A DNA stretch of 64,000 nucleotides from Fuerstiella marisgermanici (lineage in GTDB: Bacteria > Planctomycetota > Planctomycetia > Planctomycetales > Planctomycetaceae): the NCBI RefSeq assembly GCF_001983935.1, contig NZ_CP017641.1, positions 2,418,001 to 2,482,000 of the forward strand. The letters are read 5' to 3'. Positions 1 to 64,000 of the stretch are shown piece after piece. The notes under the pieces were generated by a model. That model made no database searches. It saw only the letters and a list, made by a program, of their open reading frames with translations, and was not told where the DNA came from. Every line of letters starts with the position of its first letter. Position 1 is the first letter of the stretch. Made by a program: the position numbers and the translations under genes.

Positions 1-1153
1 TGACGGTTACCAGCAGATCACCGGCCTGAAGTCCCGCCTGATCGGCTGGCGACCCGGGCACGACGGTCGTCACTCGGACACACTGTCCTCCGACACTTAA
101 ACCAGCCTGCAACTGAGGATCGATTTCGGCGTCGACCATGCCGGCCCCAATCAGGACTGGTGCCTCGTACAGCGGAATTTCAACAGGTCGGCCCCAGAAC
201 GTTTGGGCCGGATCACGTGAAAACTGAGTCAGCGTTCCGTCGACGGCGACGACAAACAAATCGTCGCGGACCGCGATTGGTGCATTCTTCATCGGGCGAC
301 CAAGCGGGTACGTCCATTGAACGTCCTGAGCCGGTTGGCCGTCTTCAATCCTGTCCAGGTCCATCAACTCAACACTAAACACGCGATGAGTGTCGGTCAT
401 TGCGATGATGCTGGACGACCGGGCGTTGTCAACGATTGCCAGCGGCGCGCTGATCGGCCCCTTCAGAAACAGTTGATACCGCGATGTTCCGCGCTGAACG
501 CCTGACGTGTTGACGACGTGCAGATTTCCTGACTGTGTGGCGAACGCGACAAACTGCAGACCAAGAACTGGCGGATGCACAATCTTTTCGTTGCAGATGA
601 ACCGCCATGCCTGTGGAAGTGCGACGCCCGGCGGCAGCGTTCCAAACCGAAACTGATATTCCAGTGTGGCCGTTTCGTAGGCGTACAATGCTCCGCCGGT
701 TATTGGCACATAGAAAATCCCTTCCCCCATCACCGGTGAAGCGGAAGGCTGTCGTGGCAAACGAAATTCCAGCAGCTGAGTGCCTGAAAACTTGTTGTAG
801 CCATAGACCACCGGACCGGCGACGACAATCACGGTGTCCTTGTTCGACACAGCGGCCATCGCAGGTTCGTCACCGCGACCGATTTGAGTCGACCAGAGCT
901 TCCGACCATTTTCGGCGTCGAATGCTGTGAGCATGCCGGACGACGATTGAATGTAGATATTGTTTTCGTCGTTGCTGACGTGAGCCACAACGTCGCGGCG
1001 GACATTCAGCACGGCCTGGCTGTTCCAGCGAACTTCCAGCCCCAGCGGATCCAGTTCCTGTGCCGACGGTATGTCCGCCGCCTGAATGAATCCGGGCAGT
1101 AAAGTGCACAGTACGGCCAGAGTGAAGTTTCGAACGTCGAAGTTTCGATGCAT
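1..1153 (-). CDS. PQQ-like beta-propeller protein with C-terminal PDZ domain (3' end outside window)
   Basis: Reading leftward from the ATG at 1153 the frame stays open to the window edge (about 384 residues seen). It starts with a signal peptide (MHRNFDVRNFTLAVLCTLLP then GFIQAA), followed by propeller blades with the PQQ-like pattern (LTAFDAENGRKLWSTQIG; VYGYNKFSGTQLLEF; LYAYETATLEYQFRFG). The last visible residues, VVPGSPADQAGLQAGDLLVT, are the ligand-loop/helix portion of a PDZ domain. Family knowledge: such secreted propellers are common in planctomycetes and mostly uncharacterised; the PDZ suggests peptide binding or attachment to a periplasmic partner. There is no enzymatic motif I recognise. 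The next gene at 1581 diverges from it. Confidence 0.8.
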   Translation of the reverse strand, partial: MHRNFDVRNFTLAVLCTLLPGFIQAADIPSAQELDPLGLEVRWNSQAVLNVRRDVVAHVSNDENNIYIQSSSGMLTAFDAENGRKLWSTQIGRGDEPAMAAVSNKDTVIVVAGPVVYGYNKFSGTQLLEFRLPRQPSASPVMGEGIFYVPITGGALYAYETATLEYQFRFGTLPPGVALPQAWRFICNEKIVHPPVLGLQFVAFATQSGNLHVVNTSGVQRGTSRYQLFLKGPISAPLAIVDNARSSSIIAMTDTHRVFSVELMDLDRIEDGQPAQDVQWTYPLGRPMKNAPIAVRDDLFVVAVDGTLTQFSRDPAQTFWGRPVEIPLYEAPVLIGAGMVDAEIDPQLQAGLSVGGQCVRVTTVVPGSPADQAGLQAGDLLVTV

Positions 1154-1580
1154 AGCGAGTTGTCTTACGCGGTCGTTGAGGAAAGCTTCAGCAGATACAG
1201 GATCATACCCGCTTAACGAAAGGCAACTCCAGAGTTGTACGCTCGTTTTCGCCGTCCCAGGCAATTCTGGCACGTGCGGTCCGGTTGCGAAAGAGAATCC
1301 AATGTTCCAATGGTCAACAAATCTTCGCAATTGGCATCATCGACAGATTCGCCGCCGGCCGCAGCCCCTGCCCGTCTTGCTCTCCCCGCTTTTCAGACGC
1401 CCGACGGCCGATTTTGCCGTTCCGGCGATGATTCCTCTTGCTTAACTGCGCCAAACTTCGACAAACTATCTGGAACGCGAGTTTGCTTCGCTTTCTGCCG
1501 AATCAGAAATGGAAGGCTGAATAAGCGCCCGAACGCTGCGTTCACTGATCTCCGCACCTCCACACGAGGCCCTGCACCCA
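1154..1580. other. divergent intergenic region
   Basis: About 430 bp between two divergently transcribed secreted-protein genes; it must hold both promoters, but I see no convincing -35/-10 pair, repeat or small gene. The short open frames here have no recognisable content. Confidence 0.5.
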
Positions 1581-2408
1581 ATGCGAACTTCTGTCAATTC
1601 CTGTCTGTTTTGCCTGGCGACGATGATTGCCGGCACCTGTTCGCCCACTCTGTACGCTCAGGGCCTGATCTTCAATCTGCCGCAGGACGGAACTGGCGTC
1701 GAGTATGAGGGCGAAATTGCGTACACGACGGTGCGTCCCGACTTGGCAGAAGGCAAAGAGACGATCACCAAGGCCCGTGAACTGAGCATCAAGTCGGTCG
1801 GCCGTGAAAACGCCGAGTGGGATGGGCAGGTTCAACCGTGCCGCTGGATTGAAATCAAGGTCAACACCGGCAACGCGGGCGAAGCCGGAATTGACCCCGG
1901 ACCTGTGGGTTCGCGAATCTACAAAGTGCTGGTCCCGGAAAGCAAAATCCTGAACGCGTCTTCAGATAACAATGGCATTCCCAACATTATGCTGCCAATC
2001 GTCAAAGGTTATCGCCGAAGCGGAGAAGCTCAGGTCCGCCCAATCAGCGCTGAAGCCATCGCCTTTTACCCTACGATTTGTCAGTTGATGAACTATCCCG
2101 ATCCACAAGTCGTCTCGGCCAGCGAAACGCCGCAAACCAAAGCGGCCAACATGTCGTTCAACTCCCAGCATCTGTTGGGCAAAATCGTGATCGAACGACC
2201 GGAAAGCCGGTCCACCAATGAAGCTCATTTTTGGGTGTCAGAAGAAGTGCCCTTCGGCCTGGCTCGCTGGGAAGTCACCGTCACTCGTGAACAAAAAGAA
2301 TCGACCGCAACGCGAGACAACTTCCAGGAAGTCAGCACGACAACCAGCACAATGTCCGTGCGTAAAGTGCTGCCGGTCGCGGAAAGTGAACTCATCATTC
2401 CCCGCTGA
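1581..2408 (+). CDS. secreted hypothetical protein
   Basis: 275 residues with a clear signal peptide (hydrophobic LFCLATMIAGTC, cleavage probably after LYAQ) and no membrane segment in the mature part. The mature protein is acidic and beta-rich, with segments such as GVEYEGEIAYTTVRP and RWIEIKVNTGNAGEAG and a C-terminal EVTVTREQKESTATRDNF stretch, suggesting a jelly-roll or propeller-like periplasmic protein. I do not recognise a family. The ATG at 1581 is chosen because it directly precedes the signal peptide. It stands alone, ending about 390 bp before a convergent gene. Confidence 0.7.
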   Translation: MRTSVNSCLFCLATMIAGTCSPTLYAQGLIFNLPQDGTGVEYEGEIAYTTVRPDLAEGKETITKARELSIKSVGRENAEWDGQVQPCRWIEIKVNTGNAGEAGIDPGPVGSRIYKVLVPESKILNASSDNNGIPNIMLPIVKGYRRSGEAQVRPISAEAIAFYPTICQLMNYPDPQVVSASETPQTKAANMSFNSQHLLGKIVIERPESRSTNEAHFWVSEEVPFGLARWEVTVTREQKESTATRDNFQEVSTTTSTMSVRKVLPVAESELIIPR

Positions 2409-2522
2409 TCAGTGGAACATAAAGCGTGTTGGAACGACGAAACGTTGTCTGGTTCTGAACCGCCAGCTCTGGATTCTGTCGTTTTCTTGGCCGAGTGTGA
2501 ATTTGATAGTCACGTGACACTA

Positions 2523-2623
2523 CAGCGTTTCACACTGACTTATGGCCGCGGAAATCGTTTTTTGTCCTACGTGGGCCGGTTTCCACGAGCCAGAAACGCC
2601 CGCGACAAAACGTAAATTGCTCT
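2523..2623 (+). repeat. dispersed ~100-bp repeat, copy 1
   Basis: Starts cagcgtttcacactgactta and contains the core cctacgtgggccggt and the tail aaacgtaaattgctct. A second copy in the same orientation lies at 8757-8858, about 80 per cent identical by eye. It sits 3' of the adhesin gene, between convergent genes. No open frame is shared, so it is probably a non-coding repeat or a MITE-like sequence. Confidence 0.75.
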
Positions 2624-2669
2624 AACGTCGAACCCGAACGGGGCACGTAAACACTCGACAGCGATTCCA

Positions 2670-2692
2670 CTCTCCCGTTTTTCACGGGAGAG
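2670..2692. terminator. hairpin between convergent genes
   Basis: Perfect 9-bp stem CTCTCCCGT / ACGGGAGAG around a 5-nt loop, between the 3' ends of genes at 2408 (+) and 2797 (-). No U-run follows on either strand, so a bidirectional terminator is inferred from position and stem only. Confidence 0.5.
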
Positions 2693-2796
2693 ATTCGGCT
2701 CAACGCACAGATCTTTCTATACGACATCCAATCACTCTGTGTGACTCCCACCACTCAAGATATGTCTTGCTGCGAAGGCATTTCTTTGACGGCTGT

Positions 2797-5450
2797 TTAT
2801 GTGCGGAAAAAGTCATCAAGATCATCAGCCAGCAGATCGCCAATAGTGCCGAAGCCGATGTCCTGCCCGGTGGCAAAGAAAAGCCAGTCCATGCTTCTAC
2901 CGCCGAACAGCAGGTCACGATCATCGTCGTCGAAGACCGACTGACCGGAACCAGTCGCTTTCAGGTAGTTAGTGCCGTTAATGCCGCTGCCCGATGCGTT
3001 GAAGTTCGACAGGTTTCGCACGCGAACATCCAGGTCCGCGTCAGAATTCCATTCAGCCAGCAGGCCGCCTAACACGGTTGGATTAACATCGAACAACGTA
3101 TTTCCGCCGATCAGAATATCCTGGCCGGATCCGCCAAACAGGAAGTCTCGCCCGGTGCCGCCAATGACGATGTTATTGCCGGAACCGGCCCAGATGAAGT
3201 CGTTACCTGGGCCGCCCAGCAGTAGGTCGCCGCCTCGACTGCCAACCAAGCGGTCGTGACCGTCGCCCGCATCGACGATCAGCGGCACGGCGAACGTGCC
3301 CAGAGCATTGAATCTGTCATTTCCGTCGCCGAGCTGCACGTGGATACTCGTGATCTCTCCGGCATCGAAGTTTTGAGTACCCGCGAACGTCGTCCGCACG
3401 CGGTACTTCGAAGTATTCCGCCGATGAAGAATCACGTTGTCCGCCGAACTCGTGCCCACGATGGTCAATACACCGTCTTCAATCCTGACGCCCGGGACCA
3501 CAGAGTCGTCGTTCACAATTGTGCCCGTCGCGGATGTCTCAGGGGTATTGACGTTCTGCAAGGAAGCGTGCAGCGTGAAATCGACAGAGAACGTTTCGTT
3601 TAGCTCGGAAACGGTATCGCCAACGATGTCGACCGTGATGGTCTGCTTCTCCGGCGAGGTACGATCAAAGACTCGTACCTGCGGACCGCCTCCGGCATCT
3701 GCCCCGACTACGATGCTGCCGCCGGCGACGAAAATCCCACCTGTGAAGGTCGACTCGTAAGGAATGAAGCTATCCACTTGTGCGGCGTAACTGCCCCCGG
3801 AGCTGCCGTCAAAGATGCGAACCTGCGGAGGTCCTCCCGGTCCCGCTCCGATGATGATGTCATCAAAGCCATCATCATTCACATCAGCGGAACCGACCCG
3901 GACTCCACCTGTGAAGCCGGGATCGTAGGCAAAGAAGTTTCGCACGGTATCACCGGAGTTGCCGTCGAAGACACGCACTTTCGGCCCACTGCCGTGGCCG
4001 GCACCAACGATGACGTCATCCGAACCGTCGTTGTTTACGTCACCTGCTGCCACAAATACGCCGCCGGTGAAGCCCAAATCAAAGGCGAAGAAAGATTTAA
4101 GCGGAGGGGCGTCCGTGTCTTGACCGTCGAACACTCGAACTTGCGGCTCGGCACCCGGTCCAGACCCGACAATTATGTCGTCATGCCCGTCGTTGTTGAC
4201 ATCGCCTGAAGCGACTCGCACGCCACCTGTGAAGCCGGCATCAAAAGCAAAGAAGTTAGCGAGAAGCGGCCCCAATGGGTTCGAGCCGTCAAACACTTTC
4301 ACGTGAGGCCCGCCGCCCGCCCCAGCTCCGGTAATGATATCGGGGGTGCCGTCATTATTGATGTCTCCGGTAGCGACGAAAACACCTCCCTGGAACGATT
4401 GGTCGTAGGCAAAGAAGTCCACGACTGCTGGGCCGGTGGAATTCGCCCCGTCTAACACCCGCACGTGTGGACCACCGCCAGGTCCGGCACCGGTAATGAT
4501 ATCGGGCGTGCCGTCGCCGTTGATATCTCCGGCTGCCACCCTGACGCCACCGGAAAAGCCGGGATCGTAGGCAAGGATATCATGTGATTGCGAGCCGGAT
4601 CCGTTGAAGGCTAACTGGCCATTGTTGGACACGTAATCATTGTCGCCTGTTGTGGCGGTGCCGTCGACAGTCATAAAATCGATGACGACGGGGATATCCG
4701 AGGGATTGGAAATCACTGCTTCGAAATTCAGCAGTGTGTTTCCGCTGTCGCCTTCAGCCTTTGCTTCGCCGGAAAACGTGACGTCTGCACTGTCGTCATC
4801 GGTGATGACGATGTCGACTGGAGTCCGCGTGCCTTCATAGACGACCATGATGGGGTCGACGCTACGCAGAGACAATGCGACGATTTCAATGGGCACAAAT
4901 TCCTGTTGCTCAACAAGCGGGTCATCAATGATAGGAATCAGGATCGGAATGACCGTGCCGTTCGGCGTGCCGGCTGGCACCAGGTGCGGTACATCGACAA
5001 TGCCAAAGTCTGCTCCCGGCAGAGCGACTCCAAGCTGCGGCAGTGGTGGAATCGGAACCGCCGGCGTCAGCAGCTCCAATGTGACATCGAAGGGCAGAGC
5101 TCCTGTTGGGTGATTCACAGTCACTTCGATCATCGCTTCGCCGATGTTTTCCGGAATTCTGAGCGGAGGGAATGACAGCGTTGGCGGGACAATGAAGCCC
5201 GCATCGATGTCGCCAATAACAAGACCCGGCCCGACGTTTATTAGCCCCGTTTGACCAAACAGATCTGCATCACTGTCGATCGTGCTGTCCAATCCGACCC
5301 CGGGGAATGTGACCGCCAGGTCTGGCAGCGGCAGAAACTCGATGAAGTAATCACCGGGCACAGGTAGGCCGAACAGATAATCGCCGTTCGGACCGGTCGT
5401 GTTTGTGAACGCAACCAAACCGCCGCGTGGGTCAATCAGGTTGACGCGAG
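2797..5450 (-). pseudogene. giant cell-surface protein, C-terminal part (split by IS66)
   Basis: C-terminal 884 codons of the gene whose N-terminal part lies at 7031-8333. In order: the second half of an SdrD-B-like domain (GPNGDYLFGLPVPGDYFIEF); Calx-beta-like domains; the first half of another Calx-beta (GEAKAEGDSGNTLLNFEAVI, 4.6-4.8 kb); six FG-GAP/VCBS-type repeats (3661-4605, each with a Ca-binding GDxNxDGxxDII loop and a GPxVRVFDG strand); the rest of that Calx-beta (KQTITVDIVGDTVSELNETF); then Gly/Asp repeats of RTX type (GGTGRDFLFGGSGQDILIGG, 3.1-3.3 kb). All are calcium-binding extracellular modules, so an adhesin or matrix protein is inferred. This half has no start or export signal of its own. 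An in-frame ATG at 5418 could start a fragment, but it would not be secreted. Confidence 0.85.
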
Positions 5451-5459
5451 CGTCGATCA
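5451..5459. repeat. left target-site duplication of IS66 element
   Basis: cgtcgatca immediately before the left inverted repeat, repeated at 7031-7039 after the right one. IS66 elements usually duplicate 8 bp; nine match here, so one base may be chance. Confidence 0.85.
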
Positions 5460-7030
5460 GTAGCTGTCCATTTCAGCTTGGAGACTGGTCTTTTTCTGTC
5501 GGTTAGATTTTGATACGACAGGTGGATGGACACGGATGTCAGTCAGATCATCGCTGTGGAAGTGAAGCAGCTTGTGCTTAGCCTGCAGCGTGAGGTTGCG
5601 GAGCTGCGGGACGAGAACCGGCGGCTGCGTGATCGGATTGAAGAGCTCGAAGGTAAGAACCCCACAGAGCGACTCGACGAGGCGTTTTCGGTGACGGCGG
5701 AAGAGAGACGCCGCGCTGAAACGGGCCGCCGAAAAGGTCGCAAAAAACAATCCTCGGCGCGTCGCGGTCGTCGCACAACCGAGCAGAAAGCGGACAACGC
5801 CGAACGACGCGAACTCATTCTGCCGGAAGGTTACAACGTCGCAGAGTGCCGTTTCGTTCGGGAACGTTTCGTCTGGAGAGTGATCAACGGCCAAGCCGTG
5901 CAGGTCGTCTATGAAATCTATCACGGCCCCAACGGCGAGAAATCCGAAATTCCGGGCGTGTGGCCGCGGTCCGAATTCGGCATTGAAGTTCATATCGCGC
6001 TGGCTCGCATTGTGACCATCACGGGACTGTCGATCGACAAGACGTGTGCATTGATTGAATTCTTCTGGAATCTGCCGCTCGGCAAATCCCAGGCGGACGC
6101 TCTGTTGAATCAACTGGCACGGCGTTGGGAACAGGAATTCGAATCTCTGTGTGACCTGATGGCGTTCAGTGCGATTGTGCATGCAGACGAAACCAGTTGG
6201 AGTATCAACAGCGTGTGGGCTTTTTTGTCGGAGAAGGCGCGCGTGCTGATCTTCGGATGCCGCAAAGACGGCGACACACTGGCTCAGATCCTGTCGAAAG
6301 AGTTGTTTGGAGGCGTGCTTGTTTCGGACGATGCGGCCGTGTACCGAGGTTTCAGTCACGCACAGAAATGCTGGGCTCACCTGCTGCGGAAGGCCATCCG
6401 TCTGACGCTGCTGAAGCCGGACAACGAAGAGTACCAGCGACTGCTCGACGGCCTGCTGGAAATTTTCTACGCGGCCAAACGCCACGCCGCCGATGGTCGT
6501 CTTGGCGATGCCGGTCGTGCGGCGAAGGTCGATGAACTTGATAACACGCTGGCGGCTCTGCTGGTGCGTTACTGCGCCGAGGATTCCGATGTTCGGGCGG
6601 CCGACTTCGGCAAGGATTTTGACAACCTGGTCTCAGAACTGATTCGGCTGATGACGGAAGAGGAGTTGTTTTGTTTTGTGACAAGCCCGGCCGCGCCAGC
6701 AACGAACAACGAAGCGGAACGCAGTCTTCGCGGCGCGGCCATGGACCGTCGCACAGGTCGAACGAGCAAAACATCGAAGGGAGCCCGTCGCCGCAGCATT
6801 CTTACAAGCGTCCTGGAATCGCTGAATCTCCATCTGAAAACACCAACGCTCAGTTCCGTGGTGGCCGAGGTCATGACGTGGCAGCAGGATGGATTCAGTC
6901 TGTTTGATCGACTGAAACTTGAAGTCGGCCTGACCTCCGCGCCGCCCGGTCAGTCGCGACTGTCCAAACTCGTCCCCGCCAACTGAACACCACACCTCAC
7001 GCTGCGCACCACGCGGAAATGGACAGCTAC
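5460..7030 (+). mobile_element. IS66-family insertion sequence, single-gene type
   Basis: 1,571-bp element. Ends are perfect 14-bp inverted repeats GTAGCTGTCCATTT (5460-5473 and 7017-7030), extending to about 22 bp with two mismatches. It carries only the tnpC-type transposase, without tnpA or tnpB, as is known for the ISBst12 subgroup of IS66. It splits the adhesin gene. Removing the element plus one copy of the 9-bp repeat joins the two halves exactly in frame, so the insertion is recent on the decay scale and probably still intact. Confidence 0.93.
5526..6986 (+). CDS. tnpC: IS66-family transposase (TnpC)
   Basis: 486 residues. An N-terminal coiled coil (residues about 10-45, VKQLVLSLQREVAELRDENR) is followed by a basic linker, then the DDE catalytic core: first Asp in VHADETSWSINSVWAFL (about 220), second in GVLVSDDAAVYRGF (about 265), and Glu in NNEAERSLRGAAMDRRTGR (about 400). 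The length matches single-gene IS66 transposases, and no stop or frameshift interrupts it, so it is probably active. It catalyses cut-and-paste or copy-type movement of this element. On the opposite strand a 342-codon open frame is only a shadow of this gene. Confidence 0.95.
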   Translation: MDTDVSQIIAVEVKQLVLSLQREVAELRDENRRLRDRIEELEGKNPTERLDEAFSVTAEERRRAETGRRKGRKKQSSARRGRRTTEQKADNAERRELILPEGYNVAECRFVRERFVWRVINGQAVQVVYEIYHGPNGEKSEIPGVWPRSEFGIEVHIALARIVTITGLSIDKTCALIEFFWNLPLGKSQADALLNQLARRWEQEFESLCDLMAFSAIVHADETSWSINSVWAFLSEKARVLIFGCRKDGDTLAQILSKELFGGVLVSDDAAVYRGFSHAQKCWAHLLRKAIRLTLLKPDNEEYQRLLDGLLEIFYAAKRHAADGRLGDAGRAAKVDELDNTLAALLVRYCAEDSDVRAADFGKDFDNLVSELIRLMTEEELFCFVTSPAAPATNNEAERSLRGAAMDRRTGRTSKTSKGARRRSILTSVLESLNLHLKTPTLSSVVAEVMTWQQDGFSLFDRLKLEVGLTSAPPGQSRLSKLVPAN

Positions 7031-7039
7031 CGTCGATCA
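7031..7039. repeat. right target-site duplication of IS66 element
   Basis: Second copy of cgtcgatca, directly after the right inverted repeat. Confidence 0.85.
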
Positions 7040-8333
7040 TCCCCGGTTCGCCATCGTCCTGCAATCCATTGGCGTTAAGGTCGTTCCAGACACGACCCGC
7101 GATTGCAGTCGTCGGTTCAGGGGCGTCTGGACATGGATTGCTAAATTGATCAAGCCATTGCTCAAGGATTGATTCAACTTCGTAAAACTGCTGACGCGTC
7201 TCATCATCGAATCCTGCGACGACTGATTCATCAACACCTTGAAGAGTTTCAAATTGATCTTGGTTATTTTGGAGCCACGCGGCGAAGCTTTCGTCCCCCA
7301 ATTGCAGTCGTAGTTGTTCCAGTTGATTTGGGAGTTCAGCCACCTCGATATCGACGGTTCCAATCAAACTTTCGAGTGGTTCGTCGTCAATCACTTTGAA
7401 GTCAAACGACTGCGGCGTCACGTCGTTTTCTTCGTTGATGAAGAATACAACGGGATCATCCAGCGTGAGGGGCAGGTCACCTGCGACGATCGGCGCACCA
7501 CCTGAGTCAATCAGCGCGCCAGCGGCTGGCAAAGTCTCGATGATAAAGGTCAGTGACTGAGTCTCCTCCGGATCACCATCGTCCCCCGTGAGATTGATGG
7601 GGAGCTTTAGGTCTTTGAACGTTGTAACCGTTTGCGAGTCGGCCGTCGGTTTATCGTTGACCGAAGTCACATCGATAGTGACAGTGGCGGTCGGGCTTTC
7701 GAGCGAGCCGCTGTCCACAACTTTGAAGTCAAAAACCTGCTGTGTTATGTCATTCGGGGCGGTAAGGAAAAATAGTCCGGGATCATCCAGCACAACAGGC
7801 AGGTCGCCGGAACTGATCACCCCGCCTCTTGGCAGAATCAGCGTTCCAGTGGTCGGGAGAGTTTCGATGACAAACGTCAGCGGTTGAATCACCTCCGGAT
7901 CACCATCGTCTCCCGTGAGAATAATCTCTTGCAATACGTCTTCGAAGGCCGTCAGGGTTTGCGGGGCAGCCGTTGGCTGATTGTTGTCGGGGCATGGATT
8001 GTTGAACTGATCAAGCCATTGATTCAGCGTCGACTCGATCTGTTCAAACTCCGAATACGCCTGTTCGCCGAACTCATTAATGACTGATTCACCAATGCCT
8101 TGAAGATTTCCGTATTGATTTTCATTGTCTTGGAGCAATGCGGCGAAGCTTTCGTCCCCCATTTCAAGTCGCAACTGTTCGAAATGATGCGGGAGTTCGA
8201 TGATCACAGTCAGCAGCGTGCGGCCTTCGAGTATCTCAACCGGTGTCGCGGCGACCAGTTTCCCTACACTTTGTCCCCGGGTCTGCCTGCGAGATCGCCG
8301 ACCATGGACAGATCCATCCCCGAAACGCTTCAT
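7031..8333 (-). pseudogene. giant cell-surface protein, N-terminal part (split by IS66)
   Basis: Start chosen at 8333 (MKRFGDGSVHGRRSRRQTRG), because a basic N-terminus followed by the planctomycete export motif LEGRTLLT is the usual layout; an upstream in-frame ATG at 8447 is possible. Then come a ~70-residue unit (EQLRLEMGDESFAALLQ to LDQFNNPCPD), two tandem cadherin-like domains (about 90 residues each, TGDDGDPE...FDFKVV), a second copy of the ~70-residue unit, and the first half of an SdrD-B-like domain (AIAGRVWNDLNANGLQDDGE), which ends at the IS66 insertion. Read-through continues into IS sequence and is meaningless. Intact length with the other half: about 1,318 residues. Confidence 0.85.
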
Positions 8334-8447
8334 GCGATCAATTATTGATGAAAGCCACTGAGTCCAACGCACGCAATGCGCGATAGCGCCCGCCGAAACG
8401 GAATTCGTTGTGACCAACCACGTCAGAATTGAGTACGTTTTTTGCAC

Positions 8448-9069
8448 AGCTTTCCCCCGGTATTGAATCTTCCGGGCAGGAACTGCCAGCGATCAACTGG
8501 CATAACGGTTTCTGACAAGCGGTGTCCGCGAATGATTTCCGGCCCTTAACCGAGTAAGCAGGATGACTACAAGAATGCTGCAAACAATTTTCGGGATTTT
8601 TCACATCGCCGCGCTGTCCGTGAAAGCGGCGGGACGAAGTTGCAGGTCCGTTGCGAGACAAAAAAGGCGGGGCATGTGCGACACAAGCCAAGGCCAAAAC
8701 ATTCACTGCTGTATCGACAAGATTCTGCTGCCGCACCGGATTCTCGCGGGGCTCACAGCGTTTCACACTGACTTGTGGCTGCGGAAATCGGTTTTGGCCC
8801 TACGTGGGCCGGTTCCCGCGAGCCAGAACCGTCCATAATCAAACGTAAACTACTCTATTCGCAAAGACGGAACAAATTCTTCAGTCTCCGCAGCCGCAGT
8901 GGAAGACGCCAACGTGCTTCATTCCAATACATTCACGCGATTCGAAGCTGCGTTTTCGGGAGAACTGGCAGGTAGCGAGCCGGGAGGCTTGCTTGTCCTC
9001 CAGCCGCAGCAGTAGATGCCGCAGCTAGGCCAGTATGTGGTTCACTTGCGACGGCAACGAAATTATTTG
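8448..9069. other. intergenic region upstream of the adhesin gene
   Basis: About 620 bp without a recognisable gene. It lies between the 5' end of the adhesin gene and the 3' end of the ABC operon, and contains copy 2 of the dispersed repeat. The adhesin promoter should be here, but I cannot point to it. Confidence 0.5.
8757..8858 (+). repeat. dispersed ~100-bp repeat, copy 2
   Basis: Starts cagcgtttcacactgacttg, with the core cctacgtgggccggt and the tail aaacgtaaactactct. Same orientation as the copy at 2523-2623, so the two copies bracket the whole adhesin locus in direct orientation. Confidence 0.75.
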
Positions 9070-10431
9070 CTAGCCGTTTAACGCGTCTGCGACATCGGTT
9101 CGGTAGGCGGCCATCGCTGGCAGGAATCCGACCAGAGCTCCAAAAACGAGCAACACGGGGAAAAGTACGAATTCGTACGGGTTCACTGCCCAACCGTTGA
9201 GCAACAACCCTGTTCGAGCGCTTAGATACGGGGCGCTTAGTACGAACAGCGTGTGTCCCAGCAGCCAGCCGATCAGCCCGCCGCCAAGGCACAGCACGGC
9301 GGATTCGGTCAACACGATTGCGAACACACTTTCTCGTCGAGCTCCCAGTGCTCGCATGATACCGATCTCGCGTTTGCGATCTGACATGCTGTTATAGATA
9401 CTCACAAAGATGCTGATTCCGGAAACCACAATCACCATCGCCGTCAGCACCATAAACATCTTCTGAATGTTGCCCACGAAGTTAGTCATTAGCCGCTGAA
9501 TGGGCCGAATGGGATTCACCGCCATCGCCTTGTTTCCATCCCTCAGTTTATGTACCAAATTAACGGCGTTGAAAGGCGATTTGGTACGCACATAAATCGC
9601 GGTGATTTGTTTCATGGCCTCAGGTGTATCCAAACCGTAGCCCATTGCCGGGTCGCCGATCTGTTCACCTTTCCTACGCCGCGCACGAAGTTCGTCAAGC
9701 TGAGCGAAAGCTTCATCGCGCCGTTCCGGGTCGTCGCCGTAGAACTGCTTCAGTGAGTCCCAAACCTCGTCAATCGGCTTTTGATGACCTTCCAGCGTGT
9801 AAACGGCTTCGAGGTTCAAAAACACGCTGCGATCGTTGGGCGTGCCCGTTTGCCGAAGCACGGATACGATTGTGAACATCTCATCATGTTCGTCTTCGCT
9901 GTCCGCACTGCCATGCACAATGCTGAACTGATCACCCACCTTCCAGTTGTTGTGTCGCGCGACCTGAGAACCAATCACGGCATCATAGATACCTTCCAGT
10001 TGCTTGGTGCCCGGCTGGTCTTCAACCTGAAACTTCTGACCGGGCGTGTAGTCGTTCAGAAAATACTCATTGGTCGTGCCGACAATCGGAAACGCTCCGT
10101 CCTGCGGCCTGGTAAAGTCGCCGAATGCCAGCGGAATTGCGATCTCCACTTTAGAGTCCTCACGAAGCTCTTCCAGGTACATGTACGGCAGGTTCGCGAT
10201 CGGTGGCTGAATGCGGTACACGGAACTCAGCACTAATTGCAGATCACTTCCCTTCGCACCCACGATCAAGTCGTAAGCGATCGCTCGCTGATTGAACGCG
10301 GTGTCCAAAGCACCGGCCGCGACCAGCACGCCGACCATCAACATCACGCCTAGCGCGACGCTTAGAGCGGTCAATGCCGATGCCAACCAACGCTGTTTTA
10401 CGCTTTTCCATGCAATCGTCAGAAGGTTCAT
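9070..10431 (-). CDS. ABC transporter permease, FtsX/MacB type
   Basis: 453 residues. Membrane segment near the N-terminus (WLASALTALSVALGVMLMVG), a long periplasmic MacB-like core domain (about 50-290), then three C-terminal membrane segments (about 320-440), i.e. the four-helix FtsX-like layout. It contains the typical SDRKREIGIMRALGARRESV loop between helices. The start ATG overlaps the stop of the ATPase gene at 10428 (ATGA), so the two are translationally coupled. Family members export lipoproteins, peptides or macrolides or act as mechanotransmission machines; the substrate here is not evident. Confidence 0.9.
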   Translation of the reverse strand: MNLLTIAWKSVKQRWLASALTALSVALGVMLMVGVLVAAGALDTAFNQRAIAYDLIVGAKGSDLQLVLSSVYRIQPPIANLPYMYLEELREDSKVEIAIPLAFGDFTRPQDGAFPIVGTTNEYFLNDYTPGQKFQVEDQPGTKQLEGIYDAVIGSQVARHNNWKVGDQFSIVHGSADSEDEHDEMFTIVSVLRQTGTPNDRSVFLNLEAVYTLEGHQKPIDEVWDSLKQFYGDDPERRDEAFAQLDELRARRRKGEQIGDPAMGYGLDTPEAMKQITAIYVRTKSPFNAVNLVHKLRDGNKAMAVNPIRPIQRLMTNFVGNIQKMFMVLTAMVIVVSGISIFVSIYNSMSDRKREIGIMRALGARRESVFAIVLTESAVLCLGGGLIGWLLGHTLFVLSAPYLSARTGLLLNGWAVNPYEFVLFPVLLVFGALVGFLPAMAAYRTDVADALNG

Positions 10432-11117
10432 GCCGATGCCTCCTGAGGACTCGCTTCCGGCTTATTGAAGTCGGACAACCGGTCGACTCGTTCAAAGGTA
10501 TTAGCCACTTCCATCGCGTGCGTCACCATTAGCAGAGTCACACTGTTTTCTTTGCAGGTGTCTTTAATCAAATTCAGAATCAAATCCTGGTTGCCGGGGT
10601 CCACATTCGCCGTCGGTTCGTCGGCCAGCAATAGCGCTGGCTTGTTGGCTAAGGCTCGAGCGACCGAGACTCGCTGCTGTTCCCCCACCGACATCCGCTG
10701 CGGCGTATGGTTCATGCGACTGCGCAGGCCGACTCGATCCAGCAATGTGATCGCGAATTCCCGGTCGACTCCGCGCCCGGAGAACGACATTCCCAGCAAC
10801 ACATTTTCCAACGCAGTAAACGCTGGCAACAGGTTGAAGGTTTGAAATACAAAGCCAATCTTCGCGGCCCGGAAGCGGTCACGGACGGCTTCCGGCAACT
10901 TCGCAATATCCCTGCCGTCAACCACTACCTGGCCGCTGTCCGGCGCGAGGATTCCGGAAATGACGTTCAATAGCGTCGTCTTGCCGCCCCCACTGGAACC
11001 GACCAAAGCCGCCTGTTCTCCCTGTTCAAGCGCATAACGATCAATGCCGAGTACCGGAAGGCGATGGCCGTTGGGTTCTTTGTAGGACTTGCGAACGTTT
11101 TCGAGTAGGAGTGACAT
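10428..11117 (-). CDS. ABC transporter ATP-binding protein, LolD/MacB type
   Basis: 229 residues, the full length for this class. Walker A GSSGGGKTT at residues 40-48, Q-loop in FVFQTFNLLPAFTALENV, signature MSVGEQQRVSVARAL, Walker B LLLADEPTANVD, H-loop in LLMVTHAMEVA. It powers the permease encoded by the overlapping next gene. The sugar dehydrogenase gene lies only 6 bp upstream, so the three form one operon. Confidence 0.93.
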   Translation of the reverse strand: MSLLLENVRKSYKEPNGHRLPVLGIDRYALEQGEQAALVGSSGGGKTTLLNVISGILAPDSGQVVVDGRDIAKLPEAVRDRFRAAKIGFVFQTFNLLPAFTALENVLLGMSFSGRGVDREFAITLLDRVGLRSRMNHTPQRMSVGEQQRVSVARALANKPALLLADEPTANVDPGNQDLILNLIKDTCKENSVTLLMVTHAMEVANTFERVDRLSDFNKPEASPQEASA

Positions 11118-11123
11118 ACGAAG

Positions 11124-12338
11124 CTACTTGTCCGACTGGAATTGATAAAGCTGGCCGAATGTCGTGGTGAAGTAGATCTCGCCCGCTTCGTCTTCACCGA
11201 AGCTCATCACCGGCAACTTATCTCCTGTCAGCGTATAGTTCGCCACGGTCTTAGAGCCGTCATGTTCCAACGCCCATAGCAGGCCGGAGACGTAATCTGC
11301 GTAAACGTATTTGCCGACCAGTTCCGGCACAGCCTTACCTCGATACACGCTTCCGCCGGTAATCGACTTACCCACAGAATGGTGGTACTCCCAAATCGGA
11401 TCGACAAATTTATCCGTATTTTCGTCGTCCCCATCGGGGCGGAACCAATGCTTCGCTTCGCGAATGTTCCAGCCGTAGTTGCCGCCTTTTTCGATGATGT
11501 TGATTTCTTCCCATAGGTTTTGACCAACATCGCCCGCCCACAGCTTGCCTGTTTCCCGGTCAAACGACATTCGCCAGACGTTTCGCAGACCATAGGCATA
11601 GATTTCCGGCCGAGCCATCTCTTTTTCGCCACGGCGGTTCACGACAACTTCATGACCGATAAACGGGTTGTCCTTCGGAATCGCGTAGTTCTTTCCGTCG
11701 TCTTTGTTGTCAACGTCGATTCGTAGCATGGAACCCAGCAGAGTACGTAGATTTTGGCCGTTGCCGTTCGGATCGTTGGCGCTGCCGCCGTCGCCCAGTC
11801 CAACGTAAAGAAAGCCGTCTGGTCCAAACCCAATAGTGCCGCCGTTGTGGTTCCAGAAGGGTTGAGGAATTCGCATGATCTCCTCTTCAGATGCCGGGTC
11901 AGCCTTATTCTTATCGTCATTAGAAACCGTGAAGCGAGAAATTACCGATGTGTGGTCTGCCGATGCCGTTGTGTAGTAAAGAAAAAACTGACCGTTCTTT
12001 TTGAAGTCAGGATGAAATGCAAATCCCAACAGGCCTTCCTCATTCTGGTTGTCCTTGTAGGTGACTCGACTATCCACATCCAGAAATACGTCCGCTTCTT
12101 CCACATCTGCGTCGTTAGGAAAAACCTTGATCACGCCTTTTTGTTCGGCCACAAAGACGCGATCGGAACCATCGTTGGCGTGAGTCACCACGATGGGACG
12201 ATCAAAGATCAGGTTCTCAAACGCGCGAGTGGCGCTCACGGGCAGAGCACCTTCTTTGACGTCGTCACTTAGGCAGACATTTGATAGCGAGGTCGCGAGC
12301 AGCGAACTAACAGCCACGGTGGCCAGCAGTGTTTTCAC
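11124..12338 (-). CDS. secreted PQQ-dependent sugar dehydrogenase (glucose/sorbosone dehydrogenase family)
   Basis: 404 residues with a signal peptide (LLATVAVSSLLATSLSNVCL). A six-bladed propeller of the Gdh/Hhip type with hallmark segments: NEEGLLGFAFHPDFKKNGQF, WNHNGGTIGFGPDGFLYVGL followed by GDGGSANDPNGNGQ, YGLRNVWRMSFDRETGKLWA, GDVGQNLWEEINIIEKGGNY with GWN, and a C-terminal GGSVYRGKAVPELVGKYVYA. It is expected to oxidise sugars or other alcohols in the periplasm. Start is the GTG at 12338 with an SD-like GGAGA just upstream. First gene of the operon with the ABC pair; why an exporter goes with it is unclear. Confidence 0.85.
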   Translation of the reverse strand: MKTLLATVAVSSLLATSLSNVCLSDDVKEGALPVSATRAFENLIFDRPIVVTHANDGSDRVFVAEQKGVIKVFPNDADVEEADVFLDVDSRVTYKDNQNEEGLLGFAFHPDFKKNGQFFLYYTTASADHTSVISRFTVSNDDKNKADPASEEEIMRIPQPFWNHNGGTIGFGPDGFLYVGLGDGGSANDPNGNGQNLRTLLGSMLRIDVDNKDDGKNYAIPKDNPFIGHEVVVNRRGEKEMARPEIYAYGLRNVWRMSFDRETGKLWAGDVGQNLWEEINIIEKGGNYGWNIREAKHWFRPDGDDENTDKFVDPIWEYHHSVGKSITGGSVYRGKAVPELVGKYVYADYVSGLLWALEHDGSKTVANYTLTGDKLPVMSFGEDEAGEIYFTTTFGQLYQFQSDK

Positions 12339-12829
12339 AGTTTTCTCCGAGTCGGTGCAGGGTGAGGAATTTGCACGGCTTGACGTGCGTACGTCTGATA
12401 AAGCGTTGCTGCGGGAAGAATTCGTACTTTTGATGATGCGTACGATGGACCTCCTAAGCCGGTGGGCCGCAGAATACGCAGATTAGTTCTCGTTGATTGC
12501 GAATTCAATCCGGTCGCCACAGCGCAACCTCACGCGCTCCTTGATTCACCAGCGTATAGCGATCACTCGCCGGTTTGCCTTGGTAAGTGTGTGTGCACAA
12601 GCAACTAGTGGGCGACGGAACTTACTTTTCGAATCCTATCCGCTCTGCCGCCCGGACCGCGTGCACGAGTTCGCCCCACCGGACATTCCACCACATCACC
12701 GGCTGACAACCGCCGTGCTGAGCCCATCAGGATCCGGGCAGCTGCACTTCCTCCGTAGAGGGGTGGCGGCAGATTCTGCCGGTTTGTAGAATCCCGGCTG
12801 CTCGTCCTTTGGTTCAATTGGCTTTCGGA
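12339..12829. other. intergenic region
   Basis: About 490 bp between divergent genes. No gene, repeat or strong hairpin that I can support. Confidence 0.4.
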
Positions 12830-13489
12830 ATGGATTCCACCGCACAACAGGATTACCTCACGACCACGCCGGCCTGGCCTTCGCCCGCACCGCGCGAAAG
12901 CTGTGTCGAACCGCCAGTCGACACGCTTGCTTTGTCCGAGCGGCTGGCTGAACTTCAGCAACGCTCGCGCAAAGAGCTGCGGCGACTCTTTCACGAGCTA
13001 CCTGTGCCGTCGCTCGACGAAATCGAAGGTGAGTACCGAGCTGTCCTACTGGATCAAGGCCATTGGTTCGCCAACCTGCTGACTCGAGCGTTCGTCAATC
13101 GTGGTGGCTATTGGATCGGAAAAGCATTTCAGCCAGCATCCGAAACAGGAGGCTACGGTTACAACATCTTTCGCACTCGCCGAGGCGTGCGACGTGCGTT
13201 TCGAATGCATACCTATCTGACCGCAACGAATGCCAAACCAAAAGAGCAGTTCACCATTGAATATGGCGAAACTAATACAGGCACCGTTGGTACTATCCAT
13301 GACGAAGTACGCCGTGTCACTCCTGGACTATACCTGGGCCTCGGATCAGTTCACCTACTTGGTGGCCGAATCTTCAGACGCCCACGGAAAGTGCTATTCG
13401 CATTGGCCGGTCCGGTAGCCGACTTCCGGCAGGAGGCATCAGAGCAGGATGTCTTCGATGCAGACGAAGTGTTTCCCCCATTGGTATAG
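12830..13489 (+). CDS. hypothetical protein
   Basis: 219 residues from the ATG at 12830 (an in-frame TTG at 12809 is less likely). No signal peptide or membrane segment. An N-terminal helical part (LSERLAELQQRSRKELRRLF) is followed by a beta-rich domain with GGYWIGKAFQPASETGGYGY and GLYLGLGSVHLLGGRIFRRP, loosely reminiscent of GXWXG/lipocalin-like small barrels; this resemblance is weak and no function should be drawn from it. Codon use looks normal. Monocistronic. Confidence 0.6.
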   Translation: MDSTAQQDYLTTTPAWPSPAPRESCVEPPVDTLALSERLAELQQRSRKELRRLFHELPVPSLDEIEGEYRAVLLDQGHWFANLLTRAFVNRGGYWIGKAFQPASETGGYGYNIFRTRRGVRRAFRMHTYLTATNAKPKEQFTIEYGETNTGTVGTIHDEVRRVTPGLYLGLGSVHLLGGRIFRRPRKVLFALAGPVADFRQEASEQDVFDADEVFPPLV

Positions 13490-13609
13490 ATTCAGCGAAT
13501 CATTCCTGAGATCACAATGGCAGAAGTACAATAGTAAGTTGTCTTCGGTCGTAGTCATTTTTAGTATGCCCGCCATATCTGTTTGTCCAGTCTAAACCAG
13601 GAAACACCA

Positions 13610-13933
13610 ATGGCGAAAAAAGTTAACAAGACTCAGCTGATCAAAGAAGAGCTCACAAAGAACCCGGATGCGTCACCGATTGACGTTGCAGCGAAGCTGA
13701 AAAGTCACAAAGTGACGCCGCAGTATGTCAGTTCGGTCAAGTACCACATGATCCACAAAGATGATGCCCCTAAGACGAAGAAAAGAGGAGCGTCGGCCAA
13801 GAAGAAAGTTAGAAAGCCAAACCGAGCAGATATCAGCCTCAGCGATCTTGTCGCCGCAAAGGAATTTGCAGAATCAGTTGGCGGAGTCGACACCGCAAAG
13901 GCAGTTCTCGATGCTCTATCAAAACTAAGCTAA
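13610..13933 (+). CDS. small basic hypothetical protein
   Basis: 107 residues. Start chosen at the ATG at 13610 (MAKKVNKTQ) because an SD-like AGGA precedes it; an alternative start lies at 13583. The N-terminal half looks like a compact helical unit (QLIKEELTKNPDASPIDVAA, KSHKVTPQYVSSVKYHMI), in shape a winged-helix-like DNA-binding element. A lysine-rich linker (PKTKKRGASAKKKVRKPNRA) leads to a C-terminal helix (LVAAKEFAESVGGVDTAKAV). The high charge suggests a nucleic-acid-binding protein. A strong terminator follows, so it is a stand-alone gene. Confidence 0.75.
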   Translation: MAKKVNKTQLIKEELTKNPDASPIDVAAKLKSHKVTPQYVSSVKYHMIHKDDAPKTKKRGASAKKKVRKPNRADISLSDLVAAKEFAESVGGVDTAKAVLDALSKLS

Positions 13934-13947
13934 CAGCATTCCAAAAG

Positions 13948-13985
13948 AACCCTCTCGATAGCATCTTCGACGAGGGTTTTTCTAT
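13948..13985 (+). terminator. Rho-independent terminator
   Basis: Stem AACCCTC (13948-13954) / GAGGGTT (13972-13978) with inner pairing TCG/CGA, followed by a T-run. It sits 15 bp after the stop of the small basic protein gene. Confidence 0.85.
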
Positions 13986-14662
13986 GCGCAGAAATTACTA
14001 TCAAACCCCCAACAATAAACCCCGCCCCGCACTCCCAGCGACGCCTCCTGCCAATCACACCCCAATCACGGTCGCCACCAGAGACACGCGCCATAGTACC
14101 AATCATGGCAAAGCTGGAGCTAATCAATTCGATAGCGAACGGTCGCGCGAACAAACGTCCCACACCAACCACGCTCACTTCGAATTCGCCTCATCAATCC
14201 AACCGCCTCGGCTTCCAGGATGTGCTGCACTTCGCTGATTCGCGTGCGGTATCAGTATCGCATTGAGCTTCGACCTGGCGCCCGTGTCACGAAAGCACCA
14301 GCGGCCCGTCGCTGAAGAACAATTGCCTCGTACGGGATATTGCGGCTGCAACGCCATCGTAGGGCAAGGCTGGCAATAGGACTCCTCCGCGAGCAGAAGG
14401 CGGTTCTCGCGAAAAGTGAGAAAACGTCGAAAACGTTGTGATCAGCGGTTGTTCGTGGCTTAACCGCCGCTAAATTGATGAGACTGAGTCTCAGTGTCAC
14501 TGCAAGGGGTTCAGTCCGAGGCCGCAGCAAGCCAAATTTGTGGGCGTTTCTTGACGCCCCTTCGCTTCCACGCATAGCCAGCCACGCTCGGGATCTGATT
14601 GACCGTCACACAGGGTGTCGGTCTCAAATTCAACGAGTCTGTCTATCCAAAGGAAGACCATC
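13986..14662. other. intergenic region
   Basis: About 680 bp with no recognisable coding content on either strand; probably carries the promoter and leader of the DUF1559 gene. Confidence 0.4.
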
Positions 14663-15580
14663 ATGCGCGCCCACGCACGGAGCCAGCGCGGCTTCACGCT
14701 GATCGAACTGCTTGTCGTCATTGCGATCATCGCCATCCTCGTTTCCCTGCTTCTGCCTGCTGTGCAACAGGCCCGCGAAGCGGCTCGGCGAACTCAGTGC
14801 AAGAACAATCTCAAGCAGATTGGCCTCGCATTGCACAACTACCACGACGTCTACAGCACGTTCCCCAACGTCAATGCGAATAGCACACTCAGCGGCGGAA
14901 GTCTGTTCACATCGATTCTGCCGATGATCGATCAGGCCAACAGCTACGCGCTGTACGACTTCAACAAGATCAATAGCGACCCCGACAGTGTCGCCGTGAC
15001 CGGTCAGACGATTTCAGGCTACCTTTGTCCGTCATCGCCGATGAGGCGACAGGTGCCGAGTTGCGACACTGATAACGGTCGAGCCCCAGGCAACTACGCG
15101 GCCTGTATTGGAACTCAATCCTACAATCCGTATTGGGCCTACATTCCTGGTACACCGCGTCCGACTTTAGACGGAGCAATCGTGTATACAGACAGCACTG
15201 CCGGGAAAACGAAATTCCGTGACTTCACAGATGGCACAAGTACAACGCTGATGATCGGCGAAACGGCTTACAACCTGCCGGACTATAAATTCACGTCCGG
15301 AAGTTGTGCCGGCGATTCGCGGTATTCATTCACGTACTGGTCCGTGCCGTATCCCGGTTCGACTGCCTGCTCAACCAACGACGGATTCAACCCGCGCGAC
15401 TACAAAGACGACGGCGTTTACGATGCCGCGTGGATCAACACGTTTCGCAGCGATCATCTCGGCGGCGTGCAGTTCACTTTGGCTGATGGCTCGGTGCACT
15501 TCATTTCTGAAAACATCGACGCCGGAGTTCTTGATGGACTCGCTAGCCGCAACGGAGGCGAGGTGATCGGTGAGTTCTAA
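14663..15580 (+). CDS. DUF1559 domain protein with type IV prepilin-like N-terminus
   Basis: 305 residues from the ATG at 14663, preceded by a good SD (AAGGAAG); an upstream in-frame ATG at 14615 lacks one. It has a prepilin signal ([20 protein letters not shown]), cleaved after the Gly by prepilin peptidase, then [20 protein letters not shown], the canonical start of the planctomycete DUF1559 family. The C-terminus carries [20 protein letters not shown], the family's end motif. These proteins are strongly expanded in planctomycetes and are thought to form surface or pseudopilus-like structures; individual roles are unknown. The last codons overlap the lipoprotein gene by 11 bp, so they are co-expressed. 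Confidence 0.93.
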
Positions 15581-16064
15581 TCGCATCCCTCTAAAACGAC
15601 CTGCCACAAGTTCGCGTTTGCTTGTGCTGATTCTAAGTGCAGCAGTCGTCGGATGTGGTTCGAATTCAAAAGGCCCCAGGCGAGTCGCAGCGAACGGCAT
15701 CGTGAGTTTAGACGGGCAGCCGTTGGAGAACGGCACGATTCGTTTCATCCCGACGGGTGGCACAGAAGGTCCCAAAGTTTCGGTCGCGATCATCAACGGA
15801 TTCTTTCAGTTTCCACAAGAGGTTGGGCCCGTTGTTGGGCATCATCGAGTCGAAATCGAAGCGCCGGAGGCTGGCGAATTCGCATTGGATGACGAAGAGG
15901 CTTTGCAACGCCTGCAGCAGCAGGGACGCAAAGCGAAGGTCGAAGTGTTGCGAATTCCTGCGGTCTACAACAAGAACAGTCAACTGACGGCAGACCTCAG
16001 TGAAGCCGGGCCCAATGACCTGGCGTTCGAATTGGTCTCCAGGCAAACGACAGAGCGAATGTGA
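15570..16064 (+). CDS. small lipoprotein, carboxypeptidase-regulatory-like
   Basis: 164 residues. A signal sequence ends in a lipobox (LSAAVVGC, lipidated Cys at about 29), followed by a beta-sandwich of the kind routinely encoded after DUF1559 genes ([40 protein letters not shown]). The ATG lies inside the 3' end of the DUF1559 gene (11-bp overlap), implying translational coupling and a shared surface structure. Function unknown. Confidence 0.85.
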
Positions 16065-16372
16065 TCACGTAGCAGCGCCTCTCCGAGACGCTGAACAGAG
16101 TAGGAGAGACTCGTCTGCGTGTTTAAGGTGGATTCTTATCTGCCGGTCGCTCAAAACAACCAACGGTCGAGGCCGATCGCAAACAGGTCCGGGATTTTAG
16201 CGACGAGCGGTTTCGATGGCGCAGTCTTATCCCGGCCGTGCGTCACTACTCATTGCATAGACACGGCGTGACAGCCGGTTCGATTCGTCCAATTTTCAAG
16301 CATGCCGTAACAATGCCATTCGCCTTTTGTTTCGGCTTAACCATTTTTCACTAACACAGAAAGTTCACGAGC
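16065..16372. other. intergenic region
   Basis: 308 bp with nothing recognisable beyond an AT-richer stretch just before the next start. Confidence 0.4.
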
Positions 16373-18040
16373 ATGAAGACTCTATTCACGACTGCGATGA
16401 GCCTGCTGATCGCGTCAACAGCCCCCGCGCATTTTATCTGGCTGGCTCCTGTCGAAAGCGGTGGGCAGACCAAAGTGTGCGTCTACTTCGGCGAAGACGC
16501 CACCGACGACAACGCTGACTACCTGTCGCGCGTGAGCGGTGTCACCGTGTCAAAAATCACGGGCACTGACGATGCCGTCGCTCTGAAACTCACGAAGACC
16601 GACGAATCGATTTCCACAACGATCAACGCCAAAGACAATAGCGTCTATGTGACGTCACATGACCTGGGCGTGATGGATCGTGGCGATTCTAAGTTTCGTT
16701 TAAAGTACTATGCCAAGACCGGTCCGGACGCTTCGTCTGCCGCCTGGCAACAGGCAGTTGCCACTGACGACATCGCTCTGGACGTTGTGCCGAAACTACA
16801 CAGCGGCCGAATCACGGTGAAAGTTTACTTCAACGAAAAGCCAGTAGCCGGAGTGCAGGTCAAAGCCGCTCGACCAGGTGCCGACGACATAGAAGCAGAA
16901 ACCGATGCGAAGGGCGTCGCGTCCTTCGACGTTGCTGATGCGGGGCTGTATTCTATTCGGGCTCGACACATCGAAGCCAAAGCGGGCGAAGTGAAGGGCA
17001 AGAAGTATCCGGAAACGCGCCACTATTCGACCGTGGCCCTGATGGTTCCGATGTCTGCTTCAACGGTCGCGAAACCGGCATTCCAGAACATTCCGCAGCC
17101 AGTGACCAGCTTCGGTGCCGCAGTACTGAACGATTCCCTCTACCTGTACGGAGGCCACACCGGCAGTGCGCATTCTTATTCGAAAACGGAGCAGGGACGT
17201 CAGCTGATGAAGCTGAATCTCAAGTCTGGCGAATGGGACAAGCTGGCCGAAGGGCCGGGCCTGCAGGGATTGGCCCTGGTCGCTCATGGGAAAAAGCTGT
17301 ATCGCATCGGCGGTTTCACAGCAATGAATGAAGAAGGCGACGACCATAAGTTGGTCTCGCAAGACTACGCTGCGTGCTTCGATCCCGCGACCAGCACGTG
17401 GTCAGATCTTCCGGCTTTACCCGAACCACGTTCGTCTCACGATGCGGCTGTCGTTGGAGACAGCATTTATGTGGTCGGCGGCTGGGCGATGACCGGCGAA
17501 GGCGACCACGTATGGCACGACACTGCCTGGAAGATGGATTTGACAGCCGACGAATTGAAATGGGAAGCCATCGCATCGCCGCCGTTTCAGCGTCGAGCGA
17601 TCGCGGCAGCCGCTCATGATGGCAAACTCTACATCATCGGTGGCATGCAATCGGAAGGTGGACCGACGACGAAGACAGCCACTTACGATCCGGCCACGAA
17701 CGCCTGGTCCGAAGGCCCGGAGTTGTTCGTCAAAGCCGATCCCAAGCCCAAAGACGGTGAGAAGCCACAGCGCAGCATGTCGTCCGGCGGCATGACGGGT
17801 TTCGGAGCATCCGCCTTTGCGACGGGCGGTTCACTGTACGTAACAACTGTGCAGGGTACATTGCAGAAACTGTCACCAGACGGATCAAAATGGGAAGTGG
17901 TTTCCGAAGACGTGACGCCACGATTCTTCCATCGTCTGCTACCGTTGAACAGTCGGCAACTGGTGGTTGTCGGGGGTTCAAACATGAGCATCGGCAAGTT
18001 TGAAGAAGTCGAAGTGATTGATGTGGCAGAGGGAACATAG
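16373..18040 (+). CDS. secreted protein: DUF4198-like N-terminal part fused to Kelch repeats
   Basis: 555 residues. The signal peptide (LFTTAMSLLIASTAPA) is followed directly by HFIWLAPVESGGQTKVCVYF, the pattern of DUF4198/CbiK-like periplasmic domains, whose N-terminal His can bind metal. A carboxypeptidase-regulatory/Ig-like unit follows (KVYFNEKPVAGVQVKAARPG, about 145-215), then at least five Kelch blades (e.g. NDSLYLYGGHTGSAHSY, KLYRIGGFTAMNEEGDDHK, DSIYVVGGWAMTGEGDHVW, GKLYIIGGMQSEGGPTTKTA). The combination suggests a metal- or carbohydrate-associated periplasmic sensor or binder, but no activity can be assigned. The next gene follows after 158 bp in the same direction. Confidence 0.8.
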   Translation: MKTLFTTAMSLLIASTAPAHFIWLAPVESGGQTKVCVYFGEDATDDNADYLSRVSGVTVSKITGTDDAVALKLTKTDESISTTINAKDNSVYVTSHDLGVMDRGDSKFRLKYYAKTGPDASSAAWQQAVATDDIALDVVPKLHSGRITVKVYFNEKPVAGVQVKAARPGADDIEAETDAKGVASFDVADAGLYSIRARHIEAKAGEVKGKKYPETRHYSTVALMVPMSASTVAKPAFQNIPQPVTSFGAAVLNDSLYLYGGHTGSAHSYSKTEQGRQLMKLNLKSGEWDKLAEGPGLQGLALVAHGKKLYRIGGFTAMNEEGDDHKLVSQDYAACFDPATSTWSDLPALPEPRSSHDAAVVGDSIYVVGGWAMTGEGDHVWHDTAWKMDLTADELKWEAIASPPFQRRAIAAAAHDGKLYIIGGMQSEGGPTTKTATYDPATNAWSEGPELFVKADPKPKDGEKPQRSMSSGGMTGFGASAFATGGSLYVTTVQGTLQKLSPDGSKWEVVSEDVTPRFFHRLLPLNSRQLVVVGGSNMSIGKFEEVEVIDVAEGT

Positions 18041-18198
18041 TCGTCTAAGGTCATGCCGCCTTTCGCCAATTGTTGTGGAAGGCGGCGATCTATCCCGAGC
18101 AGTCAACTTCACAACTTGGTACTGAACGCCGTTTGCGATACCAGACAGCGATACCCACACAATGGCCTTTCATTTATTTTCAAGTCAAGCCGCAGCTC

Positions 18199-19512
18199 AT
18201 GAAACACCTTGCCTCACTTCTCGTCGCTTCAACCATTGCGGCCACAGCATTCGCCAACGACGCATGGACGTCTTTCCAAAACGGCGGCAACGTTGCGACC
18301 GCAACACCGAGTGAAGTGTCGCTCGGCGATATCCAGTGGCAAACGGAATTCACCGGCTACGGCCAATCGTCGCCAGTCGTGTGGGATGGCAACGTCTATA
18401 TCACGACGGTGCAAGGCGATAATAAAGACAAATGCCATGTCACTGCTTACAGGCTCGACGACGGCACTCAGCTGTGGCAGCACACACTGGCCAACGCCAC
18501 GCCAGCGGAGAGCAGCAACTACATCAGCAAAGCGGCTCCTTCCCCCGTGACGGACAAAGACGGCATCGTGTGTTTTTTCGAAGGCGGCAACGTCATCGCG
18601 TTGACGCACAAAGGCAAAGTTCGCTGGGAACGCAACCTCGTCGAAGACTATGGCGACCTGAAGGCTCGCCACGGGCTGTCGTCGTCGCTCGAACAGGACG
18701 ATGATTCAGTGTTCGTTTGGGTCGAACGTTCTGACGATCCGTACATTGCCAGCCTGAACAAACAGTCAGGCGAAACCGAATGGAAATCGAAGGGGCTCGG
18801 AGCCACTGCGTGGTCGAGTCCCCGTTTAGTGCCAGTCGACGGCGGTCAGCATCTGGTGCTGAGTGCCATCGGAAGCCTTGCTGGTCTGGCCCCGGCTACC
18901 GGCGAACGATTGTGGACCTTCGACGGCATTAGTGGAAATTCCACACCAACGCCGATGCCTTTGGGTAACGGGCGATTCCTGATTGGAGCAACTATTGGCC
19001 GTGGCGAATCGGGTGGCGGGCGAGCTGCAGAATCCAACGGCGTCGTTCAGATTCAAAAAACAGACGACGGCAAGTGGTCGGCCGACTATGCATGGAAAGC
19101 CAAGCGAGCGACCAGTTCATTCGGTTCGCCGATCGCTCATAACGGCGTCGCAATGTTCGTGAACCGCGAAGGCGTGCTGTACGGGCTAAATGCCGAAACA
19201 GGTGACGAACTATTCGCCAAGCGGCTCAAAGGCAGCACTTGGGCGACACCAATTGCGATGGGCGAGCAAGTATTGTTCTGTGAAAAGGATGGCAAGATCG
19301 ACACTCTCTCGAATATCGGTTCCGCCCAAAAGCTGAGCACCTGGGACAATCTTCCGGAACCATCGAAACCTGATCCACCGGCAGAAGCCGAAAATGAAGG
19401 CCGCGGCGGCCCGCCTTCCGGTCCCGTACTGTACGCGGCCGTCGTTACCGGCGATCGTCTGCTACTGCGACAAGGCGACCGGTTGTTCTCCGTGGCCTTG
19501 AAGCATCAATAA
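18199..19512 (+). CDS. secreted PQQ-like beta-propeller protein
   Basis: 437 residues from the ATG at 18199, which directly precedes a signal peptide (MKHLASLLVASTIAATAFA). Propeller blades include GNVYITTVQGDNKDKCHVTA, YRLDDGTQLWQHTLANATP, LAGLAPATGERLWTFDGISG and LYGLNAETGDELFAKRLKGS, the BamB/PQQ-like pattern. No haem-binding or quinone-pocket residues are obvious, so it may be a structural or binding propeller rather than a dehydrogenase. Shares direction and probably a transcript with the Kelch gene. Confidence 0.85.
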   Translation: MKHLASLLVASTIAATAFANDAWTSFQNGGNVATATPSEVSLGDIQWQTEFTGYGQSSPVVWDGNVYITTVQGDNKDKCHVTAYRLDDGTQLWQHTLANATPAESSNYISKAAPSPVTDKDGIVCFFEGGNVIALTHKGKVRWERNLVEDYGDLKARHGLSSSLEQDDDSVFVWVERSDDPYIASLNKQSGETEWKSKGLGATAWSSPRLVPVDGGQHLVLSAIGSLAGLAPATGERLWTFDGISGNSTPTPMPLGNGRFLIGATIGRGESGGGRAAESNGVVQIQKTDDGKWSADYAWKAKRATSSFGSPIAHNGVAMFVNREGVLYGLNAETGDELFAKRLKGSTWATPIAMGEQVLFCEKDGKIDTLSNIGSAQKLSTWDNLPEPSKPDPPAEAENEGRGGPPSGPVLYAAVVTGDRLLLRQGDRLFSVALKHQ

Positions 19513-19874
19513 CTGTCGCTTCGCCAGCGACCGCCAATCGCCACCAGCAACGAGACCTGTTCACGAGCATGCCAATTGCCGCTCACATTGCCGTCGGCCT
19601 GAAATTTTCGGGGAACGTTCGCCGCCAAGAAACTCTCGAACTAACGTTCGAATTTCTTTCAAGGCAGCCAACAAATCTTCTCATCATCCGCAACACTAAC
19701 GCTTTCCGAAATTTTCTTCAGCCATTGGCGGTCCGCGGCTGGAAATGAACAGAAATCCCGATATGGTTTCGCGGGCTTGGCGGTGACAGTCGTCTGCTTC
19801 ATCAAATGTTGCAGCAGTTAACCCGCATAAGCGGGAACCACAAGGTCGTAAAAACCTAGTGTTTTCATTAACCA
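19513..19874. other. intergenic region before tRNA-Lys
   Basis: About 360 bp. A small hairpin GTCGCT-tcgcc-AGCGAC lies right after the propeller stop codon (about 19515-19531) and may end that transcript. The tRNA promoter should be in the last 100 bp; nothing else is seen. Confidence 0.4.
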
Positions 19875-19947
<73 letters not shown>

Positions 19948-19986
19948 CTCTTTCTAAAGCTTTGAAGCCAAAGCCTTTAGCACGTT

Positions 19987-20022
19987 TAGCTCCCCAGTCT
20001 TCAGCTGGGGAGCTATTTTTTT
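19987..20022 (+). terminator. Rho-independent terminator of tRNA-Lys
   Basis: Perfect 11-bp stem TAGCTCCCCAG / CTGGGGAGCTA followed by seven T residues, 40 bp after the tRNA. Confidence 0.95.
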
Positions 20023-20327
20023 GTACTCTCCGTTAATCTGGCACGAGCGGGCGGTGGCGTGGGGAAGAAAGCTTGGCCGTGATTTCAGCCACGACTCTGT
20101 GAATGGAACCCGGCTCGGTCATTGAGGCGGGGACCTGTTTGCCGTTCATTGGGAGCTGCGTGAGCATTGTAAGCGAATCGATGCTGACATGTTCGCAGGT
20201 GGCGAATTCTTTGGGCGTCGTTCTTGCTGGCTGCGATTTTAACAGTGAACTCAGGCTTCGTAGCGAGGATCGTTAAGTGGGTATGATCGCTTTCGATGCC
20301 GTGCCTTAACTTATTCGCTGCTGGCGG
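20023..20327. other. intergenic region
   Basis: About 300 bp between the tRNA terminator and the sulfatase fragment; no gene recognised. Confidence 0.4.
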
Positions 20328-20838
20328 TCATCTGGGGCGTGTTCGGCCATCGGACTCGGCCTTTCGATAGGCTGCGGAAAGTTGCTCTGCGATTACCGGA
20401 TGGTCGTTGATGACGTTGGTCTGTTCGCCGGGGTCTTTTGACAGATCGTAGAGCTCGTTGCCTCGGTCTTCGTCGTCGCCGTAGCGAACAATCAGCTTCC
20501 ACTGCTCGCTACCCACCGCGACGGCACTGTCTTTGCCGTTGCCCAGAATGAAAATGGCTTTCCGTCCGACGATTTTCTCTTCCCGGCCCAGCAGCACAGG
20601 CAGCAGGCTGAACGAATCTTCGGCGGCGTCCGAAGGTAGTTCCTGTCTGACGATGTCCGCCGCTGTGGCGAACAGGTCGGTCATCGTGATCATTGCCGCC
20701 GATGAGGTTCCCGGTTCAATACGGTCTGGCCAGCGAGCAATAAACGGAATGCGATGACCGCCTTCGTAGGAATACCCTTTGCCATCGCGCCACAGGCCCC
20801 AGTTTTTTGGTCCATCCGGTTCGTTGCACTCACCGTTT
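20328..20838 (-). pseudogene. sulfatase, C-terminal fragment
   Basis: Only the last ~169 codons of a type I sulfatase remain. Visible family segments are NGECNEPDGPKNWGLWRDGK, YEGGHRIPFIARWPDRIEPG, MTDLFATAADIV, EQWKLIVRYGD and LYDLSKDPGEQTNVI. The catalytic Cys/Ser-x-Pro-x-Arg region and the metal-binding N-terminus are absent. Reading upstream, homology stops at about 20838 with a stop codon (TAA) directly before NGE, where the recombinase cassette begins. The missing 5' half is nowhere in the window. Sulfatases are abundant in planctomycetes and desulfate algal polysaccharides. Confidence 0.85.
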
Positions 20839-20909
20839 TAACACTCAGTGCCGTTTTGTCTATCTAACCCCGTGGTCCAAATATTGGGGTCTACTTCACC
20901 GGGCAGTAG

Positions 20910-21302
20910 GCACCCGGTGCTTGTTGTACAACCTCACGTACCGATAGCCATGTTACCGAGGCAGTAGTTCGGTATCGATGGCACCCTTGGTTTGATCAGC
21001 CCGTCACGATTGATCGAGCGATCGTACGTCGTGATCGCGGAGCTGTCTATTTGTGTCGTCCTGCCGACGTGACGGACGGAAAGTTTCGTGAAGTTCCGCA
21101 GTGGATGTTGAATCAGTCTGTATGCTGCGTCATGCAGCTACGCGACGAACCCTGCGTTTCAATATCAGCACTATTGAATCTTTCAGCACTGCTGCGGGAC
21201 GCCACAGCGGGCGATGAGTTTCTGATAGATGTTCAGCATTTCCAATCTTCTCAGGGAGATGCTGATGCCACAACCCAGAACGAAACCGACAACACAGCTT
21301 GA
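20910..21302 (+). CDS. DUF5372-like small protein next to recombinase; start unclear
   Basis: The frame is open from 20910 (after a TAG at 20907) to 21302. Readable content: VTEAVVRYRWHPWFDQPVTI, then GAVYLCRPADVTDGKFREVP and QWMLNQSVCCVMQL, ending with helices LNLSALLRDATAGDEF. The HP(L/W)F...VLPDG...IP..W pattern matches the DUF5372 family, whose members are typically encoded beside serine recombinases. There is no ATG or GTG ahead of the conserved HPWF segment; the first standard start in frame is a TTG at 21051, which would cut the domain. Either a non-standard start or a damaged 5' end is possible. Confidence 0.55.
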   Translation, partial: APGACCTTSRTDSHVTEAVVRYRWHPWFDQPVTIDRAIVRRDRGAVYLCRPADVTDGKFREVPQWMLNQSVCCVMQLRDEPCVSISALLNLSALLRDATAGDEFLIDVQHFQSSQGDADATTQNETDNTA

Positions 21303-21444
21303 TCTGTTTGAAGTGAGTCCGCCCCGGCCGCGATGGAGTGATCTGCCCAGCGAGACTCGGGAAGAAGCGACCCGATATCTGGCGGAACTCGTTCGTCATC
21401 ATGCTGAAAATCTCAACAGCGGAAAGGAGTCCGAAGATGAGTGA
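21265..21444 (+). CDS. 59-residue protein upstream of recombinase
   Basis: MPQPRTKPTTQLDLFEVSPP then RPRWSDLPSETREEATRYLA and ELVRHHAENLNS. Start at 21265 is supported by an AGGGAG six bases upstream. The LPxETRxxAxxxLAxL motif is common in small proteins paired with serine recombinases and IS-associated genes. It overlaps the recombinase start by 8 bp, so it is translationally coupled; a helper or accessory role is inferred. Confidence 0.7.
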   Translation: MPQPRTKPTTQLDLFEVSPPRPRWSDLPSETREEATRYLAELVRHHAENLNSGKESEDE

Positions 21445-23530
21445 AAAGATTGAAGCCATCCATCTTCAGCGGAAAGCCGTTCTTTACATTCGTCAGTCGT
21501 CGCCGTTTCAGGTGCTTCACAACGAAGAAAGCCGCAGGCTGCAGTATGCCATGCAGCAACGGATGCGTTCACTGGGATGGAAAGACATTGAAGTCATCGA
21601 TGAAGATCTGGGGCGCAGCGCGTCCGGCAGCGTTGTTCGATCGGGATTTGAACGCATGGTCGCCGATGTGTGCCTCGGGAAGATCGGGGCCGTTGCTGCA
21701 CGAGAGGTGTCGCGGTTTGCTCGCAACAGTCGTGAATGGCAGCAACTGGTTGAAGTGTGTCGAGTCGTGGACACGTTATTGATCGATCAGGAAACGGTCT
21801 ACGCTCCTCGCCGGAGCAATGACCGACTGTTGCTGGGACTGAAAGGAAGTTTGAACGAATACGAGCTGGACCTCCTTCGTCAGCGATCCGTAGAAGCTCG
21901 GCGTGAAAAGGCGCGCCGAGGAGAACTGATCATTTCGGCACCGGTCGGATATCTGAAAACGGGAACGACTCGAGGCAAAGATCAGCGCATTGAGAAAGAC
22001 CCGAATACTCGCGTGCAACAGATGATCAATCTGGTGTTTCGCAAGTGCTTCGAACTGGGGAGTGCACGGCAAGCTTTGATGTGGCTTCTGGAAGAAGATC
22101 TGCAGATGCCGACACGAGACAAAGCCGGAGTCCTGAAGTGGAAGCGTCCGACATACGGGATGGTGTACCAGATCCTGACTCATCCGGTGTACGGTGGGGC
22201 GTATGCGTATGGCCGAACCGAACATCAGCCATCGTATGAAGGTGGATTCGTTGATTCAAAAACACGGCGGCGCAGTCGCGAAGAATGGATCGCATTGATT
22301 CCCGAACATCACGAAGGCTATGTATCGTGGGAGGAGTTCGAACGATTGCAGGATTTGATTTCGTCAAACAATCTGCGTTCCGGGCGAGGCGCTGCTCGAA
22401 AAGGTTCGGCACTGTTGTCGGGAATGCTGGGCTGTCAGCAATGTGGACGGCGACTGGCCGTCGCGTACAGCGGAGTCGGAGCGAAAGTGCCACGTTACTG
22501 CTGCCACCGAGGGTATCTGGACAATGGCGAAGCCAAGTGCATCGCATTCGGTGCCACGTCCGTTGACATCGCCGTTGCAGAACAGATATTCCGTGTTGTT
22601 GCTCCTGCCGCTCAAGAGGCCGCCATGCTCGCTCACCAGAAAACAACCGAACGTGACAACGAAATCCTTCAGGCACTGGAAGGGGAACTTAAGTCTGCTC
22701 GTTATGAAGCATCGCGTGCACAACGTCAATTCGATGCAGCTGACCCGGAAAATCGACTTGTCACCGAGGAACTGGAACGAAGATGGAATGCGTCGATGCA
22801 ACACGTCAGCGACGTCGAAGCACGGATCGATCAGCAGCGAAATGACAGATCTTCAATCGACGATCCTGATTTGCAGGGTCTGATGGCAGTCGTGGCTGAC
22901 CTTGACGCAGTCTGGAACAATCCTGATGCTGACATTCGAATCAAGAAACGCATCGTTCGGACTCTGATCCGCGATATCGTTGCGGATGTCGACAACGACG
23001 TGAGCGAAGTCATTCTTACAATCCACTGGGTTGGTGGTGTGCATACCGAACTGCGACTTCCCCGCCGTCGTCGCGGAAAATCGACAGCCACGACAGCCAC
23101 GACAGCCACGTCAGCAGAGGCCGTCGATGCTGTCCGGTCACTCGCACGAATCTGTTCCGACGATCTCATCGCCGGACTGCTCAACCGCAACGGGTTACCA
23201 ACGGGACGAGGAAACCGGTGGACTCGAGAGCGGGTCACATCGATGCGGAACTACCACAAGATTGCCCGCTGGACTGCACAGGCTCAATCTGATCAAGGCT
23301 GGATGAACCTAACCGACAGCGCAAAACATCTTGGCATCAGCACGCGGACACTCAGACTGGCGATTGAACGAGCCGATATCAAAGGTCAACACCCGCTTCC
23401 GGACGGACCGTGGATCATCAATCGCAGCGAACTGGAGACGCCAGCGGCAAAGGCCGTTGTCCGGAAGGCAAAAACTCGAAACCGCAACCCCGCGGTACCA
23501 GATCCCAAACAGCAATCCCTTGAGTTTTAA
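21437..23530 (+). CDS. large serine recombinase
   Basis: 697 residues from the ATG at 21437. The resolvase catalytic domain (residues about 12-165) has the nucleophilic serine region AVLYIRQSSPFQV and the AREVSRFARNSREWQQLVEV helix. Then come the recombinase domain (GYLKTG to about 300), a zinc ribbon with CQQCGRR...CCHRG...C (about 335-375), a coiled-coil stretch (about 400-470) and a C-terminal HTH-like end (MNLTDSAKHLGISTRTLRLA). It should catalyse site-specific integration or excision of the cassette. A TATTATTAT linker is encoded by three 9-bp tandem repeats at 23082-23108. The frame is intact. Confidence 0.93.
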   Translation: MSEKIEAIHLQRKAVLYIRQSSPFQVLHNEESRRLQYAMQQRMRSLGWKDIEVIDEDLGRSASGSVVRSGFERMVADVCLGKIGAVAAREVSRFARNSREWQQLVEVCRVVDTLLIDQETVYAPRRSNDRLLLGLKGSLNEYELDLLRQRSVEARREKARRGELIISAPVGYLKTGTTRGKDQRIEKDPNTRVQQMINLVFRKCFELGSARQALMWLLEEDLQMPTRDKAGVLKWKRPTYGMVYQILTHPVYGGAYAYGRTEHQPSYEGGFVDSKTRRRSREEWIALIPEHHEGYVSWEEFERLQDLISSNNLRSGRGAARKGSALLSGMLGCQQCGRRLAVAYSGVGAKVPRYCCHRGYLDNGEAKCIAFGATSVDIAVAEQIFRVVAPAAQEAAMLAHQKTTERDNEILQALEGELKSARYEASRAQRQFDAADPENRLVTEELERRWNASMQHVSDVEARIDQQRNDRSSIDDPDLQGLMAVVADLDAVWNNPDADIRIKKRIVRTLIRDIVADVDNDVSEVILTIHWVGGVHTELRLPRRRRGKSTATTATTATSAEAVDAVRSLARICSDDLIAGLLNRNGLPTGRGNRWTRERVTSMRNYHKIARWTAQAQSDQGWMNLTDSAKHLGISTRTLRLAIERADIKGQHPLPDGPWIINRSELETPAAKAVVRKAKTRNRNPAVPDPKQQSLEF

Positions 23531-23787
23531 CTCAAATAGAACAAAGGTGCATAATGAAACACAGTTGTAGTAGACGAGCGAATCGCGGACCAAAATAGAT
23601 GTGCTTACGGAAACTTGGAAGCCACGCAATGGAAATTGCATGAATGTACCATTCCCGCCTGCGGTTCAGGTTCGGTGATGCCCTGGGCAAAGCATTTGTT
23701 CGCACATTGCCTTTGGTTTTCCAACTCCGCCAGATTTTACTGATGGTCACCACTGGCACTTCTGGTTTTCAGAACCTGGAACACAAT

Positions 23788-26349
23788 CTAATTCGTCTGT
23801 CCCAGGCTGATTTCGTGTACGTTTACGAGATTGAGGACGGCGCCGCGTCTGTCGCTTACGCTGACGTAGGGGAGGATTTTCATGAGGATGGCCTCACCTT
23901 TGGCATTGGTCACTTGAGCCGTGTAGCTGCGGTCTGACCGAACGACTTCCTGAAGTAGCTCGTCCAGATTCGTGATTTTTAGGTTGTGAGCGAAGTTGTC
24001 CAGTCGCCTGCCGATGTCGTGGTCGACCAGGTTGAAGTAGTCCGTGGCTGCCTTCGTAAATTTGCGAATCCTGAGATCTTCGTCCATGAAAACGATACCG
24101 ATGTCGGTACTGCTGAGCAGGTTTTCCATGTCTTCAGTGAGCTCATGAAGTTCCGTGATCTTGCGGTGGTTTTCTGAGTTTACGGAGTACAGTTCTTCGT
24201 TGACGCTGTGCAGTTCTTCATTGGTACTCTGAAGTTCTTCGTTGGAAGCGACCATTTCTTCATTTGTGGATTGCAACTCTTCATTGCTGGTTTCCAGCTC
24301 TTCGATTGTGGCGCTCAAACTTTCCTTGGCGTAGATCAATTCGGATTCGATGGCTTCGTAATCCGCACCACGCCCCCGAGCGAATTGCACCTCTTCAGTA
24401 AGCGTTTTTTGAGGCTTCTGGGGGTCACAAAACTCAACAAACCACACAAAATTCTTAGACGAATCACTGCGCAAAGAGCGCACGGTCACGTCGATTTCGA
24501 CCGTGCCGTCAGTGACGGGAAACGCTACGTTGCGAAGAACGAAACGTGTTTCCTGATCCTTCTGAGCGCGAACCAGTGCTGCTCCAATCGTTGTGCGAGC
24601 TTCACCTTCCAGAAGGCGCATGATGTTTCCTGTAAAACGCCCGGTGGCGCTTTTGAGGAATCGGTATCCGTTTCCAAAGACGTGCAGAACATTTCGGCTT
24701 TCGTCCAGCAACAGTCCACATTCGACGAATTCGTTTAGCAATAAATCGTAAGCTTCCAGCAGGCCTGTGAAGCTGAGCTGTTCGGGCTTGTCGCGATTGA
24801 GAATGTTGACCAGGCGGCGCGGCCCGCGAGCGATGGCCTGCGTGATATTGCCGGGATCGACAGCCAACCCCGGCAGGCTTCGAAGCTTGCGGAAGATTCG
24901 CCACGTGCTGTCAATCGTTTCGAATTCATCCTGAAGTTTGCCAGGCGTCTCACTGGCCCCCAGCATCATGATTCCGTTTTGTGCCAGTGCGAAATGAAAT
25001 GCTGCAATCGCGTGGGCCTGAGCGCTCGCTTTCAGATAGATGAGCATGTTGCGACAGCTGACCAGGTGCAATTTTGTAAATGGCGGGTCCTGCATGACGT
25101 TGTGTCGGGCAAACACGATGTGACGGCGAATATCTGCTGAGATGCGGAATTTCCCATCCGGCAGCGGGGAGAAGAATCGCGCCTGGCGCTCATGCGACAC
25201 AAATTCCATTGATCCCGGCGGGTACACCCCATGTGCCGCAAAGTCGAGGGCACCTTGGTGAACGTCTGTTGCAAGGATTTTAAGTCGCACTGGTTTGCCG
25301 TGACGAGCAAAAAGTTCGGTGGCCAACATCGCGATGGTATAGGGTTCCTCACCAGTTGCGCAAGCTGCGGACCAGATTCGCAGTTCCTCACCGGGTTCGA
25401 GCCTGGCGACTATTTTGCTTAAGGGCGTTTGCAGCGAGAAAAAGGCTTCGGAGTCTCGAAAGAACTTCGTGACGCCAATAAGCATGTCGTGATACAGAAG
25501 GTCGAGCTCGGCGTTATCGGCCTGTAAGGTTTTCGCGTACTCGTGGATGGAGCGACTGTGGATGGCCTGAATGCGGCGTTCGATTCGGCGAGCGACAGTT
25601 GTTGATTTGTAATCTGCAAAATTGATTCCGTGTCGCTCGCATAGCAGTGAGAAGATGAGGTTGATCCCTGACATCTCCTCCGTGGTCATGAACTCTTCCG
25701 CTGCCAGCCGCTTCGTAGGATCGATGGCGTGGCGAGAGAGTAGTTGGGCAATTTCTTCGGGCGGAAGCACGAGGTTGACGCATTCTGTCGCGATCGCGTT
25801 GGCCGGCATACCGTCAAACTGTGCCGTGTCAGGAGACTGCGCCACGGTCAGTCCGCCGGCCTCATGGATCGCTCGAATACCCGAAACGCCGTCCGTGCCC
25901 GTTCCCGAAAGGATGACGCCAACCGCACGTTCGCCAAATCCCTGAGCAATAGAATGCAGAAGAAGGTCGACGGGGCGCTGCATCTGATCACGGTCAATAT
26001 CTGTCAGTACAACTCGGCTATCGTCGATCGCGATGTTCTTGCTGCGAGGAATCAGATACACGGTGTTCTGCTTTAGCGGAATGCCCTGCTGAGCATTCAT
26101 TACCTTCATGTGGGTATGGCGGCCAAGGATTTCATCCATCACGCTCTTAAAGTCAGGTGATAGATGCTGGACTACGACAAACGTCAGTCCCGTATCGTTG
26201 GGAAGATGCTGCAGCAGCACTTCCAGAGCCTTCAATCCTCCTGCAGACGCGCCAATGCCCACGATGCAGTGAATAGCGGGATCCTCATCCGGAATCAATG
26301 AATCCTTACGTTCAATTTCTGCGGGTCTGTTCAGGCTGTCGTCTGTCAT
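23788..26349 (-). CDS. CheB-CheR fusion with coiled coil and PAS domain
   Basis: 853 residues. CheB methylesterase domain at about 27-215: catalytic Ser35 in GIGASAGG, His62 in VVQHLSPD, Asp in LSGTGTDG; the CheB receiver domain is missing. CheR methyltransferase at about 225-490: ARRIERRIQAIHS, SAM site IWSAACATGEEPYTIAMLAT, and VSCRNMLIYL. A long coiled coil follows ([20 protein letters not shown], about 640-730), then a PAS_10-like domain. There is no kinase module. It overlaps the next gene by the ATGA at 26346. Known family: methyl-transfer signalling outside classical chemotaxis; no MCP, CheA or CheW is encoded nearby. Confidence 0.93.
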   Translation of the reverse strand: MTDDSLNRPAEIERKDSLIPDEDPAIHCIVGIGASAGGLKALEVLLQHLPNDTGLTFVVVQHLSPDFKSVMDEILGRHTHMKVMNAQQGIPLKQNTVYLIPRSKNIAIDDSRVVLTDIDRDQMQRPVDLLLHSIAQGFGERAVGVILSGTGTDGVSGIRAIHEAGGLTVAQSPDTAQFDGMPANAIATECVNLVLPPEEIAQLLSRHAIDPTKRLAAEEFMTTEEMSGINLIFSLLCERHGINFADYKSTTVARRIERRIQAIHSRSIHEYAKTLQADNAELDLLYHDMLIGVTKFFRDSEAFFSLQTPLSKIVARLEPGEELRIWSAACATGEEPYTIAMLATELFARHGKPVRLKILATDVHQGALDFAAHGVYPPGSMEFVSHERQARFFSPLPDGKFRISADIRRHIVFARHNVMQDPPFTKLHLVSCRNMLIYLKASAQAHAIAAFHFALAQNGIMMLGASETPGKLQDEFETIDSTWRIFRKLRSLPGLAVDPGNITQAIARGPRRLVNILNRDKPEQLSFTGLLEAYDLLLNEFVECGLLLDESRNVLHVFGNGYRFLKSATGRFTGNIMRLLEGEARTTIGAALVRAQKDQETRFVLRNVAFPVTDGTVEIDVTVRSLRSDSSKNFVWFVEFCDPQKPQKTLTEEVQFARGRGADYEAIESELIYAKESLSATIEELETSNEELQSTNEEMVASNEELQSTNEELHSVNEELYSVNSENHRKITELHELTEDMENLLSSTDIGIVFMDEDLRIRKFTKAATDYFNLVDHDIGRRLDNFAHNLKITNLDELLQEVVRSDRSYTAQVTNAKGEAILMKILPYVSVSDRRGAVLNLVNVHEISLGQTN

Positions 26350-29300
26350 GTTCCGAGATCCGAATCTGAATGCATCGCGGACGGAGGCACCGGCGCGAAT
26401 TCGCGCAACGTAAATTTAAAGATACTGCCAACTGGCGAATTTGGTTCCACCCAGATCCTTCCTCCATGCCTGACAACAATGCGCTTGCACAAAGCCAATC
26501 CAATCCCAATGCCTGGTGCATCTTCCTTATAACCCAAACGCTTAAAAATTGTGAACACACGGTCCTTGTGTCGTTCGTCAATTCCGATGCCGTTGTCCGC
26601 AACGGAAATCACCACGAATCCGTCAGCCCGGTGATAGCTGACATTGACCTGTGGCTGTTCCTCAGATCGATACTTGATCGCATTGTCAAACAGGTGGAAA
26701 AATACCGTTTGCAACTGTGCACGATCTCCGGACACGACCGGTAGCTTGTCGACCATAAAGTTCGCCTGATTAAACTCAATGGTGCCCGATAAACTTTTGA
26801 CGGCCTCGTCAAGCACCTCAGATAGTTCCACAGGTGCCATGGGGCGGGCGCGACTGTTAATCCGTGAATACGAAAGCAATCCGCCAAGCATTGTGTGCAT
26901 GGCGTTTGCGCTATCGTGAATGACTTTCGTCGCTTTGGGGATCTGCTCAACTTGACCGGATTCCGCCGCTTCATCAAGAATTTTCGAGTACTGGCTGATG
27001 TGGCGAAGCGGGGCCTGAAGGTCGTGAGACACCGCATATGCGAAGTCTGGCAGTTCTTCATTAATCTGCGTCATCATGCTGCGCTGCGCCTGTTCGGCCT
27101 CCCGCAGAGCCGTGATGTCAGTCGTTGTCAGCACAACGCCCTGGACAGCATCATTCTCTGTGCGGTAAGGCTGCATTCGTTGAAGGTAGACGCTGCCATC
27201 GGCACTCTGAACCTCAACCTCTTTCGCCTGCAAAGTACTCAATACCTCAGCCGCGTCAGCCAGCAGGTTGGGGCTGTCCAGTTTGTAAGCAATATTATCG
27301 ATCGGCCGTCCGATATCCTGTTCCATGACATTGAACGCTGCAGAAATCGCGGGCGTGTACATGCGAATCCGAAACTCATGATCCAGGAAGATCGTGCCAA
27401 TGTCGGTGCTTTTAAGAAGGTTGTCCATGTCACTCGTGAGCTGCGTGAGTTCCTCAATCTTCTGCTTGTGCTCGGAATTCACCGTATAAAGCTCTTCGTT
27501 CACGCTGTGCAGTTCTTCATTGGTACTCTGCAGTTCTTCGTTGGACGCGATCAGTTCTTCATTGGTGGCCTGCAGCTCTTCGTTGCTTGATTCCAATTCT
27601 TCCACGGTGGCCTGCAGCGTTTCCCGTGTGTAGTTAAGCTCACGCTCAAGTTGCAGGATTCGCTCATCAGAACGGTCCTCTCGACGCAATTCTTCGATGA
27701 TTGATGCATCTGCCGCTAGCGTTTCCTGTTGCTTTTCGAGGATTACCAGGTATAGGTTTCGATTCGCTTTCCGATACGGTTCCACCTTGACCTTGTAGAG
27801 TTCGAATTCGTCTGAGTTGTCCATTTCGCGACGAATCCCTTTCAACGTGACTGCCTGATTTTCCTGTCTTGCTCGATGCAGCGCCGTGCTGACTGCGGTC
27901 CGCATTTCCCCATCGAGCATTTTCAACGCGTCTAGTGTGGGGCGACCTTCCGGCTGCACCAGAAGCTTTCTGGCATCACCGAACGTATGCACTAATTCCT
28001 GCTGGTCGTTGATCATCAGGCTGGGTGGGACGTACCTTGTCAGCAGATCCTCCATCGCTGTTGAAACCCATGCGGCCCGTTCTGCTTTGAAGGGTGATGC
28101 GACGATTCCATTGTGTTTTTCGAGCACCACACTGCTTAGCACGGGTGTCATTGGCATTCGCGTTGCTTCCGGCAGACGCACATCGCGACGTTTGCGGTAA
28201 ATTCTCCAGTGCCGATCAATGGTGTCAAATTCAGACTCAAGGTCGCTCACTGATTCACTCGGGCCTAAAAACAGAGTTCCACCTGTCTTCAAGCCAAAAT
28301 GGAAAAGAGACAAGACTCGCTTCTGTACTTTCGGTTCCAGATAGATCAGAACGTTGCGGCAGCTGATAAGATCAAGACGGGTGAACGGCGGATCTGACGT
28401 CAAATCGTTGGCTGCGAAGATGACCTTTTGCCGCACCTCTCGTTTAATGTGGCACAAGCCGTTAGATTTGGTGAAATATCGTCCCTGCAGATCAGCAGGA
28501 ACAACCTCTAACGCCTGAATAGGGTAGACAGCTGTACTTGCGGTTTCCAAAGATGTGCGGTGCACGTCCGTGGCAAAGACCTTGAAGTCCTGGCTGCGGT
28601 TCGCGTTCGCAATTGCCTCGTCAAAAAGAATTGCCATCGAATACGCTTCTTCACCCGTCGCGCAACCGGGAACCCAGATGCGAATTTCTTCACCGGCCTC
28701 CGAACGATCAACCAGCTGTGGAATGATATCTTCCCTCAACCTTCGAAACGCCGCTTCGTCGCGGAAGAACTGTGTAACCTCAACCAGCAAATCCCGAAAC
28801 AGGTAGTCACGTTCTTCTTCATCTTCCTCAATGTGAACGGCATACTTGTCTAAATCGGTAAACCCGCTGATTTGCATACGCCGCTCAAGCCGCCTGTGGA
28901 TAGTCGCCGGCTTGTACAAAGCAAAATCGATCCCATGATGCAGGCGGAACATGTTGAAGATACTAAACAAGCCAGGTTCGCCAGACGGCAGCTTGGTCGC
29001 CCCTTCGACTCGTTGCAGGGCGACTTTGTCTTTCTCTTTTGAATATTCAATCACGCGCACCGCGAGATCATTCGGAGCAAGCGCCACATCGACGACTCCA
29101 GTCTGCATGGCCGCGCGAGGCATACCGTCGAAGCCAGCGGTTTCTGCATTCTGGGCAAGCACGATACCACCGGCTTCGTGGACATCTTTGATCCCACGCG
29201 AACCATCGCTGCCCGTACCTGAAAGCACAATGGCGATGGCTCGCTCCGCCGCATCTTTGGCAAGTGACCGAAAGAAGATATCGATGGGGAGATTCAGTCC

Positions 29301-29639
29301 GCGGTGGCTTTCCTGGTCTGTTAACAGAAGGCGACCTTCGGACAGCGCCATGTTTTTTTCCGGCGGGATCAGGTAGATGGAGTTTGCTTCCACCTCCATC
29401 GAATCAATGACTTTATGAATGGCCATCCGAGTATGGCGGGCCAGAAGTTCGTCCATCAGACTTTTGAAGTCCGGGGACAGATGCTGGACCACCACAAATG
29501 CCATTCCCGTGTCGACGGGCATGTGGTCGAAGAACTCTTCGATGGGATTCAGCCCGCCAGCCGACGCTCCAATCCCAACAATAAAAGTTGGTTGCGAAGC
29601 GGATGGTTCAACGGTCGTCTCAGGAGTGGTTGCTGTCAT
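26346..29639 (-). CDS. CheB-CheR-PAS-histidine kinase fusion
   Basis: 1,097 residues. CheB domain (Ser26 in [16 protein letters not shown]), CheR domain ([41 protein letters not shown]), the same [20 protein letters not shown] coiled coil as its neighbours, a PAS_10-like domain, then HisKA with phospho-His near residue 870 ([20 protein letters not shown]) and HATPase ([37 protein letters not shown]). It could couple methylation-type input to phosphorylation. Its stop overlaps the following CheB-CheR gene, so both are made together; 155 bp separate it from the response regulator gene upstream. Confidence 0.93.
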
Positions 29640-29794
29640 GATCTATCCAACCCGACAGCCTTCCGCCGGGGATTTCAGGGGCATGAAAATGCAGGTGATA
29701 AAGTGCGAAAAAATTCCAACGCAAGCGTTCTGCGGATCGATCACAGGGTCTCGAAAGGCGTTCCTGGCAATCCGCACTTCGCAGCTTCACATGG

Positions 29795-30244
29795 TTAATC
29801 ATTCCGGGGCGGAGGTAACGCGACAATCTTGACCCAGAAGTGGCTGACCTGCTGAATCACGTGGAAGAATTGGGTCAGGTCCACGGGCTTCACGATGTAG
29901 TTGTTTGCTGCGAGACCGTAGGACTGCAAAATGTCTTTGTCGTAGTTTGATGTTGTGAGGACGACGACGGGAATGACCTTCAGATTTTCGTCATTACGCA
30001 TCTCTTTCAGAACGTCACGCCCGTCCATTCGCGGCATATTCAAATCCAGTAATATGAGATCAGGTCGGCTCGCGTCCCGGTAGTCACCTTCTCTCCGCAG
30101 ATACGCCATCGCCTTCTCACCGTCCGACACGTGATGGACGTTGTTCTGCAGACGGCCTTCTTTCAACGCCTCCAGCGTCAATTCGGCATCCGTCACGCTG
30201 TCCTCAACCAGCAGGATTTCAATCACCTTTTCGTTTTCAAGCAT
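29795..30244 (-). CDS. single-domain response regulator, Rcp1-like
   Basis: 149 residues, receiver domain only: acidic pocket LLVEDS (Glu/Asp 14-15), phospho-acceptor Asp67 in LILLDLNMPRMDG, Thr in VVLTTSNYD, Lys in NYIVKPVDL. The inserted loop RREGDYRDASRPDLIL is typical of Rcp1/phytochrome-partner regulators. The start lies inside the 3' end of the MASE1 kinase gene (8-bp overlap), making that kinase its natural partner. With no output domain it probably passes phosphate on or acts by protein contact. Confidence 0.93.
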   Translation of the reverse strand: MLENEKVIEILLVEDSVTDAELTLEALKEGRLQNNVHHVSDGEKAMAYLRREGDYRDASRPDLILLDLNMPRMDGRDVLKEMRNDENLKVIPVVVLTTSNYDKDILQSYGLAANNYIVKPVDLTQFFHVIQQVSHFWVKIVALPPPRND

Positions 30245-33200
30245 AACGTTGTTCTTCCGCAGCTAACCTTAATGTGAAAACGCTTCCCTTGCCTGGAGTG
30301 CTGGACACAGAGATCGATCCGTTGTGACGTTCAGCGATTCGTTTGCAGATGGCGAGACCGATGCCCGTTCCCGGAATCTCCTCACGCCGGTGCAGCCTCT
30401 TAAAAATCGTGAATGTCTGTTTGATATGATCCGCTCTGATTCCGATACCATTATCTTCCACAGAAACGTCCCAAAATGATTCCGTCCGGGTCGCAAAAAT
30501 GCGAATCCGGGGCGGAATATTCTGCTGGCGAAACTTGATGGCATTACTGATCAGATTCTGGAACAACTGGGCAAGCAATTGCGCATCTCCTGCAACCATC
30601 GGAAGATCTTCGACAGTAATTTGCGCGCCACTTTCTTCGATCGGCAACTGCATCTGCTCCATGGCAGCCGCAACGACGTCCTTCACGCAGATCACCTTTA
30701 ACGGACGTTTATCGTTTCCAACTCTGGAAAATTCAAGCAAGTCCTCGATGAGAGTCGTCATGCGGCTGGCCCCTTCCACCGCCTTCGCAATGTACCCGCG
30801 AGCAGTTTCGTCCAGTGAATCGCTATAGCGGCGTTGCAGCAGCTGACAGAACCCGCCAACAGCACGCAGAGGTTCCTGCAAATCGTGTGAAGCGACATAG
30901 GCGAATTGTTCAAGATCGGAGTTACTTTCGAGCAGCTGCAGTTCTACATTTTTGCGATGGGTGACATCGTAGATAGAACCGGCCATTCGAAACTGCTTGC
31001 GATCGTCGTCCCGCAGCATCGCTCCCCGAGCGCGAAACCATCGGTACACGCCGTCCTTCCGTCGCATACGAACTTCAAGGTCCATAGGCTGACCGTTCTT
31101 CTGATGCTGCTGAATCTGATCCCAGAAACTGTCGCTGTCGTCAGGATGAATTCGCTGCTTGAAGCTGTCGAGTTCGTTGGGAAACCCGTCGAAGTCGTCA
31201 GGAGCATAACCCAACAACTCTCGAAATCGCGTGCTGTAGTCGACGGAATCTGTCAGCAGGTCCCAGTTCCACGCTCCGTCCGTGACGCCCATTAACTCGA
31301 TGAGTGCTTCAAGTTTTGCACGCGTTTCCTGCAGTTCGGTCACGTCAACATGTGTGCCGACCATGCGATTGGGCTTGCCGTCAGAATCGAAGGACAGTCG
31401 CCCCCGAGACAAAATCCATCGATAGCTGCCGTCTTTGTGTTTCAAACGAAACGTGGATTGATAGTCAGGTTTTCTTTTGACCAACGCATCCTGCGCCACG
31501 GCGCGAGCTTCGTCCGCATCATCTGGGTGCAGGCGAACTTCCCAGTCGTTGAATGTTTTGAGGGTTCCCGGTGATTCGCCCAGCTGACTGTGCCAATGGT
31601 CGGAAAAATGCACCTCGCCGGATAGCACGTCCCAGTCCCACAGGCCGACATTGCCACCGGAAATCGCCAATTCCAGACGAGCCCTCGCTTCGTCAAGTTC
31701 CTTTTCTGCGGCCACACGAGCGGTGATATCGCGAACGAACGAACATGCGAATTCCTCGCCCTCAAATTCGATGTGATGGATCACAATCTCAACAGGAAAT
31801 ATCGTGCCATCACGACGCTCATGCCGCATGGTCAACATCAGGCGTTTGTCCTGGTGGATCCTTGGCCAGATTTCGGCTCGAAACTTTTCGACCGATTGAA
31901 GGTCCGGGTTGATGTCAGCGACTGTTAACTTCAGGAGATCTTCACGCGAATACATGAGCCGAATGCATGCTTCGTCATTGACGTAAAAGATGTGGCCGTC
32001 CGGTTTCACCCACAGCACCGCGTCAGCGGCTGTATGCAAAGCCGTTTGACTCCGATACAGATCTCTTTCTGCGGCTTTTCGGGCAGAAATGTCCTGGACC
32101 GAAGCGACGATGACTTCTTCTCCGCCGAAGTCGACTAAAACCGTTTGGAGTTCGCAGTCGAAAGTCGTGCCGTTACGTCTTCTGTATGTTGACTCAAGGC
32201 GTAGCTCTCCCTGGTGCTTCGTTACGTTCCAGTGACTGGCCCATGCGTCGTCCGGAAAGTCCGGGTTAACATCTGCCATCGACATCTGGCAAAGTTCTTC
32301 GCGCGAATAACCCAGATAACGGGACGCCAGTTCATTGGCGTATGCAAAGGAACCATTTTCGCGAATCCAGAACTGAGCGTTCGACGCTTTTTCAATCGTA
32401 AACTGACTCATCCTCAATCGGTGTTCCGCTTCCTGACGTTCCCGAACAGTGGCGGCCAGGGTCAGGAATGTTGTGGCTGAAACAAACAGGTAACTCTGCA
32501 ACGCGAAAGCACGTTCCGGCAGTGCTTCGATTCCACCGAAAAACCCCTTACCTCCGGCTGTGTCAGCGACGGCGATTAATGCCAGAACAAACAATCCACT
32601 TGCCGCTCCAACAACCTCAAACCGCATGACCAGCCACAGCAGAATGGGAAACACGATGTAGGCCATTCGTTGAAGCTGAATACCGAAAACATAGTGAGAC
32701 GCGGCAGCCAGCGCAATCAGCAGTCCAACGTAGATCCCCTTTTCAAGCGGTCCCGTCAGTACGGCAAACCGTCGACGTCGCTGCTTCCAGTGTGCGTATG
32801 CATCGATGGCGATCCAGACAAACGGGAAGGTCACAAGCATCCCCACGTAATCCGCGCTCCACCAGATTCGCCAGGTGTTGGCATAGCTTGCGTCAAACGC
32901 CTTCCAGACGACAGCCGCTCCCAGCGTTGCCCCAGCGGCGGTACTGAGCACGCAGACCAGCAGCACAAACGTCAACGCGCTGCGGACTGTCTGCAGTATT
33001 TTCGATGCCGAATCAAATCGACGAATCAAAGCGACGGCGATCATCGCTTCTGTTGTGTTCGCGACCCAAAAGCCGAGGCTCACGAAGAGGTGTTTGTCGT
33101 GCAACCCCACGTCCGAGGCGATATTTGCCGTGAGTGTGGCGAACAGCAGAATGGCCCAGTAGCGTGGTCGGACAGCAAGGTACGTTGCCACAGCCAGTCC

Positions 33201-33389
33201 AGCGGGCAGCCAGAACGTGGCGAAATAGCCCGAAAACGACATCGCATGGCCAATCTCGGCAGCTATCAGGTAACCAAGTGAGACGCAGCAAAACAGGGCC
33301 CATCGACTTCTTGTTGATAGCGGCGGGACGTCGGTTGCGGACACGTTTGTTTTCTGAGGCTGGTTGTGAATAAAGCGAAGCGAAAACAT
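30237..33389 (-). CDS. MASE1-PAS(4)-histidine kinase
   Basis: 1,050 residues. The N-terminal ~300 residues hold about eight membrane helices of the MASE1 sensor type (ALFCCVSLGYLIAAEIGHAM; GYFATFWLPAGLAVATYLAV; IAVADTAGGKGFF). Four PAS domains follow (about 330-800), the last two with the PAS_3 patterns RWILSRGRL and YRWFRARGAM plus PAC tails, then HisKA (phospho-His near 835, YVASHDLQEPLRAVGGFCQL) and HATPase (ISNAIKFR, VEDNGIGI, GTGIGLAICKRIAERHNGS). The kinase end closely resembles Cph1-type kinases. Overlap with the single-domain regulator gene indicates a cognate pair. Confidence 0.93.
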   Translation of the reverse strand: MFSLRFIHNQPQKTNVSATDVPPLSTRSRWALFCCVSLGYLIAAEIGHAMSFSGYFATFWLPAGLAVATYLAVRPRYWAILLFATLTANIASDVGLHDKHLFVSLGFWVANTTEAMIAVALIRRFDSASKILQTVRSALTFVLLVCVLSTAAGATLGAAVVWKAFDASYANTWRIWWSADYVGMLVTFPFVWIAIDAYAHWKQRRRRFAVLTGPLEKGIYVGLLIALAAASHYVFGIQLQRMAYIVFPILLWLVMRFEVVGAASGLFVLALIAVADTAGGKGFFGGIEALPERAFALQSYLFVSATTFLTLAATVRERQEAEHRLRMSQFTIEKASNAQFWIRENGSFAYANELASRYLGYSREELCQMSMADVNPDFPDDAWASHWNVTKHQGELRLESTYRRRNGTTFDCELQTVLVDFGGEEVIVASVQDISARKAAERDLYRSQTALHTAADAVLWVKPDGHIFYVNDEACIRLMYSREDLLKLTVADINPDLQSVEKFRAEIWPRIHQDKRLMLTMRHERRDGTIFPVEIVIHHIEFEGEEFACSFVRDITARVAAEKELDEARARLELAISGGNVGLWDWDVLSGEVHFSDHWHSQLGESPGTLKTFNDWEVRLHPDDADEARAVAQDALVKRKPDYQSTFRLKHKDGSYRWILSRGRLSFDSDGKPNRMVGTHVDVTELQETRAKLEALIELMGVTDGAWNWDLLTDSVDYSTRFRELLGYAPDDFDGFPNELDSFKQRIHPDDSDSFWDQIQQHQKNGQPMDLEVRMRRKDGVYRWFRARGAMLRDDDRKQFRMAGSIYDVTHRKNVELQLLESNSDLEQFAYVASHDLQEPLRAVGGFCQLLQRRYSDSLDETARGYIAKAVEGASRMTTLIEDLLEFSRVGNDKRPLKVICVKDVVAAAMEQMQLPIEESGAQITVEDLPMVAGDAQLLAQLFQNLISNAIKFRQQNIPPRIRIFATRTESFWDVSVEDNGIGIRADHIKQTFTIFKRLHRREEIPGTGIGLAICKRIAERHNGSISVSSTPGKGSVFTLRLAAEEQRYA

Positions 33390-33556
33390 CGTGGCAGTCG
33401 CGATTAAATTCCTCAGAGACTACAGATCGTTCAATGTATATCAGGATGTGTCAGGCCATTGTTTCTTGACTTCTGTGTTCTGCTGCTTAGCCACTCACCA
33501 AACTGGTTTTTTACTTTAGGAATCCGTCGACACTACGAAGTGATTTACGTTCAGTA

Positions 33557-35218
33557 TCAGCGTTCACCACATTCCAGCCTGCTTCCGATCATCTCCAAAA
33601 GTGCATTAAAGCGGATCGGTTTAGAAAGAATCTGTGCCTGATGTTCGTCAAGGAACTGCCGATCGACGACAGAATCGCCATGTCCGGTTAAGAATACAAC
33701 CGGTGCTCCGGCAAATCGAACATGAAACTGTGAGCATACGTCTTTGCCACTTTTCCGGGGCATAATCGCATCAGTCAGTAGCAGATCAATCCTGCCTTCA
33801 AAAGATTCAATAAGCTCCAGTGCATGCAGGCCATCGTTCGCTGTGATCACGTTGTAACCTGCATTCAGCAACGTACAGGACAGGACTTCACGAATCGCAG
33901 GCTCATCCTCAGCGACCAGAATCGTCCCGCTGCCGTGCGCATAGGCGTTGTGTGAATCTGGCGACTCTGCAACATCGTCCGAAGGCGACTCCGTTGAAAG
34001 GGGCAGGTAGATCGTAAAGATGGCGCCGTGGCCCAATCTGGAATCAACGGTGATTCCCCCGCCATGTTGCCGCACGATTCCGTAAACAATAGACAGTCCC
34101 AGGCCAGTTCCCGATTTCGTCTCTTTGGTCGTGTAGAAGGGGTCAAACAGTTTTCTGCGAGTCGCATCGTCCATGCCTTCGCCGTCATCGCATACGGTAA
34201 TTACGGCGTAAGGTCCCGGCGGAAGTCGTGTTCCATCGTCGAGAAGCAGATCCGATATTTCGCAGTGGTCGGCACGCACTTGCATGCAACCACCTTGAGG
34301 CATTGCATCCCTGGCATTCACGCAGAGGTTCAGCAGCGCTTGTTCGATGAGATTGCCATCCGCGTTAATCGGCAGCGAAGTGCGCGGTACGTGTGATTCG
34401 ATGGAAATACATTCTGGCACCGTGCGAGCCGCCATGTCCACGGTGTTCTCGACTAATTCGCGGAGGTCAACTGTCCTTGCTGTCAGCGAAGACCGGCGAC
34501 TGAACGCCAGTAGCCGCCCAGTCAGGTCGACACCACGTTGAGCTCCATCCAACAGCTTATCGATCAGCATTGTGGATTCGCCTCTGGCGGCAAGCTCTGT
34601 TTTCGAAAGCTCTGCACATCCAACAATAACCTGCAAAATATTGTTGAAATCGTGTGCGATGCCCGCGGACATCTCATTCAGAACCTCCATTTTTTGCGAC
34701 TGCCGCAACTGACTCGCGAGAGCCCGTTGCTTAGCCTCTGCCGCTTTTTGCCGTGAGATATCGATGACGGCAAAACGGTACTCTCCTTCAGACGTCGCCG
34801 TCGATTCAACGCGAATCCAAACCTCAGCGACGTCTTCCGGAGTCTTAAGTTGAAATTCGGCAACGACTGGAACGTCGGATGACGCGACGGACCACATGTG
34901 TTGGCGGAACGTCAGGTTGGATTCGCGTGTAAGAAATCGTTGCAGGGACACACCTTCCTGCACTGGTGCAATGTGTCCAAGCAGTGTGCGAGCTCGTCGA
35001 TTCGCAACTGTGATGACTCCGGACCTGTCCAGAGAAAGGTAGCCAACAGGCGCGTCATTCCATAGTTCGTGAAATCGCTCTGTCGCGTGATTCAGTTCCT
35101 CATGAGCGCGGCGGAGTTCGGTATTTTGTTGCTGTAATTCAAACTGATGTTGCTGCAAATCTTCGATCAACTGTTCACGGGTCGAAGTGGTGCCGGATTT
35201 TGTCTCGCTAACATTCAT
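33557..35218 (-). CDS. PAS-histidine kinase-receiver hybrid
   Basis: 553 residues. N-terminal coiled coil (QQHQFELQQQNTELRRAHEE), a PAS domain (about 45-160, APVGYLSLDRSGVITVANRR), HisKA with His189 in SAGIAHDFNNILQVIVG, HATPase (NLCVNARDAM, CDDGEGMDD, GTGLGLSIVYGIVRQHGGG) and a C-terminal REC domain (VAEDEPAIREVL; phospho-Asp in LLLTDAIMP; Lys in LSKPIRF). The HDFNN box and layout match the NtrB-like/RcsC-like hybrid class. The start at 35218 has the SD GGAAGGAAG. It lies 60 bp downstream of the next kinase gene on the same strand. Confidence 0.93.
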   Translation of the reverse strand: MNVSETKSGTTSTREQLIEDLQQHQFELQQQNTELRRAHEELNHATERFHELWNDAPVGYLSLDRSGVITVANRRARTLLGHIAPVQEGVSLQRFLTRESNLTFRQHMWSVASSDVPVVAEFQLKTPEDVAEVWIRVESTATSEGEYRFAVIDISRQKAAEAKQRALASQLRQSQKMEVLNEMSAGIAHDFNNILQVIVGCAELSKTELAARGESTMLIDKLLDGAQRGVDLTGRLLAFSRRSSLTARTVDLRELVENTVDMAARTVPECISIESHVPRTSLPINADGNLIEQALLNLCVNARDAMPQGGCMQVRADHCEISDLLLDDGTRLPPGPYAVITVCDDGEGMDDATRRKLFDPFYTTKETKSGTGLGLSIVYGIVRQHGGGITVDSRLGHGAIFTIYLPLSTESPSDDVAESPDSHNAYAHGSGTILVAEDEPAIREVLSCTLLNAGYNVITANDGLHALELIESFEGRIDLLLTDAIMPRKSGKDVCSQFHVRFAGAPVVFLTGHGDSVVDRQFLDEHQAQILSKPIRFNALLEMIGSRLECGER

Positions 35219-35278
35219 ATTCTTACTTCCTTCCGTGGCTGAATTTGAGGTATTCCATCACGCACTTGAGCCCAACGG

Positions 35279-38200
35279 CTACACGTTGGTTTTTGCCGGA
35301 CCTCGCTGAATGTCCGCCAGTTCGGACAGAATTGTGTCGAGTGATTCGGGGTTGAGTGGCTTCACAAGATGGAGGTCAAATCCCGACTCGCGCACCGCTT
35401 CCCTGTCTGCATCCTGCCCATAGCCGGTTAACGCCACCAGGCGAACATCGTCGAAGGACGAATCGTTTCGAATCCGACGAGCGACTTCGTGCCCATCCAT
35501 TTCGGGCAGACCAATATCGATGATCGCAGCGTCGGGACGAACCTTCCGGATCAATTCAAGGCCTTCCGCACCGTCGCGTCCTTCGTGTACCGACAAACCT
35601 CGCAGTGCCAGCAAAGTTGCCAGCATCTCTCTCGCGTCATCAATATCTTCGACAAGAACCACTTGACGAATCGCGACTGACGGGCGCGCTACCGGGCCCG
35701 CGACAGCCAGCTGCGCCGATGTGCTTAGCGGTAATGTGACGGTGAACGTGCTGCCTCTGCCGGGCCCATTGCTGCGAGCCGTGACTTTTCCCTTGTGAAG
35801 TTCGACGACAGCCATCACCAAAGTCAGCCCAACGCCCATGCCACCATTGGATCGATCCAGAGTCTCATCTGATTGATAGAACAGGGAGAAAATCTCCTGC
35901 AGCTTGTCTCGCGGAATTCCAACGCCAGTATCCTGAACTTCAATCACACCGAACCCGCCTTCCGCTTGCAATGACAGTCTGATGTCTCCACCAGCCGGCG
36001 TGTATTTGATGGCGTTGGTCAACAGGTTGACCGTTACCTGTTCAAGGCGAGCGGGATCACCGTCGACCACCAGTGCCTCCGTTGGCATTTCAACTGAGAA
36101 ACTTAGGTCTGCGTCGTTTAAGGAACGACGAACAACGGATATCGCCTGCTCAACAATATGCCGCAGGTCGACCTTGCCTGTCCGCAATTCGATCTTTCCG
36201 TGAGTGATTCGCGAAACATCCAACAGGTCGTCCAGCAATCGCGACATCTGATTCAACTGACGCCTCACAACCTCGAGTGCCTTTCGAGTGATGGATTCGT
36301 CTGCTGCGCCACTCGCCAGAACTGCAGTCGCATTAGTGACCGCTCCCAACGGATTTCGCAGTTCGTGGGACAGCATTGCCAGAAACTGGTCTCGCCTGGC
36401 AACGGCCTTCTGAACCCCTTCTTCGGCCAGCCGACGATCCGTAACGTCTTCAAACGAACCCGCCATGCGCACCACTCGGTCAGCACCAAAGCGGTCGGCA
36501 GAGCCTCGCATGTGAAACCAACGGTATTCTTCAGATGCACCGTGTTCCATGCGGTACTCGATATCAAACGGAGTGCCGCGCTCAAGGTGACTTGCCAACG
36601 CGTCCATCACGAGTTGCTCATCTTCTGGATGAATGAGTTCACGCCAGTAGGAAACAGTCAGCTCCTGTTCCGGTGGGCGTCCAAGCAGTGCGTACATCCG
36701 ACTGGAACACCATATCGGTTCCTGCTTCACATTTTGCCAGTCCCATATTCCCGCATTGCTGCCTCGCACCGCAAGATCAAACCGTTCTTCGCTTTTCTTG
36801 AGTGCCTCAGTCGCCACCTGTAAGGTCGTAACATCCACCAGCGTGACGACAGCTCCTTCGACTGTGCCGCGGGAAAGATAGGGAAAGATACGCAGCAGAT
36901 ACCATTGACTACTCTGATCCTTAATTTCGCGATGAACAGGCTGTTCTGTCCGAATGACTTCACGAATGGCTTCGGTCAGTGTGGCGTCCTGCAGCTTGTG
37001 AGTGAAAGAATCGATTCTCCTACCGATGTCCTGGGGGATTAAATTAAACAGTTCCGCGATACGCGGCGTGAACCGACGTAACCGAAGATTGGAATCGAGA
37101 AACAAAGTGTGGACGTTAGTTGTCGTCAGCAGGTTGTCAATGTCGTCATTTAACTCCGTCAGTTCGTCGATCTTCCGCTGATGTTCCGCATTCACGGTAT
37201 ACAGCTCTTCATTAACGGAATGTAGTTCTTCGTTGGTGCTCTGCAGCTCTTCATTCGACGCTGTCATCTGTTCATTTGTCGACTGCAATTCTTCGTTGGT
37301 TGATTGCAGTTCTTCAATGGTCGATTGCAGATTGTCCTGCGTGAACTGCAGCTCACGTTCGAGGTGTTCGACGTTGCTTAACTCAGCTGCAGAAAGCAGC
37401 GTGGGGCTGACCTCCGCATCCGCTGAGATGTCTGTCACCTGCAATGTAATCAGGACTGTTTGCGCTTCTTCATCACCGCTTTCGAAAGTTTCCGCCGTCA
37501 GTGCGATGCCTGTGACCTGGTTGTTAATTTCGCATTTGACCGGTTCAACGGTGACTGGATGTTTGTCGCGTCGCAAGTGGATCAACGCCAACGATAAGTG
37601 AGAACGCAGCTCCGGGTGAATCACCTGAAGCACGTCGTTGGTCGGACGTCCATCGGAGAAAACGAGGTACTTCCCAGCGCCGCCAAGGACGTGCAGAACT
37701 TCCCGTTTTTCATTCACAAGTAGCGCGGGGCAGTTAAGGCGTTTCAGCAGCTGGTCGTAGGTCTTCAGCAGCTGACGCGTGGCGTCTCGGTCGGGCGGCG
37801 GAGTGGTGTCAGTTGTATGCGTCCATGCCACACGGTTTAAAGTCCCTCGAATGCCTGTGCTGGGGACTTCGCGGTCCTTGCGAAAGATTCTTGACGTTTC
37901 GTCGATTGCCTGAAATTCACTGCGCAGGTTGCCAAGGCTTTCGCTTCCGCCCAGACAAAGAGTTCCTCCCGTTTTCAAGCCAAAATGAAACAGCGAAAGG
38001 ACCCGTTGCTGAGTCGGTGGCGTGAAATAAATCAACAGATTGCGACACGTGATCAGATCCAGCCGAGTGAACGGTGCGTCACGAATCACGTTGTGCGGTG
38101 TGAACACAACCATCTTGCGAAGTTCCGGCGCCACATGAAATCCGTCCTGACGCTCGATAAAGAATCGTTCGCGACGTTCAGGTGTGACATTGCCGAGTTG

Positions 38201-39310
38201 ATCGTGCGAATACACACCGCGTCCGGCGGCCGCCAAAGACTGTTCGTGTACGTCGGAGGCAAAAATTCGGATTCGCTTCTCAATACCTCGCTTCGAAAAT
38301 TCTTCTGCAAGAAGGATTGCTAAAGAATACGCCTCCTCACCGGATGCTGTGCCCGCGACCCAACAACGAAACTCTTCCTCTTCGTGAAGGTTGTCTACGG
38401 CAGAGGGGATGACATCAAGCTGCAGCCGCTCGAAGACTTTGCAGTCACGAAAAAAGTCGGTCACACCGATAAGCATGTCGTGATAAAGAAGGTTGATTTC
38501 ATCTCCCTCTTCGGTCAGCGAATCCGCGTAGCTCTCCAGGTCCGAAACGCCTGAGAGCTTGACTCGGCGCTCAACGCGACGAGCAATCATGTCTGATTTG
38601 TAGTGTGAAAAATCTAATCCAAATTTTTGATGCAAGAGATGGAAAATCAATCGCATTGACGGGGCCATATGATCTACCAGCTCCATGCTGTCAGAATTCC
38701 TTTCCTTTTCGTGCTGTGGCCATTCCTCATTGGCCATGCGATGAAGGGTCTTCGCAATCTCACCCGGACTTAAGATAAGGTCTACAACGCCCGTGTTACA
38801 TGCACTGCGAGGCATTCCGTCGAAGTTGGCAGATTCGAGCGATTGAACAATCACGACGCCGCCGGCTGCCGCGATGTCTCGACCCCCCCGGGATCCGTCG
38901 CTGCCGGTTCCGGAAAGAATGATGCCAATCGCGTTCTCGCCAACGTTTTGCGCGAGCGACCGGAATAGTTCGTCCACGGGAAACGCCAGGCTGGTTCCTT
39001 CGGCGCGTTCGGCCAGCAGCAGTTTGTCATTCGAAATGATGACCTGCTTGCCGGGTGGTAGCAGGTGGATGCGATTTGCTTCCACCGGCATACCATCTTC
39101 GATCAACGTCACCTGCATCTGTGTGTGTCGCGACAGCAGTTGGTCCATGATGCTGTCGAAGTCAGGCGAAAGGTGCTGAACCACGATAAACGCCATTCCG
39201 CTGGTCGGGTTCAGCTCGTCGAACAGTGATTCCAACGCATTGAGGCCACCAGCAGAGGCACCGATTCCAACGATCTTAACTGGCTTCAAGTTGCCATCAT
39301 CCGATCCCAT
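35279..39310 (-). CDS. CheB-CheR-PAS-histidine kinase-REC fusion
   Basis: 1,343 residues, the largest signalling protein here. CheB domain (Ser19 in [16 protein letters not shown]), CheR domain ([43 protein letters not shown]), coiled coil ([20 protein letters not shown]), PAS_10-like domain, a PAS_3 domain ([14 protein letters not shown]), HisKA ([20 protein letters not shown], His near 970), HATPase ([37 protein letters not shown]) and a C-terminal REC domain ([34 protein letters not shown]). A strong SD (GGAGG) precedes the start at 39310. It is divergent from the CsrA-REC gene 372 bp away and is the most plausible kinase for it (inference). Confidence 0.94.
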
Positions 39311-39682
39311 GTGCGACCTCCAGCGCGATGCATTTGCGTAGCGTGATGCGAAAGTACGCGATCGTCAGCTCACATCAATTCGAGCGGGTTTAATCTATAT
39401 AAATCGCGAGCAGCTTGGCGAGCCCCAGGTTGAATTCCGTACTGAATACCGGGGAATCCAAGCATTTCCCCACAGGAGTGGGAGTAGTTACCCCCACAGG
39501 CACGACCAATTCGAGTGAAAACACTCACTCGAATTGGTATGGAAGACCCGATCTTCAATTTTTTTCTTAAAAGTTTCCCTTGTCGACTAGAAACCCTTCC
39601 ATCAATATTCCTCCGTCTAGGGATCGGACACAACTCAGCAGCATGGATGCCACAAGGGCCACCCCAGGGGAAGGAATCCGTA
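39311..39682. promoter_or_regulatory. divergent regulatory region / 5' leader of csrA-REC
   Basis: 372 bp between the divergent hybrid-kinase and CsrA-REC genes. It has a perfect 13-bp inverted repeat (separate entry), a weaker GAAGA/TCTTC hairpin with a T-run at 39542-39565, and several GGA triplets of the kind bound by CsrA proteins (e.g. cacaggagtgggag, ggtatggaag, ggggaaggaat); one GGA is part of the SD at 39671-39677. CsrA-type autoregulation is an inference from these motifs. Confidence 0.5.
39505..39538. promoter_or_regulatory. 13-bp perfect inverted repeat
   Basis: ACCAATTCGAGTG (39505-39517), loop aaaacact, CACTCGAATTGGT (39526-39538). In DNA it could be an operator for a dimeric regulator controlling both divergent genes; in RNA it would be a stable hairpin 145 nt ahead of the csrA-REC start. 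Confidence 0.7.
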
Positions 39683-40423
39683 ATGTTAGTGATGTCACGC
39701 CGCAAGGATCAAAAAATTGTATTTCCAGCATTAGGGATTACAGTCACTCTGCTGAACGTTAAGGGCAACACCGCACGTGTTGGAGTGGATGCACCAAGCG
39801 ATATCGTGGTGCTACGCGAAGAGATCGCTGGCTCAGCCGCCGTCCCCGCAATCAACTCCTCCGCCGCCAACTCTCACAAGCTGCGGAACGTTCTGAATTC
39901 CATCAACCTGTACGTGATGGTCTATCAGCAACAGGTCGATGCGATGCTTCCGGAGGCAGCCGCCGCGACGTTCATGAAGATGGTTGAGTACCTTGAAAGG
40001 CAGACGGAGCAGGGAGCCGTCAATTTCAGAGTCGACAACGACGAGTGCCCCGGAATCGATGGGCGAGTGATGGTTGTCGAAGACGATCCCGACCAGCGCG
40101 ACCTGCTGTGCAGCCTACTGGCGATGCAGGGACTGGATGTTGATGGCCATTCTGACGGTCAGGCTGCACTGAAGGAACTGCAGGCTGGATGTAAACCGGA
40201 CATTGTTCTGCTGGATTGGTCGATGCCAGCGTTCGGCGGTGAATGGCTTGTCCCAAAAATTCGACGAGAGTTTGGCAGCGACGCTCCAAAGCTCTTCGTT
40301 CTAAGTGGAGCCGAAACCACGACGCGTGCTTATCGTGAAAGCGTCGATGCCTGGATCTCAAAGCCGCTCAATCAGGATGCACTAATCGCTCGCATCCGAT
40401 CAATTTATCCGGCCGCCTGTTAA
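39683..40423 (+). CDS. CsrA domain fused to H-box-like helix and REC domain
   Basis: 246 residues from the ATG at 39683, preceded by AAGGAAT. Residues 1-50 match the RNA-binding protein CsrA: MLVMSRRK, ITVTLLNVKGNTARVGVDAP, and VVLREEI, where Arg45 aligns with the RNA-contacting Arg44 of E. coli CsrA. Residues 60-110 are helical and contain SHKLRNVLNSI (His65), which looks like the HxLRNxLN H-box of histidine-kinase dimerisation domains; no ATPase domain follows. Residues 127-246 are a complete receiver: acidic pair Asp134/Asp135 (VVEDDP), phospho-acceptor Asp178 (IVLLDWSMPAFGG), Ser208 (LFVLSGAE), Lys227 (WISKPLN). An mRNA-binding regulator controlled by phosphorylation is inferred; all parts are intact. 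Longer upstream in-frame starts lack an SD. Confidence 0.9.
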   Translation: MLVMSRRKDQKIVFPALGITVTLLNVKGNTARVGVDAPSDIVVLREEIAGSAAVPAINSSAANSHKLRNVLNSINLYVMVYQQQVDAMLPEAAAATFMKMVEYLERQTEQGAVNFRVDNDECPGIDGRVMVVEDDPDQRDLLCSLLAMQGLDVDGHSDGQAALKELQAGCKPDIVLLDWSMPAFGGEWLVPKIRREFGSDAPKLFVLSGAETTTRAYRESVDAWISKPLNQDALIARIRSIYPAAC

Positions 40424-41364
40424 GACATACGGAATTGGGGTTCGTTGTGCTAGTCTCAGGATGAGGCAACTCAGAGCATGGATGCACCGATGGCATAACG
40501 TACCTCGACCCCTGCGGGGACGGCGAATAAAAACGCCGTCCCCGCTTCTGTTTCCGCCACCCCGCCGAGTACAACCAAATGACGCGGCAAATTGTGGAGC
40601 CACAGCAACGCACATTCCGCCCCAGCCAACGGGTGGATCTCACTGCTTAACCGTTACTCCACGGACGACACCCGGCGGAAAAACACAGACCGCCCCACGC
40701 CGACTTCCCCGGCCACGACTGCAGCTCATCCATGATAGATTCGCGGCCGTCGTCTGATCGGCTGCGTTTGGAGACTACGTGAAGCATCAACCATGCCACG
40801 CAGTACGCCCGCAGCATCGTCGCACCAAACGATGCGTGCCAATTTCGCTGTCAGACGTTTTCCCGCGCGGTCGTGGATAACGCAGGACATTCACGCTGCA
40901 TCTGGTTTTCGGCCGTGACAAGGCATACGTGTCGCAATCCGCGCGAGCAACGGCGCATACATGCTTTTCTTTCACAAAGAAGGCCGCTGACTACCTTACG
41001 AGAATGGTCCCGTTCGGCCTGCTCCGATTCCTTGGCGCGTTTCGTTCGCGTGGTTCAATGTGGTTTCTCGCGCATCCACAACTTTGGCGCTGTGTGAATC
41101 GTCGAGTAGCCCTGATCCGCGGCCAGCGACTCGGCATTCTAAAAAAATTCGCAACTTTCGGATGTGCCCACTTTCCGCAGGGAGCTACCAGGAGTTTGCG
41201 GCGAAATTTGAGACGCATGGTGGTCCGGTGCTCGCAGTGGTTGTCGGCTGAAGCATACTATCCGGACGTTGAGAAAATCCGTTGCGGCGAAAACCCTGTC
41301 TTAGGGGCGTGTTTGCACTTTGACCGAACTGTTGGCACGGACAATGGACTGATCGCAGTGAACC
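40424..41364. other. intergenic region, no convincing gene
   Basis: About 940 bp. Apart from the hairpin at 40514-40545 nothing is supported. An open frame at 40929-41378 (+) has a basic, Trp- and Cys-containing composition unlike neighbouring proteins and no recognised domain, so I do not call it. Confidence 0.45.
40514..40545 (+). terminator. strong GC hairpin after csrA-REC
   Basis: Perfect 12-bp stem GCGGGGACGGCG / CGCCGTCCCCGC with an 8-nt loop (aataaaaa), 90 bp after the stop codon. Only a short pyrimidine tail (ttctgtttcc) follows, so it is a likely but not canonical terminator. Confidence 0.65.
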
Positions 41365-41496
41365 ATGTCGCGGGATGAAAACTCTATGAATGACGGCTCC
41401 ACCGAAACGATTCTCGCCGGAATGAAGCCGGAGGAGTTGCCGGTCACTGACCACATCGACTACCTGAAGGATCACGTCGGATTCGACGATGCCTGA
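41365..41496 (+). CDS. 43-residue hypothetical protein
   Basis: MSRDENSMNDGSTETILAGM then KPEELPVTDHIDYLKDHVGF and DDA. Acidic, no membrane segment; a second ATG at 41386 is in frame. It overlaps the next small frame by 8 bp (ATGCCTGA), which argues for real translation of both. Not recognised. Confidence 0.4.
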   Translation: MSRDENSMNDGSTETILAGMKPEELPVTDHIDYLKDHVGFDDA

Positions 41497-41677
41497 CCGG
41501 TCAGCGGCCAAAATCAAATCTACAGAACCGCTCGCCTTCCTGAAGCTCGATTCGGTTTTCAGTGATCTGGCAGAAGACGCTCGCTTCGCCGAAACTTACG
41601 AACGGCTAGTCAAGCAGCTCTACAGCAACCCCGATGTGTCGACCCTAGTGCGACAAGTCATGGACGAAAATCGCTGA
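41489..41677 (+). CDS. 62-residue hypothetical protein
   Basis: Helical protein: AKIKSTEPLAFLKLDSVFSD, LAEDARFAETYERLVKQLYS, NPDVSTLVRQVMDENR. The C-terminal part vaguely resembles the tail of polyol (mannitol-type) dehydrogenases (FxDLAxxxRFxExYxxxLxxLY), so it could be a small independent protein or the last remnant of such an enzyme; neither is established. Overlaps the preceding 43-residue frame. Confidence 0.45.
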   Translation: MPDRSAAKIKSTEPLAFLKLDSVFSDLAEDARFAETYERLVKQLYSNPDVSTLVRQVMDENR

Positions 41678-41792
41678 TCGAGACTACGGTAGCCGCTTAA
41701 AGAAGCCACAGCTGACAAAGTGAAACTACGTCATTAAGCTCCACCGCAAACGCATTCGTTAATCTTCAACATCATCACAGGTCATTCTCGTA

Positions 41793-42632
41793 ATGTTCCA
41801 TCGACGCTACTTCATCACGTCACTGGCCATCAGTCTTGCGTGCTCGTTTTCCGTTTCACCAGCTTTGCCTCAGGACGCCAAAAGCGACCAGCCGAAATTT
41901 GGACCGGTCAAATGCGATGGTGACTATCAACATCATTTACAGGGTGTCTGTACGGACAACGCCGCTGCGATCTTCTGGTCCTTTACCACTCAACTGGTGA
42001 AGACCGATCAAAACGGAAAAGTCCAAAAGCAAATCCCCGTCGCCAACCACCATGGCGACCTGTGTTTCAAGGACGGCAAAATCTACGTCGCTGTGAACCT
42101 CGGACGATTTAACGATCCCGAAGGCAACGCCGATTCGTGGGTGTACGAGTACGACGCCAACACGCTCAATCTTGTGGCCAAGCACGAAACTCAGCAAGTG
42201 TTCCACGGCGCGGGCGGAATCGGCACAAGGAATGGCCACTTCTTTGTGGTTGGCGGGCTGCCCGACGGAGTGCAGGAAAACTACGTCTACGAATACGACG
42301 CCAAATTTCAGTTCGTCAAAAAACACATCATCAAGAGCAAGTGGACACACCTGGGCATCCAAACGGCCACGTTTCACGACGGAGTCTGGTGGTTCGGGTG
42401 CTACGGATCACCGGCGATCCTGCTGACGACCGACGCCGACTTCAAGCTGACCGGGCGCCATGAGTTCAACTGTTCACTGGGCATCGTCGGAGTCGGCCCC
42501 GACCAGTTGCTGTTCGCCAGAGGCCCAAGAAATCCCGAAAACCGCCACCTCGGCTCACTACACCTTGCCAGCCCCGACCCCAAACGCGGACTCGTGGAAG
42601 TGACAGTCGCCGTTGGGAATGACAAGAAGTGA
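41793..42632 (+). CDS. secreted hypothetical propeller-like protein
   Basis: 279 residues with a signal peptide (YFITSLAISLACSFSVSPAL). The mature part shows repeated beta-sheet/loop units (KTDQNGKVQKQIPVANHHGD, GKIYVAVNLGRFNDPEGNAD, WVYEYDANTLNLVAKHETQQ, YVYEYDAKFQFVKKHIIKSK), as in small propellers of the glutamine-cyclotransferase or SGL-like type. No catalytic set is evident. Monocistronic. Confidence 0.7.
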   Translation: MFHRRYFITSLAISLACSFSVSPALPQDAKSDQPKFGPVKCDGDYQHHLQGVCTDNAAAIFWSFTTQLVKTDQNGKVQKQIPVANHHGDLCFKDGKIYVAVNLGRFNDPEGNADSWVYEYDANTLNLVAKHETQQVFHGAGGIGTRNGHFFVVGGLPDGVQENYVYEYDAKFQFVKKHIIKSKWTHLGIQTATFHDGVWWFGCYGSPAILLTTDADFKLTGRHEFNCSLGIVGVGPDQLLFARGPRNPENRHLGSLHLASPDPKRGLVEVTVAVGNDKK

Positions 42633-42863
42633 TCGGCCAGGTTGGCCACGGTTTCAGAGTTCCCAAAAGCCCGAGACGGCGACACCGCCACCGAGTTGAG
42701 CAGGCCGGACCAAGGAGCAAAGCGACGACGTTCCGGCAGCCACAATTGCGATTAGCAATCAGCAGTCCCGGAGCGGAGCTTCGCTGGGGCCGGCCTATGT
42801 GGCTCGCTACGGGACGGGGCATTACGCGATCGAGTCGGCAACTCCCGGCAGTTGTAGGCCATA

Positions 42864-45800
42864 TTATCGCAGTCGGTCTCGCCGTTCGTCTTTCAGCCAG
42901 GAATCGAGATCAGCCTCAGCGAGTTTAAGGGCAAGCTTTGCGACAAGAGAAACCGTTGAGTGTTTGTGGGTCGTTAACTCTGTCCAGACGCCTATTTCGC
43001 GGTGATGTTTATTCGGCACTTCGGCGAAATCCATTGTGAAGTATCGGCGCGAAGCATGCGTGATGTCTTCGGGGGACACTCCATGGCTCGTCGCCACGCT
43101 GACCAGTGAAATCCATACAGGATCTGGATGCCTTGCTAAAGGAATGTCGTGGAATTGTTCTAATTCGTCGATTTCAAGCAGGCGAGCATAGACTTCTGCA
43201 GAGTCTCCCACGAAGACCATAGTCAGTTTCGTGGCGTGGTACGCGTCCGGACTGACTTTCGCGATCAATTCACATCGCATTTCTTCCGTCAGATCAACTG
43301 TAGCGATTTTAAAAGGCTCAACTCGTATGTAACGAGATGAGCGGTCGGTCTTCCTGCACTTATCTTCCAGCCAGGCCGTACGGAACTCCTGATCGGTCTT
43401 GAGTGCCTGCTCTAGACACCATTCGTCAGTCAGATGTTGTGTTGCGGCATACAGCCAGATTGCTCTAAGAGACTCTGGCAGTGGATGTTTCTCTCTGGCA
43501 TGCCATAGGCCGTGAAGAGCGTGCGACACAACGTCGGCATCGTCGTGCGTTAGCAAAGCTTCAATTGTGGCAGCTTGCAGTTCGTACATCATGGCTACGT
43601 GGTCGACCAGCTTTGGCACGTGGACGCATTCAGCGACTGCCAGCTGTCGAATATCGTCTGGCACATCACAAACGAGTCCCACCTGAACGGCTTCGTATCG
43701 AAAGTGGCCGTCCGTTAAAAGTGTTCTCAGTCGCTCAGTGGATCCTGTCTCTTTCCGCCGCAATGCCGTCACAAGTAGGTGCGTGATCAGATCCGGTCTC
43801 GCGCGCTCGGCGATGATCGCGTCAATCCAGCAAATCGTGTTGACGACGTTGTCGGCGATCGAATCGACAACCGTCTTGCAATGATCCGGCCAAGGGTCGA
43901 GCATCTGCTCTGACTCGGCGATGCACCATTGCACCCTCTGAATAACTTCCTCGGGGTTGTGGTCAGCCCATTGTTTACCTGTTGCTTTCGCATGCTCCCA
44001 CTGCCGTTGTTGTTCGTCGATTTTCCATTCAGTGTCGCCGCGTGGGCGGCCCGGAAAGAGTAGCGCGAATGTCTCATCAATGTCGATATCGAGAGAAATC
44101 TCTCCGTGTCTCGCGAGTATATTCAGAGACGTCAAAACACCTGGACGGTCAGCGGCCAGTTCACTCGTGCGAGTCAAAACAGCCGTCCCGGAACGGTTGA
44201 AGACAGCTCGTTGTTCGTCGGATACGCCGATCATTCCAAAATGAGGAAATAGCCACGCTTTGACGGCCCGTAAAACCGGCTTCCATTTGTTCAGACGCGC
44301 AGGATCCAGTATTTCAAAGATCTCGTCCAAAAACGCTTCTAAGCGCTCGAGATCTTTTGGCAGCAAGCCGCCACGACGCATCGTGAACTGCATTCGGTCG
44401 GCGGGATTCTGTTCCGTATCGTCGAATTGCGGTGAAACAATGATCGGGATAAGCGGGGCTGCCAGATTGATGTCACCGCCCTGCGCAAGATAGCTCGTGA
44501 ACGCTTCAAGCGTTGCCTTGCGACGGTCAACAGCTTCCCGCCCCGGAAAGCCGGACTGCGCCCAATCACGAATGCGGCGGATGGGGTGATCCGGAGCCTG
44601 GTTCTCGGGGCGTTTGTCCAATGGTGCTGCGGCAATTAGGTGCGGAATCGTGCTTTCAGGGCTCGACTGCAACAGGACGTCAGAAAGCTTCAGGATGAGA
44701 TTCGGACGATTCTGAATTACCCACTCCGCATGTTCAGAGGTCGAGCAGACGTATGCTCGCCAGACTGCGTCGCAATCCACATCTACAACCATTCGACGCA
44801 GCTCGTGGGCTGAAATCCGAGCACCACGGGCATGCGCGGCAATCACAGTATCCACAAGGCCGGTTGAGAGCCCAATTTCATTGATGGCGTGTGTAATCGG
44901 CACGGCTGCAGCGGAATTGAAGAAGATGTCTCGTACAAGAACACCTCGTAAGAGTTCGGGGACAACAATCAACCTCCCGTCGCCAAAGTCGACGATGAGT
45001 CCACCGAGTGCAAGATCGCGCACAATTCGTCTCACTTCAGGCTCCGACCGCCCCAACACACTTGCCGCTGAAACAATAGGCACGCCATCAGACCCACCGA
45101 GACTTAAACAGGCCAGAGCTTCGGTCGCTGATTCGCCAATCAAATCGGAAAATCGCGCCCTAACCCAACTCGCCAGCTTCTCTCCGGTCCATACCTCATT
45201 CCAGTCCGTTTTCGTTTTTTGCAGACACGCGTCGATGAGCATCATTGCTCGTCCTGGGCATCCCGATGATTGATGCACGATCATGTGAAGAAGGTGGTTG
45301 GGACCATGAATGCCAGATGCCTTGATAATCTCGACGAGTGTGTTGTCTGCCAGTTCAGGCAGCTTCAGAATTTTCGAGCCCGCAATCCCCAGCGCAGTAG
45401 CAAGCTGATCGACGTCTCCGGGCCAGCTGTCAACAATGATTTCGAAACTCAGATCGTGGTCCCGGCGATAGCTCAGCAGGAACCGTATCGAATCCAGGTA
45501 CAGAGCGCCGTCCTCGATAAGGACGGTATCCGGTTGTTGTTGAGTAATCGCATCGGCAATTGAATGCTCGTCGTTACCAGTCAGGAAAAATGCATTCGTA
45601 TGCCGCGCGTACTGTTGAAGCAGAAAGGTTTTGCCCATGCCAGGCTGGGCAGAAATAAGCTTGTCTCCGTCGGTCTGCTGTAGCCACGCAAGCTCATTGT
45701 CTCGCCCGATCAGACCGGCGCCAAAATCGGAGCGGCACGACCGTGGCAACGGTGACAGCGCCGAGAGCTTCGTCGTGCCCTGCGGTGGTCGCTCAGTCGC

Positions 45801-46334
45801 ACTGAGCCATTCTTTGACCAGACTAACGAGCTCTGAACGTTTAAGCGGACGCGATTCACTGGAGTACATCGAAAGCTGGGCGACGAGCCCCTGTACAAGG
45901 AGTTCGCGATGCTTAGGCGACTCGCTGGCAAGATTTTCCATGTGCAGAAACACATCCAGCAGATGTGCTGCTTCGCGGAGCAGTCCTTTCCAATCCAGAT
46001 TCTTTGCGCGGGGCACGCGAACACGACCAATTTCTCCGACCGCCAAAACTGACTGAGAACAACTTCCGACCAGCACGAGTTCAAGGACATCCGCTGATGC
46101 GCCGTCGTCAAGCTCCTTTGCCCATCGTTCAGCGTTCGGCTTCGTAATCTGACGTATAGAGGATTTCACCTGAGTTGCCTTCGTTCCGGCGCTGCCTTGA
46201 CGAAGGATGTCGATCTTTTCGCTTTGATGCGATGGCTCCAGAGTAACTGTATGCCAGTCTACGGACTGCAACGCTTCCAATAGTGCAATCACTGTTTGAA
46301 CGAGATAACCACGATTTCCGTCTCTGCCTGACAC
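42864..46334 (-). CDS. nuclease-like / STAND NTPase / helical-repeat protein (Avs-like defence candidate)
   Basis: 1,156 residues from a GTG at 46334; an in-frame TAG shortly upstream excludes a longer start. Residues 1-150 begin with GYLVQTVIALLEALQ and contain Glu33, Asp42 (SEKIDIL) and Gln55-Val-Lys57 (TQVKSS), the spacing of a PD-(D/E)xK nuclease of the Cap4/DUF4297 kind. Residues 200-480 form a P-loop NTPase: LIGRDNELAWLQQ, Walker A AQPGMGKTFLL (231-236), Walker B VLIEDG (271-276), then a winged-helix-like part. The remaining ~650 residues are helical (HEAT/TPR-like). Effector-NTPase-sensor order is that of Avs/STAND antiphage proteins. It is a stand-alone gene. Function is inferred from architecture only. 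Confidence 0.75.
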   Translation of the reverse strand: MSGRDGNRGYLVQTVIALLEALQSVDWHTVTLEPSHQSEKIDILRQGSAGTKATQVKSSIRQITKPNAERWAKELDDGASADVLELVLVGSCSQSVLAVGEIGRVRVPRAKNLDWKGLLREAAHLLDVFLHMENLASESPKHRELLVQGLVAQLSMYSSESRPLKRSELVSLVKEWLSATERPPQGTTKLSALSPLPRSCRSDFGAGLIGRDNELAWLQQTDGDKLISAQPGMGKTFLLQQYARHTNAFFLTGNDEHSIADAITQQQPDTVLIEDGALYLDSIRFLLSYRRDHDLSFEIIVDSWPGDVDQLATALGIAGSKILKLPELADNTLVEIIKASGIHGPNHLLHMIVHQSSGCPGRAMMLIDACLQKTKTDWNEVWTGEKLASWVRARFSDLIGESATEALACLSLGGSDGVPIVSAASVLGRSEPEVRRIVRDLALGGLIVDFGDGRLIVVPELLRGVLVRDIFFNSAAAVPITHAINEIGLSTGLVDTVIAAHARGARISAHELRRMVVDVDCDAVWRAYVCSTSEHAEWVIQNRPNLILKLSDVLLQSSPESTIPHLIAAAPLDKRPENQAPDHPIRRIRDWAQSGFPGREAVDRRKATLEAFTSYLAQGGDINLAAPLIPIIVSPQFDDTEQNPADRMQFTMRRGGLLPKDLERLEAFLDEIFEILDPARLNKWKPVLRAVKAWLFPHFGMIGVSDEQRAVFNRSGTAVLTRTSELAADRPGVLTSLNILARHGEISLDIDIDETFALLFPGRPRGDTEWKIDEQQRQWEHAKATGKQWADHNPEEVIQRVQWCIAESEQMLDPWPDHCKTVVDSIADNVVNTICWIDAIIAERARPDLITHLLVTALRRKETGSTERLRTLLTDGHFRYEAVQVGLVCDVPDDIRQLAVAECVHVPKLVDHVAMMYELQAATIEALLTHDDADVVSHALHGLWHAREKHPLPESLRAIWLYAATQHLTDEWCLEQALKTDQEFRTAWLEDKCRKTDRSSRYIRVEPFKIATVDLTEEMRCELIAKVSPDAYHATKLTMVFVGDSAEVYARLLEIDELEQFHDIPLARHPDPVWISLVSVATSHGVSPEDITHASRRYFTMDFAEVPNKHHREIGVWTELTTHKHSTVSLVAKLALKLAEADLDSWLKDERRDRLR

Positions 46335-47011
46335 TCTCGCGGGCCTTTCTTGCTAAGTAATCTCGCAATCGGCGGTGTTTGAAGCGATGGGGGGGGAGGC
46401 CGTTACACGGCTAATCCAAATGTCCCGGTGTGTTTCAGAATCACCAATAGCAGTTCTCGCCAACCAGGCAGGCCTGCACTTTGTTGGCCTTCTGAATGAC
46501 TCGGGCGAGTATAACTACTTCGCCAGTCTTCGTGGTTTCTGCGATGATGAACAGGCTGCGTTTGTCGGAGCCGTCGGCTGAATTGCTGAGGTAAACGATC
46601 TTTGCATTCATGTTGTAGCAACTGAGTTCAAGATCCCTTGAATTGCCCCGCGTAGCGTTCTCAGAAAAATGCGGAAGTCAAGTTTGCTGATGGTATAATC
46701 AGCACGCCTAGATCAGTGGGCCATCCTCTATTACGAAATAGCGGCTAAAGCAGTTTGTCGAATGAAGGGCGACCGTCGCGATCAACTGCGGGGCGGAAAA
46801 AGTTTCACCGAGTTGACTCAGCAGACGTAACTGACGTTCGGGGATTGAACGCCCATGCATTCCGTTCACGCCATGGAGTGCTCACGGCGGTGCGCATAGC
46901 GCCGCCGTCTGGGTTGGAAACGCAACAGACAGCAGGGCGGTATTGCGGAGCACGGTACTCCGCCTCAACATTACACGTCTTCTGGGCGAAACGCTCCCAT
47001 GTCATGCGCAG
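46335..47011. other. intergenic region
   Basis: About 680 bp between two minus-strand genes. A 56-codon minus-strand frame (46441-46611, MNAKIVYLSNSADGSDKRSL...) could be a small protein but has no SD and no recognised family. A short hairpin GCGGAG-cacggta-CTCCGC lies at about 46945-46963. Confidence 0.35.
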
Positions 47012-48103
47012 CTAATCTTTCACAAGGTCCGCCACGTAAATCGCGGTGATCGTTTTTCCGTCGTCGTCTTTTTCGTGGCTGGAGTACCAGGACAGCAATC
47101 CGTGTTGAGCGTCGACTTCGACGAAGCCGGGATAGGAATTGTCGCCGCCGCTGGGGAGTTCTGCGATGGGTTTTAGTTCGTCATCGATCAGCCAGTAAAG
47201 TGCCGTCTTTGGTCCGGCGGCGGTGTTCTTTCGGCCGCCGACCAGCCAGTGGTCTCCCCACTTTGCCAGTAGCGGGCCGCCGACGTAGTGAGGCAGTTCT
47301 TTGCGGTCCCATGTCTGGTAGGGAGGGCGGGAGCGAGCCAGTTGGGCGGTGGAACCTCGCTGGCGACTGAGTGCCAGCATGGTGCCGTCCGGCTGTATTT
47401 GAAATGCTGTTTCGTTGCCCTGCTGCGTCTGAAACAGTGACCGAAATCTCCAGTTGATCCCGTCCGAGCTTTCCAGCAACGCTCCTTCCAAAATCGAAGC
47501 ACCGCCCGCGCCGGATTCGGCTTCCGAATACGCTCGCTTACGACGACCGCAAAGGTAGGCCGTTTCGCCGTCAGTGACCGCTCGCCAAATGTAATGCCCG
47601 TACGTGCCTTCCATCTGGTGCGGTGCACTCCACGTTTTGCCGTCGTCGGTCCAGACCGTATAGCCAAGATGTTTGTTGATGTCATAGTCTTCGCGGGGCA
47701 GTTCGCCTTCGCCGCTGTACCACGTGCCGGTGTAGATGAACAGCTTTCCCTGGAATTCCAGAAAGTGCGGATCGCGCGTATCTCGCAACGGCACGGAAAA
47801 CTTATGCACGGTGTCCCACGTCTTTGCATCTTCGCTGCTGAGAACCATTATCGAGGACGTGGAAAACACCATGTGCCCATCCGGACAACTTCGAAACGTC
47901 AACCAGTACTTCCCCTTCCAGCGAATCAGATCCGTAAACGCATTGTGTTCACCGTTGTGAAACGCGCGACTAACATTCTGCACTCGCACGCCGGGCGAAT
48001 CGTCGTCCGCGCGAACGATCTGAACCGGGCATGCGAGCCACAACGCGGACAGTGACACGAATGCGACAATCAAGCGCTGTTGAAGTTGAAGGAGCCAGTG
48101 CAT
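47012..48103 (-). CDS. secreted sialidase-like (BNR) propeller protein
   Basis: 363 residues with a signal peptide (LIVAFVSLSALWLACPVQIV). Repeats of the sialidase/BNR type are visible (IMVLSSEDAKTWDTVHKF; GYTVWTDDGKTWSAPHQMEG; ALLESSDGINWRFRSLF; PPYQTWDRKELP), with a RxxDPHFLEFQGKLFIYTGT segment shared by exo-sialidase-like and glycosidase propellers. An Arg triad for sialic acid is not established by eye, so the substrate is open; a glycoside-processing role would fit a planctomycete. Confidence 0.75.
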   Translation of the reverse strand: MHWLLQLQQRLIVAFVSLSALWLACPVQIVRADDDSPGVRVQNVSRAFHNGEHNAFTDLIRWKGKYWLTFRSCPDGHMVFSTSSIMVLSSEDAKTWDTVHKFSVPLRDTRDPHFLEFQGKLFIYTGTWYSGEGELPREDYDINKHLGYTVWTDDGKTWSAPHQMEGTYGHYIWRAVTDGETAYLCGRRKRAYSEAESGAGGASILEGALLESSDGINWRFRSLFQTQQGNETAFQIQPDGTMLALSRQRGSTAQLARSRPPYQTWDRKELPHYVGGPLLAKWGDHWLVGGRKNTAAGPKTALYWLIDDELKPIAELPSGGDNSYPGFVEVDAQHGLLSWYSSHEKDDDGKTITAIYVADLVKD

Positions 48104-48790
48104 GGAATGAAACTCATTTCACAATCGAGAGGAAGGAATTTGTGAGGGACGGCAGTCGAATAGCCTCCTGCTGCGACACCGTCATCGTGAACGTTCGGGG
48201 TGTGAGAACCCTTGGCTGGTTGTTGAAATCTGAGTCGGCGGTGTGAGGGAGGATGGCCAGGATGTTTCGGGAGTGGTGGTGCCGGAGCTGCGCTTCGCTG
48301 GATTCGGCTTACGTTTTGATTTGGCTTGCGATCAGGAATTGTCTGCTGAGTGCCTTTTTGCCGGGGAGGCATGATGCCGCTTTTGTGGGGCTGTGTTCAT
48401 CAAGCTTCGCAGGATTCTTAGAGGCAAATCATAAGCCTGGACGCATCGCCCAACCAGTGACGGATCAACATTCGCCTCAGACGCATCGGCAGCTTCGCCG
48501 GATGAATGCGGCACCGACGTTTAGGAACGGTACAATCTGCAATGGCGTCGGTGAGTGTGTCGCAGACGGCGGCATTGTGGTCGATGACAGCCCGAGTCGG
48601 CGTTTGAGCGATCAGTTGATGCGGCGGAAGATGATCTCGATCGCTCGATGACGCACCCGTTCGCCGAATTCCTTCCAGGCACACCATTTGCGTTATCCAC
48701 AGTGCAAACCTTCAGGCGTGACAGCAGTCGCATTCGACACTTGTAGTTGAAACAGCCTGACTTCCGAAAATTTTAGCCAGGAGACATGCG
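48104..48790. other. intergenic region
   Basis: About 690 bp between divergent genes. Open frames on both strands have low-complexity, Arg/Cys-rich translations typical of shadows; there may be a decayed transposase but I cannot support one. Confidence 0.35.
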
Positions 48791-49960
48791 ATGACGCAGA
48801 CCATCGAACACTTTGAAACGATTGACTCAGAGCACCTTGAACAACTCAGCACGGCACGAGACAGCCTCTGCGTTTCAATCTATATGCCGACTCATCGGCA
48901 CGGCACGGATGTGCAGCAGGACCCTATCCGCCTGAAGAATGCAGTTTCGACGGCGAAGAAGCAGTTAGTCAAGGCGGGCCTTTCTGAAAGTGACGCGGAC
49001 GACTTGCTGCAGCCGGCTCGCGACCTGATGAACCTGGATGCATCGGACGAATTCTGGCAGCATCAGTCCGACGGCCTGGCGATTTTGCTTTCGCGAGACG
49101 AATCGTGTCTGTTTCAATTGGGAACAAAGTTCGACGAAGAAGTGGCCGTCAGCCATCGCTACCGCCTGAAACCGCTGTTGCGTTCGATGAATGCCAGCGA
49201 AGACTTTCATCTGGTCGCCGTCAGCCGCAACGCTGTTCGAGTTTTCCGAGGCTGCAAATCAGGGCTGAAGGAAGAACACTTCGACGACCTGCCAGCCGGT
49301 CTGGACGAAGGTGACAACGACGAGCAACGCGGCCACAACCGGCATTCATTTAAGGTGCGAGCCAACGCAGCGGATTCGTCGGTGCCTCACGGCCACGTTG
49401 AAAAGAAAGACGAAGAGGAATTAAAGCAGTACTTCCGCGACATCAAGGAAGCTGTGGGGGCTCACCTGCGAGCTCAAGACGCGCCTGTCGTGTTCGCCGG
49501 CGTCGAAGAATTGTTTCCCTACTTCAAGGATGAATTTGACTGTTGCCCGGTGCTTGATGAAGCGGTGCAAGGCAACTTCGACGATTCATCGGCCGACGAC
49601 TTACTGACGAAAGCGTGGCCCGTCGTCAGGAACCACTGCGATTCTGAACGCAAGGCGGCAGTTGACCGTTTTGGGGAAGCGAGCGGCACCAAGCACGGTT
49701 CGACAGATCTGAAGACGATCGTGCAGGCCGCCTTCAACGGCCGAGTGGACACACTGCTGTTGAAGCACGGCGATCGCAACTTCGGAACGTGTGATGACAA
49801 CGGGACCGTCGAACGCAGCGACGAAGCCGCATCGGCCGACACCTACGACTTGTACGACATCGCCGCCATCCGCACTCTACGAGCCGACGGGCGAGTCGTC
49901 TTCGTCAACGATGACCAGCTCAAATCCCCCATCGCCGCAATCTTCCGCTACGTCGTGTAG
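48791..49960 (+). CDS. bacterial archaeo-eukaryotic release factor (baeRF) family protein
   Basis: 389 residues; SD AGGAG about 8 bases upstream. Recognisable segments: DSLCVSIYMPTHRHGTDVQQ, DGLAILLSRDESCLFQL, FHLVAVSRNAVRVFRG, APVVFAGVEELFPYFKDEF and a C-terminal AADTYDLYDIAAIRTLRADG-like end. baeRF proteins are related to eRF1 domain 2/3 and are proposed to act in ribosome rescue or RNA quality control; members are widespread, often near stress genes, and poorly characterised. The usual GGQ-like loop is not obvious. Cytosolic, stand-alone gene. Confidence 0.8.
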   Translation: MTQTIEHFETIDSEHLEQLSTARDSLCVSIYMPTHRHGTDVQQDPIRLKNAVSTAKKQLVKAGLSESDADDLLQPARDLMNLDASDEFWQHQSDGLAILLSRDESCLFQLGTKFDEEVAVSHRYRLKPLLRSMNASEDFHLVAVSRNAVRVFRGCKSGLKEEHFDDLPAGLDEGDNDEQRGHNRHSFKVRANAADSSVPHGHVEKKDEEELKQYFRDIKEAVGAHLRAQDAPVVFAGVEELFPYFKDEFDCCPVLDEAVQGNFDDSSADDLLTKAWPVVRNHCDSERKAAVDRFGEASGTKHGSTDLKTIVQAAFNGRVDTLLLKHGDRNFGTCDDNGTVERSDEAASADTYDLYDIAAIRTLRADGRVVFVNDDQLKSPIAAIFRYVV

Positions 49961-50014
49961 CGTTTTCACCTTCATCGCCTCGCCCACACGCGCTTGACGA
50001 TCTCGTGAGTCGGC

Positions 50015-50046
50015 TTTGCAATCGCACACATGGCGGCGATTGCAAA
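50015..50046. terminator. hairpin downstream of baeRF gene
   Basis: Perfect 11-bp stem TTTGCAATCGC / GCGATTGCAAA, loop of 10 nt, 55 bp after the stop. A T-run appears only 25 bp later, so termination is likely but not certain. It may serve both converging transcripts. Confidence 0.6.
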
Positions 50047-50099
50047 AAGCTGATTCACGGGACGCACGCTTTTTTTCTTAGTGCGAGAAATAGGTTCTT

Positions 50100-50190
50100 G
50101 TGGAATTGGGACCGAGGCGTGTGGCCAGGAATGGAGCGAGGAACGGGCGGAATCCCGGGGGTTCTTCGCTACGCTTAGTCCCAACTGGCC
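50100..50190 (+). repeat. REP-like palindromic repeat, copy 1
   Basis: Begins gtggaattgggaccgaggcg and contains tcccgggggttcttcgctac. Nearly identical to copy 2 at 50246-50345 and related to copies at 53432 and 56423 (reversed). Confidence 0.8.
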
Positions 50191-50245
50191 CAGCCTTCCG
50201 TTCACGAGATGGACGCGTTCTTTGCGGTGGGCGAACGGGATCGTC

Positions 50246-50345
50246 GTGGAATTGGGACCGAGGCGTGTGGCCAAGGATGGAGCGAGGAACGAGCGAAATC
50301 CCGGGGGTTCGCTTCGCTACGCTCAGTGCAACCCCGGCCACACTC
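50246..50345 (+). repeat. REP-like palindromic repeat, copy 2
   Basis: Same start (gtggaattgggaccgaggcg). Its ends GTGTGGCC and GGCCACAC are inverted, so the ~85-nt unit can fold into one long imperfect hairpin. About 150 bp from copy 1, same orientation. Confidence 0.8.
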
Positions 50346-50376
50346 GAAGTAACCGTGACGCCACTTTGGTGGCGAG

Positions 50377-51585
50377 CTATCGCCTCAAAGCCAGTGTTGC
50401 CAGCGCATCACTTCGCCCTTCAGCGGCGTTTAGCCCTTCGCGGGCGAGTTCCAGCAGTGTGCCGGCGAGCTGATTGATCGGCGCGTCTTCGAGTCCAAAC
50501 CGGCAGGCCCGGTAGAACAGATTGCGCCATGTCACTTCGTCCTGGATTTCAGCAAGCACATCCAGCACGCGGTTAAGCGTGGGCTCGTGCGAAACAAGTC
50601 CTACCCAAAACGCGGGCACGGCCGCCAGGCGGGCGTCGGGCTGAGTATCGATCGTGCGGACTTCCAGGTGCGAATGACTTCTCACAGGAGTGAAGATGGT
50701 CCCCACCTGTAGCTTCCATACGTCGTCGAAACCTTCGTGCGCTTCATAGGCGTCGCTCAACGAACGCTTGTCTCCGGGGTGCAGAGTGCCTTCGATTTCC
50801 TGCAGCAACGCCGGCCGATCTGTGACCCAGTCAGCCCATCTTTCAAGTGAATAGTCCGGCGAGAATACGTCGTTCGGCAGCGAGCTGCGCTGTTCGTCCA
50901 TTTCCAGCCATAGCACGGGGCGAAGTGCCACAAACGACTGATCGCGAAACCTTCCCGGTGAGTTCGCGAGCAGCGCGATCGCCGCTGGTGTCGCCACCGT
51001 TAACGCTCGAAACTTACGCTGCCAGTCCTGAGCGTCCGCGTAGTCAAAGCTGACATGCACGCCCGCCGTGTTCAACATCGCTCGATGAGCCACGTTGGCA
51101 TTACGCCGGTAATGGTCGGCCATAATGTCGTAGCGGCGTTTGGGAATCCACGGCACGCGGCGAATATTGGTTCCGTCAAGGCCACTGGAAACGGCGACGA
51201 CTCCGTTGTTCCTTAACGCGGTGTTAAAGTGAAGCAGCCAGTGGTCCAGGTCAGCTTGCAGTTCCTGACTTGTGGCACGTGCCGGAGACGACCATTCGAT
51301 CTGATTACCAGGCTCCAACGTGACCTTACCCCAGTCGCCTTCGATGCCGAACAACAGATCGCCTCGAAAGACCTGCTCGCCACCAAGCGAAGTCTGCAAC
51401 TCATCAAGCAGCGTCAAAACACAACCGTCGCCGGTGTCGTACGCGATGCGCTGGCCGTCTGACGTCCGGACACAGATGTGTTCGACCTCCATCCCCACGC
51501 GATGCTGAGACTTCGGTTTGCAGCGACTACGAAAGTAGTCGGTCGCGTAATTTTGCAGCGATGGCGGTTCGAGAATCGTTTGCAT
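50377..51585 (-). CDS. glutamate-cysteine ligase-like protein (GCS2 family)
   Basis: 402 residues. Family segments: HRVGMEVEHICVRTSDGQRI near the N-terminus, TLEPGNQIEWSSPARATSQE (substrate and metal site), GVHVSFDYADAQDWQRKFRA, HSHLEVRTIDTQPDARLAAV. These belong to the plant/proteobacterial-type GCS2 ligases that join glutamate and cysteine (or act on related amino acids, e.g. EgtA). No glutathione synthetase is encoded nearby, so the product could be gamma-glutamylcysteine itself. Stand-alone gene. Confidence 0.85.
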   Translation of the reverse strand: MQTILEPPSLQNYATDYFRSRCKPKSQHRVGMEVEHICVRTSDGQRIAYDTGDGCVLTLLDELQTSLGGEQVFRGDLLFGIEGDWGKVTLEPGNQIEWSSPARATSQELQADLDHWLLHFNTALRNNGVVAVSSGLDGTNIRRVPWIPKRRYDIMADHYRRNANVAHRAMLNTAGVHVSFDYADAQDWQRKFRALTVATPAAIALLANSPGRFRDQSFVALRPVLWLEMDEQRSSLPNDVFSPDYSLERWADWVTDRPALLQEIEGTLHPGDKRSLSDAYEAHEGFDDVWKLQVGTIFTPVRSHSHLEVRTIDTQPDARLAAVPAFWVGLVSHEPTLNRVLDVLAEIQDEVTWRNLFYRACRFGLEDAPINQLAGTLLELAREGLNAAEGRSDALATLALRR

Positions 51586-51809
51586 GTGATTGATTTCAAA
51601 TGTAGCTTCGGTTCACAACGCGTTGACCGGGTGACAACGATTGACATCCCAGTGATATGTCGGAAGCCGGCGTTGCGGACAAGTGTTGATCCACCGCAAA
51701 GCAAAGGTCGTACCGTTTGAATGAAAGCTACTGGCTTGCGGTTTGGCGGGCCGCTGACATCCAAGGCGCGAGCGATGAAGCAGCGCGCTGAAAGGCCAGC
51801 AACCACGGC

Positions 51810-52619
51810 CTATTCGATCTTCACGCCATCGTCGCTGCTGATGAGCGTCAACGTGCTGTCGTTTTCAGGAGTTCGTTCCGCAACCACGTCGTCGCCATTC
51901 ATCACTTTCACCGTTGGCGGTCGACAGACCTGGTGCTTTCGTGAGTATTTCGGCGGCAGTTCGAACGATCGTTCTCCGATTGTGTATTGCACGGTTGCTG
52001 CCGCACGGTTTCGCAGAGTAAACGTCGTCGAGGCTGACTTTGGGCGACCAAACAACTGGACAGCGTAGTAAACGCCCGTCGATTCGCTTTGACTTAGAGC
52101 GACCCCGGTTTCCGTGACGTGTGGCTTGAGCATATTGCGGCGATGCCCGGGTGAGTTCTGCCAGCCAGTAAACGCCTGCTCTGCCAGCGCGTCGGTCGCG
52201 ATACCTTTGGTGCGGAAATGGTAGGCAATATTTTCAGCAACGATACAGAACTCATACCCCTGAGCGGCAACTCGCTGGCTGGGCTGCCGACCATCCGCCG
52301 TGTGGCCGTAGCGGTTGGTCTCTGCCATGTAATCTGCAAATTTCTGAGCCGTCTGCCGGAGCGTTTCATCCGTCGTAAGCGGATCCAAGTCTTCGGTTTC
52401 CCGAAACTGATTCGTTCGTTTAACGATACTCTCCGCCACCTGTGTCAGATCTGGATCTTTAACAGACCGAAAACGTCCCACATCTTCAGTGGAAACAATC
52501 TCCACATCATGCTGCTCATCCGTTTGCCCCCTCGCAAATCGCGAATCGCCGAGCAACACACAGCCTGCAACCAGCAGGAAATAGAAACGAGGGCACCATG
52601 AAACGATCGAATACAGCAT
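51810..52619 (-). CDS. secreted CAP (SCP-like) domain protein
   Basis: 269 residues from the ATG at 52619, preceded by AAGAAGGA; a longer in-frame start is less likely. Signal peptide (FYFLLVAGCVLLGDSRFARG). The CAP domain (about 60-195) shows VKRTNQFRETEDLDPLTTDE, GHTADGRQPSQRVAAQGYEF with its His, AENIAYHF, and the signature AFTGWQNSPGHRRNMLKPHV. The C-terminal ~75 residues form a beta-rich tail. Extracellular; CAP proteins bind sterols or lipids or act as proteases in some lineages, but bacterial roles are mostly unknown. Confidence 0.9.
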   Translation of the reverse strand: MLYSIVSWCPRFYFLLVAGCVLLGDSRFARGQTDEQHDVEIVSTEDVGRFRSVKDPDLTQVAESIVKRTNQFRETEDLDPLTTDETLRQTAQKFADYMAETNRYGHTADGRQPSQRVAAQGYEFCIVAENIAYHFRTKGIATDALAEQAFTGWQNSPGHRRNMLKPHVTETGVALSQSESTGVYYAVQLFGRPKSASTTFTLRNRAAATVQYTIGERSFELPPKYSRKHQVCRPPTVKVMNGDDVVAERTPENDSTLTLISSDDGVKIE

Positions 52620-52776
52620 GTTGAAATCCTTCTTCGGAACAAAGGGGCAAAAAAAACATAACCCCAATTCCCCGAAGCAGATGCCATACCATTCGCCAGT
52701 GTTCTCCCGCCGCCTGTCGCGTCGTCATGCGATGGTACGTTCCCGTGGCGGCGAAGTTTTGGATCGCAGCCGTGGG

Positions 52777-53391
52777 CTACACGTTGAGGGTTTCGATTGT
52801 TGCGAGGACTGCGGCAAGTAGAGCGGCGGTGAGCAGCACAACTGTGGAGCGGTGTGCGGGGATCCATTGGAATAGGGTGAGCTCTCCTCGATCACCGATC
52901 GGGTTTACTTTCATAGCCAGCCAGCCGGATGATTCGGCGAACAGGTAGGCTCCGATAATCATCCCGCCGATCATTACCAGGCTGTCGTAGTTGCCCTGGC
53001 CTAATGCAGCGGCACCGGTTCCTGGGCAGTAGGCTGACAGTGCGAACCCGGCTCCGAAGATTAGTCCGCCGATGATGTTCGCGGCGTAGCGAGTTGGCTT
53101 GATATGCATCTCCACCATGCCCAGCCGGTGCATCGCGTGAATGCCGATCATCCCGACGATCACCGCTGACAGCATCACCTTCACAACGGTGAAGTCGACC
53201 AGCAGCAACTGGCCGATCAGGACGTGATACTTCGCGACTCCGCCTTTCTGCAGCAGGAATCCAAAGACAATTCCAAAGACCAGTCCCAGCATGAGTGTGC
53301 GAAGCTTTGACGCGGGTACGGCAGGTTCGTTCGGTTCTGGAACTGGCGTCGGTACAGTTTCAGGAGTGGGTTGCTCAAGAATTGTGGACAT
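52777..53391 (-). CDS. YeeE/YedE-family sulfur transport protein (second half-protein)
   Basis: 204 residues from the ATG at 53391 (MSTILEQPTPETVPTPVPEP); a proline-rich cytosolic N-terminus precedes about five membrane helices. Conserved family motif with Cys: FGAGFALSAYCPGTGAAALG; also GLVFGIVFGFLLQKGGVAKY. YeeE/YedE channels take up thiosulfate or sulfur species. Two-half arrangement: it works with the neighbouring gene at 53554. A REP-like repeat lies between the two genes. Confidence 0.9.
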   Translation of the reverse strand: MSTILEQPTPETVPTPVPEPNEPAVPASKLRTLMLGLVFGIVFGFLLQKGGVAKYHVLIGQLLLVDFTVVKVMLSAVIVGMIGIHAMHRLGMVEMHIKPTRYAANIIGGLIFGAGFALSAYCPGTGAAALGQGNYDSLVMIGGMIIGAYLFAESSGWLAMKVNPIGDRGELTLFQWIPAHRSTVVLLTAALLAAVLATIETLNV

Positions 53392-53431
53392 CGTTTTAGT
53401 CTTATGGTTTGAGTCTGGAATTAAGTTTGAT

Positions 53432-53510
53432 GGGCTGTGTTCGAGGTTTGATCCCGCTTCGGGAACCCCGGGGGGGTTCCTTCGCTTCACTCAGTCCAAC
53501 CCCGGCCCGC
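53432..53510 (+). repeat. REP-like palindromic repeat, copy 3
   Basis: Contains tcgaggtttgatcccgcttc and ttcgcttcactcagtccaac, aligning with copies 1, 2 and 4. Placed between the two YeeE genes, directly upstream of the start at 53391. Confidence 0.65.
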
Positions 53511-53553
53511 TTGATGGAACCGGGTTCTCATTTTGGTGGGTCGTTATCTAGGT

Positions 53554-54144
53554 TCAGGTAAACATCAGCATGGCGACGGCGATGCCGCCGATGAAGAAGC
53601 AGATGGCGGACACCCATGATCCGACTGCCAGCTGCAGAGTTCCGCTGATGCCGTGGCCGCTTGTGCAGCCGCCTGATAGTCTCGCGCCGAAGGACATCAG
53701 AATTCCGCCCGCCAGCGCGACGGCGATCCGTAGGCCACCGCTGTCCGGGCCGAAGCGTGCCTGCCACATTTCCGGAAGCAGGCGTCCGGTCAACTCGCCG
53801 CCGGACCAGGCAGATACGAATCCACCGAGAATAACACCGACTACCAGCATGAACTCCCAGCCAATTTTTGGTGGATTGTCCTTAAAGTATTTCAGCGACT
53901 TCGTGTGCGTCGGAGCGATCACTTTTCCCAACAGCCCTGCGATCCGAGCATACGCCGTTGACGCGCCGAGCGGTTTGTTGGAGAAGTAGAAAGTAAACAT
54001 CGACAGCACGCCGATTAGTGCTCCGACCAGGTACGGCGACCACGCGGCGCCGGGGTACTGCAACGGGTCGATGGTTGGTTCCTGAGCCGCCGCGATCGCG
54101 GGAGTCAGCAGGGTGAGGACTGTGGTCGTAGTGATTTGTCGCAT
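53554..54144 (-). CDS. YeeE/YedE-family sulfur transport protein (first half-protein)
   Basis: 196 residues; hydrophobic N-terminus then about five membrane helices. Conserved motif GARLSGGCTSGHGISGTLQL carries the Cys of the sulfur-conducting path. Encoded 44 bp after the MBL-rhodanese gene and before the second YeeE gene, in one direction, so all three form a sulfur-handling operon. Confidence 0.92.
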   Translation of the reverse strand: MRQITTTTVLTLLTPAIAAAQEPTIDPLQYPGAAWSPYLVGALIGVLSMFTFYFSNKPLGASTAYARIAGLLGKVIAPTHTKSLKYFKDNPPKIGWEFMLVVGVILGGFVSAWSGGELTGRLLPEMWQARFGPDSGGLRIAVALAGGILMSFGARLSGGCTSGHGISGTLQLAVGSWVSAICFFIGGIAVAMLMFT

Positions 54145-54188
54145 GATGAGCTTCCACTCATTCTTCGGGAGGCGTCCCGTCGGCGCAA

Positions 54189-55583
54189 TTACTTTTCAAC
54201 GGGGAAACCGGCGGCTGTCCAGGCACTCCAGCTTCCGGGGACGTTATGCACGTGTTTGAACCCGCGTGATTGCATCAGGCTCGCGGCAATGTTGGCTCGG
54301 TAACCGCTAGCGCAATATGTTGCGATGGGCTTGTCTTTATTCAGTCCGGTGATGCGCTGCCGCATGTCGGCGACGAACTGGTGTTGAGCGTGGGGGACGT
54401 GACCAGCGTTCCATTCTTCGGGAGAACGCACGTCGAGGATCTGAAAGTGCGAACCGTTTTGCAGGTCGTCATGAAGTTCGTGTACCGAAACCTGAGGCAG
54501 CACTTGTAGTGGCAACCCGCTCGTTTCCCACGCCTTCATGCCGCCGCCTAGATAGCCCGCGAATTTGGTCAAGCCGACTCGAATTATCATGCGGGTGATT
54601 TGATCGACGTCGGTGTCGTCGCCGACAACCAGCAACAGGCGCTGTTCAGGATCGACCATCTGAGCAATCCACGGAGACAATTCAGGGCGATCACCGATGT
54701 TGATGGCACCGGGCACATGGCCGCCGCCGAAGGCCAGCATGCTGCGAGTGTCCACAATCGTGACACCGGGCTCACGACCAGCCGCACGAAATTCAGACGG
54801 CGGCAGTGCGGGGACGGTCGGCAGACGGTGCAACAGTTCGGCACCTGCAGCGTTGACCGCTTTCAGATGCGGGTAATGGACCGGTACTGGCGGCGCGTCA
54901 TCCACCACAAAGCTGCGGAATTCTTCGAACGCCGGGAAGTGCAGAGACTTGTTGGTGCGGCGTTCGTAGCCGATGGTGCTGACCAGCCGGTCTCCAATGT
55001 CAGCCCCGCACGCCGAACCCGCACCGTGGCCGGGATAGACGACGACGTACTCTTCCAGTTTCAGGAAGTAGTTGTACAACGTTTCGTACAGTTGTTTGGC
55101 AAGCGTTTCGGCCTGGTCATTGCCAAGGATGTCTGGCCGTCCGGCAGAACTGACAAACAGTGAATCGCCCGTGAACACCGCATGAGGCATCTCAGGATGT
55201 TTCGCTTCTGCTAATTCGAACGCCAGATGTTCAGACGTGTGGCCTGGTGTATGACGAGCGGTCAGGGTGAACGATCCGAAGTCAAACTGATCGCCACAGT
55301 GAACTTTGACGCCATCGAATTTGTAGTCGGCATCTTCGCCGCTGAGGTAGATCTCTGCGCTGCCAGCGCGATCGGCAAGCGACCGACTGCCGCTCATGAA
55401 GTCGGCGTGGATATGCGTTTCAAAAATATGGGTGATCGATAAGCCGTGCTTGCGAGCTGTCTGAAGATAGATATCGACATCCGTCCGAGGATCGATGACG
55501 GCCGCCTTTCCGGTGCTGGTGTCGCCAATCAGGTAGGACAGTTGAGCAATGCCGTCGGTCTGAGTTGTTTCGAGTACGAACAT
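54189..55583 (-). CDS. MBL-fold hydrolase fused to two rhodanese domains
   Basis: 464 residues. Residues 1-250: metallo-beta-lactamase fold with THIHADFMSGSRSLADRAG, HTPGHTSEHLAFEL and VFTGDSLFVSSAGRPDI plus VVYPGHGAGSACG, the ETHE1-like persulfide-dioxygenase pattern. Rhodanese 1 (about 265-360) lacks a Cys at the active-loop position (LLLVVGDDTD), so it is probably inactive. Rhodanese 2 (about 370-464) has Cys in ATYCASGYRANIAA and should be active. It is predicted to oxidise or transfer persulfide sulfur in the cytoplasm, downstream of the two YeeE/YedE importers of the same operon. Confidence 0.92.
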   Translation of the reverse strand: MFVLETTQTDGIAQLSYLIGDTSTGKAAVIDPRTDVDIYLQTARKHGLSITHIFETHIHADFMSGSRSLADRAGSAEIYLSGEDADYKFDGVKVHCGDQFDFGSFTLTARHTPGHTSEHLAFELAEAKHPEMPHAVFTGDSLFVSSAGRPDILGNDQAETLAKQLYETLYNYFLKLEEYVVVYPGHGAGSACGADIGDRLVSTIGYERRTNKSLHFPAFEEFRSFVVDDAPPVPVHYPHLKAVNAAGAELLHRLPTVPALPPSEFRAAGREPGVTIVDTRSMLAFGGGHVPGAINIGDRPELSPWIAQMVDPEQRLLLVVGDDTDVDQITRMIIRVGLTKFAGYLGGGMKAWETSGLPLQVLPQVSVHELHDDLQNGSHFQILDVRSPEEWNAGHVPHAQHQFVADMRQRITGLNKDKPIATYCASGYRANIAASLMQSRGFKHVHNVPGSWSAWTAAGFPVEK

Positions 55584-55791
55584 GACAAGCGTCTTCCCGC
55601 AATGAGTGTGAGTGATGCGGTAAGACCACTCTGCATATCACGTGCCAGGTTAAGACGCCGCAACGGGCGATGTGGTGAGATCAACAGACGGGCCGACTCT
55701 GGACGTGTTTCCACAGCCGCATGCCGTTGACATCCTGCAACTGTCGGAACCCGAATGAATTTCAAGGCCATTCACGTGGCGAGCTCTCGCC

Positions 55792-56340
55792 CTATTGAGA
55801 CGGCAATCGGTCGGCGTCGATCACATTGGTGAAGAATTCCGGCTCAAGCTTTGCGTTCGGATCACTGGAATGCAGCACAGAGACGTCGCCGGTCGCTTCA
55901 AACACGACGGCCAGCACCTCGTCATAATTCAGGGCGTTTGCTTCTCGCAGCTTGCCGAACAGGTCGCAGCGAGTAACGTTGGCTCGCTTCAGGTTGTCGT
56001 CCAGAATTTCTCGGCCACTCATCAACAGCAGAGGTTGATTGTCGACCCACTTGCTGACTTGAGCAGATCGCCGACGCAGCCACGCCACGAGCCACTGTCC
56101 AAGGTACAACATCGCCAGCGCGAACAGGCCGAGGACAAGCGCTGGTTTGGGGCTCGAAATGGTCGAGGCAAACAACGACCCCACGGCGACAGTCATGGCA
56201 AAGTCTGCTGCCGACATCTTTGAGAGACTGCGCAGGCCGACGATGCGAGTGTAAATCAGGATTGCCGCATAGGTTGCGACCCCGCTTAACATGACCATTG
56301 GCGCTTCCGTCCATCCCGACCACACCCATTTTTCCAACAT
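55792..56340 (-). CDS. DUF421 (YetF-like) membrane protein
   Basis: 182 residues from the ATG at 56340 (a GTG at 56349 is possible). Three N-terminal membrane helices (MVMLSGVATYAAILIYTRIV, KMSAADFAMTVAVGSLFAST, LVLGLFALAMLYLGQWLVAW), then the family's cytosolic domain (PLLLMSGREILDDNLKRANV; EANALNYDEVLAVVFEATGD). Family linked to membrane/spore resistance functions; mechanism unknown. Monocistronic. Confidence 0.9.
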   Translation of the reverse strand: MLEKWVWSGWTEAPMVMLSGVATYAAILIYTRIVGLRSLSKMSAADFAMTVAVGSLFASTISSPKPALVLGLFALAMLYLGQWLVAWLRRRSAQVSKWVDNQPLLLMSGREILDDNLKRANVTRCDLFGKLREANALNYDEVLAVVFEATGDVSVLHSSDPNAKLEPEFFTNVIDADRLPSQ

Positions 56341-56799
56341 GGAATTCACTTTCGATTTCGTTAACTGAAGATCAGGTAAGTACGCAAAACAACTCTCGCC
56401 CCAAAAGGGCCATCATCCCGCTGAGTGTGGCCGCGGTTGGACTAAGCGAAGGAAGCCACGGGTTTCACGCGTCGCTCGCTTCAACCTCGGCCGCACACCT
56501 CGCTGCCAATCCCACAAAGATTGCTTCTGAAACATGATTCCTGGACCACAATCGATGCGGCCAACCAGACGCGGCCGTCGAGCCGTAAGCGTCGCGACAA
56601 GCGTTTTGGTGTGCCGTTTGCATGCAACTTCAAAATGAAATGCAGCGCCGACGAAGGATTTCTGTTGGTCCGCGCCCATAGAGGTCCGCAGATTGCGTAC
56701 CGCGCATCAGAGAAATTCAAAGGTCGCAGCAATTCGCGTTCGTTTGAATTACACTTGGCAGGTTTTCAGTCCGAAACGTCAATCCCGTAGAAAGCATCC
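56341..56799. other. divergent intergenic region with REP-like repeat
   Basis: About 460 bp between the DUF421 gene and the EEP gene. It holds copy 4 of the REP-like repeat; no gene seen. Confidence 0.45.
56423..56514 (-). repeat. REP-like palindromic repeat, copy 4 (reversed)
   Basis: Read on the minus strand it aligns with copies 1-3 (ttggcagcgaggtgtgcggc ... ttcgcttagtccaaccgcgg ccacac). The inner stem CGAGGTTGAAGCGA / TTCGCTTAGTCCAACCG is best preserved here. Confidence 0.7.
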
Positions 56800-57897
56800 A
56801 TGTCCTCAGAAGCGACGCCCTCCAACGCCGTGACGCATAGCGACCGCAGTCGCCTGAACTGGCGATGGCTGCTCTGGCGTGTCTGGTGCGGACTGCTGGT
56901 TGTGACGGCCGTCGTGCCGCTATTTCCGGTCAACTGGTGGTGGGTTCGCATCGGCGACTATCCGCGCCTGCAGTTGCTGTGCGTTTATCTCGCGACGCTG
57001 CCGTTCATGCTGATGTTTCGCCGTCACCGAACGTTGAAGTGGTGGTCGCTAGGGCTGATGGCTTGCTGTGTGATTCAGGCCTACTGGATCTTCCCGTATT
57101 CGCCGCTGGCACCGCGTACGGTGCAGGCCGCTAAATCGGACGATCCAGCCAGGCGATTACGGATCGTCGCGATGAACGTTCAGCAGGAGAACGACAATGC
57201 GGCTGCGGTCCTCGAAATCGTTAAGCGTGAGCAACCGGACGTGTTGGTGTTGTGCGAAGTCAACGAGCGGTGGCTCAACGATCTTTCAGAGTTAGACCAA
57301 CAGTTTGCCTTTTCGAAGAAGCATCCACTGGACAATCATTACGGCATTGCGTTGTTCACCAATATGGACGTCGATTCCTGCCGCGTTCGAGCGATGGTGA
57401 GCGACAGGATGCCATCGATCGACGCAACCATCCGTTTAAGAAACGGACAACCGGTGCGGTTGTTTGCCGTGCATCCCAAGCCGCCTCAGGTTGGTCGAGG
57501 AACCACGAAGCGCGACGCCGAACTGGTGCTGGTGGGGCGTGAGGTGGATGGCGCTCAGTCTTCCATCGTCCTTGGCGATCTAAACGACGTGGGCTGGTCG
57601 CGGACGACCAATCTGTTTCAGGAAGTCAGCGACCTGCTTGATCCTCGCGAAGGACGCGGCCTGTATGCGACGTTCGATGCGACGTCCTGGTTTCTTCGCT
57701 ATCCGCTGGACTATCTGTTCCACTCGGACGATTTCCGAGTCGCCGAAATGAAGACGCTCGAATTCATAGGCTCGGACCATTTTCCACTCTTGATAGAACT
57801 CAGCTACGAACCGGCGGCCGAATCCCAGCAGCAGGCTCCTGAGCTGGATGCTGGCGACAAAGCAGATGCTGACGAAGCCGTTCAGGAAGCCTGGTAA
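56800..57897 (+). CDS. membrane-anchored endonuclease/exonuclease/phosphatase (EEP) family protein
   Basis: 365 residues. Three N-terminal membrane helices (about 20-100: WRVWCGLLVVTAVVPLFPVN; YLATLPFMLMFRR; LMACCVIQAYWIFPY). The EEP domain (about 125-340) includes IVAMNVQQENDNAAAV (Asn), VLVLCEVNERW (Glu), DARL-like HPKPPQ, IVLGDLNDVGWS (Asp/Asn), YPLDYLFHSDDF (Asp) and IGSDHFPLLIEL (Asp-His). The complete catalytic set suggests a phosphodiesterase acting outside the membrane on lipids, sugars or nucleic acid; substrate unknown. Stand-alone. Confidence 0.9.
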   Translation: MSSEATPSNAVTHSDRSRLNWRWLLWRVWCGLLVVTAVVPLFPVNWWWVRIGDYPRLQLLCVYLATLPFMLMFRRHRTLKWWSLGLMACCVIQAYWIFPYSPLAPRTVQAAKSDDPARRLRIVAMNVQQENDNAAAVLEIVKREQPDVLVLCEVNERWLNDLSELDQQFAFSKKHPLDNHYGIALFTNMDVDSCRVRAMVSDRMPSIDATIRLRNGQPVRLFAVHPKPPQVGRGTTKRDAELVLVGREVDGAQSSIVLGDLNDVGWSRTTNLFQEVSDLLDPREGRGLYATFDATSWFLRYPLDYLFHSDDFRVAEMKTLEFIGSDHFPLLIELSYEPAAESQQQAPELDAGDKADADEAVQEAW

Positions 57898-57969
57898 GAC
57901 CGCCTGCGACAAACTTCCGATTCCCCTGCTGCAATGCTGGCCAAGTCAAGGCGGCCGGTCCAAGACCAG

Positions 57970-58966
57970 CTACCTCACAAAACGATCCCACAAGCCATAA
58001 CGTTCGAGTTTTACGCCGCAAGGAATTGCTAGCAAAGCAACCGCGAGGCCGATGACGGTGCAGGTCACGGAGTAGCTTTGCACAGAACCGGACTGCAGCC
58101 AAGGCAGCACCGCCACTGCGATTCCCAACGGCACATTCAGGTAGCGGCCCAGCCGCACGACTTCGCCCATGCACACCACCGCCACCGTGACGATTAACGC
58201 ACCGCCCACGTGACCGACGTCGGCCGCAGGGGCCTGAATGTTGATGCCGAAGAATGAGGGGCAGAACATCAGGGCGATGCCTGAGAACGCCGATGCGATC
58301 AACGTCCAGGGAAACGTCATTCCCCAGATCGATGCTTTGAATACCGACCACGGTTGCTGCGGCAGAGTCACCAGTTCCGGACTGCGTTCGTCTTTCGTGC
58401 ATCCTTCTGCAGATCCGCCCAGCCAGAAGATTTTCCACAGCGATCCGCCTCGATCACGGCGACGTTTCGCTTCCGCCATGTGCTGCCCCATTGCGACAAC
58501 TTCGTCGACTTCCAGCGGAATCATGGGCAACATGATGCCCGCCGCCAACAGGCACATCAAACACCAATGATGCACGATCATCGGTTGAGACATCACCAAA
58601 ACGATGTGCGTCAGCCCCAAGGGAATTACCAGAATGCCAAAGAACGCGACCATCCAGGGCATTGTGCGCCAGCGAGCCGGGCTGCCCATGTAGCCCATCA
58701 GGAATTCGAAGGTATACGAAATCGCTCCGAGACCGCCATCAGAGATTGGCCACATGTGAGACATATTAGAATTCAGAACCTGCTTCGTGCCTTCTGCGAA
58801 CCCGAAGAACGGATCCCAAACGTGGTTGATATATCCCAGTTGGAAGGCCGCGAGGTACCGAGACACAACCCATCCCGCAAGCCCCGTGACAATCATGATC
58901 CAGCGTTGAGGCCAACTGGATGGGTTATACGTCCAGTGGGCTGCCCCCGAGATTAGGTCCGGTTGT
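57970..58966 (-). pseudogene. SPW/VKOR-like membrane protein, C-terminal part (interrupted)
   Basis: Frame open from an in-frame stop near the IS3 end to 57970: PDLISGAAHWTYNPSSWPQR WIMIV, then six or more membrane helices, including the VKOR-like LGLTHIVLVMSQPMIVHHWC LMCL (CxxC-type pair WCLMC) and repeated SPW-like units. It is the continuation of the N-terminal part beginning at 60879. An ATG at 58896 gives 308 codons but would lack the N-terminal third. VKOR-type proteins handle disulfide/quinone redox in the membrane. Inactivated by IS3 insertion and an upstream stop. Confidence 0.75.
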
Positions 58967-59066
58967 TATGAGAGTTGTGGGCTGACATTGGTATTGAATA
59001 ATCTTCCAAACAAGTTGTGCTGAGCCCCGTCCGCCTTCGCTGTCGCCTCGGCCTTCAACGCGGAGC

Positions 59067-59918
59067 TCAGGTCGAGGTGATGGCGAAGGTGGTCGGGGCG
59101 GCTCCCGTCTGTCGAGCTCGAACCGAAGGCTGCATCGCCGCGAACTCATTCGGTGTCTGGTAGTCCAACGCGCTGTGCGGACGAACTTCGTTGTACTGAC
59201 GTTGAAATTCCTTCGTCATCTGTACGGCATCGCGAACACTTTCAAACTCTTCCACGTTCAGAAATTCATCGCGAAGCTTCGAATTGAAACTCTCGGAATA
59301 CCCGTTCTGCCACGGCGATCCCGGCTCGACGTACAGCGCCGAGACGCCTGTTTGTTTCAGCCACTTGCCAATCGCCTTCGCGATAAACTCTGGGCCGTTG
59401 TCGCTGCGAATGTGGTTCGGAACACCGCGAGCAGCGATCAATTCACACAACGTGTCGATCACGTCGTCGGCTTTGATACTGCGAGAAACTTTCAACGCAA
59501 CGCACTCCCGAGTGAATTCGTCAACAACGGTCAGCCACTTCAACTGAGTTCCATTCGTTGTGTAGTCAAACACAAAATCCCACGCCCATACGTCGTTTTT
59601 TCCCCGCGATCGGTGAACATGACAAGCGTTTTTACTGCCGCCAGTGCCACGCCGCTTCTTCGTTCGTCGACAGACCTTCAGGCCTTCACGACGCCAAAGG
59701 CGATACATTCGCTTCCTGTTCACCACGAATTCTTCGCGACGAAGAAGACGACAGATACGCCGATAACCAAATCGCGGATGCTCACGAACCAGCTCCAGCA
59801 TTCGCTTCACCAACGCCGCCTCATCATCGCGAACAACGGGTTCACGACGATGAACCGAACGATGCTGACCAACCGTTCGGCACGCGTGACGTTCCGAAAC
59901 GTCGAACTTCTCCTGCAC
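59067..59918 (-). CDS. IS3-family transposase OrfB (integrase core)
   Basis: 283 residues. rve/DDE core: first Asp in NDVWAWDFVFDYT, second in HIRSDNGPEFIAKAIG, Glu in SPWQNGYSESFNSKLRDEF. N-terminal ERHACRTVGQHRSVHR is the HTH_21-like lead. The frame is open upstream of its GTG back into the end of orfA (TVSRKREAVKHV), consistent with a programmed frameshift making an OrfAB fusion, as known for IS3. Catalyses transposition. Confidence 0.93.
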   Translation of the reverse strand: MQEKFDVSERHACRTVGQHRSVHRREPVVRDDEAALVKRMLELVREHPRFGYRRICRLLRREEFVVNRKRMYRLWRREGLKVCRRTKKRRGTGGSKNACHVHRSRGKNDVWAWDFVFDYTTNGTQLKWLTVVDEFTRECVALKVSRSIKADDVIDTLCELIAARGVPNHIRSDNGPEFIAKAIGKWLKQTGVSALYVEPGSPWQNGYSESFNSKLRDEFLNVEEFESVRDAVQMTKEFQRQYNEVRPHSALDYQTPNEFAAMQPSVRARQTGAAPTTFAITST

Positions 59919-59950
59919 ATGTTTGACGGCCTCGCGTTTCCGGGAGACCG

Positions 59951-60235
59951 TCAGAAGTTTCCCTCCGCGATCTCCTTCAGCATTGCCTTGTCGAGTTCCG
60001 CTTCCGCAAGCAGCTTCTTAAGCCGAGCGTTCTCAACTTCCAGTTCCTTCAGACGCTTTGCTTCCTCGGCCTTCATCCCGCCGTACTGCTGACGCCAGCG
60101 ATGATACGTCGCTTCACTGACAGCCAGCGATTGAACAACCTCACCGAGCGACTTGCCGCTCGTCAGCATCGCATCCGCATCACGAAGCTTCCGAACAATC
60201 TGCTCCGGAGTGTGACGTTCACGTTTCTTCGACAT
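59951..60235 (-). CDS. IS3-family transposase OrfA
   Basis: 94 residues: HTH (KRERHTPEQIVRKLRDADAM; SLGEVVQSLAVSEATYHRWR) followed by a leucine-zipper coiled coil (RLKELEVENARLKKLLAEAE), the usual OrfA layout. Binds the element's ends. Confidence 0.93.
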   Translation of the reverse strand: MSKKRERHTPEQIVRKLRDADAMLTSGKSLGEVVQSLAVSEATYHRWRQQYGGMKAEEAKRLKELEVENARLKKLLAEAELDKAMLKEIAEGNF

Positions 60236-60276
60236 CCTGAGTCTCCTGAGAATGAATTCGTCAGTAGACTCTCATA

Positions 60277-60879
60277 GTGATGGACCTGTTCAAGGGGAGC
60301 ATGCCACCAGCCTGGCGGCACCGGCGGGCCATGCTGCATATACATGATCATGTTCGGCATGCCGGGAATCAAAATCGTGAGTGCAATCACGAGTGCTCCC
60401 ACGACTGTGTCGTTCGCATAGGAACTGCTGGTCGGCGCCCAGAACAGCACTGGTGCCATCGTGAGCCAGATCCCGATTCCGCAGCACGCCCAAATACTCT
60501 TCGGACGATTCGGAGTCAGCGTCCGCCAGCCAATGACTACTAATGCGAGTCCGGAAATAGTGTCACTCGCCGTCATCAGTATCGCGCGCAGGCGGGTGTG
60601 AGTCTGATCGGAAAACCAGACTCCGCGCCCGCCAGCGGGATCGACCCAGATGTCGGGATTCATGTACCCAAACGTGAACGGAGCAATGGCCGTCCATACT
60701 CCCAGCACGACGAGTGTCCAGTAAACCTAGAGCGTCTTTTTATGATGCTGCCTGAGCATCTTTAGACGCTCGTCGTGCGACATCTCATGATCATGACACT
60801 CGTGGTCGTGCTCCATCATTTCCATCGGCCGAGCGACGCCACGAGTTCCCATGCTGTGGGAATGATCGTGCGACATCAT
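60277..60879 (-). pseudogene. SPW/VKOR-like membrane protein, N-terminal part (internal stop)
   Basis: Starts at the ATG pair at 60879/60876, whose first ATG overlaps the stop of the superoxide dismutase gene. The first ~48 codons are His-rich (MSHDHSHSMGTRG; MMEHDHECHDHEMSHDE), a probable metal-binding segment. KTL is then followed by a TAG at 60729-60727 exactly where a Trp codon (TGG) is expected (KTL-stop-VYWTLVVLGVWTAIAP), and the frame continues through four SPW-type membrane segments (IAPFTFGYMNPDIWVDPAGG; FWAPTSSSYANDTVVGALVI) to PPGWWHAPLEQ at the IS3 end. A GTG at 60708 could restart translation. Confidence 0.8.
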
Positions 60880-61460
60880 TTCTTGACCTCAGCAAAGCCA
60901 ATCACACCCACGGCAACTCGCGGACCAGCATCACCGGACGGTTGGCTCTTCAGGTCATCCATTCCCGCATGAACCACGAAAGAGCGGCCAAGCACGAAGT
61001 GCAACTTCAGCCCCTTTGCCTTTTTGTTAACCTCAGCCACCCCTTCGGAATTCGCTTCGATGTTCCCGAGATCCCCGGGATGACGCTCGTGATCGTCTGG
61101 AGCGCCGTGCTTCGTCCCGTGGGGGTTGTAATGTCCTCCGGCCGACTTCCCTTCCGGATCTCGCAGGTCGCCAAACTGGTGAATATGGAATCCGTGTTTT
61201 CCCGGCTTCAGACCATGAACTTTACCGCGAACCAGTACGTGATCGTCCTGCTGCTGCAGAGTCAGGGTTCCAAAAACTTCGTTGCCCTTCGTTGGCACCA
61301 GCACCGCCACACCTTCTGTGGGCATTTCCCGCTCAGCACCATTGTCGTGATGCCCCTTTTCCCGGTGATCATCGTCCTGAAGGAAGGCCGTTGCGGGAGC
61401 CAGGAAGATGACCAATCCTGATAGAGCTGTTGCGGTGATTCCGAAGTGAGTGGTCTTCAT
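60876..61460 (-). CDS. sodC: periplasmic Cu/Zn superoxide dismutase lacking cysteines
   Basis: 194 residues from the ATG at 61460 (AAGGA upstream). Signal peptide (GITATALSGLVIFLAPATAF), a His/Asp-rich linker, then the SodC fold with all metal ligands in the right spacing: His92, His94, His110 (bridging), His118, His127, Asp130, His164. The conserved Arg is in GPRVAVGVIG. The two cysteines that form the stabilising disulfide in classical SodC are absent; the protein has no Cys at all. Converts superoxide to peroxide outside the cytoplasm. Coupled by overlap to the His-rich SPW/VKOR gene downstream. Confidence 0.92.
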   Translation of the reverse strand: MKTTHFGITATALSGLVIFLAPATAFLQDDDHREKGHHDNGAEREMPTEGVAVLVPTKGNEVFGTLTLQQQDDHVLVRGKVHGLKPGKHGFHIHQFGDLRDPEGKSAGGHYNPHGTKHGAPDDHERHPGDLGNIEANSEGVAEVNKKAKGLKLHFVLGRSFVVHAGMDDLKSQPSGDAGPRVAVGVIGFAEVKK

Positions 61461-61619
61461 CGTTACATCCTTTTCCAAAATTCGTGAGGGTGAAATTGAG
61501 TGATCGCCCATCGACCGGATCGGTTGGCGAGCCATCACAAAATGCGGCATAAGCGGCGCTGACCTGTAGTAAAGCGCGGACAGATCAGGTCGTCGCAAAC
61601 TCTATTCCGTTCGCCCGGC

Positions 61620-62133
61620 TTAACGTTTGTTTGGGGAACAATTCCCGTCCGCAATCATGTCGGCCGAAGCACATCCGCCGTGCGCCGATTCAAACTCGAA
61701 CTCAAGCGTGGAATGAGTAACGCCGAATTCCTGGCTAAGAATCTGTTTCAGGCGCGCTTTAATGGATTCCAACTGCCCAGCGTCTGTCTGCTGGATTTGT
61801 ACGTGAGCTTCGAACGCCTGGTGAGCTTCGTACAGTTCCCACAAGTGCACGTGGTGAATGTCTTCCGCACCGTCGATAGCACGTAGCCGATCGATCATCG
61901 CTTGCAGGTCGACGTCGTGCGGAGCGCCTTCCATGAGAATTCGCGCGGCTTTGGGCAGCATCGTGATAACCTGCCACAGAACATAACATATGCAGCACAT
62001 ACGCAGCGATTAGCAACGTCAGGGCGGGATCAACCCAGGTCCAGTCCAGCCAGATCACGGCGGCGGATCCGGCCAGCACGGCCAGCACGGCCAGCACGGC
62101 CAGCGAGCGGCAGGGAAGCGTGGCTTACCGCAG
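61620..62133 (-). pseudogene. cation diffusion facilitator (CDF), C-terminal fragment with frameshift
   Basis: Two frames join to a CDF C-terminus: RSLAVLAVLAVLAGSAAVIW and DPALTLLIAAYVL in one, then YVLWQVITMLPKAARILMEG, EDIHHVHLWELYEAHQAFEA and GVTHSTLEFEFES in another. The shift occurs at a short duplication around 61990-62010 (tatgtgctgcatatgttatg). The N-terminal membrane domain (about 170 residues) is missing upstream of 62133. Intact relatives (CzcD-like) export zinc, cobalt or cadmium. Confidence 0.8.
62071..62106. repeat. 9-bp tandem repeat in CDF fragment
   Basis: ggccagcac in three exact copies plus ggccagcga, encoding the AVL-AVL-AVL stretch. Confidence 0.85.
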
Positions 62134-62267
62134 CGAACGCGTTACTGCGGGGCGCCACTGTTTTCCGTGAGTTCGGTACGAGTACTGCATATTCTGATGT
62201 CGGGCAGCACTCGAAATTTCGAAACCGACACATTTGGCAACGCTACTCATAGTGGGCCGCACCGATT

Positions 62268-62741
62268 ATGAACCTCACCACCGAACTCATTGCCTTTGGA
62301 CCTGTCGCCTTCGCTGGCCTGCTGGGAGGAATCATCGGTCTCGAACGAGAGATGGCTGACAAACCCGCCGGCCTGCGAACACATATCTTTGTCGCATCCG
62401 GTGCCGCGCTGCTGGTGCTGCTTGGCGAAAGTTCGATCGACTTCTTCCAACGACAGGGATCAGAATCAGTTGTTGAAGCGGACCCGGTTCGAATCGTGCA
62501 GGCGATCGTAATCGGAATCAGCTTTCTGGGAGCCGGCACCATCATTCATCGCGGTGGCAATGAAGTGGAAGGACTCACCACCGCAGCATCCATCTTTCTG
62601 ACGGCGGGGATCGGCATTGCTGTGGGCGTTGGACGCTATATCCTGGCAACCGAGACCGCCGTGTTCGCAGTCTCGGTTTTGATTGGCGTTCGCTGGCTTG
62701 AACGGTACCTGCTGGGAACTAATCCACGAGAAGAAAACTGA
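62268..62741 (+). CDS. MgtC/SapB-family membrane protein
   Basis: 157 residues. Membrane helices about 8-22, 38-54, 82-97, 104-118 and 125-142. Family signature ALLGGIIGLEREMADKPAGL-like start (AGLLGGIIGLEREMADKPAG LRTHI), VIGISFLGAGTIIHR, GLTTAASIFLTAGIGIAVGV. MgtC proteins affect magnesium homeostasis and F-type ATP synthase in other bacteria. The usual C-terminal ACT-like domain is absent, as in short SapB forms. Confidence 0.92.
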   Translation: MNLTTELIAFGPVAFAGLLGGIIGLEREMADKPAGLRTHIFVASGAALLVLLGESSIDFFQRQGSESVVEADPVRIVQAIVIGISFLGAGTIIHRGGNEVEGLTTAASIFLTAGIGIAVGVGRYILATETAVFAVSVLIGVRWLERYLLGTNPREEN

Positions 62742-62799
62742 CGGTCAGCTAACCCCGCGAGAAGCCGAAAAGCTTCAGGTTCACGCGGTGCTGTTGCGG

Positions 62800-63156
62800 C
62801 TAACGCATCAGTTCTGTGACCCATCTACCAAAGTGAGTCACTCGATAGGCCTGGTGCCGTTTGAGAATTTCGTGGATCTCTTCCCGCGAAGCTTTGTCTT
62901 TGGCTGGCACGGAAATTACGGTGTTTCCCGCGAGCAACTGCTGCTGAAACTGTTCCATTTCTTCGTCGGTATCGGCAAACCATTTCGCGGACGTATCCAC
63001 CTCATCCGCTTCGCTCTTCCCTTCCAAAATTCGTATCTGGCGTTCTTCAATGCCGTAATCCGACAGATCGTTGCGAGCAGCGTCCGCGAAGTCTTTGTTC
63101 GCAAACACGGCGACGATACGGTTTGTGGGATCTTCCATCACATCCTGGTCATTCAT
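62800..63156 (-). CDS. small protein resembling stress-induced YflT-type domain
   Basis: 118 residues: NRIVAVFANKDFADAARNDL, YGIEERQIRILEGKSEADEV, GNTVISVPAKDKASREEIHE and HQAYRVTHFGRWVTEL. The VAVFxxxxxAxxAxxxLxxxGxxxxxIxVL pattern is that of general-stress YflT/DUF1269-like domains, here with an acidic surface. Soluble; function unknown. Converges on MgtC. Confidence 0.7.
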   Translation of the reverse strand: MNDQDVMEDPTNRIVAVFANKDFADAARNDLSDYGIEERQIRILEGKSEADEVDTSAKWFADTDEEMEQFQQQLLAGNTVISVPAKDKASREEIHEILKRHQAYRVTHFGRWVTELMR

Positions 63157-63503
63157 CGTTGATCTTTCTTTGACGCGGGTTCCTGCGATTGCAGAAGTGT
63201 AAATTTGCAGTTCACTATGAATGCGAACTCTGTGCCAGATCGCCGCATCCGTAAATCTGCGTGGACCACTTCCGAATAACGCACAACCACTGATCGCTCA
63301 GCAACCGGCGTGAAGCCTGCGCGACCAATCAGTTCATCTGGCGGACGCGACGGCGTCGTCAATTATCGGCATGAGATCCATAATGACGTTTCGGGCATGG
63401 AGATTGCCCTTCGTCCATTGCGACTACGTGTGTGAAATGCCTTTACGGTGCATGCTCCGCGCGTTGTTACGAACACGCAACACCGTTCGAGAACCAAATA
63501 CAG
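63157..63503. other. divergent intergenic region
   Basis: About 350 bp between divergent genes, no feature supported. Confidence 0.4.
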
Positions 63504-64000
63504 ATGACGATCAGCAAGATCAGTTTCGCTCTTTTCGTGGCGTTACTCACCATTTCTGCTCATGCCATTCCGATAACAGTCGCCGCGCCTCAAGACGGCG
63601 ATGCGGCGTCGGAACCTTCGGCGGACGAAGAAAGCGAAAGTCCAGCGGCTGATGACGAAGTCGTCGGGACCGATGAAGATGTTGCTGTAAAGGTTGACGC
63701 CGTTGCAGATGACGATGTCATTCAACAGCGTCTGCAAAAGATTTTTGCTGCATCAGACTGGTTCGTCTCGCCGGAAGTGGAAGTCAATGAAGGCATCGTG
63801 ATTATTTCCGGACGTACGGACACTGACCAAAGACGGAACTGGGCCAGCGATGTCGCTCGACGCACCGAAGACGTGGTCGCCGTAGTCAACAACATCACTG
63901 TGTCGCAGAGCGTACGTCTTAGCGAATCGATGGAAACTGTCGGCGCCAGTCTGACGACGTTGTGGACAGAGTTTCTGAAACAGGTGCCGTTAATGGTCGC
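63504..64000 (+). CDS. BON-domain membrane protein, probably mechanosensitive channel (5' part)
   Basis: 165 residues visible, running off the window. Signal peptide (ISFALFVALLTISAHAIPIT), an acidic Ser/Glu/Asp linker (about 28-70), then a BON domain (VIQQRLQKIFAASDWFVSPE; NEGIVIISGRTDTDQRRNWA; VAVVNNITVSQS), ending in a helix before an expected membrane part (LTTLWTEFLKQVPLMV). BON plus a following TM segment is typical of planctomycete MscS-family proteins; the channel domain itself is outside the window. Confidence 0.75.
   Translation, partial: MTISKISFALFVALLTISAHAIPITVAAPQDGDAASEPSADEESESPAADDEVVGTDEDVAVKVDAVADDDVIQQRLQKIFAASDWFVSPEVEVNEGIVIISGRTDTDQRRNWASDVARRTEDVVAVVNNITVSQSVRLSESMETVGASLTTLWTEFLKQVPLMV

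Follow-up and report, generated by a model that had tools for sequence, protein, structure and literature searches.

Most characterized two-component systems act through transcription or through enzymes. A class of response regulators with CsrA as the output domain was reportedly described by Galperin in 2006. By 2007, CsrA was named among the RNA-binding outputs of response regulators (excerpt of PMC2222644, citing Galperin 2006), and CsrA is in this sense already known as an output. In the titles and abstract openings of papers, mostly from outside the subscription journals, we found no description of a hairpin within a CsrA-receiver protein, of its linkage to a kinase, or of an experiment on such a protein. 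A 2025 review names the CsrA of E. coli as an orphan response regulator (excerpt of PMC12471899). This entry looks like an error, because the CsrA chain 1y00 has 61 residues.

Here we describe a CsrA-receiver protein encoded in a 64,000-nucleotide stretch of the genome of Fuerstiella marisgermanici (the window). A first-pass annotation of the window had proposed that CsrA is fused to a receiver domain through an H-box-like helix. Pfam searches, alignment, and the recurrence of the protein across genomes confirm this, and the residues named at that time (Arg45, His65 followed by KLRN, Asp178, Ser208, and Lys227) are all present in the translation. The annotation also suggested that a two-component system would act post-transcriptionally through this protein. 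The sequence supports this in part: there is a CsrA output with its RNA-contact arginine, an intact receiver, a helix that matches HisKA, and a hybrid kinase as a neighbor, and from these we infer phosphotransfer, RNA binding, and a coupling between the two. We put the probability at roughly 55% that the protein is an RNA-binding response regulator that is fed by a CheB-CheR-PAS-HK-REC hybrid kinase, possibly with a phosphotransfer module of its own.

The fusion protein and its distribution

The gene (39683-40423, + strand) translates to 246 amino acids and a stop codon. The longest open reading frame begins at a GTG at 39515 and has 302 amino acids. We consider 39683 to be the likely start because the start methionine of CsrA is conserved and because AAGGA precedes it at 39671-39675. 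Pfam finds CsrA (PF02599) at residues 1-49 with 48.7 bits (the cut-off is 27) and Response_reg (PF00072) at residues 129-239 with 59.6 bits (the cut-off is 30.2). The features of the locus are collected in the table. The terminator-like site is the one such site found, versus a mean of 1.6 in shuffled sequences, so there is no excess over shuffles. Two other open reading frames in the window were noticed by eye: 21338-23530 (+ strand, 730 amino acids) looks like a large serine recombinase, and 42864-46334 (- strand, 1156 amino acids) has a Walker-like GMGKTF stretch.

Features of the locus, with coordinates in the window
Feature	Coordinates	Strand	Evidence and remarks
CheB-CheR-PAS protein without a kinase-domain match	23788..26349	-	Pfam
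CheB-CheR-PAS-HATPase protein without a REC match; HisKA just below cut-off	26346..29639	-	Pfam
Single-domain response regulator, same cluster	29795..30244	-	Pfam
MASE1-PAS-HisKA-HATPase kinase, same cluster	30237..33389	-	Pfam
HisKA-HATPase-REC hybrid kinase, same cluster	33557..35218	-	Pfam
CheB-CheR-PAS-HisKA-HATPase-REC hybrid kinase, divergent neighbor and proposed partner	35279..39310	-	Pfam; adjacency of homologs
ANGGA site (AAGGA 39671-39675) at Shine-Dalgarno position, possible short hairpin	39667..39679	+	hairpin moderately supported
CsrA - DHp-like hairpin - REC protein	39683..40423	+	246 aa; translation, Pfam, alignment, AlphaFold2
CsrA domain, residues 1-49; Arg6 and Arg45 kept	39683..39829	+	Pfam, alignment to 1y00/7yr6, conservation
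Two-helix hairpin, residues 61-115, HisKA/DHp-like; His65 codon 39875-39877, Asn69	39863..40027	+	AlphaFold2, hhalign 96.6%
Receiver domain, residues 128-241; Asp178 codon 40214-40216	40064..40405	+	Pfam 59.6 bits, receiver fold matches
Terminator-like stem-loop 3' of the gene	40514..40545	+	consensus match only

An AlphaFold2 model of the monomer, built from 54 sequences, has a mean pLDDT of 84.2 and a pTM of 0.53, so the placement of the domains relative to each other is uncertain. In the CsrA part, the model has strands at 11-14, 19-27, and 30-36 and a short helix, and the outer strands of CsrA are unformed; as a check of the CsrA fold, the monomer thus forms only part of the CsrA strands. 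Helices at 61-86 and 90-115 follow, and then a receiver fold. Across residues 61-110, the pLDDT of the hairpin by 10-residue block is 70, 87, 94, 92, and 83; it is 45 for residues 111-120, and it lies below 50 for residues 113-121 (the end of the second helix). The best 50 of 1672 Foldseek matches are receiver or receiver-like chains, with no CsrA chain among these 50.

Of 98 genomes searched, one of them that of the window itself, at least 25 carry the full architecture, at 26 places, with the split matches of G023 and of G077 each joined as one frame. Among the matches listed for the seven other genomes that belong to the window's genus, none is full-length, which makes the distribution of the gene patchy. 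We also sampled 392 genomes from the phylum and scored six candidates in each; full-length proteins were among the matches listed in 16 genomes, all from the family or the class of the window's genome; for genomes that share only the phylum, the matches listed were to the receiver or partial. We also scanned public genomes, keeping 80 of 100 relatives. In 61 of these loci (L061-L121) the match extends well past the receiver, and in 59 of the 61 it starts at residue 1; the other 19 (L122-L140) match only over the receiver and the segment that precedes it. Apart from L062, whose title says just "bacterium," each of the 61 carries a planctomycete title. Because the search patterns lie within the receiver, fusions to other receivers would have been missed. 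With L114, L117, and L118 excluded, there are 59 full-length public copies in 58 loci; this count includes near-duplicate loci, and some of the genomes are shared with the 98-genome set. The carriers include Blastopirellula marina DSM 3645, Bythopirellula polymerisocia, Lacipirellula limnantheis, and one strain of Rhodopirellula baltica. Since the architecture recurs in these other genomes, the fusion is not a chance occurrence, and the concern that it might be an assembly artefact can be set aside.

We aligned 54 of these proteins, including the window's and leaving out near-duplicates (L079, L091, L092, L107, L110, and L113). Arg6 of the CsrA domain and Asp134, Asp178, and Lys227 of the receiver are identical in all 54; residue 133 is always acidic (E or D) and residue 208 is always Ser or Thr.

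A HisKA-like hairpin and its kinase neighbors

Judged by its profile, the linker between CsrA and the receiver is a domain of its own, and a HisKA (DHp)-like one. We used hhalign to compare a profile of the linkers (the 53 rows that have His65) with a profile of HisKA from the neighboring kinases, which gave a match of 96.6% (E = 5e-10) with His65 aligned to the phospho-accepting histidine. Forty column shuffles of this comparison gave 4.6% at most. Column shuffles break the helix periodicity; a scan of 32 windows along a profile of 35 kinases is the better control, and there the two windows that contain HisKA matched the linker (96%) and the other 30 scored below 1%. When the linkers are scanned alone against Pfam, HisKA is also the most frequent of their weak matches (8 of 21 scanned, from a total of 26; best E = 0.0018), and SPOB_a matched one linker (0.053). 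The window's own linker, scanned alone, matched neither HisKA nor SPOB_a. Among the 26 full proteins, HisKA was found in 6 (best E = 0.014) and PDE8A_N in as many. Given the profile match and the 32-window scan, a simple coil is unlikely.

The residues that are kept in the hairpin suggest what it might do. In HisKA kinases, kinase activity alone depends on an acidic residue, and phosphatase activity alone on an Asn or Thr (excerpt of PMC3510030). The residue after the histidine is acidic in 86 of 86 HisKA rows from kinases versus 18 of 53 linkers, and the Asn at His+4 is kept in 50 of 53 linkers. Because the acidic residue has drifted and the phosphatase-type Asn has been kept, the hairpin resembles a DHp domain without its autokinase function: it looks like a module that has lost autophosphorylation and kept the handling of phosphate. 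The gap from the hairpin to the receiver is 12 residues, and no CA or CA-like domain follows the DHp. Without a CA domain, the hairpin may act like a pseudo-kinase phosphotransferase without being a member of that class.

The genome of F. marisgermanici also encodes a hairpin-receiver protein with a THRLRNQLN motif and without CsrA (L052:8263-8979, + strand), so the hairpin-receiver pair occurs apart from CsrA. In its 17 kb locus, no other open reading frame matched the window's kinases at E = 1e-10.

It is possible, though we doubt it, that the hairpin is a dimerization element only, and that a kinase phosphorylates Asp178 directly so that the receiver alone controls CsrA. Two second copies show that the fusion can exist without the hairpin or its key residues. 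In R. baltica, L112:277-834 has CsrA and REC without the hairpin (it is the sole aligned copy that lacks His65), and in G083, L048:3945-4706 has kept its length and lost both the His and the Asn; each of the two shares its cluster with a complete copy. However, if the linker were plain, one would not expect His65 to be retained in 53 of 54 proteins and Asn69 in 50 of 54 with variable residues between them, and a hairpin for dimerization alone would not be expected to match HisKA and nothing else among the 32 kinase windows.

The first-pass annotation had also pointed to the adjoining hybrid kinases as a possible source of phosphate, and homologs of the adjoining kinase are often adjacent to the fusion in other genomes. 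A hybrid-kinase homolog, mostly with CheB-CheR-PAS-kinase-receiver architecture, lies within 600 bp of 38 of the 59 public copies. For 15 copies there is none within 600 bp even though flanking sequence is present (two of these have a homolog at 631 and 750 bp), and the other 6 copies are at contig edges. If the distance is extended to 800 bp, there are 40 kinase neighbors, and 39 of them match through the receiver: 29 have CheB-CheR and a receiver, 10 have a receiver without CheB-CheR (including one fragment at a contig edge), and 1 has CheB-CheR without a receiver match. These counts include near-duplicate loci. In a second set of genomes, partly the same, 20 of 25 copies have a kinase within about 700 bp (judged by eye).

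The family has 77 CheB domains in 41 genomes, ordinary ones included, so adjacency to a CheB-CheR kinase should rarely arise by chance. (The window's genome has five CheB domains, three of them in the window.) The neighbors are convergent with the fusion in 16 cases, upstream in 14, downstream in 5, and divergent in 5. That the adjacency is kept in all orientations favors a functional link over a frozen gene order. Because nearly all of the neighbors end in a receiver, one would expect a histidine intermediate ahead of the last receiver, and the 39 of 40 neighbors that match through the receiver suggest a phosphorelay that would need such an intermediate.

In the window, the minus strand of 23788-39310 carries six signaling genes. 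Three encode CheB-CheR proteins, of which one has no kinase match, one has no receiver match, and one is complete. The content of this cluster is similar to that of L048.

The resemblance of the hairpin to the HisKA domains of the neighboring kinases would also fit another arrangement, in which the hairpin and the DHp bundle of a partner kinase pair up and the protein serves chiefly as a scaffold or as an inhibitor of the kinase, with CsrA anchoring it to RNA or to other CsrA dimers. The genome has 11 further CsrA matches with which mixed dimers could form. We think that this is unlikely: a scaffold would have no need of the receiver active site, which is kept in 54 of 54 proteins.

The CsrA domain and the leader of its own gene

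The CsrA part of the protein aligns with the solved CsrA chains 1y00 and 7yr6, with Arg45 on their arginine; in the alignment, Arg45 is the equivalent of Arg44 in E. coli. In E. coli CsrA, the R44A substitution makes RNA binding defective and abolishes regulation (excerpt of PMC7652899). The first-pass annotation had named loss of the RNA-contact residues across homologs as a reason to doubt the proposal; there is no such loss, as Arg45 is kept in 53 of the 54 aligned proteins and Arg6 in all of them. Residue 4, which is an RNA contact in CsrA as Leu4, is Met in the window's protein and Leu in 46 of 54. Pfam's CsrA model matches all 26 aligned fusion proteins that were scanned, at E up to 0.5. 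The CsrA part of the window's protein falls below the NCBIfam equivalog cut-offs for csrA (38.3 bits versus 70.1, and 43.2 versus 73), so it is a CsrA domain but not a standard CsrA. It also has a loop with Phe-Pro that is longer by one residue, and this loop is conserved in the fusion family. The hairpin and receiver are fused at the position of the C-terminal extension of other CsrA proteins, and it is via the C-terminal extension that FliW acts on CsrA (excerpt of PMC7652899).

The high-affinity motif for CsrA is an ANGGAN loop, and the csrA gene of E. coli is autoregulated by inhibition of translation (both in excerpts of PMC7652899). Autogenous control of the fusion gene would fit, given that E. 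coli csrA regulates itself. We found ANGGA at the Shine-Dalgarno position of the fusion gene itself in 56 of 60 leaders (32 AAGGA, 15 ATGGA, 6 ACGGA, and 3 AGGGA; near-duplicate loci are included), versus 19 of 174 control starts at first ATGs, which are uncurated, so the contrast may be overstated. Further copies have ANGGA at the start in 15 of 17 cases. The Shine-Dalgarno consensus and ANGGA overlap; the variants ATGGA and ACGGA pair less well as Shine-Dalgarno sequences and still retain the CsrA motif. Among the 33 CheB-CheR kinase genes of these loci, 9 have ANGGA close to one of their candidate starts, which is no clear signal. It precedes the start of 7 of the 11 solo CsrA genes in the window's genome, in a slightly wider search window. 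(These eleven CsrA matches besides the fusion are L001-L008 and L055-L057. Together with the fusion that makes twelve CsrA domains, an unusual number for one genome.)

The ANGGA site is firm, and support for a hairpin around it is mixed. In folding of 45 non-redundant leaders from the first set, the mean probability of finding the GGA inside a hairpin loop is 0.574, versus 0.340 if the flanks are shuffled and 0.383 if the arms are exchanged; 0.574 was never reached in 100 rounds of either. In 34 control starts that have ANGGA, the probability is 0.369. The hairpin was not supported in 15 further leaders, where folding gave 0.236 versus 0.296 with shuffled flanks, and the observed value was reached in 148 of 200 rounds. 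In a test of ungapped arms, the observed value was reached in 0 of 5000 rounds for the first set (43 leaders), 180 of 5000 for the further leaders (13), where support is thus weak, and 0 of 5000 for the pooled leaders (55). Both the folding and the arm tests ignore the relatedness of the leaders.

The sub-threshold NCBIfam scores and the longer Phe-Pro loop could be read to mean that the CsrA domain has lost RNA binding and is now a protein-binding or dimer module, but the conservation of both arginines, of which the Arg45 equivalent is needed for RNA binding in E. coli, and the ANGGA at the gene's own start make this very improbable.

Proposed mechanism and comparison with known systems

We propose that the fusion, probably as a dimer, works as a response regulator with mRNA binding as its output. 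The hybrid kinase (35279-39310 in the window) would autophosphorylate and then hand the phosphate on to the receiver at its own C terminus. From there, the phosphate would reach Asp178 via His65 of the DHp-like hairpin, much as in Spo0B, ChpT, or PhyT. Alternatively, it might reach Asp178 straight from the kinase, with Asn69 of the hairpin aiding its removal. We infer that phosphorylation would rearrange the hairpin and the receiver, and that this switch would alter the binding of CsrA to ANGGA sites over the ribosome-binding sites of target mRNAs. The ANGGA site at the start of the gene would make the fusion gene itself one such target, under autogenous control. If this is correct, then in planctomycetes a single step leads from a sensor kinase to translation. 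Furthermore, with its conserved His and Asn and no ATPase domain, the hairpin is a natural test case for what a DHp hairpin does alone.

Among known regulators, the ANTAR proteins (AmiR, NasR, and PdtaR) and Galperin's CsrA class likewise join a receiver to an RNA-binding domain. ANTAR proteins act mainly on transcription termination, whereas the fusion has CsrA at its N terminus, separated from the receiver by a HisKA-like hairpin. The fusion is like CsrA and RsmA in the sequence of the domain, in its equivalents of Arg6 and Arg44, and in its possibly autogenous ANGGA site. Solo CsrA is controlled by small RNAs or by the binding of FliW or CesT (excerpt of PMC7652899), while the fusion has its receiver built in.

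Spo0B is a pseudo-kinase phosphotransferase. The hairpin is like Spo0B, ChpT, and PhyT in offering a phospho-accepting histidine where a receiver needs a histidine intermediate (excerpts of PMC9981736 and PMC5898713). ChpT is a separate protein with a degenerate CA domain (excerpt of PMC9981736); in contrast, the fusion has the hairpin only, joined to its presumed acceptor. Finally, the fusion is like the BarA-UvrY-CsrB/C-CsrA cascade in that a two-component system would govern the activity of CsrA. In that cascade, the regulator makes small RNAs that sequester CsrA (excerpt of PMC7652899), whereas in the fusion, control would be direct, without the small RNA step.
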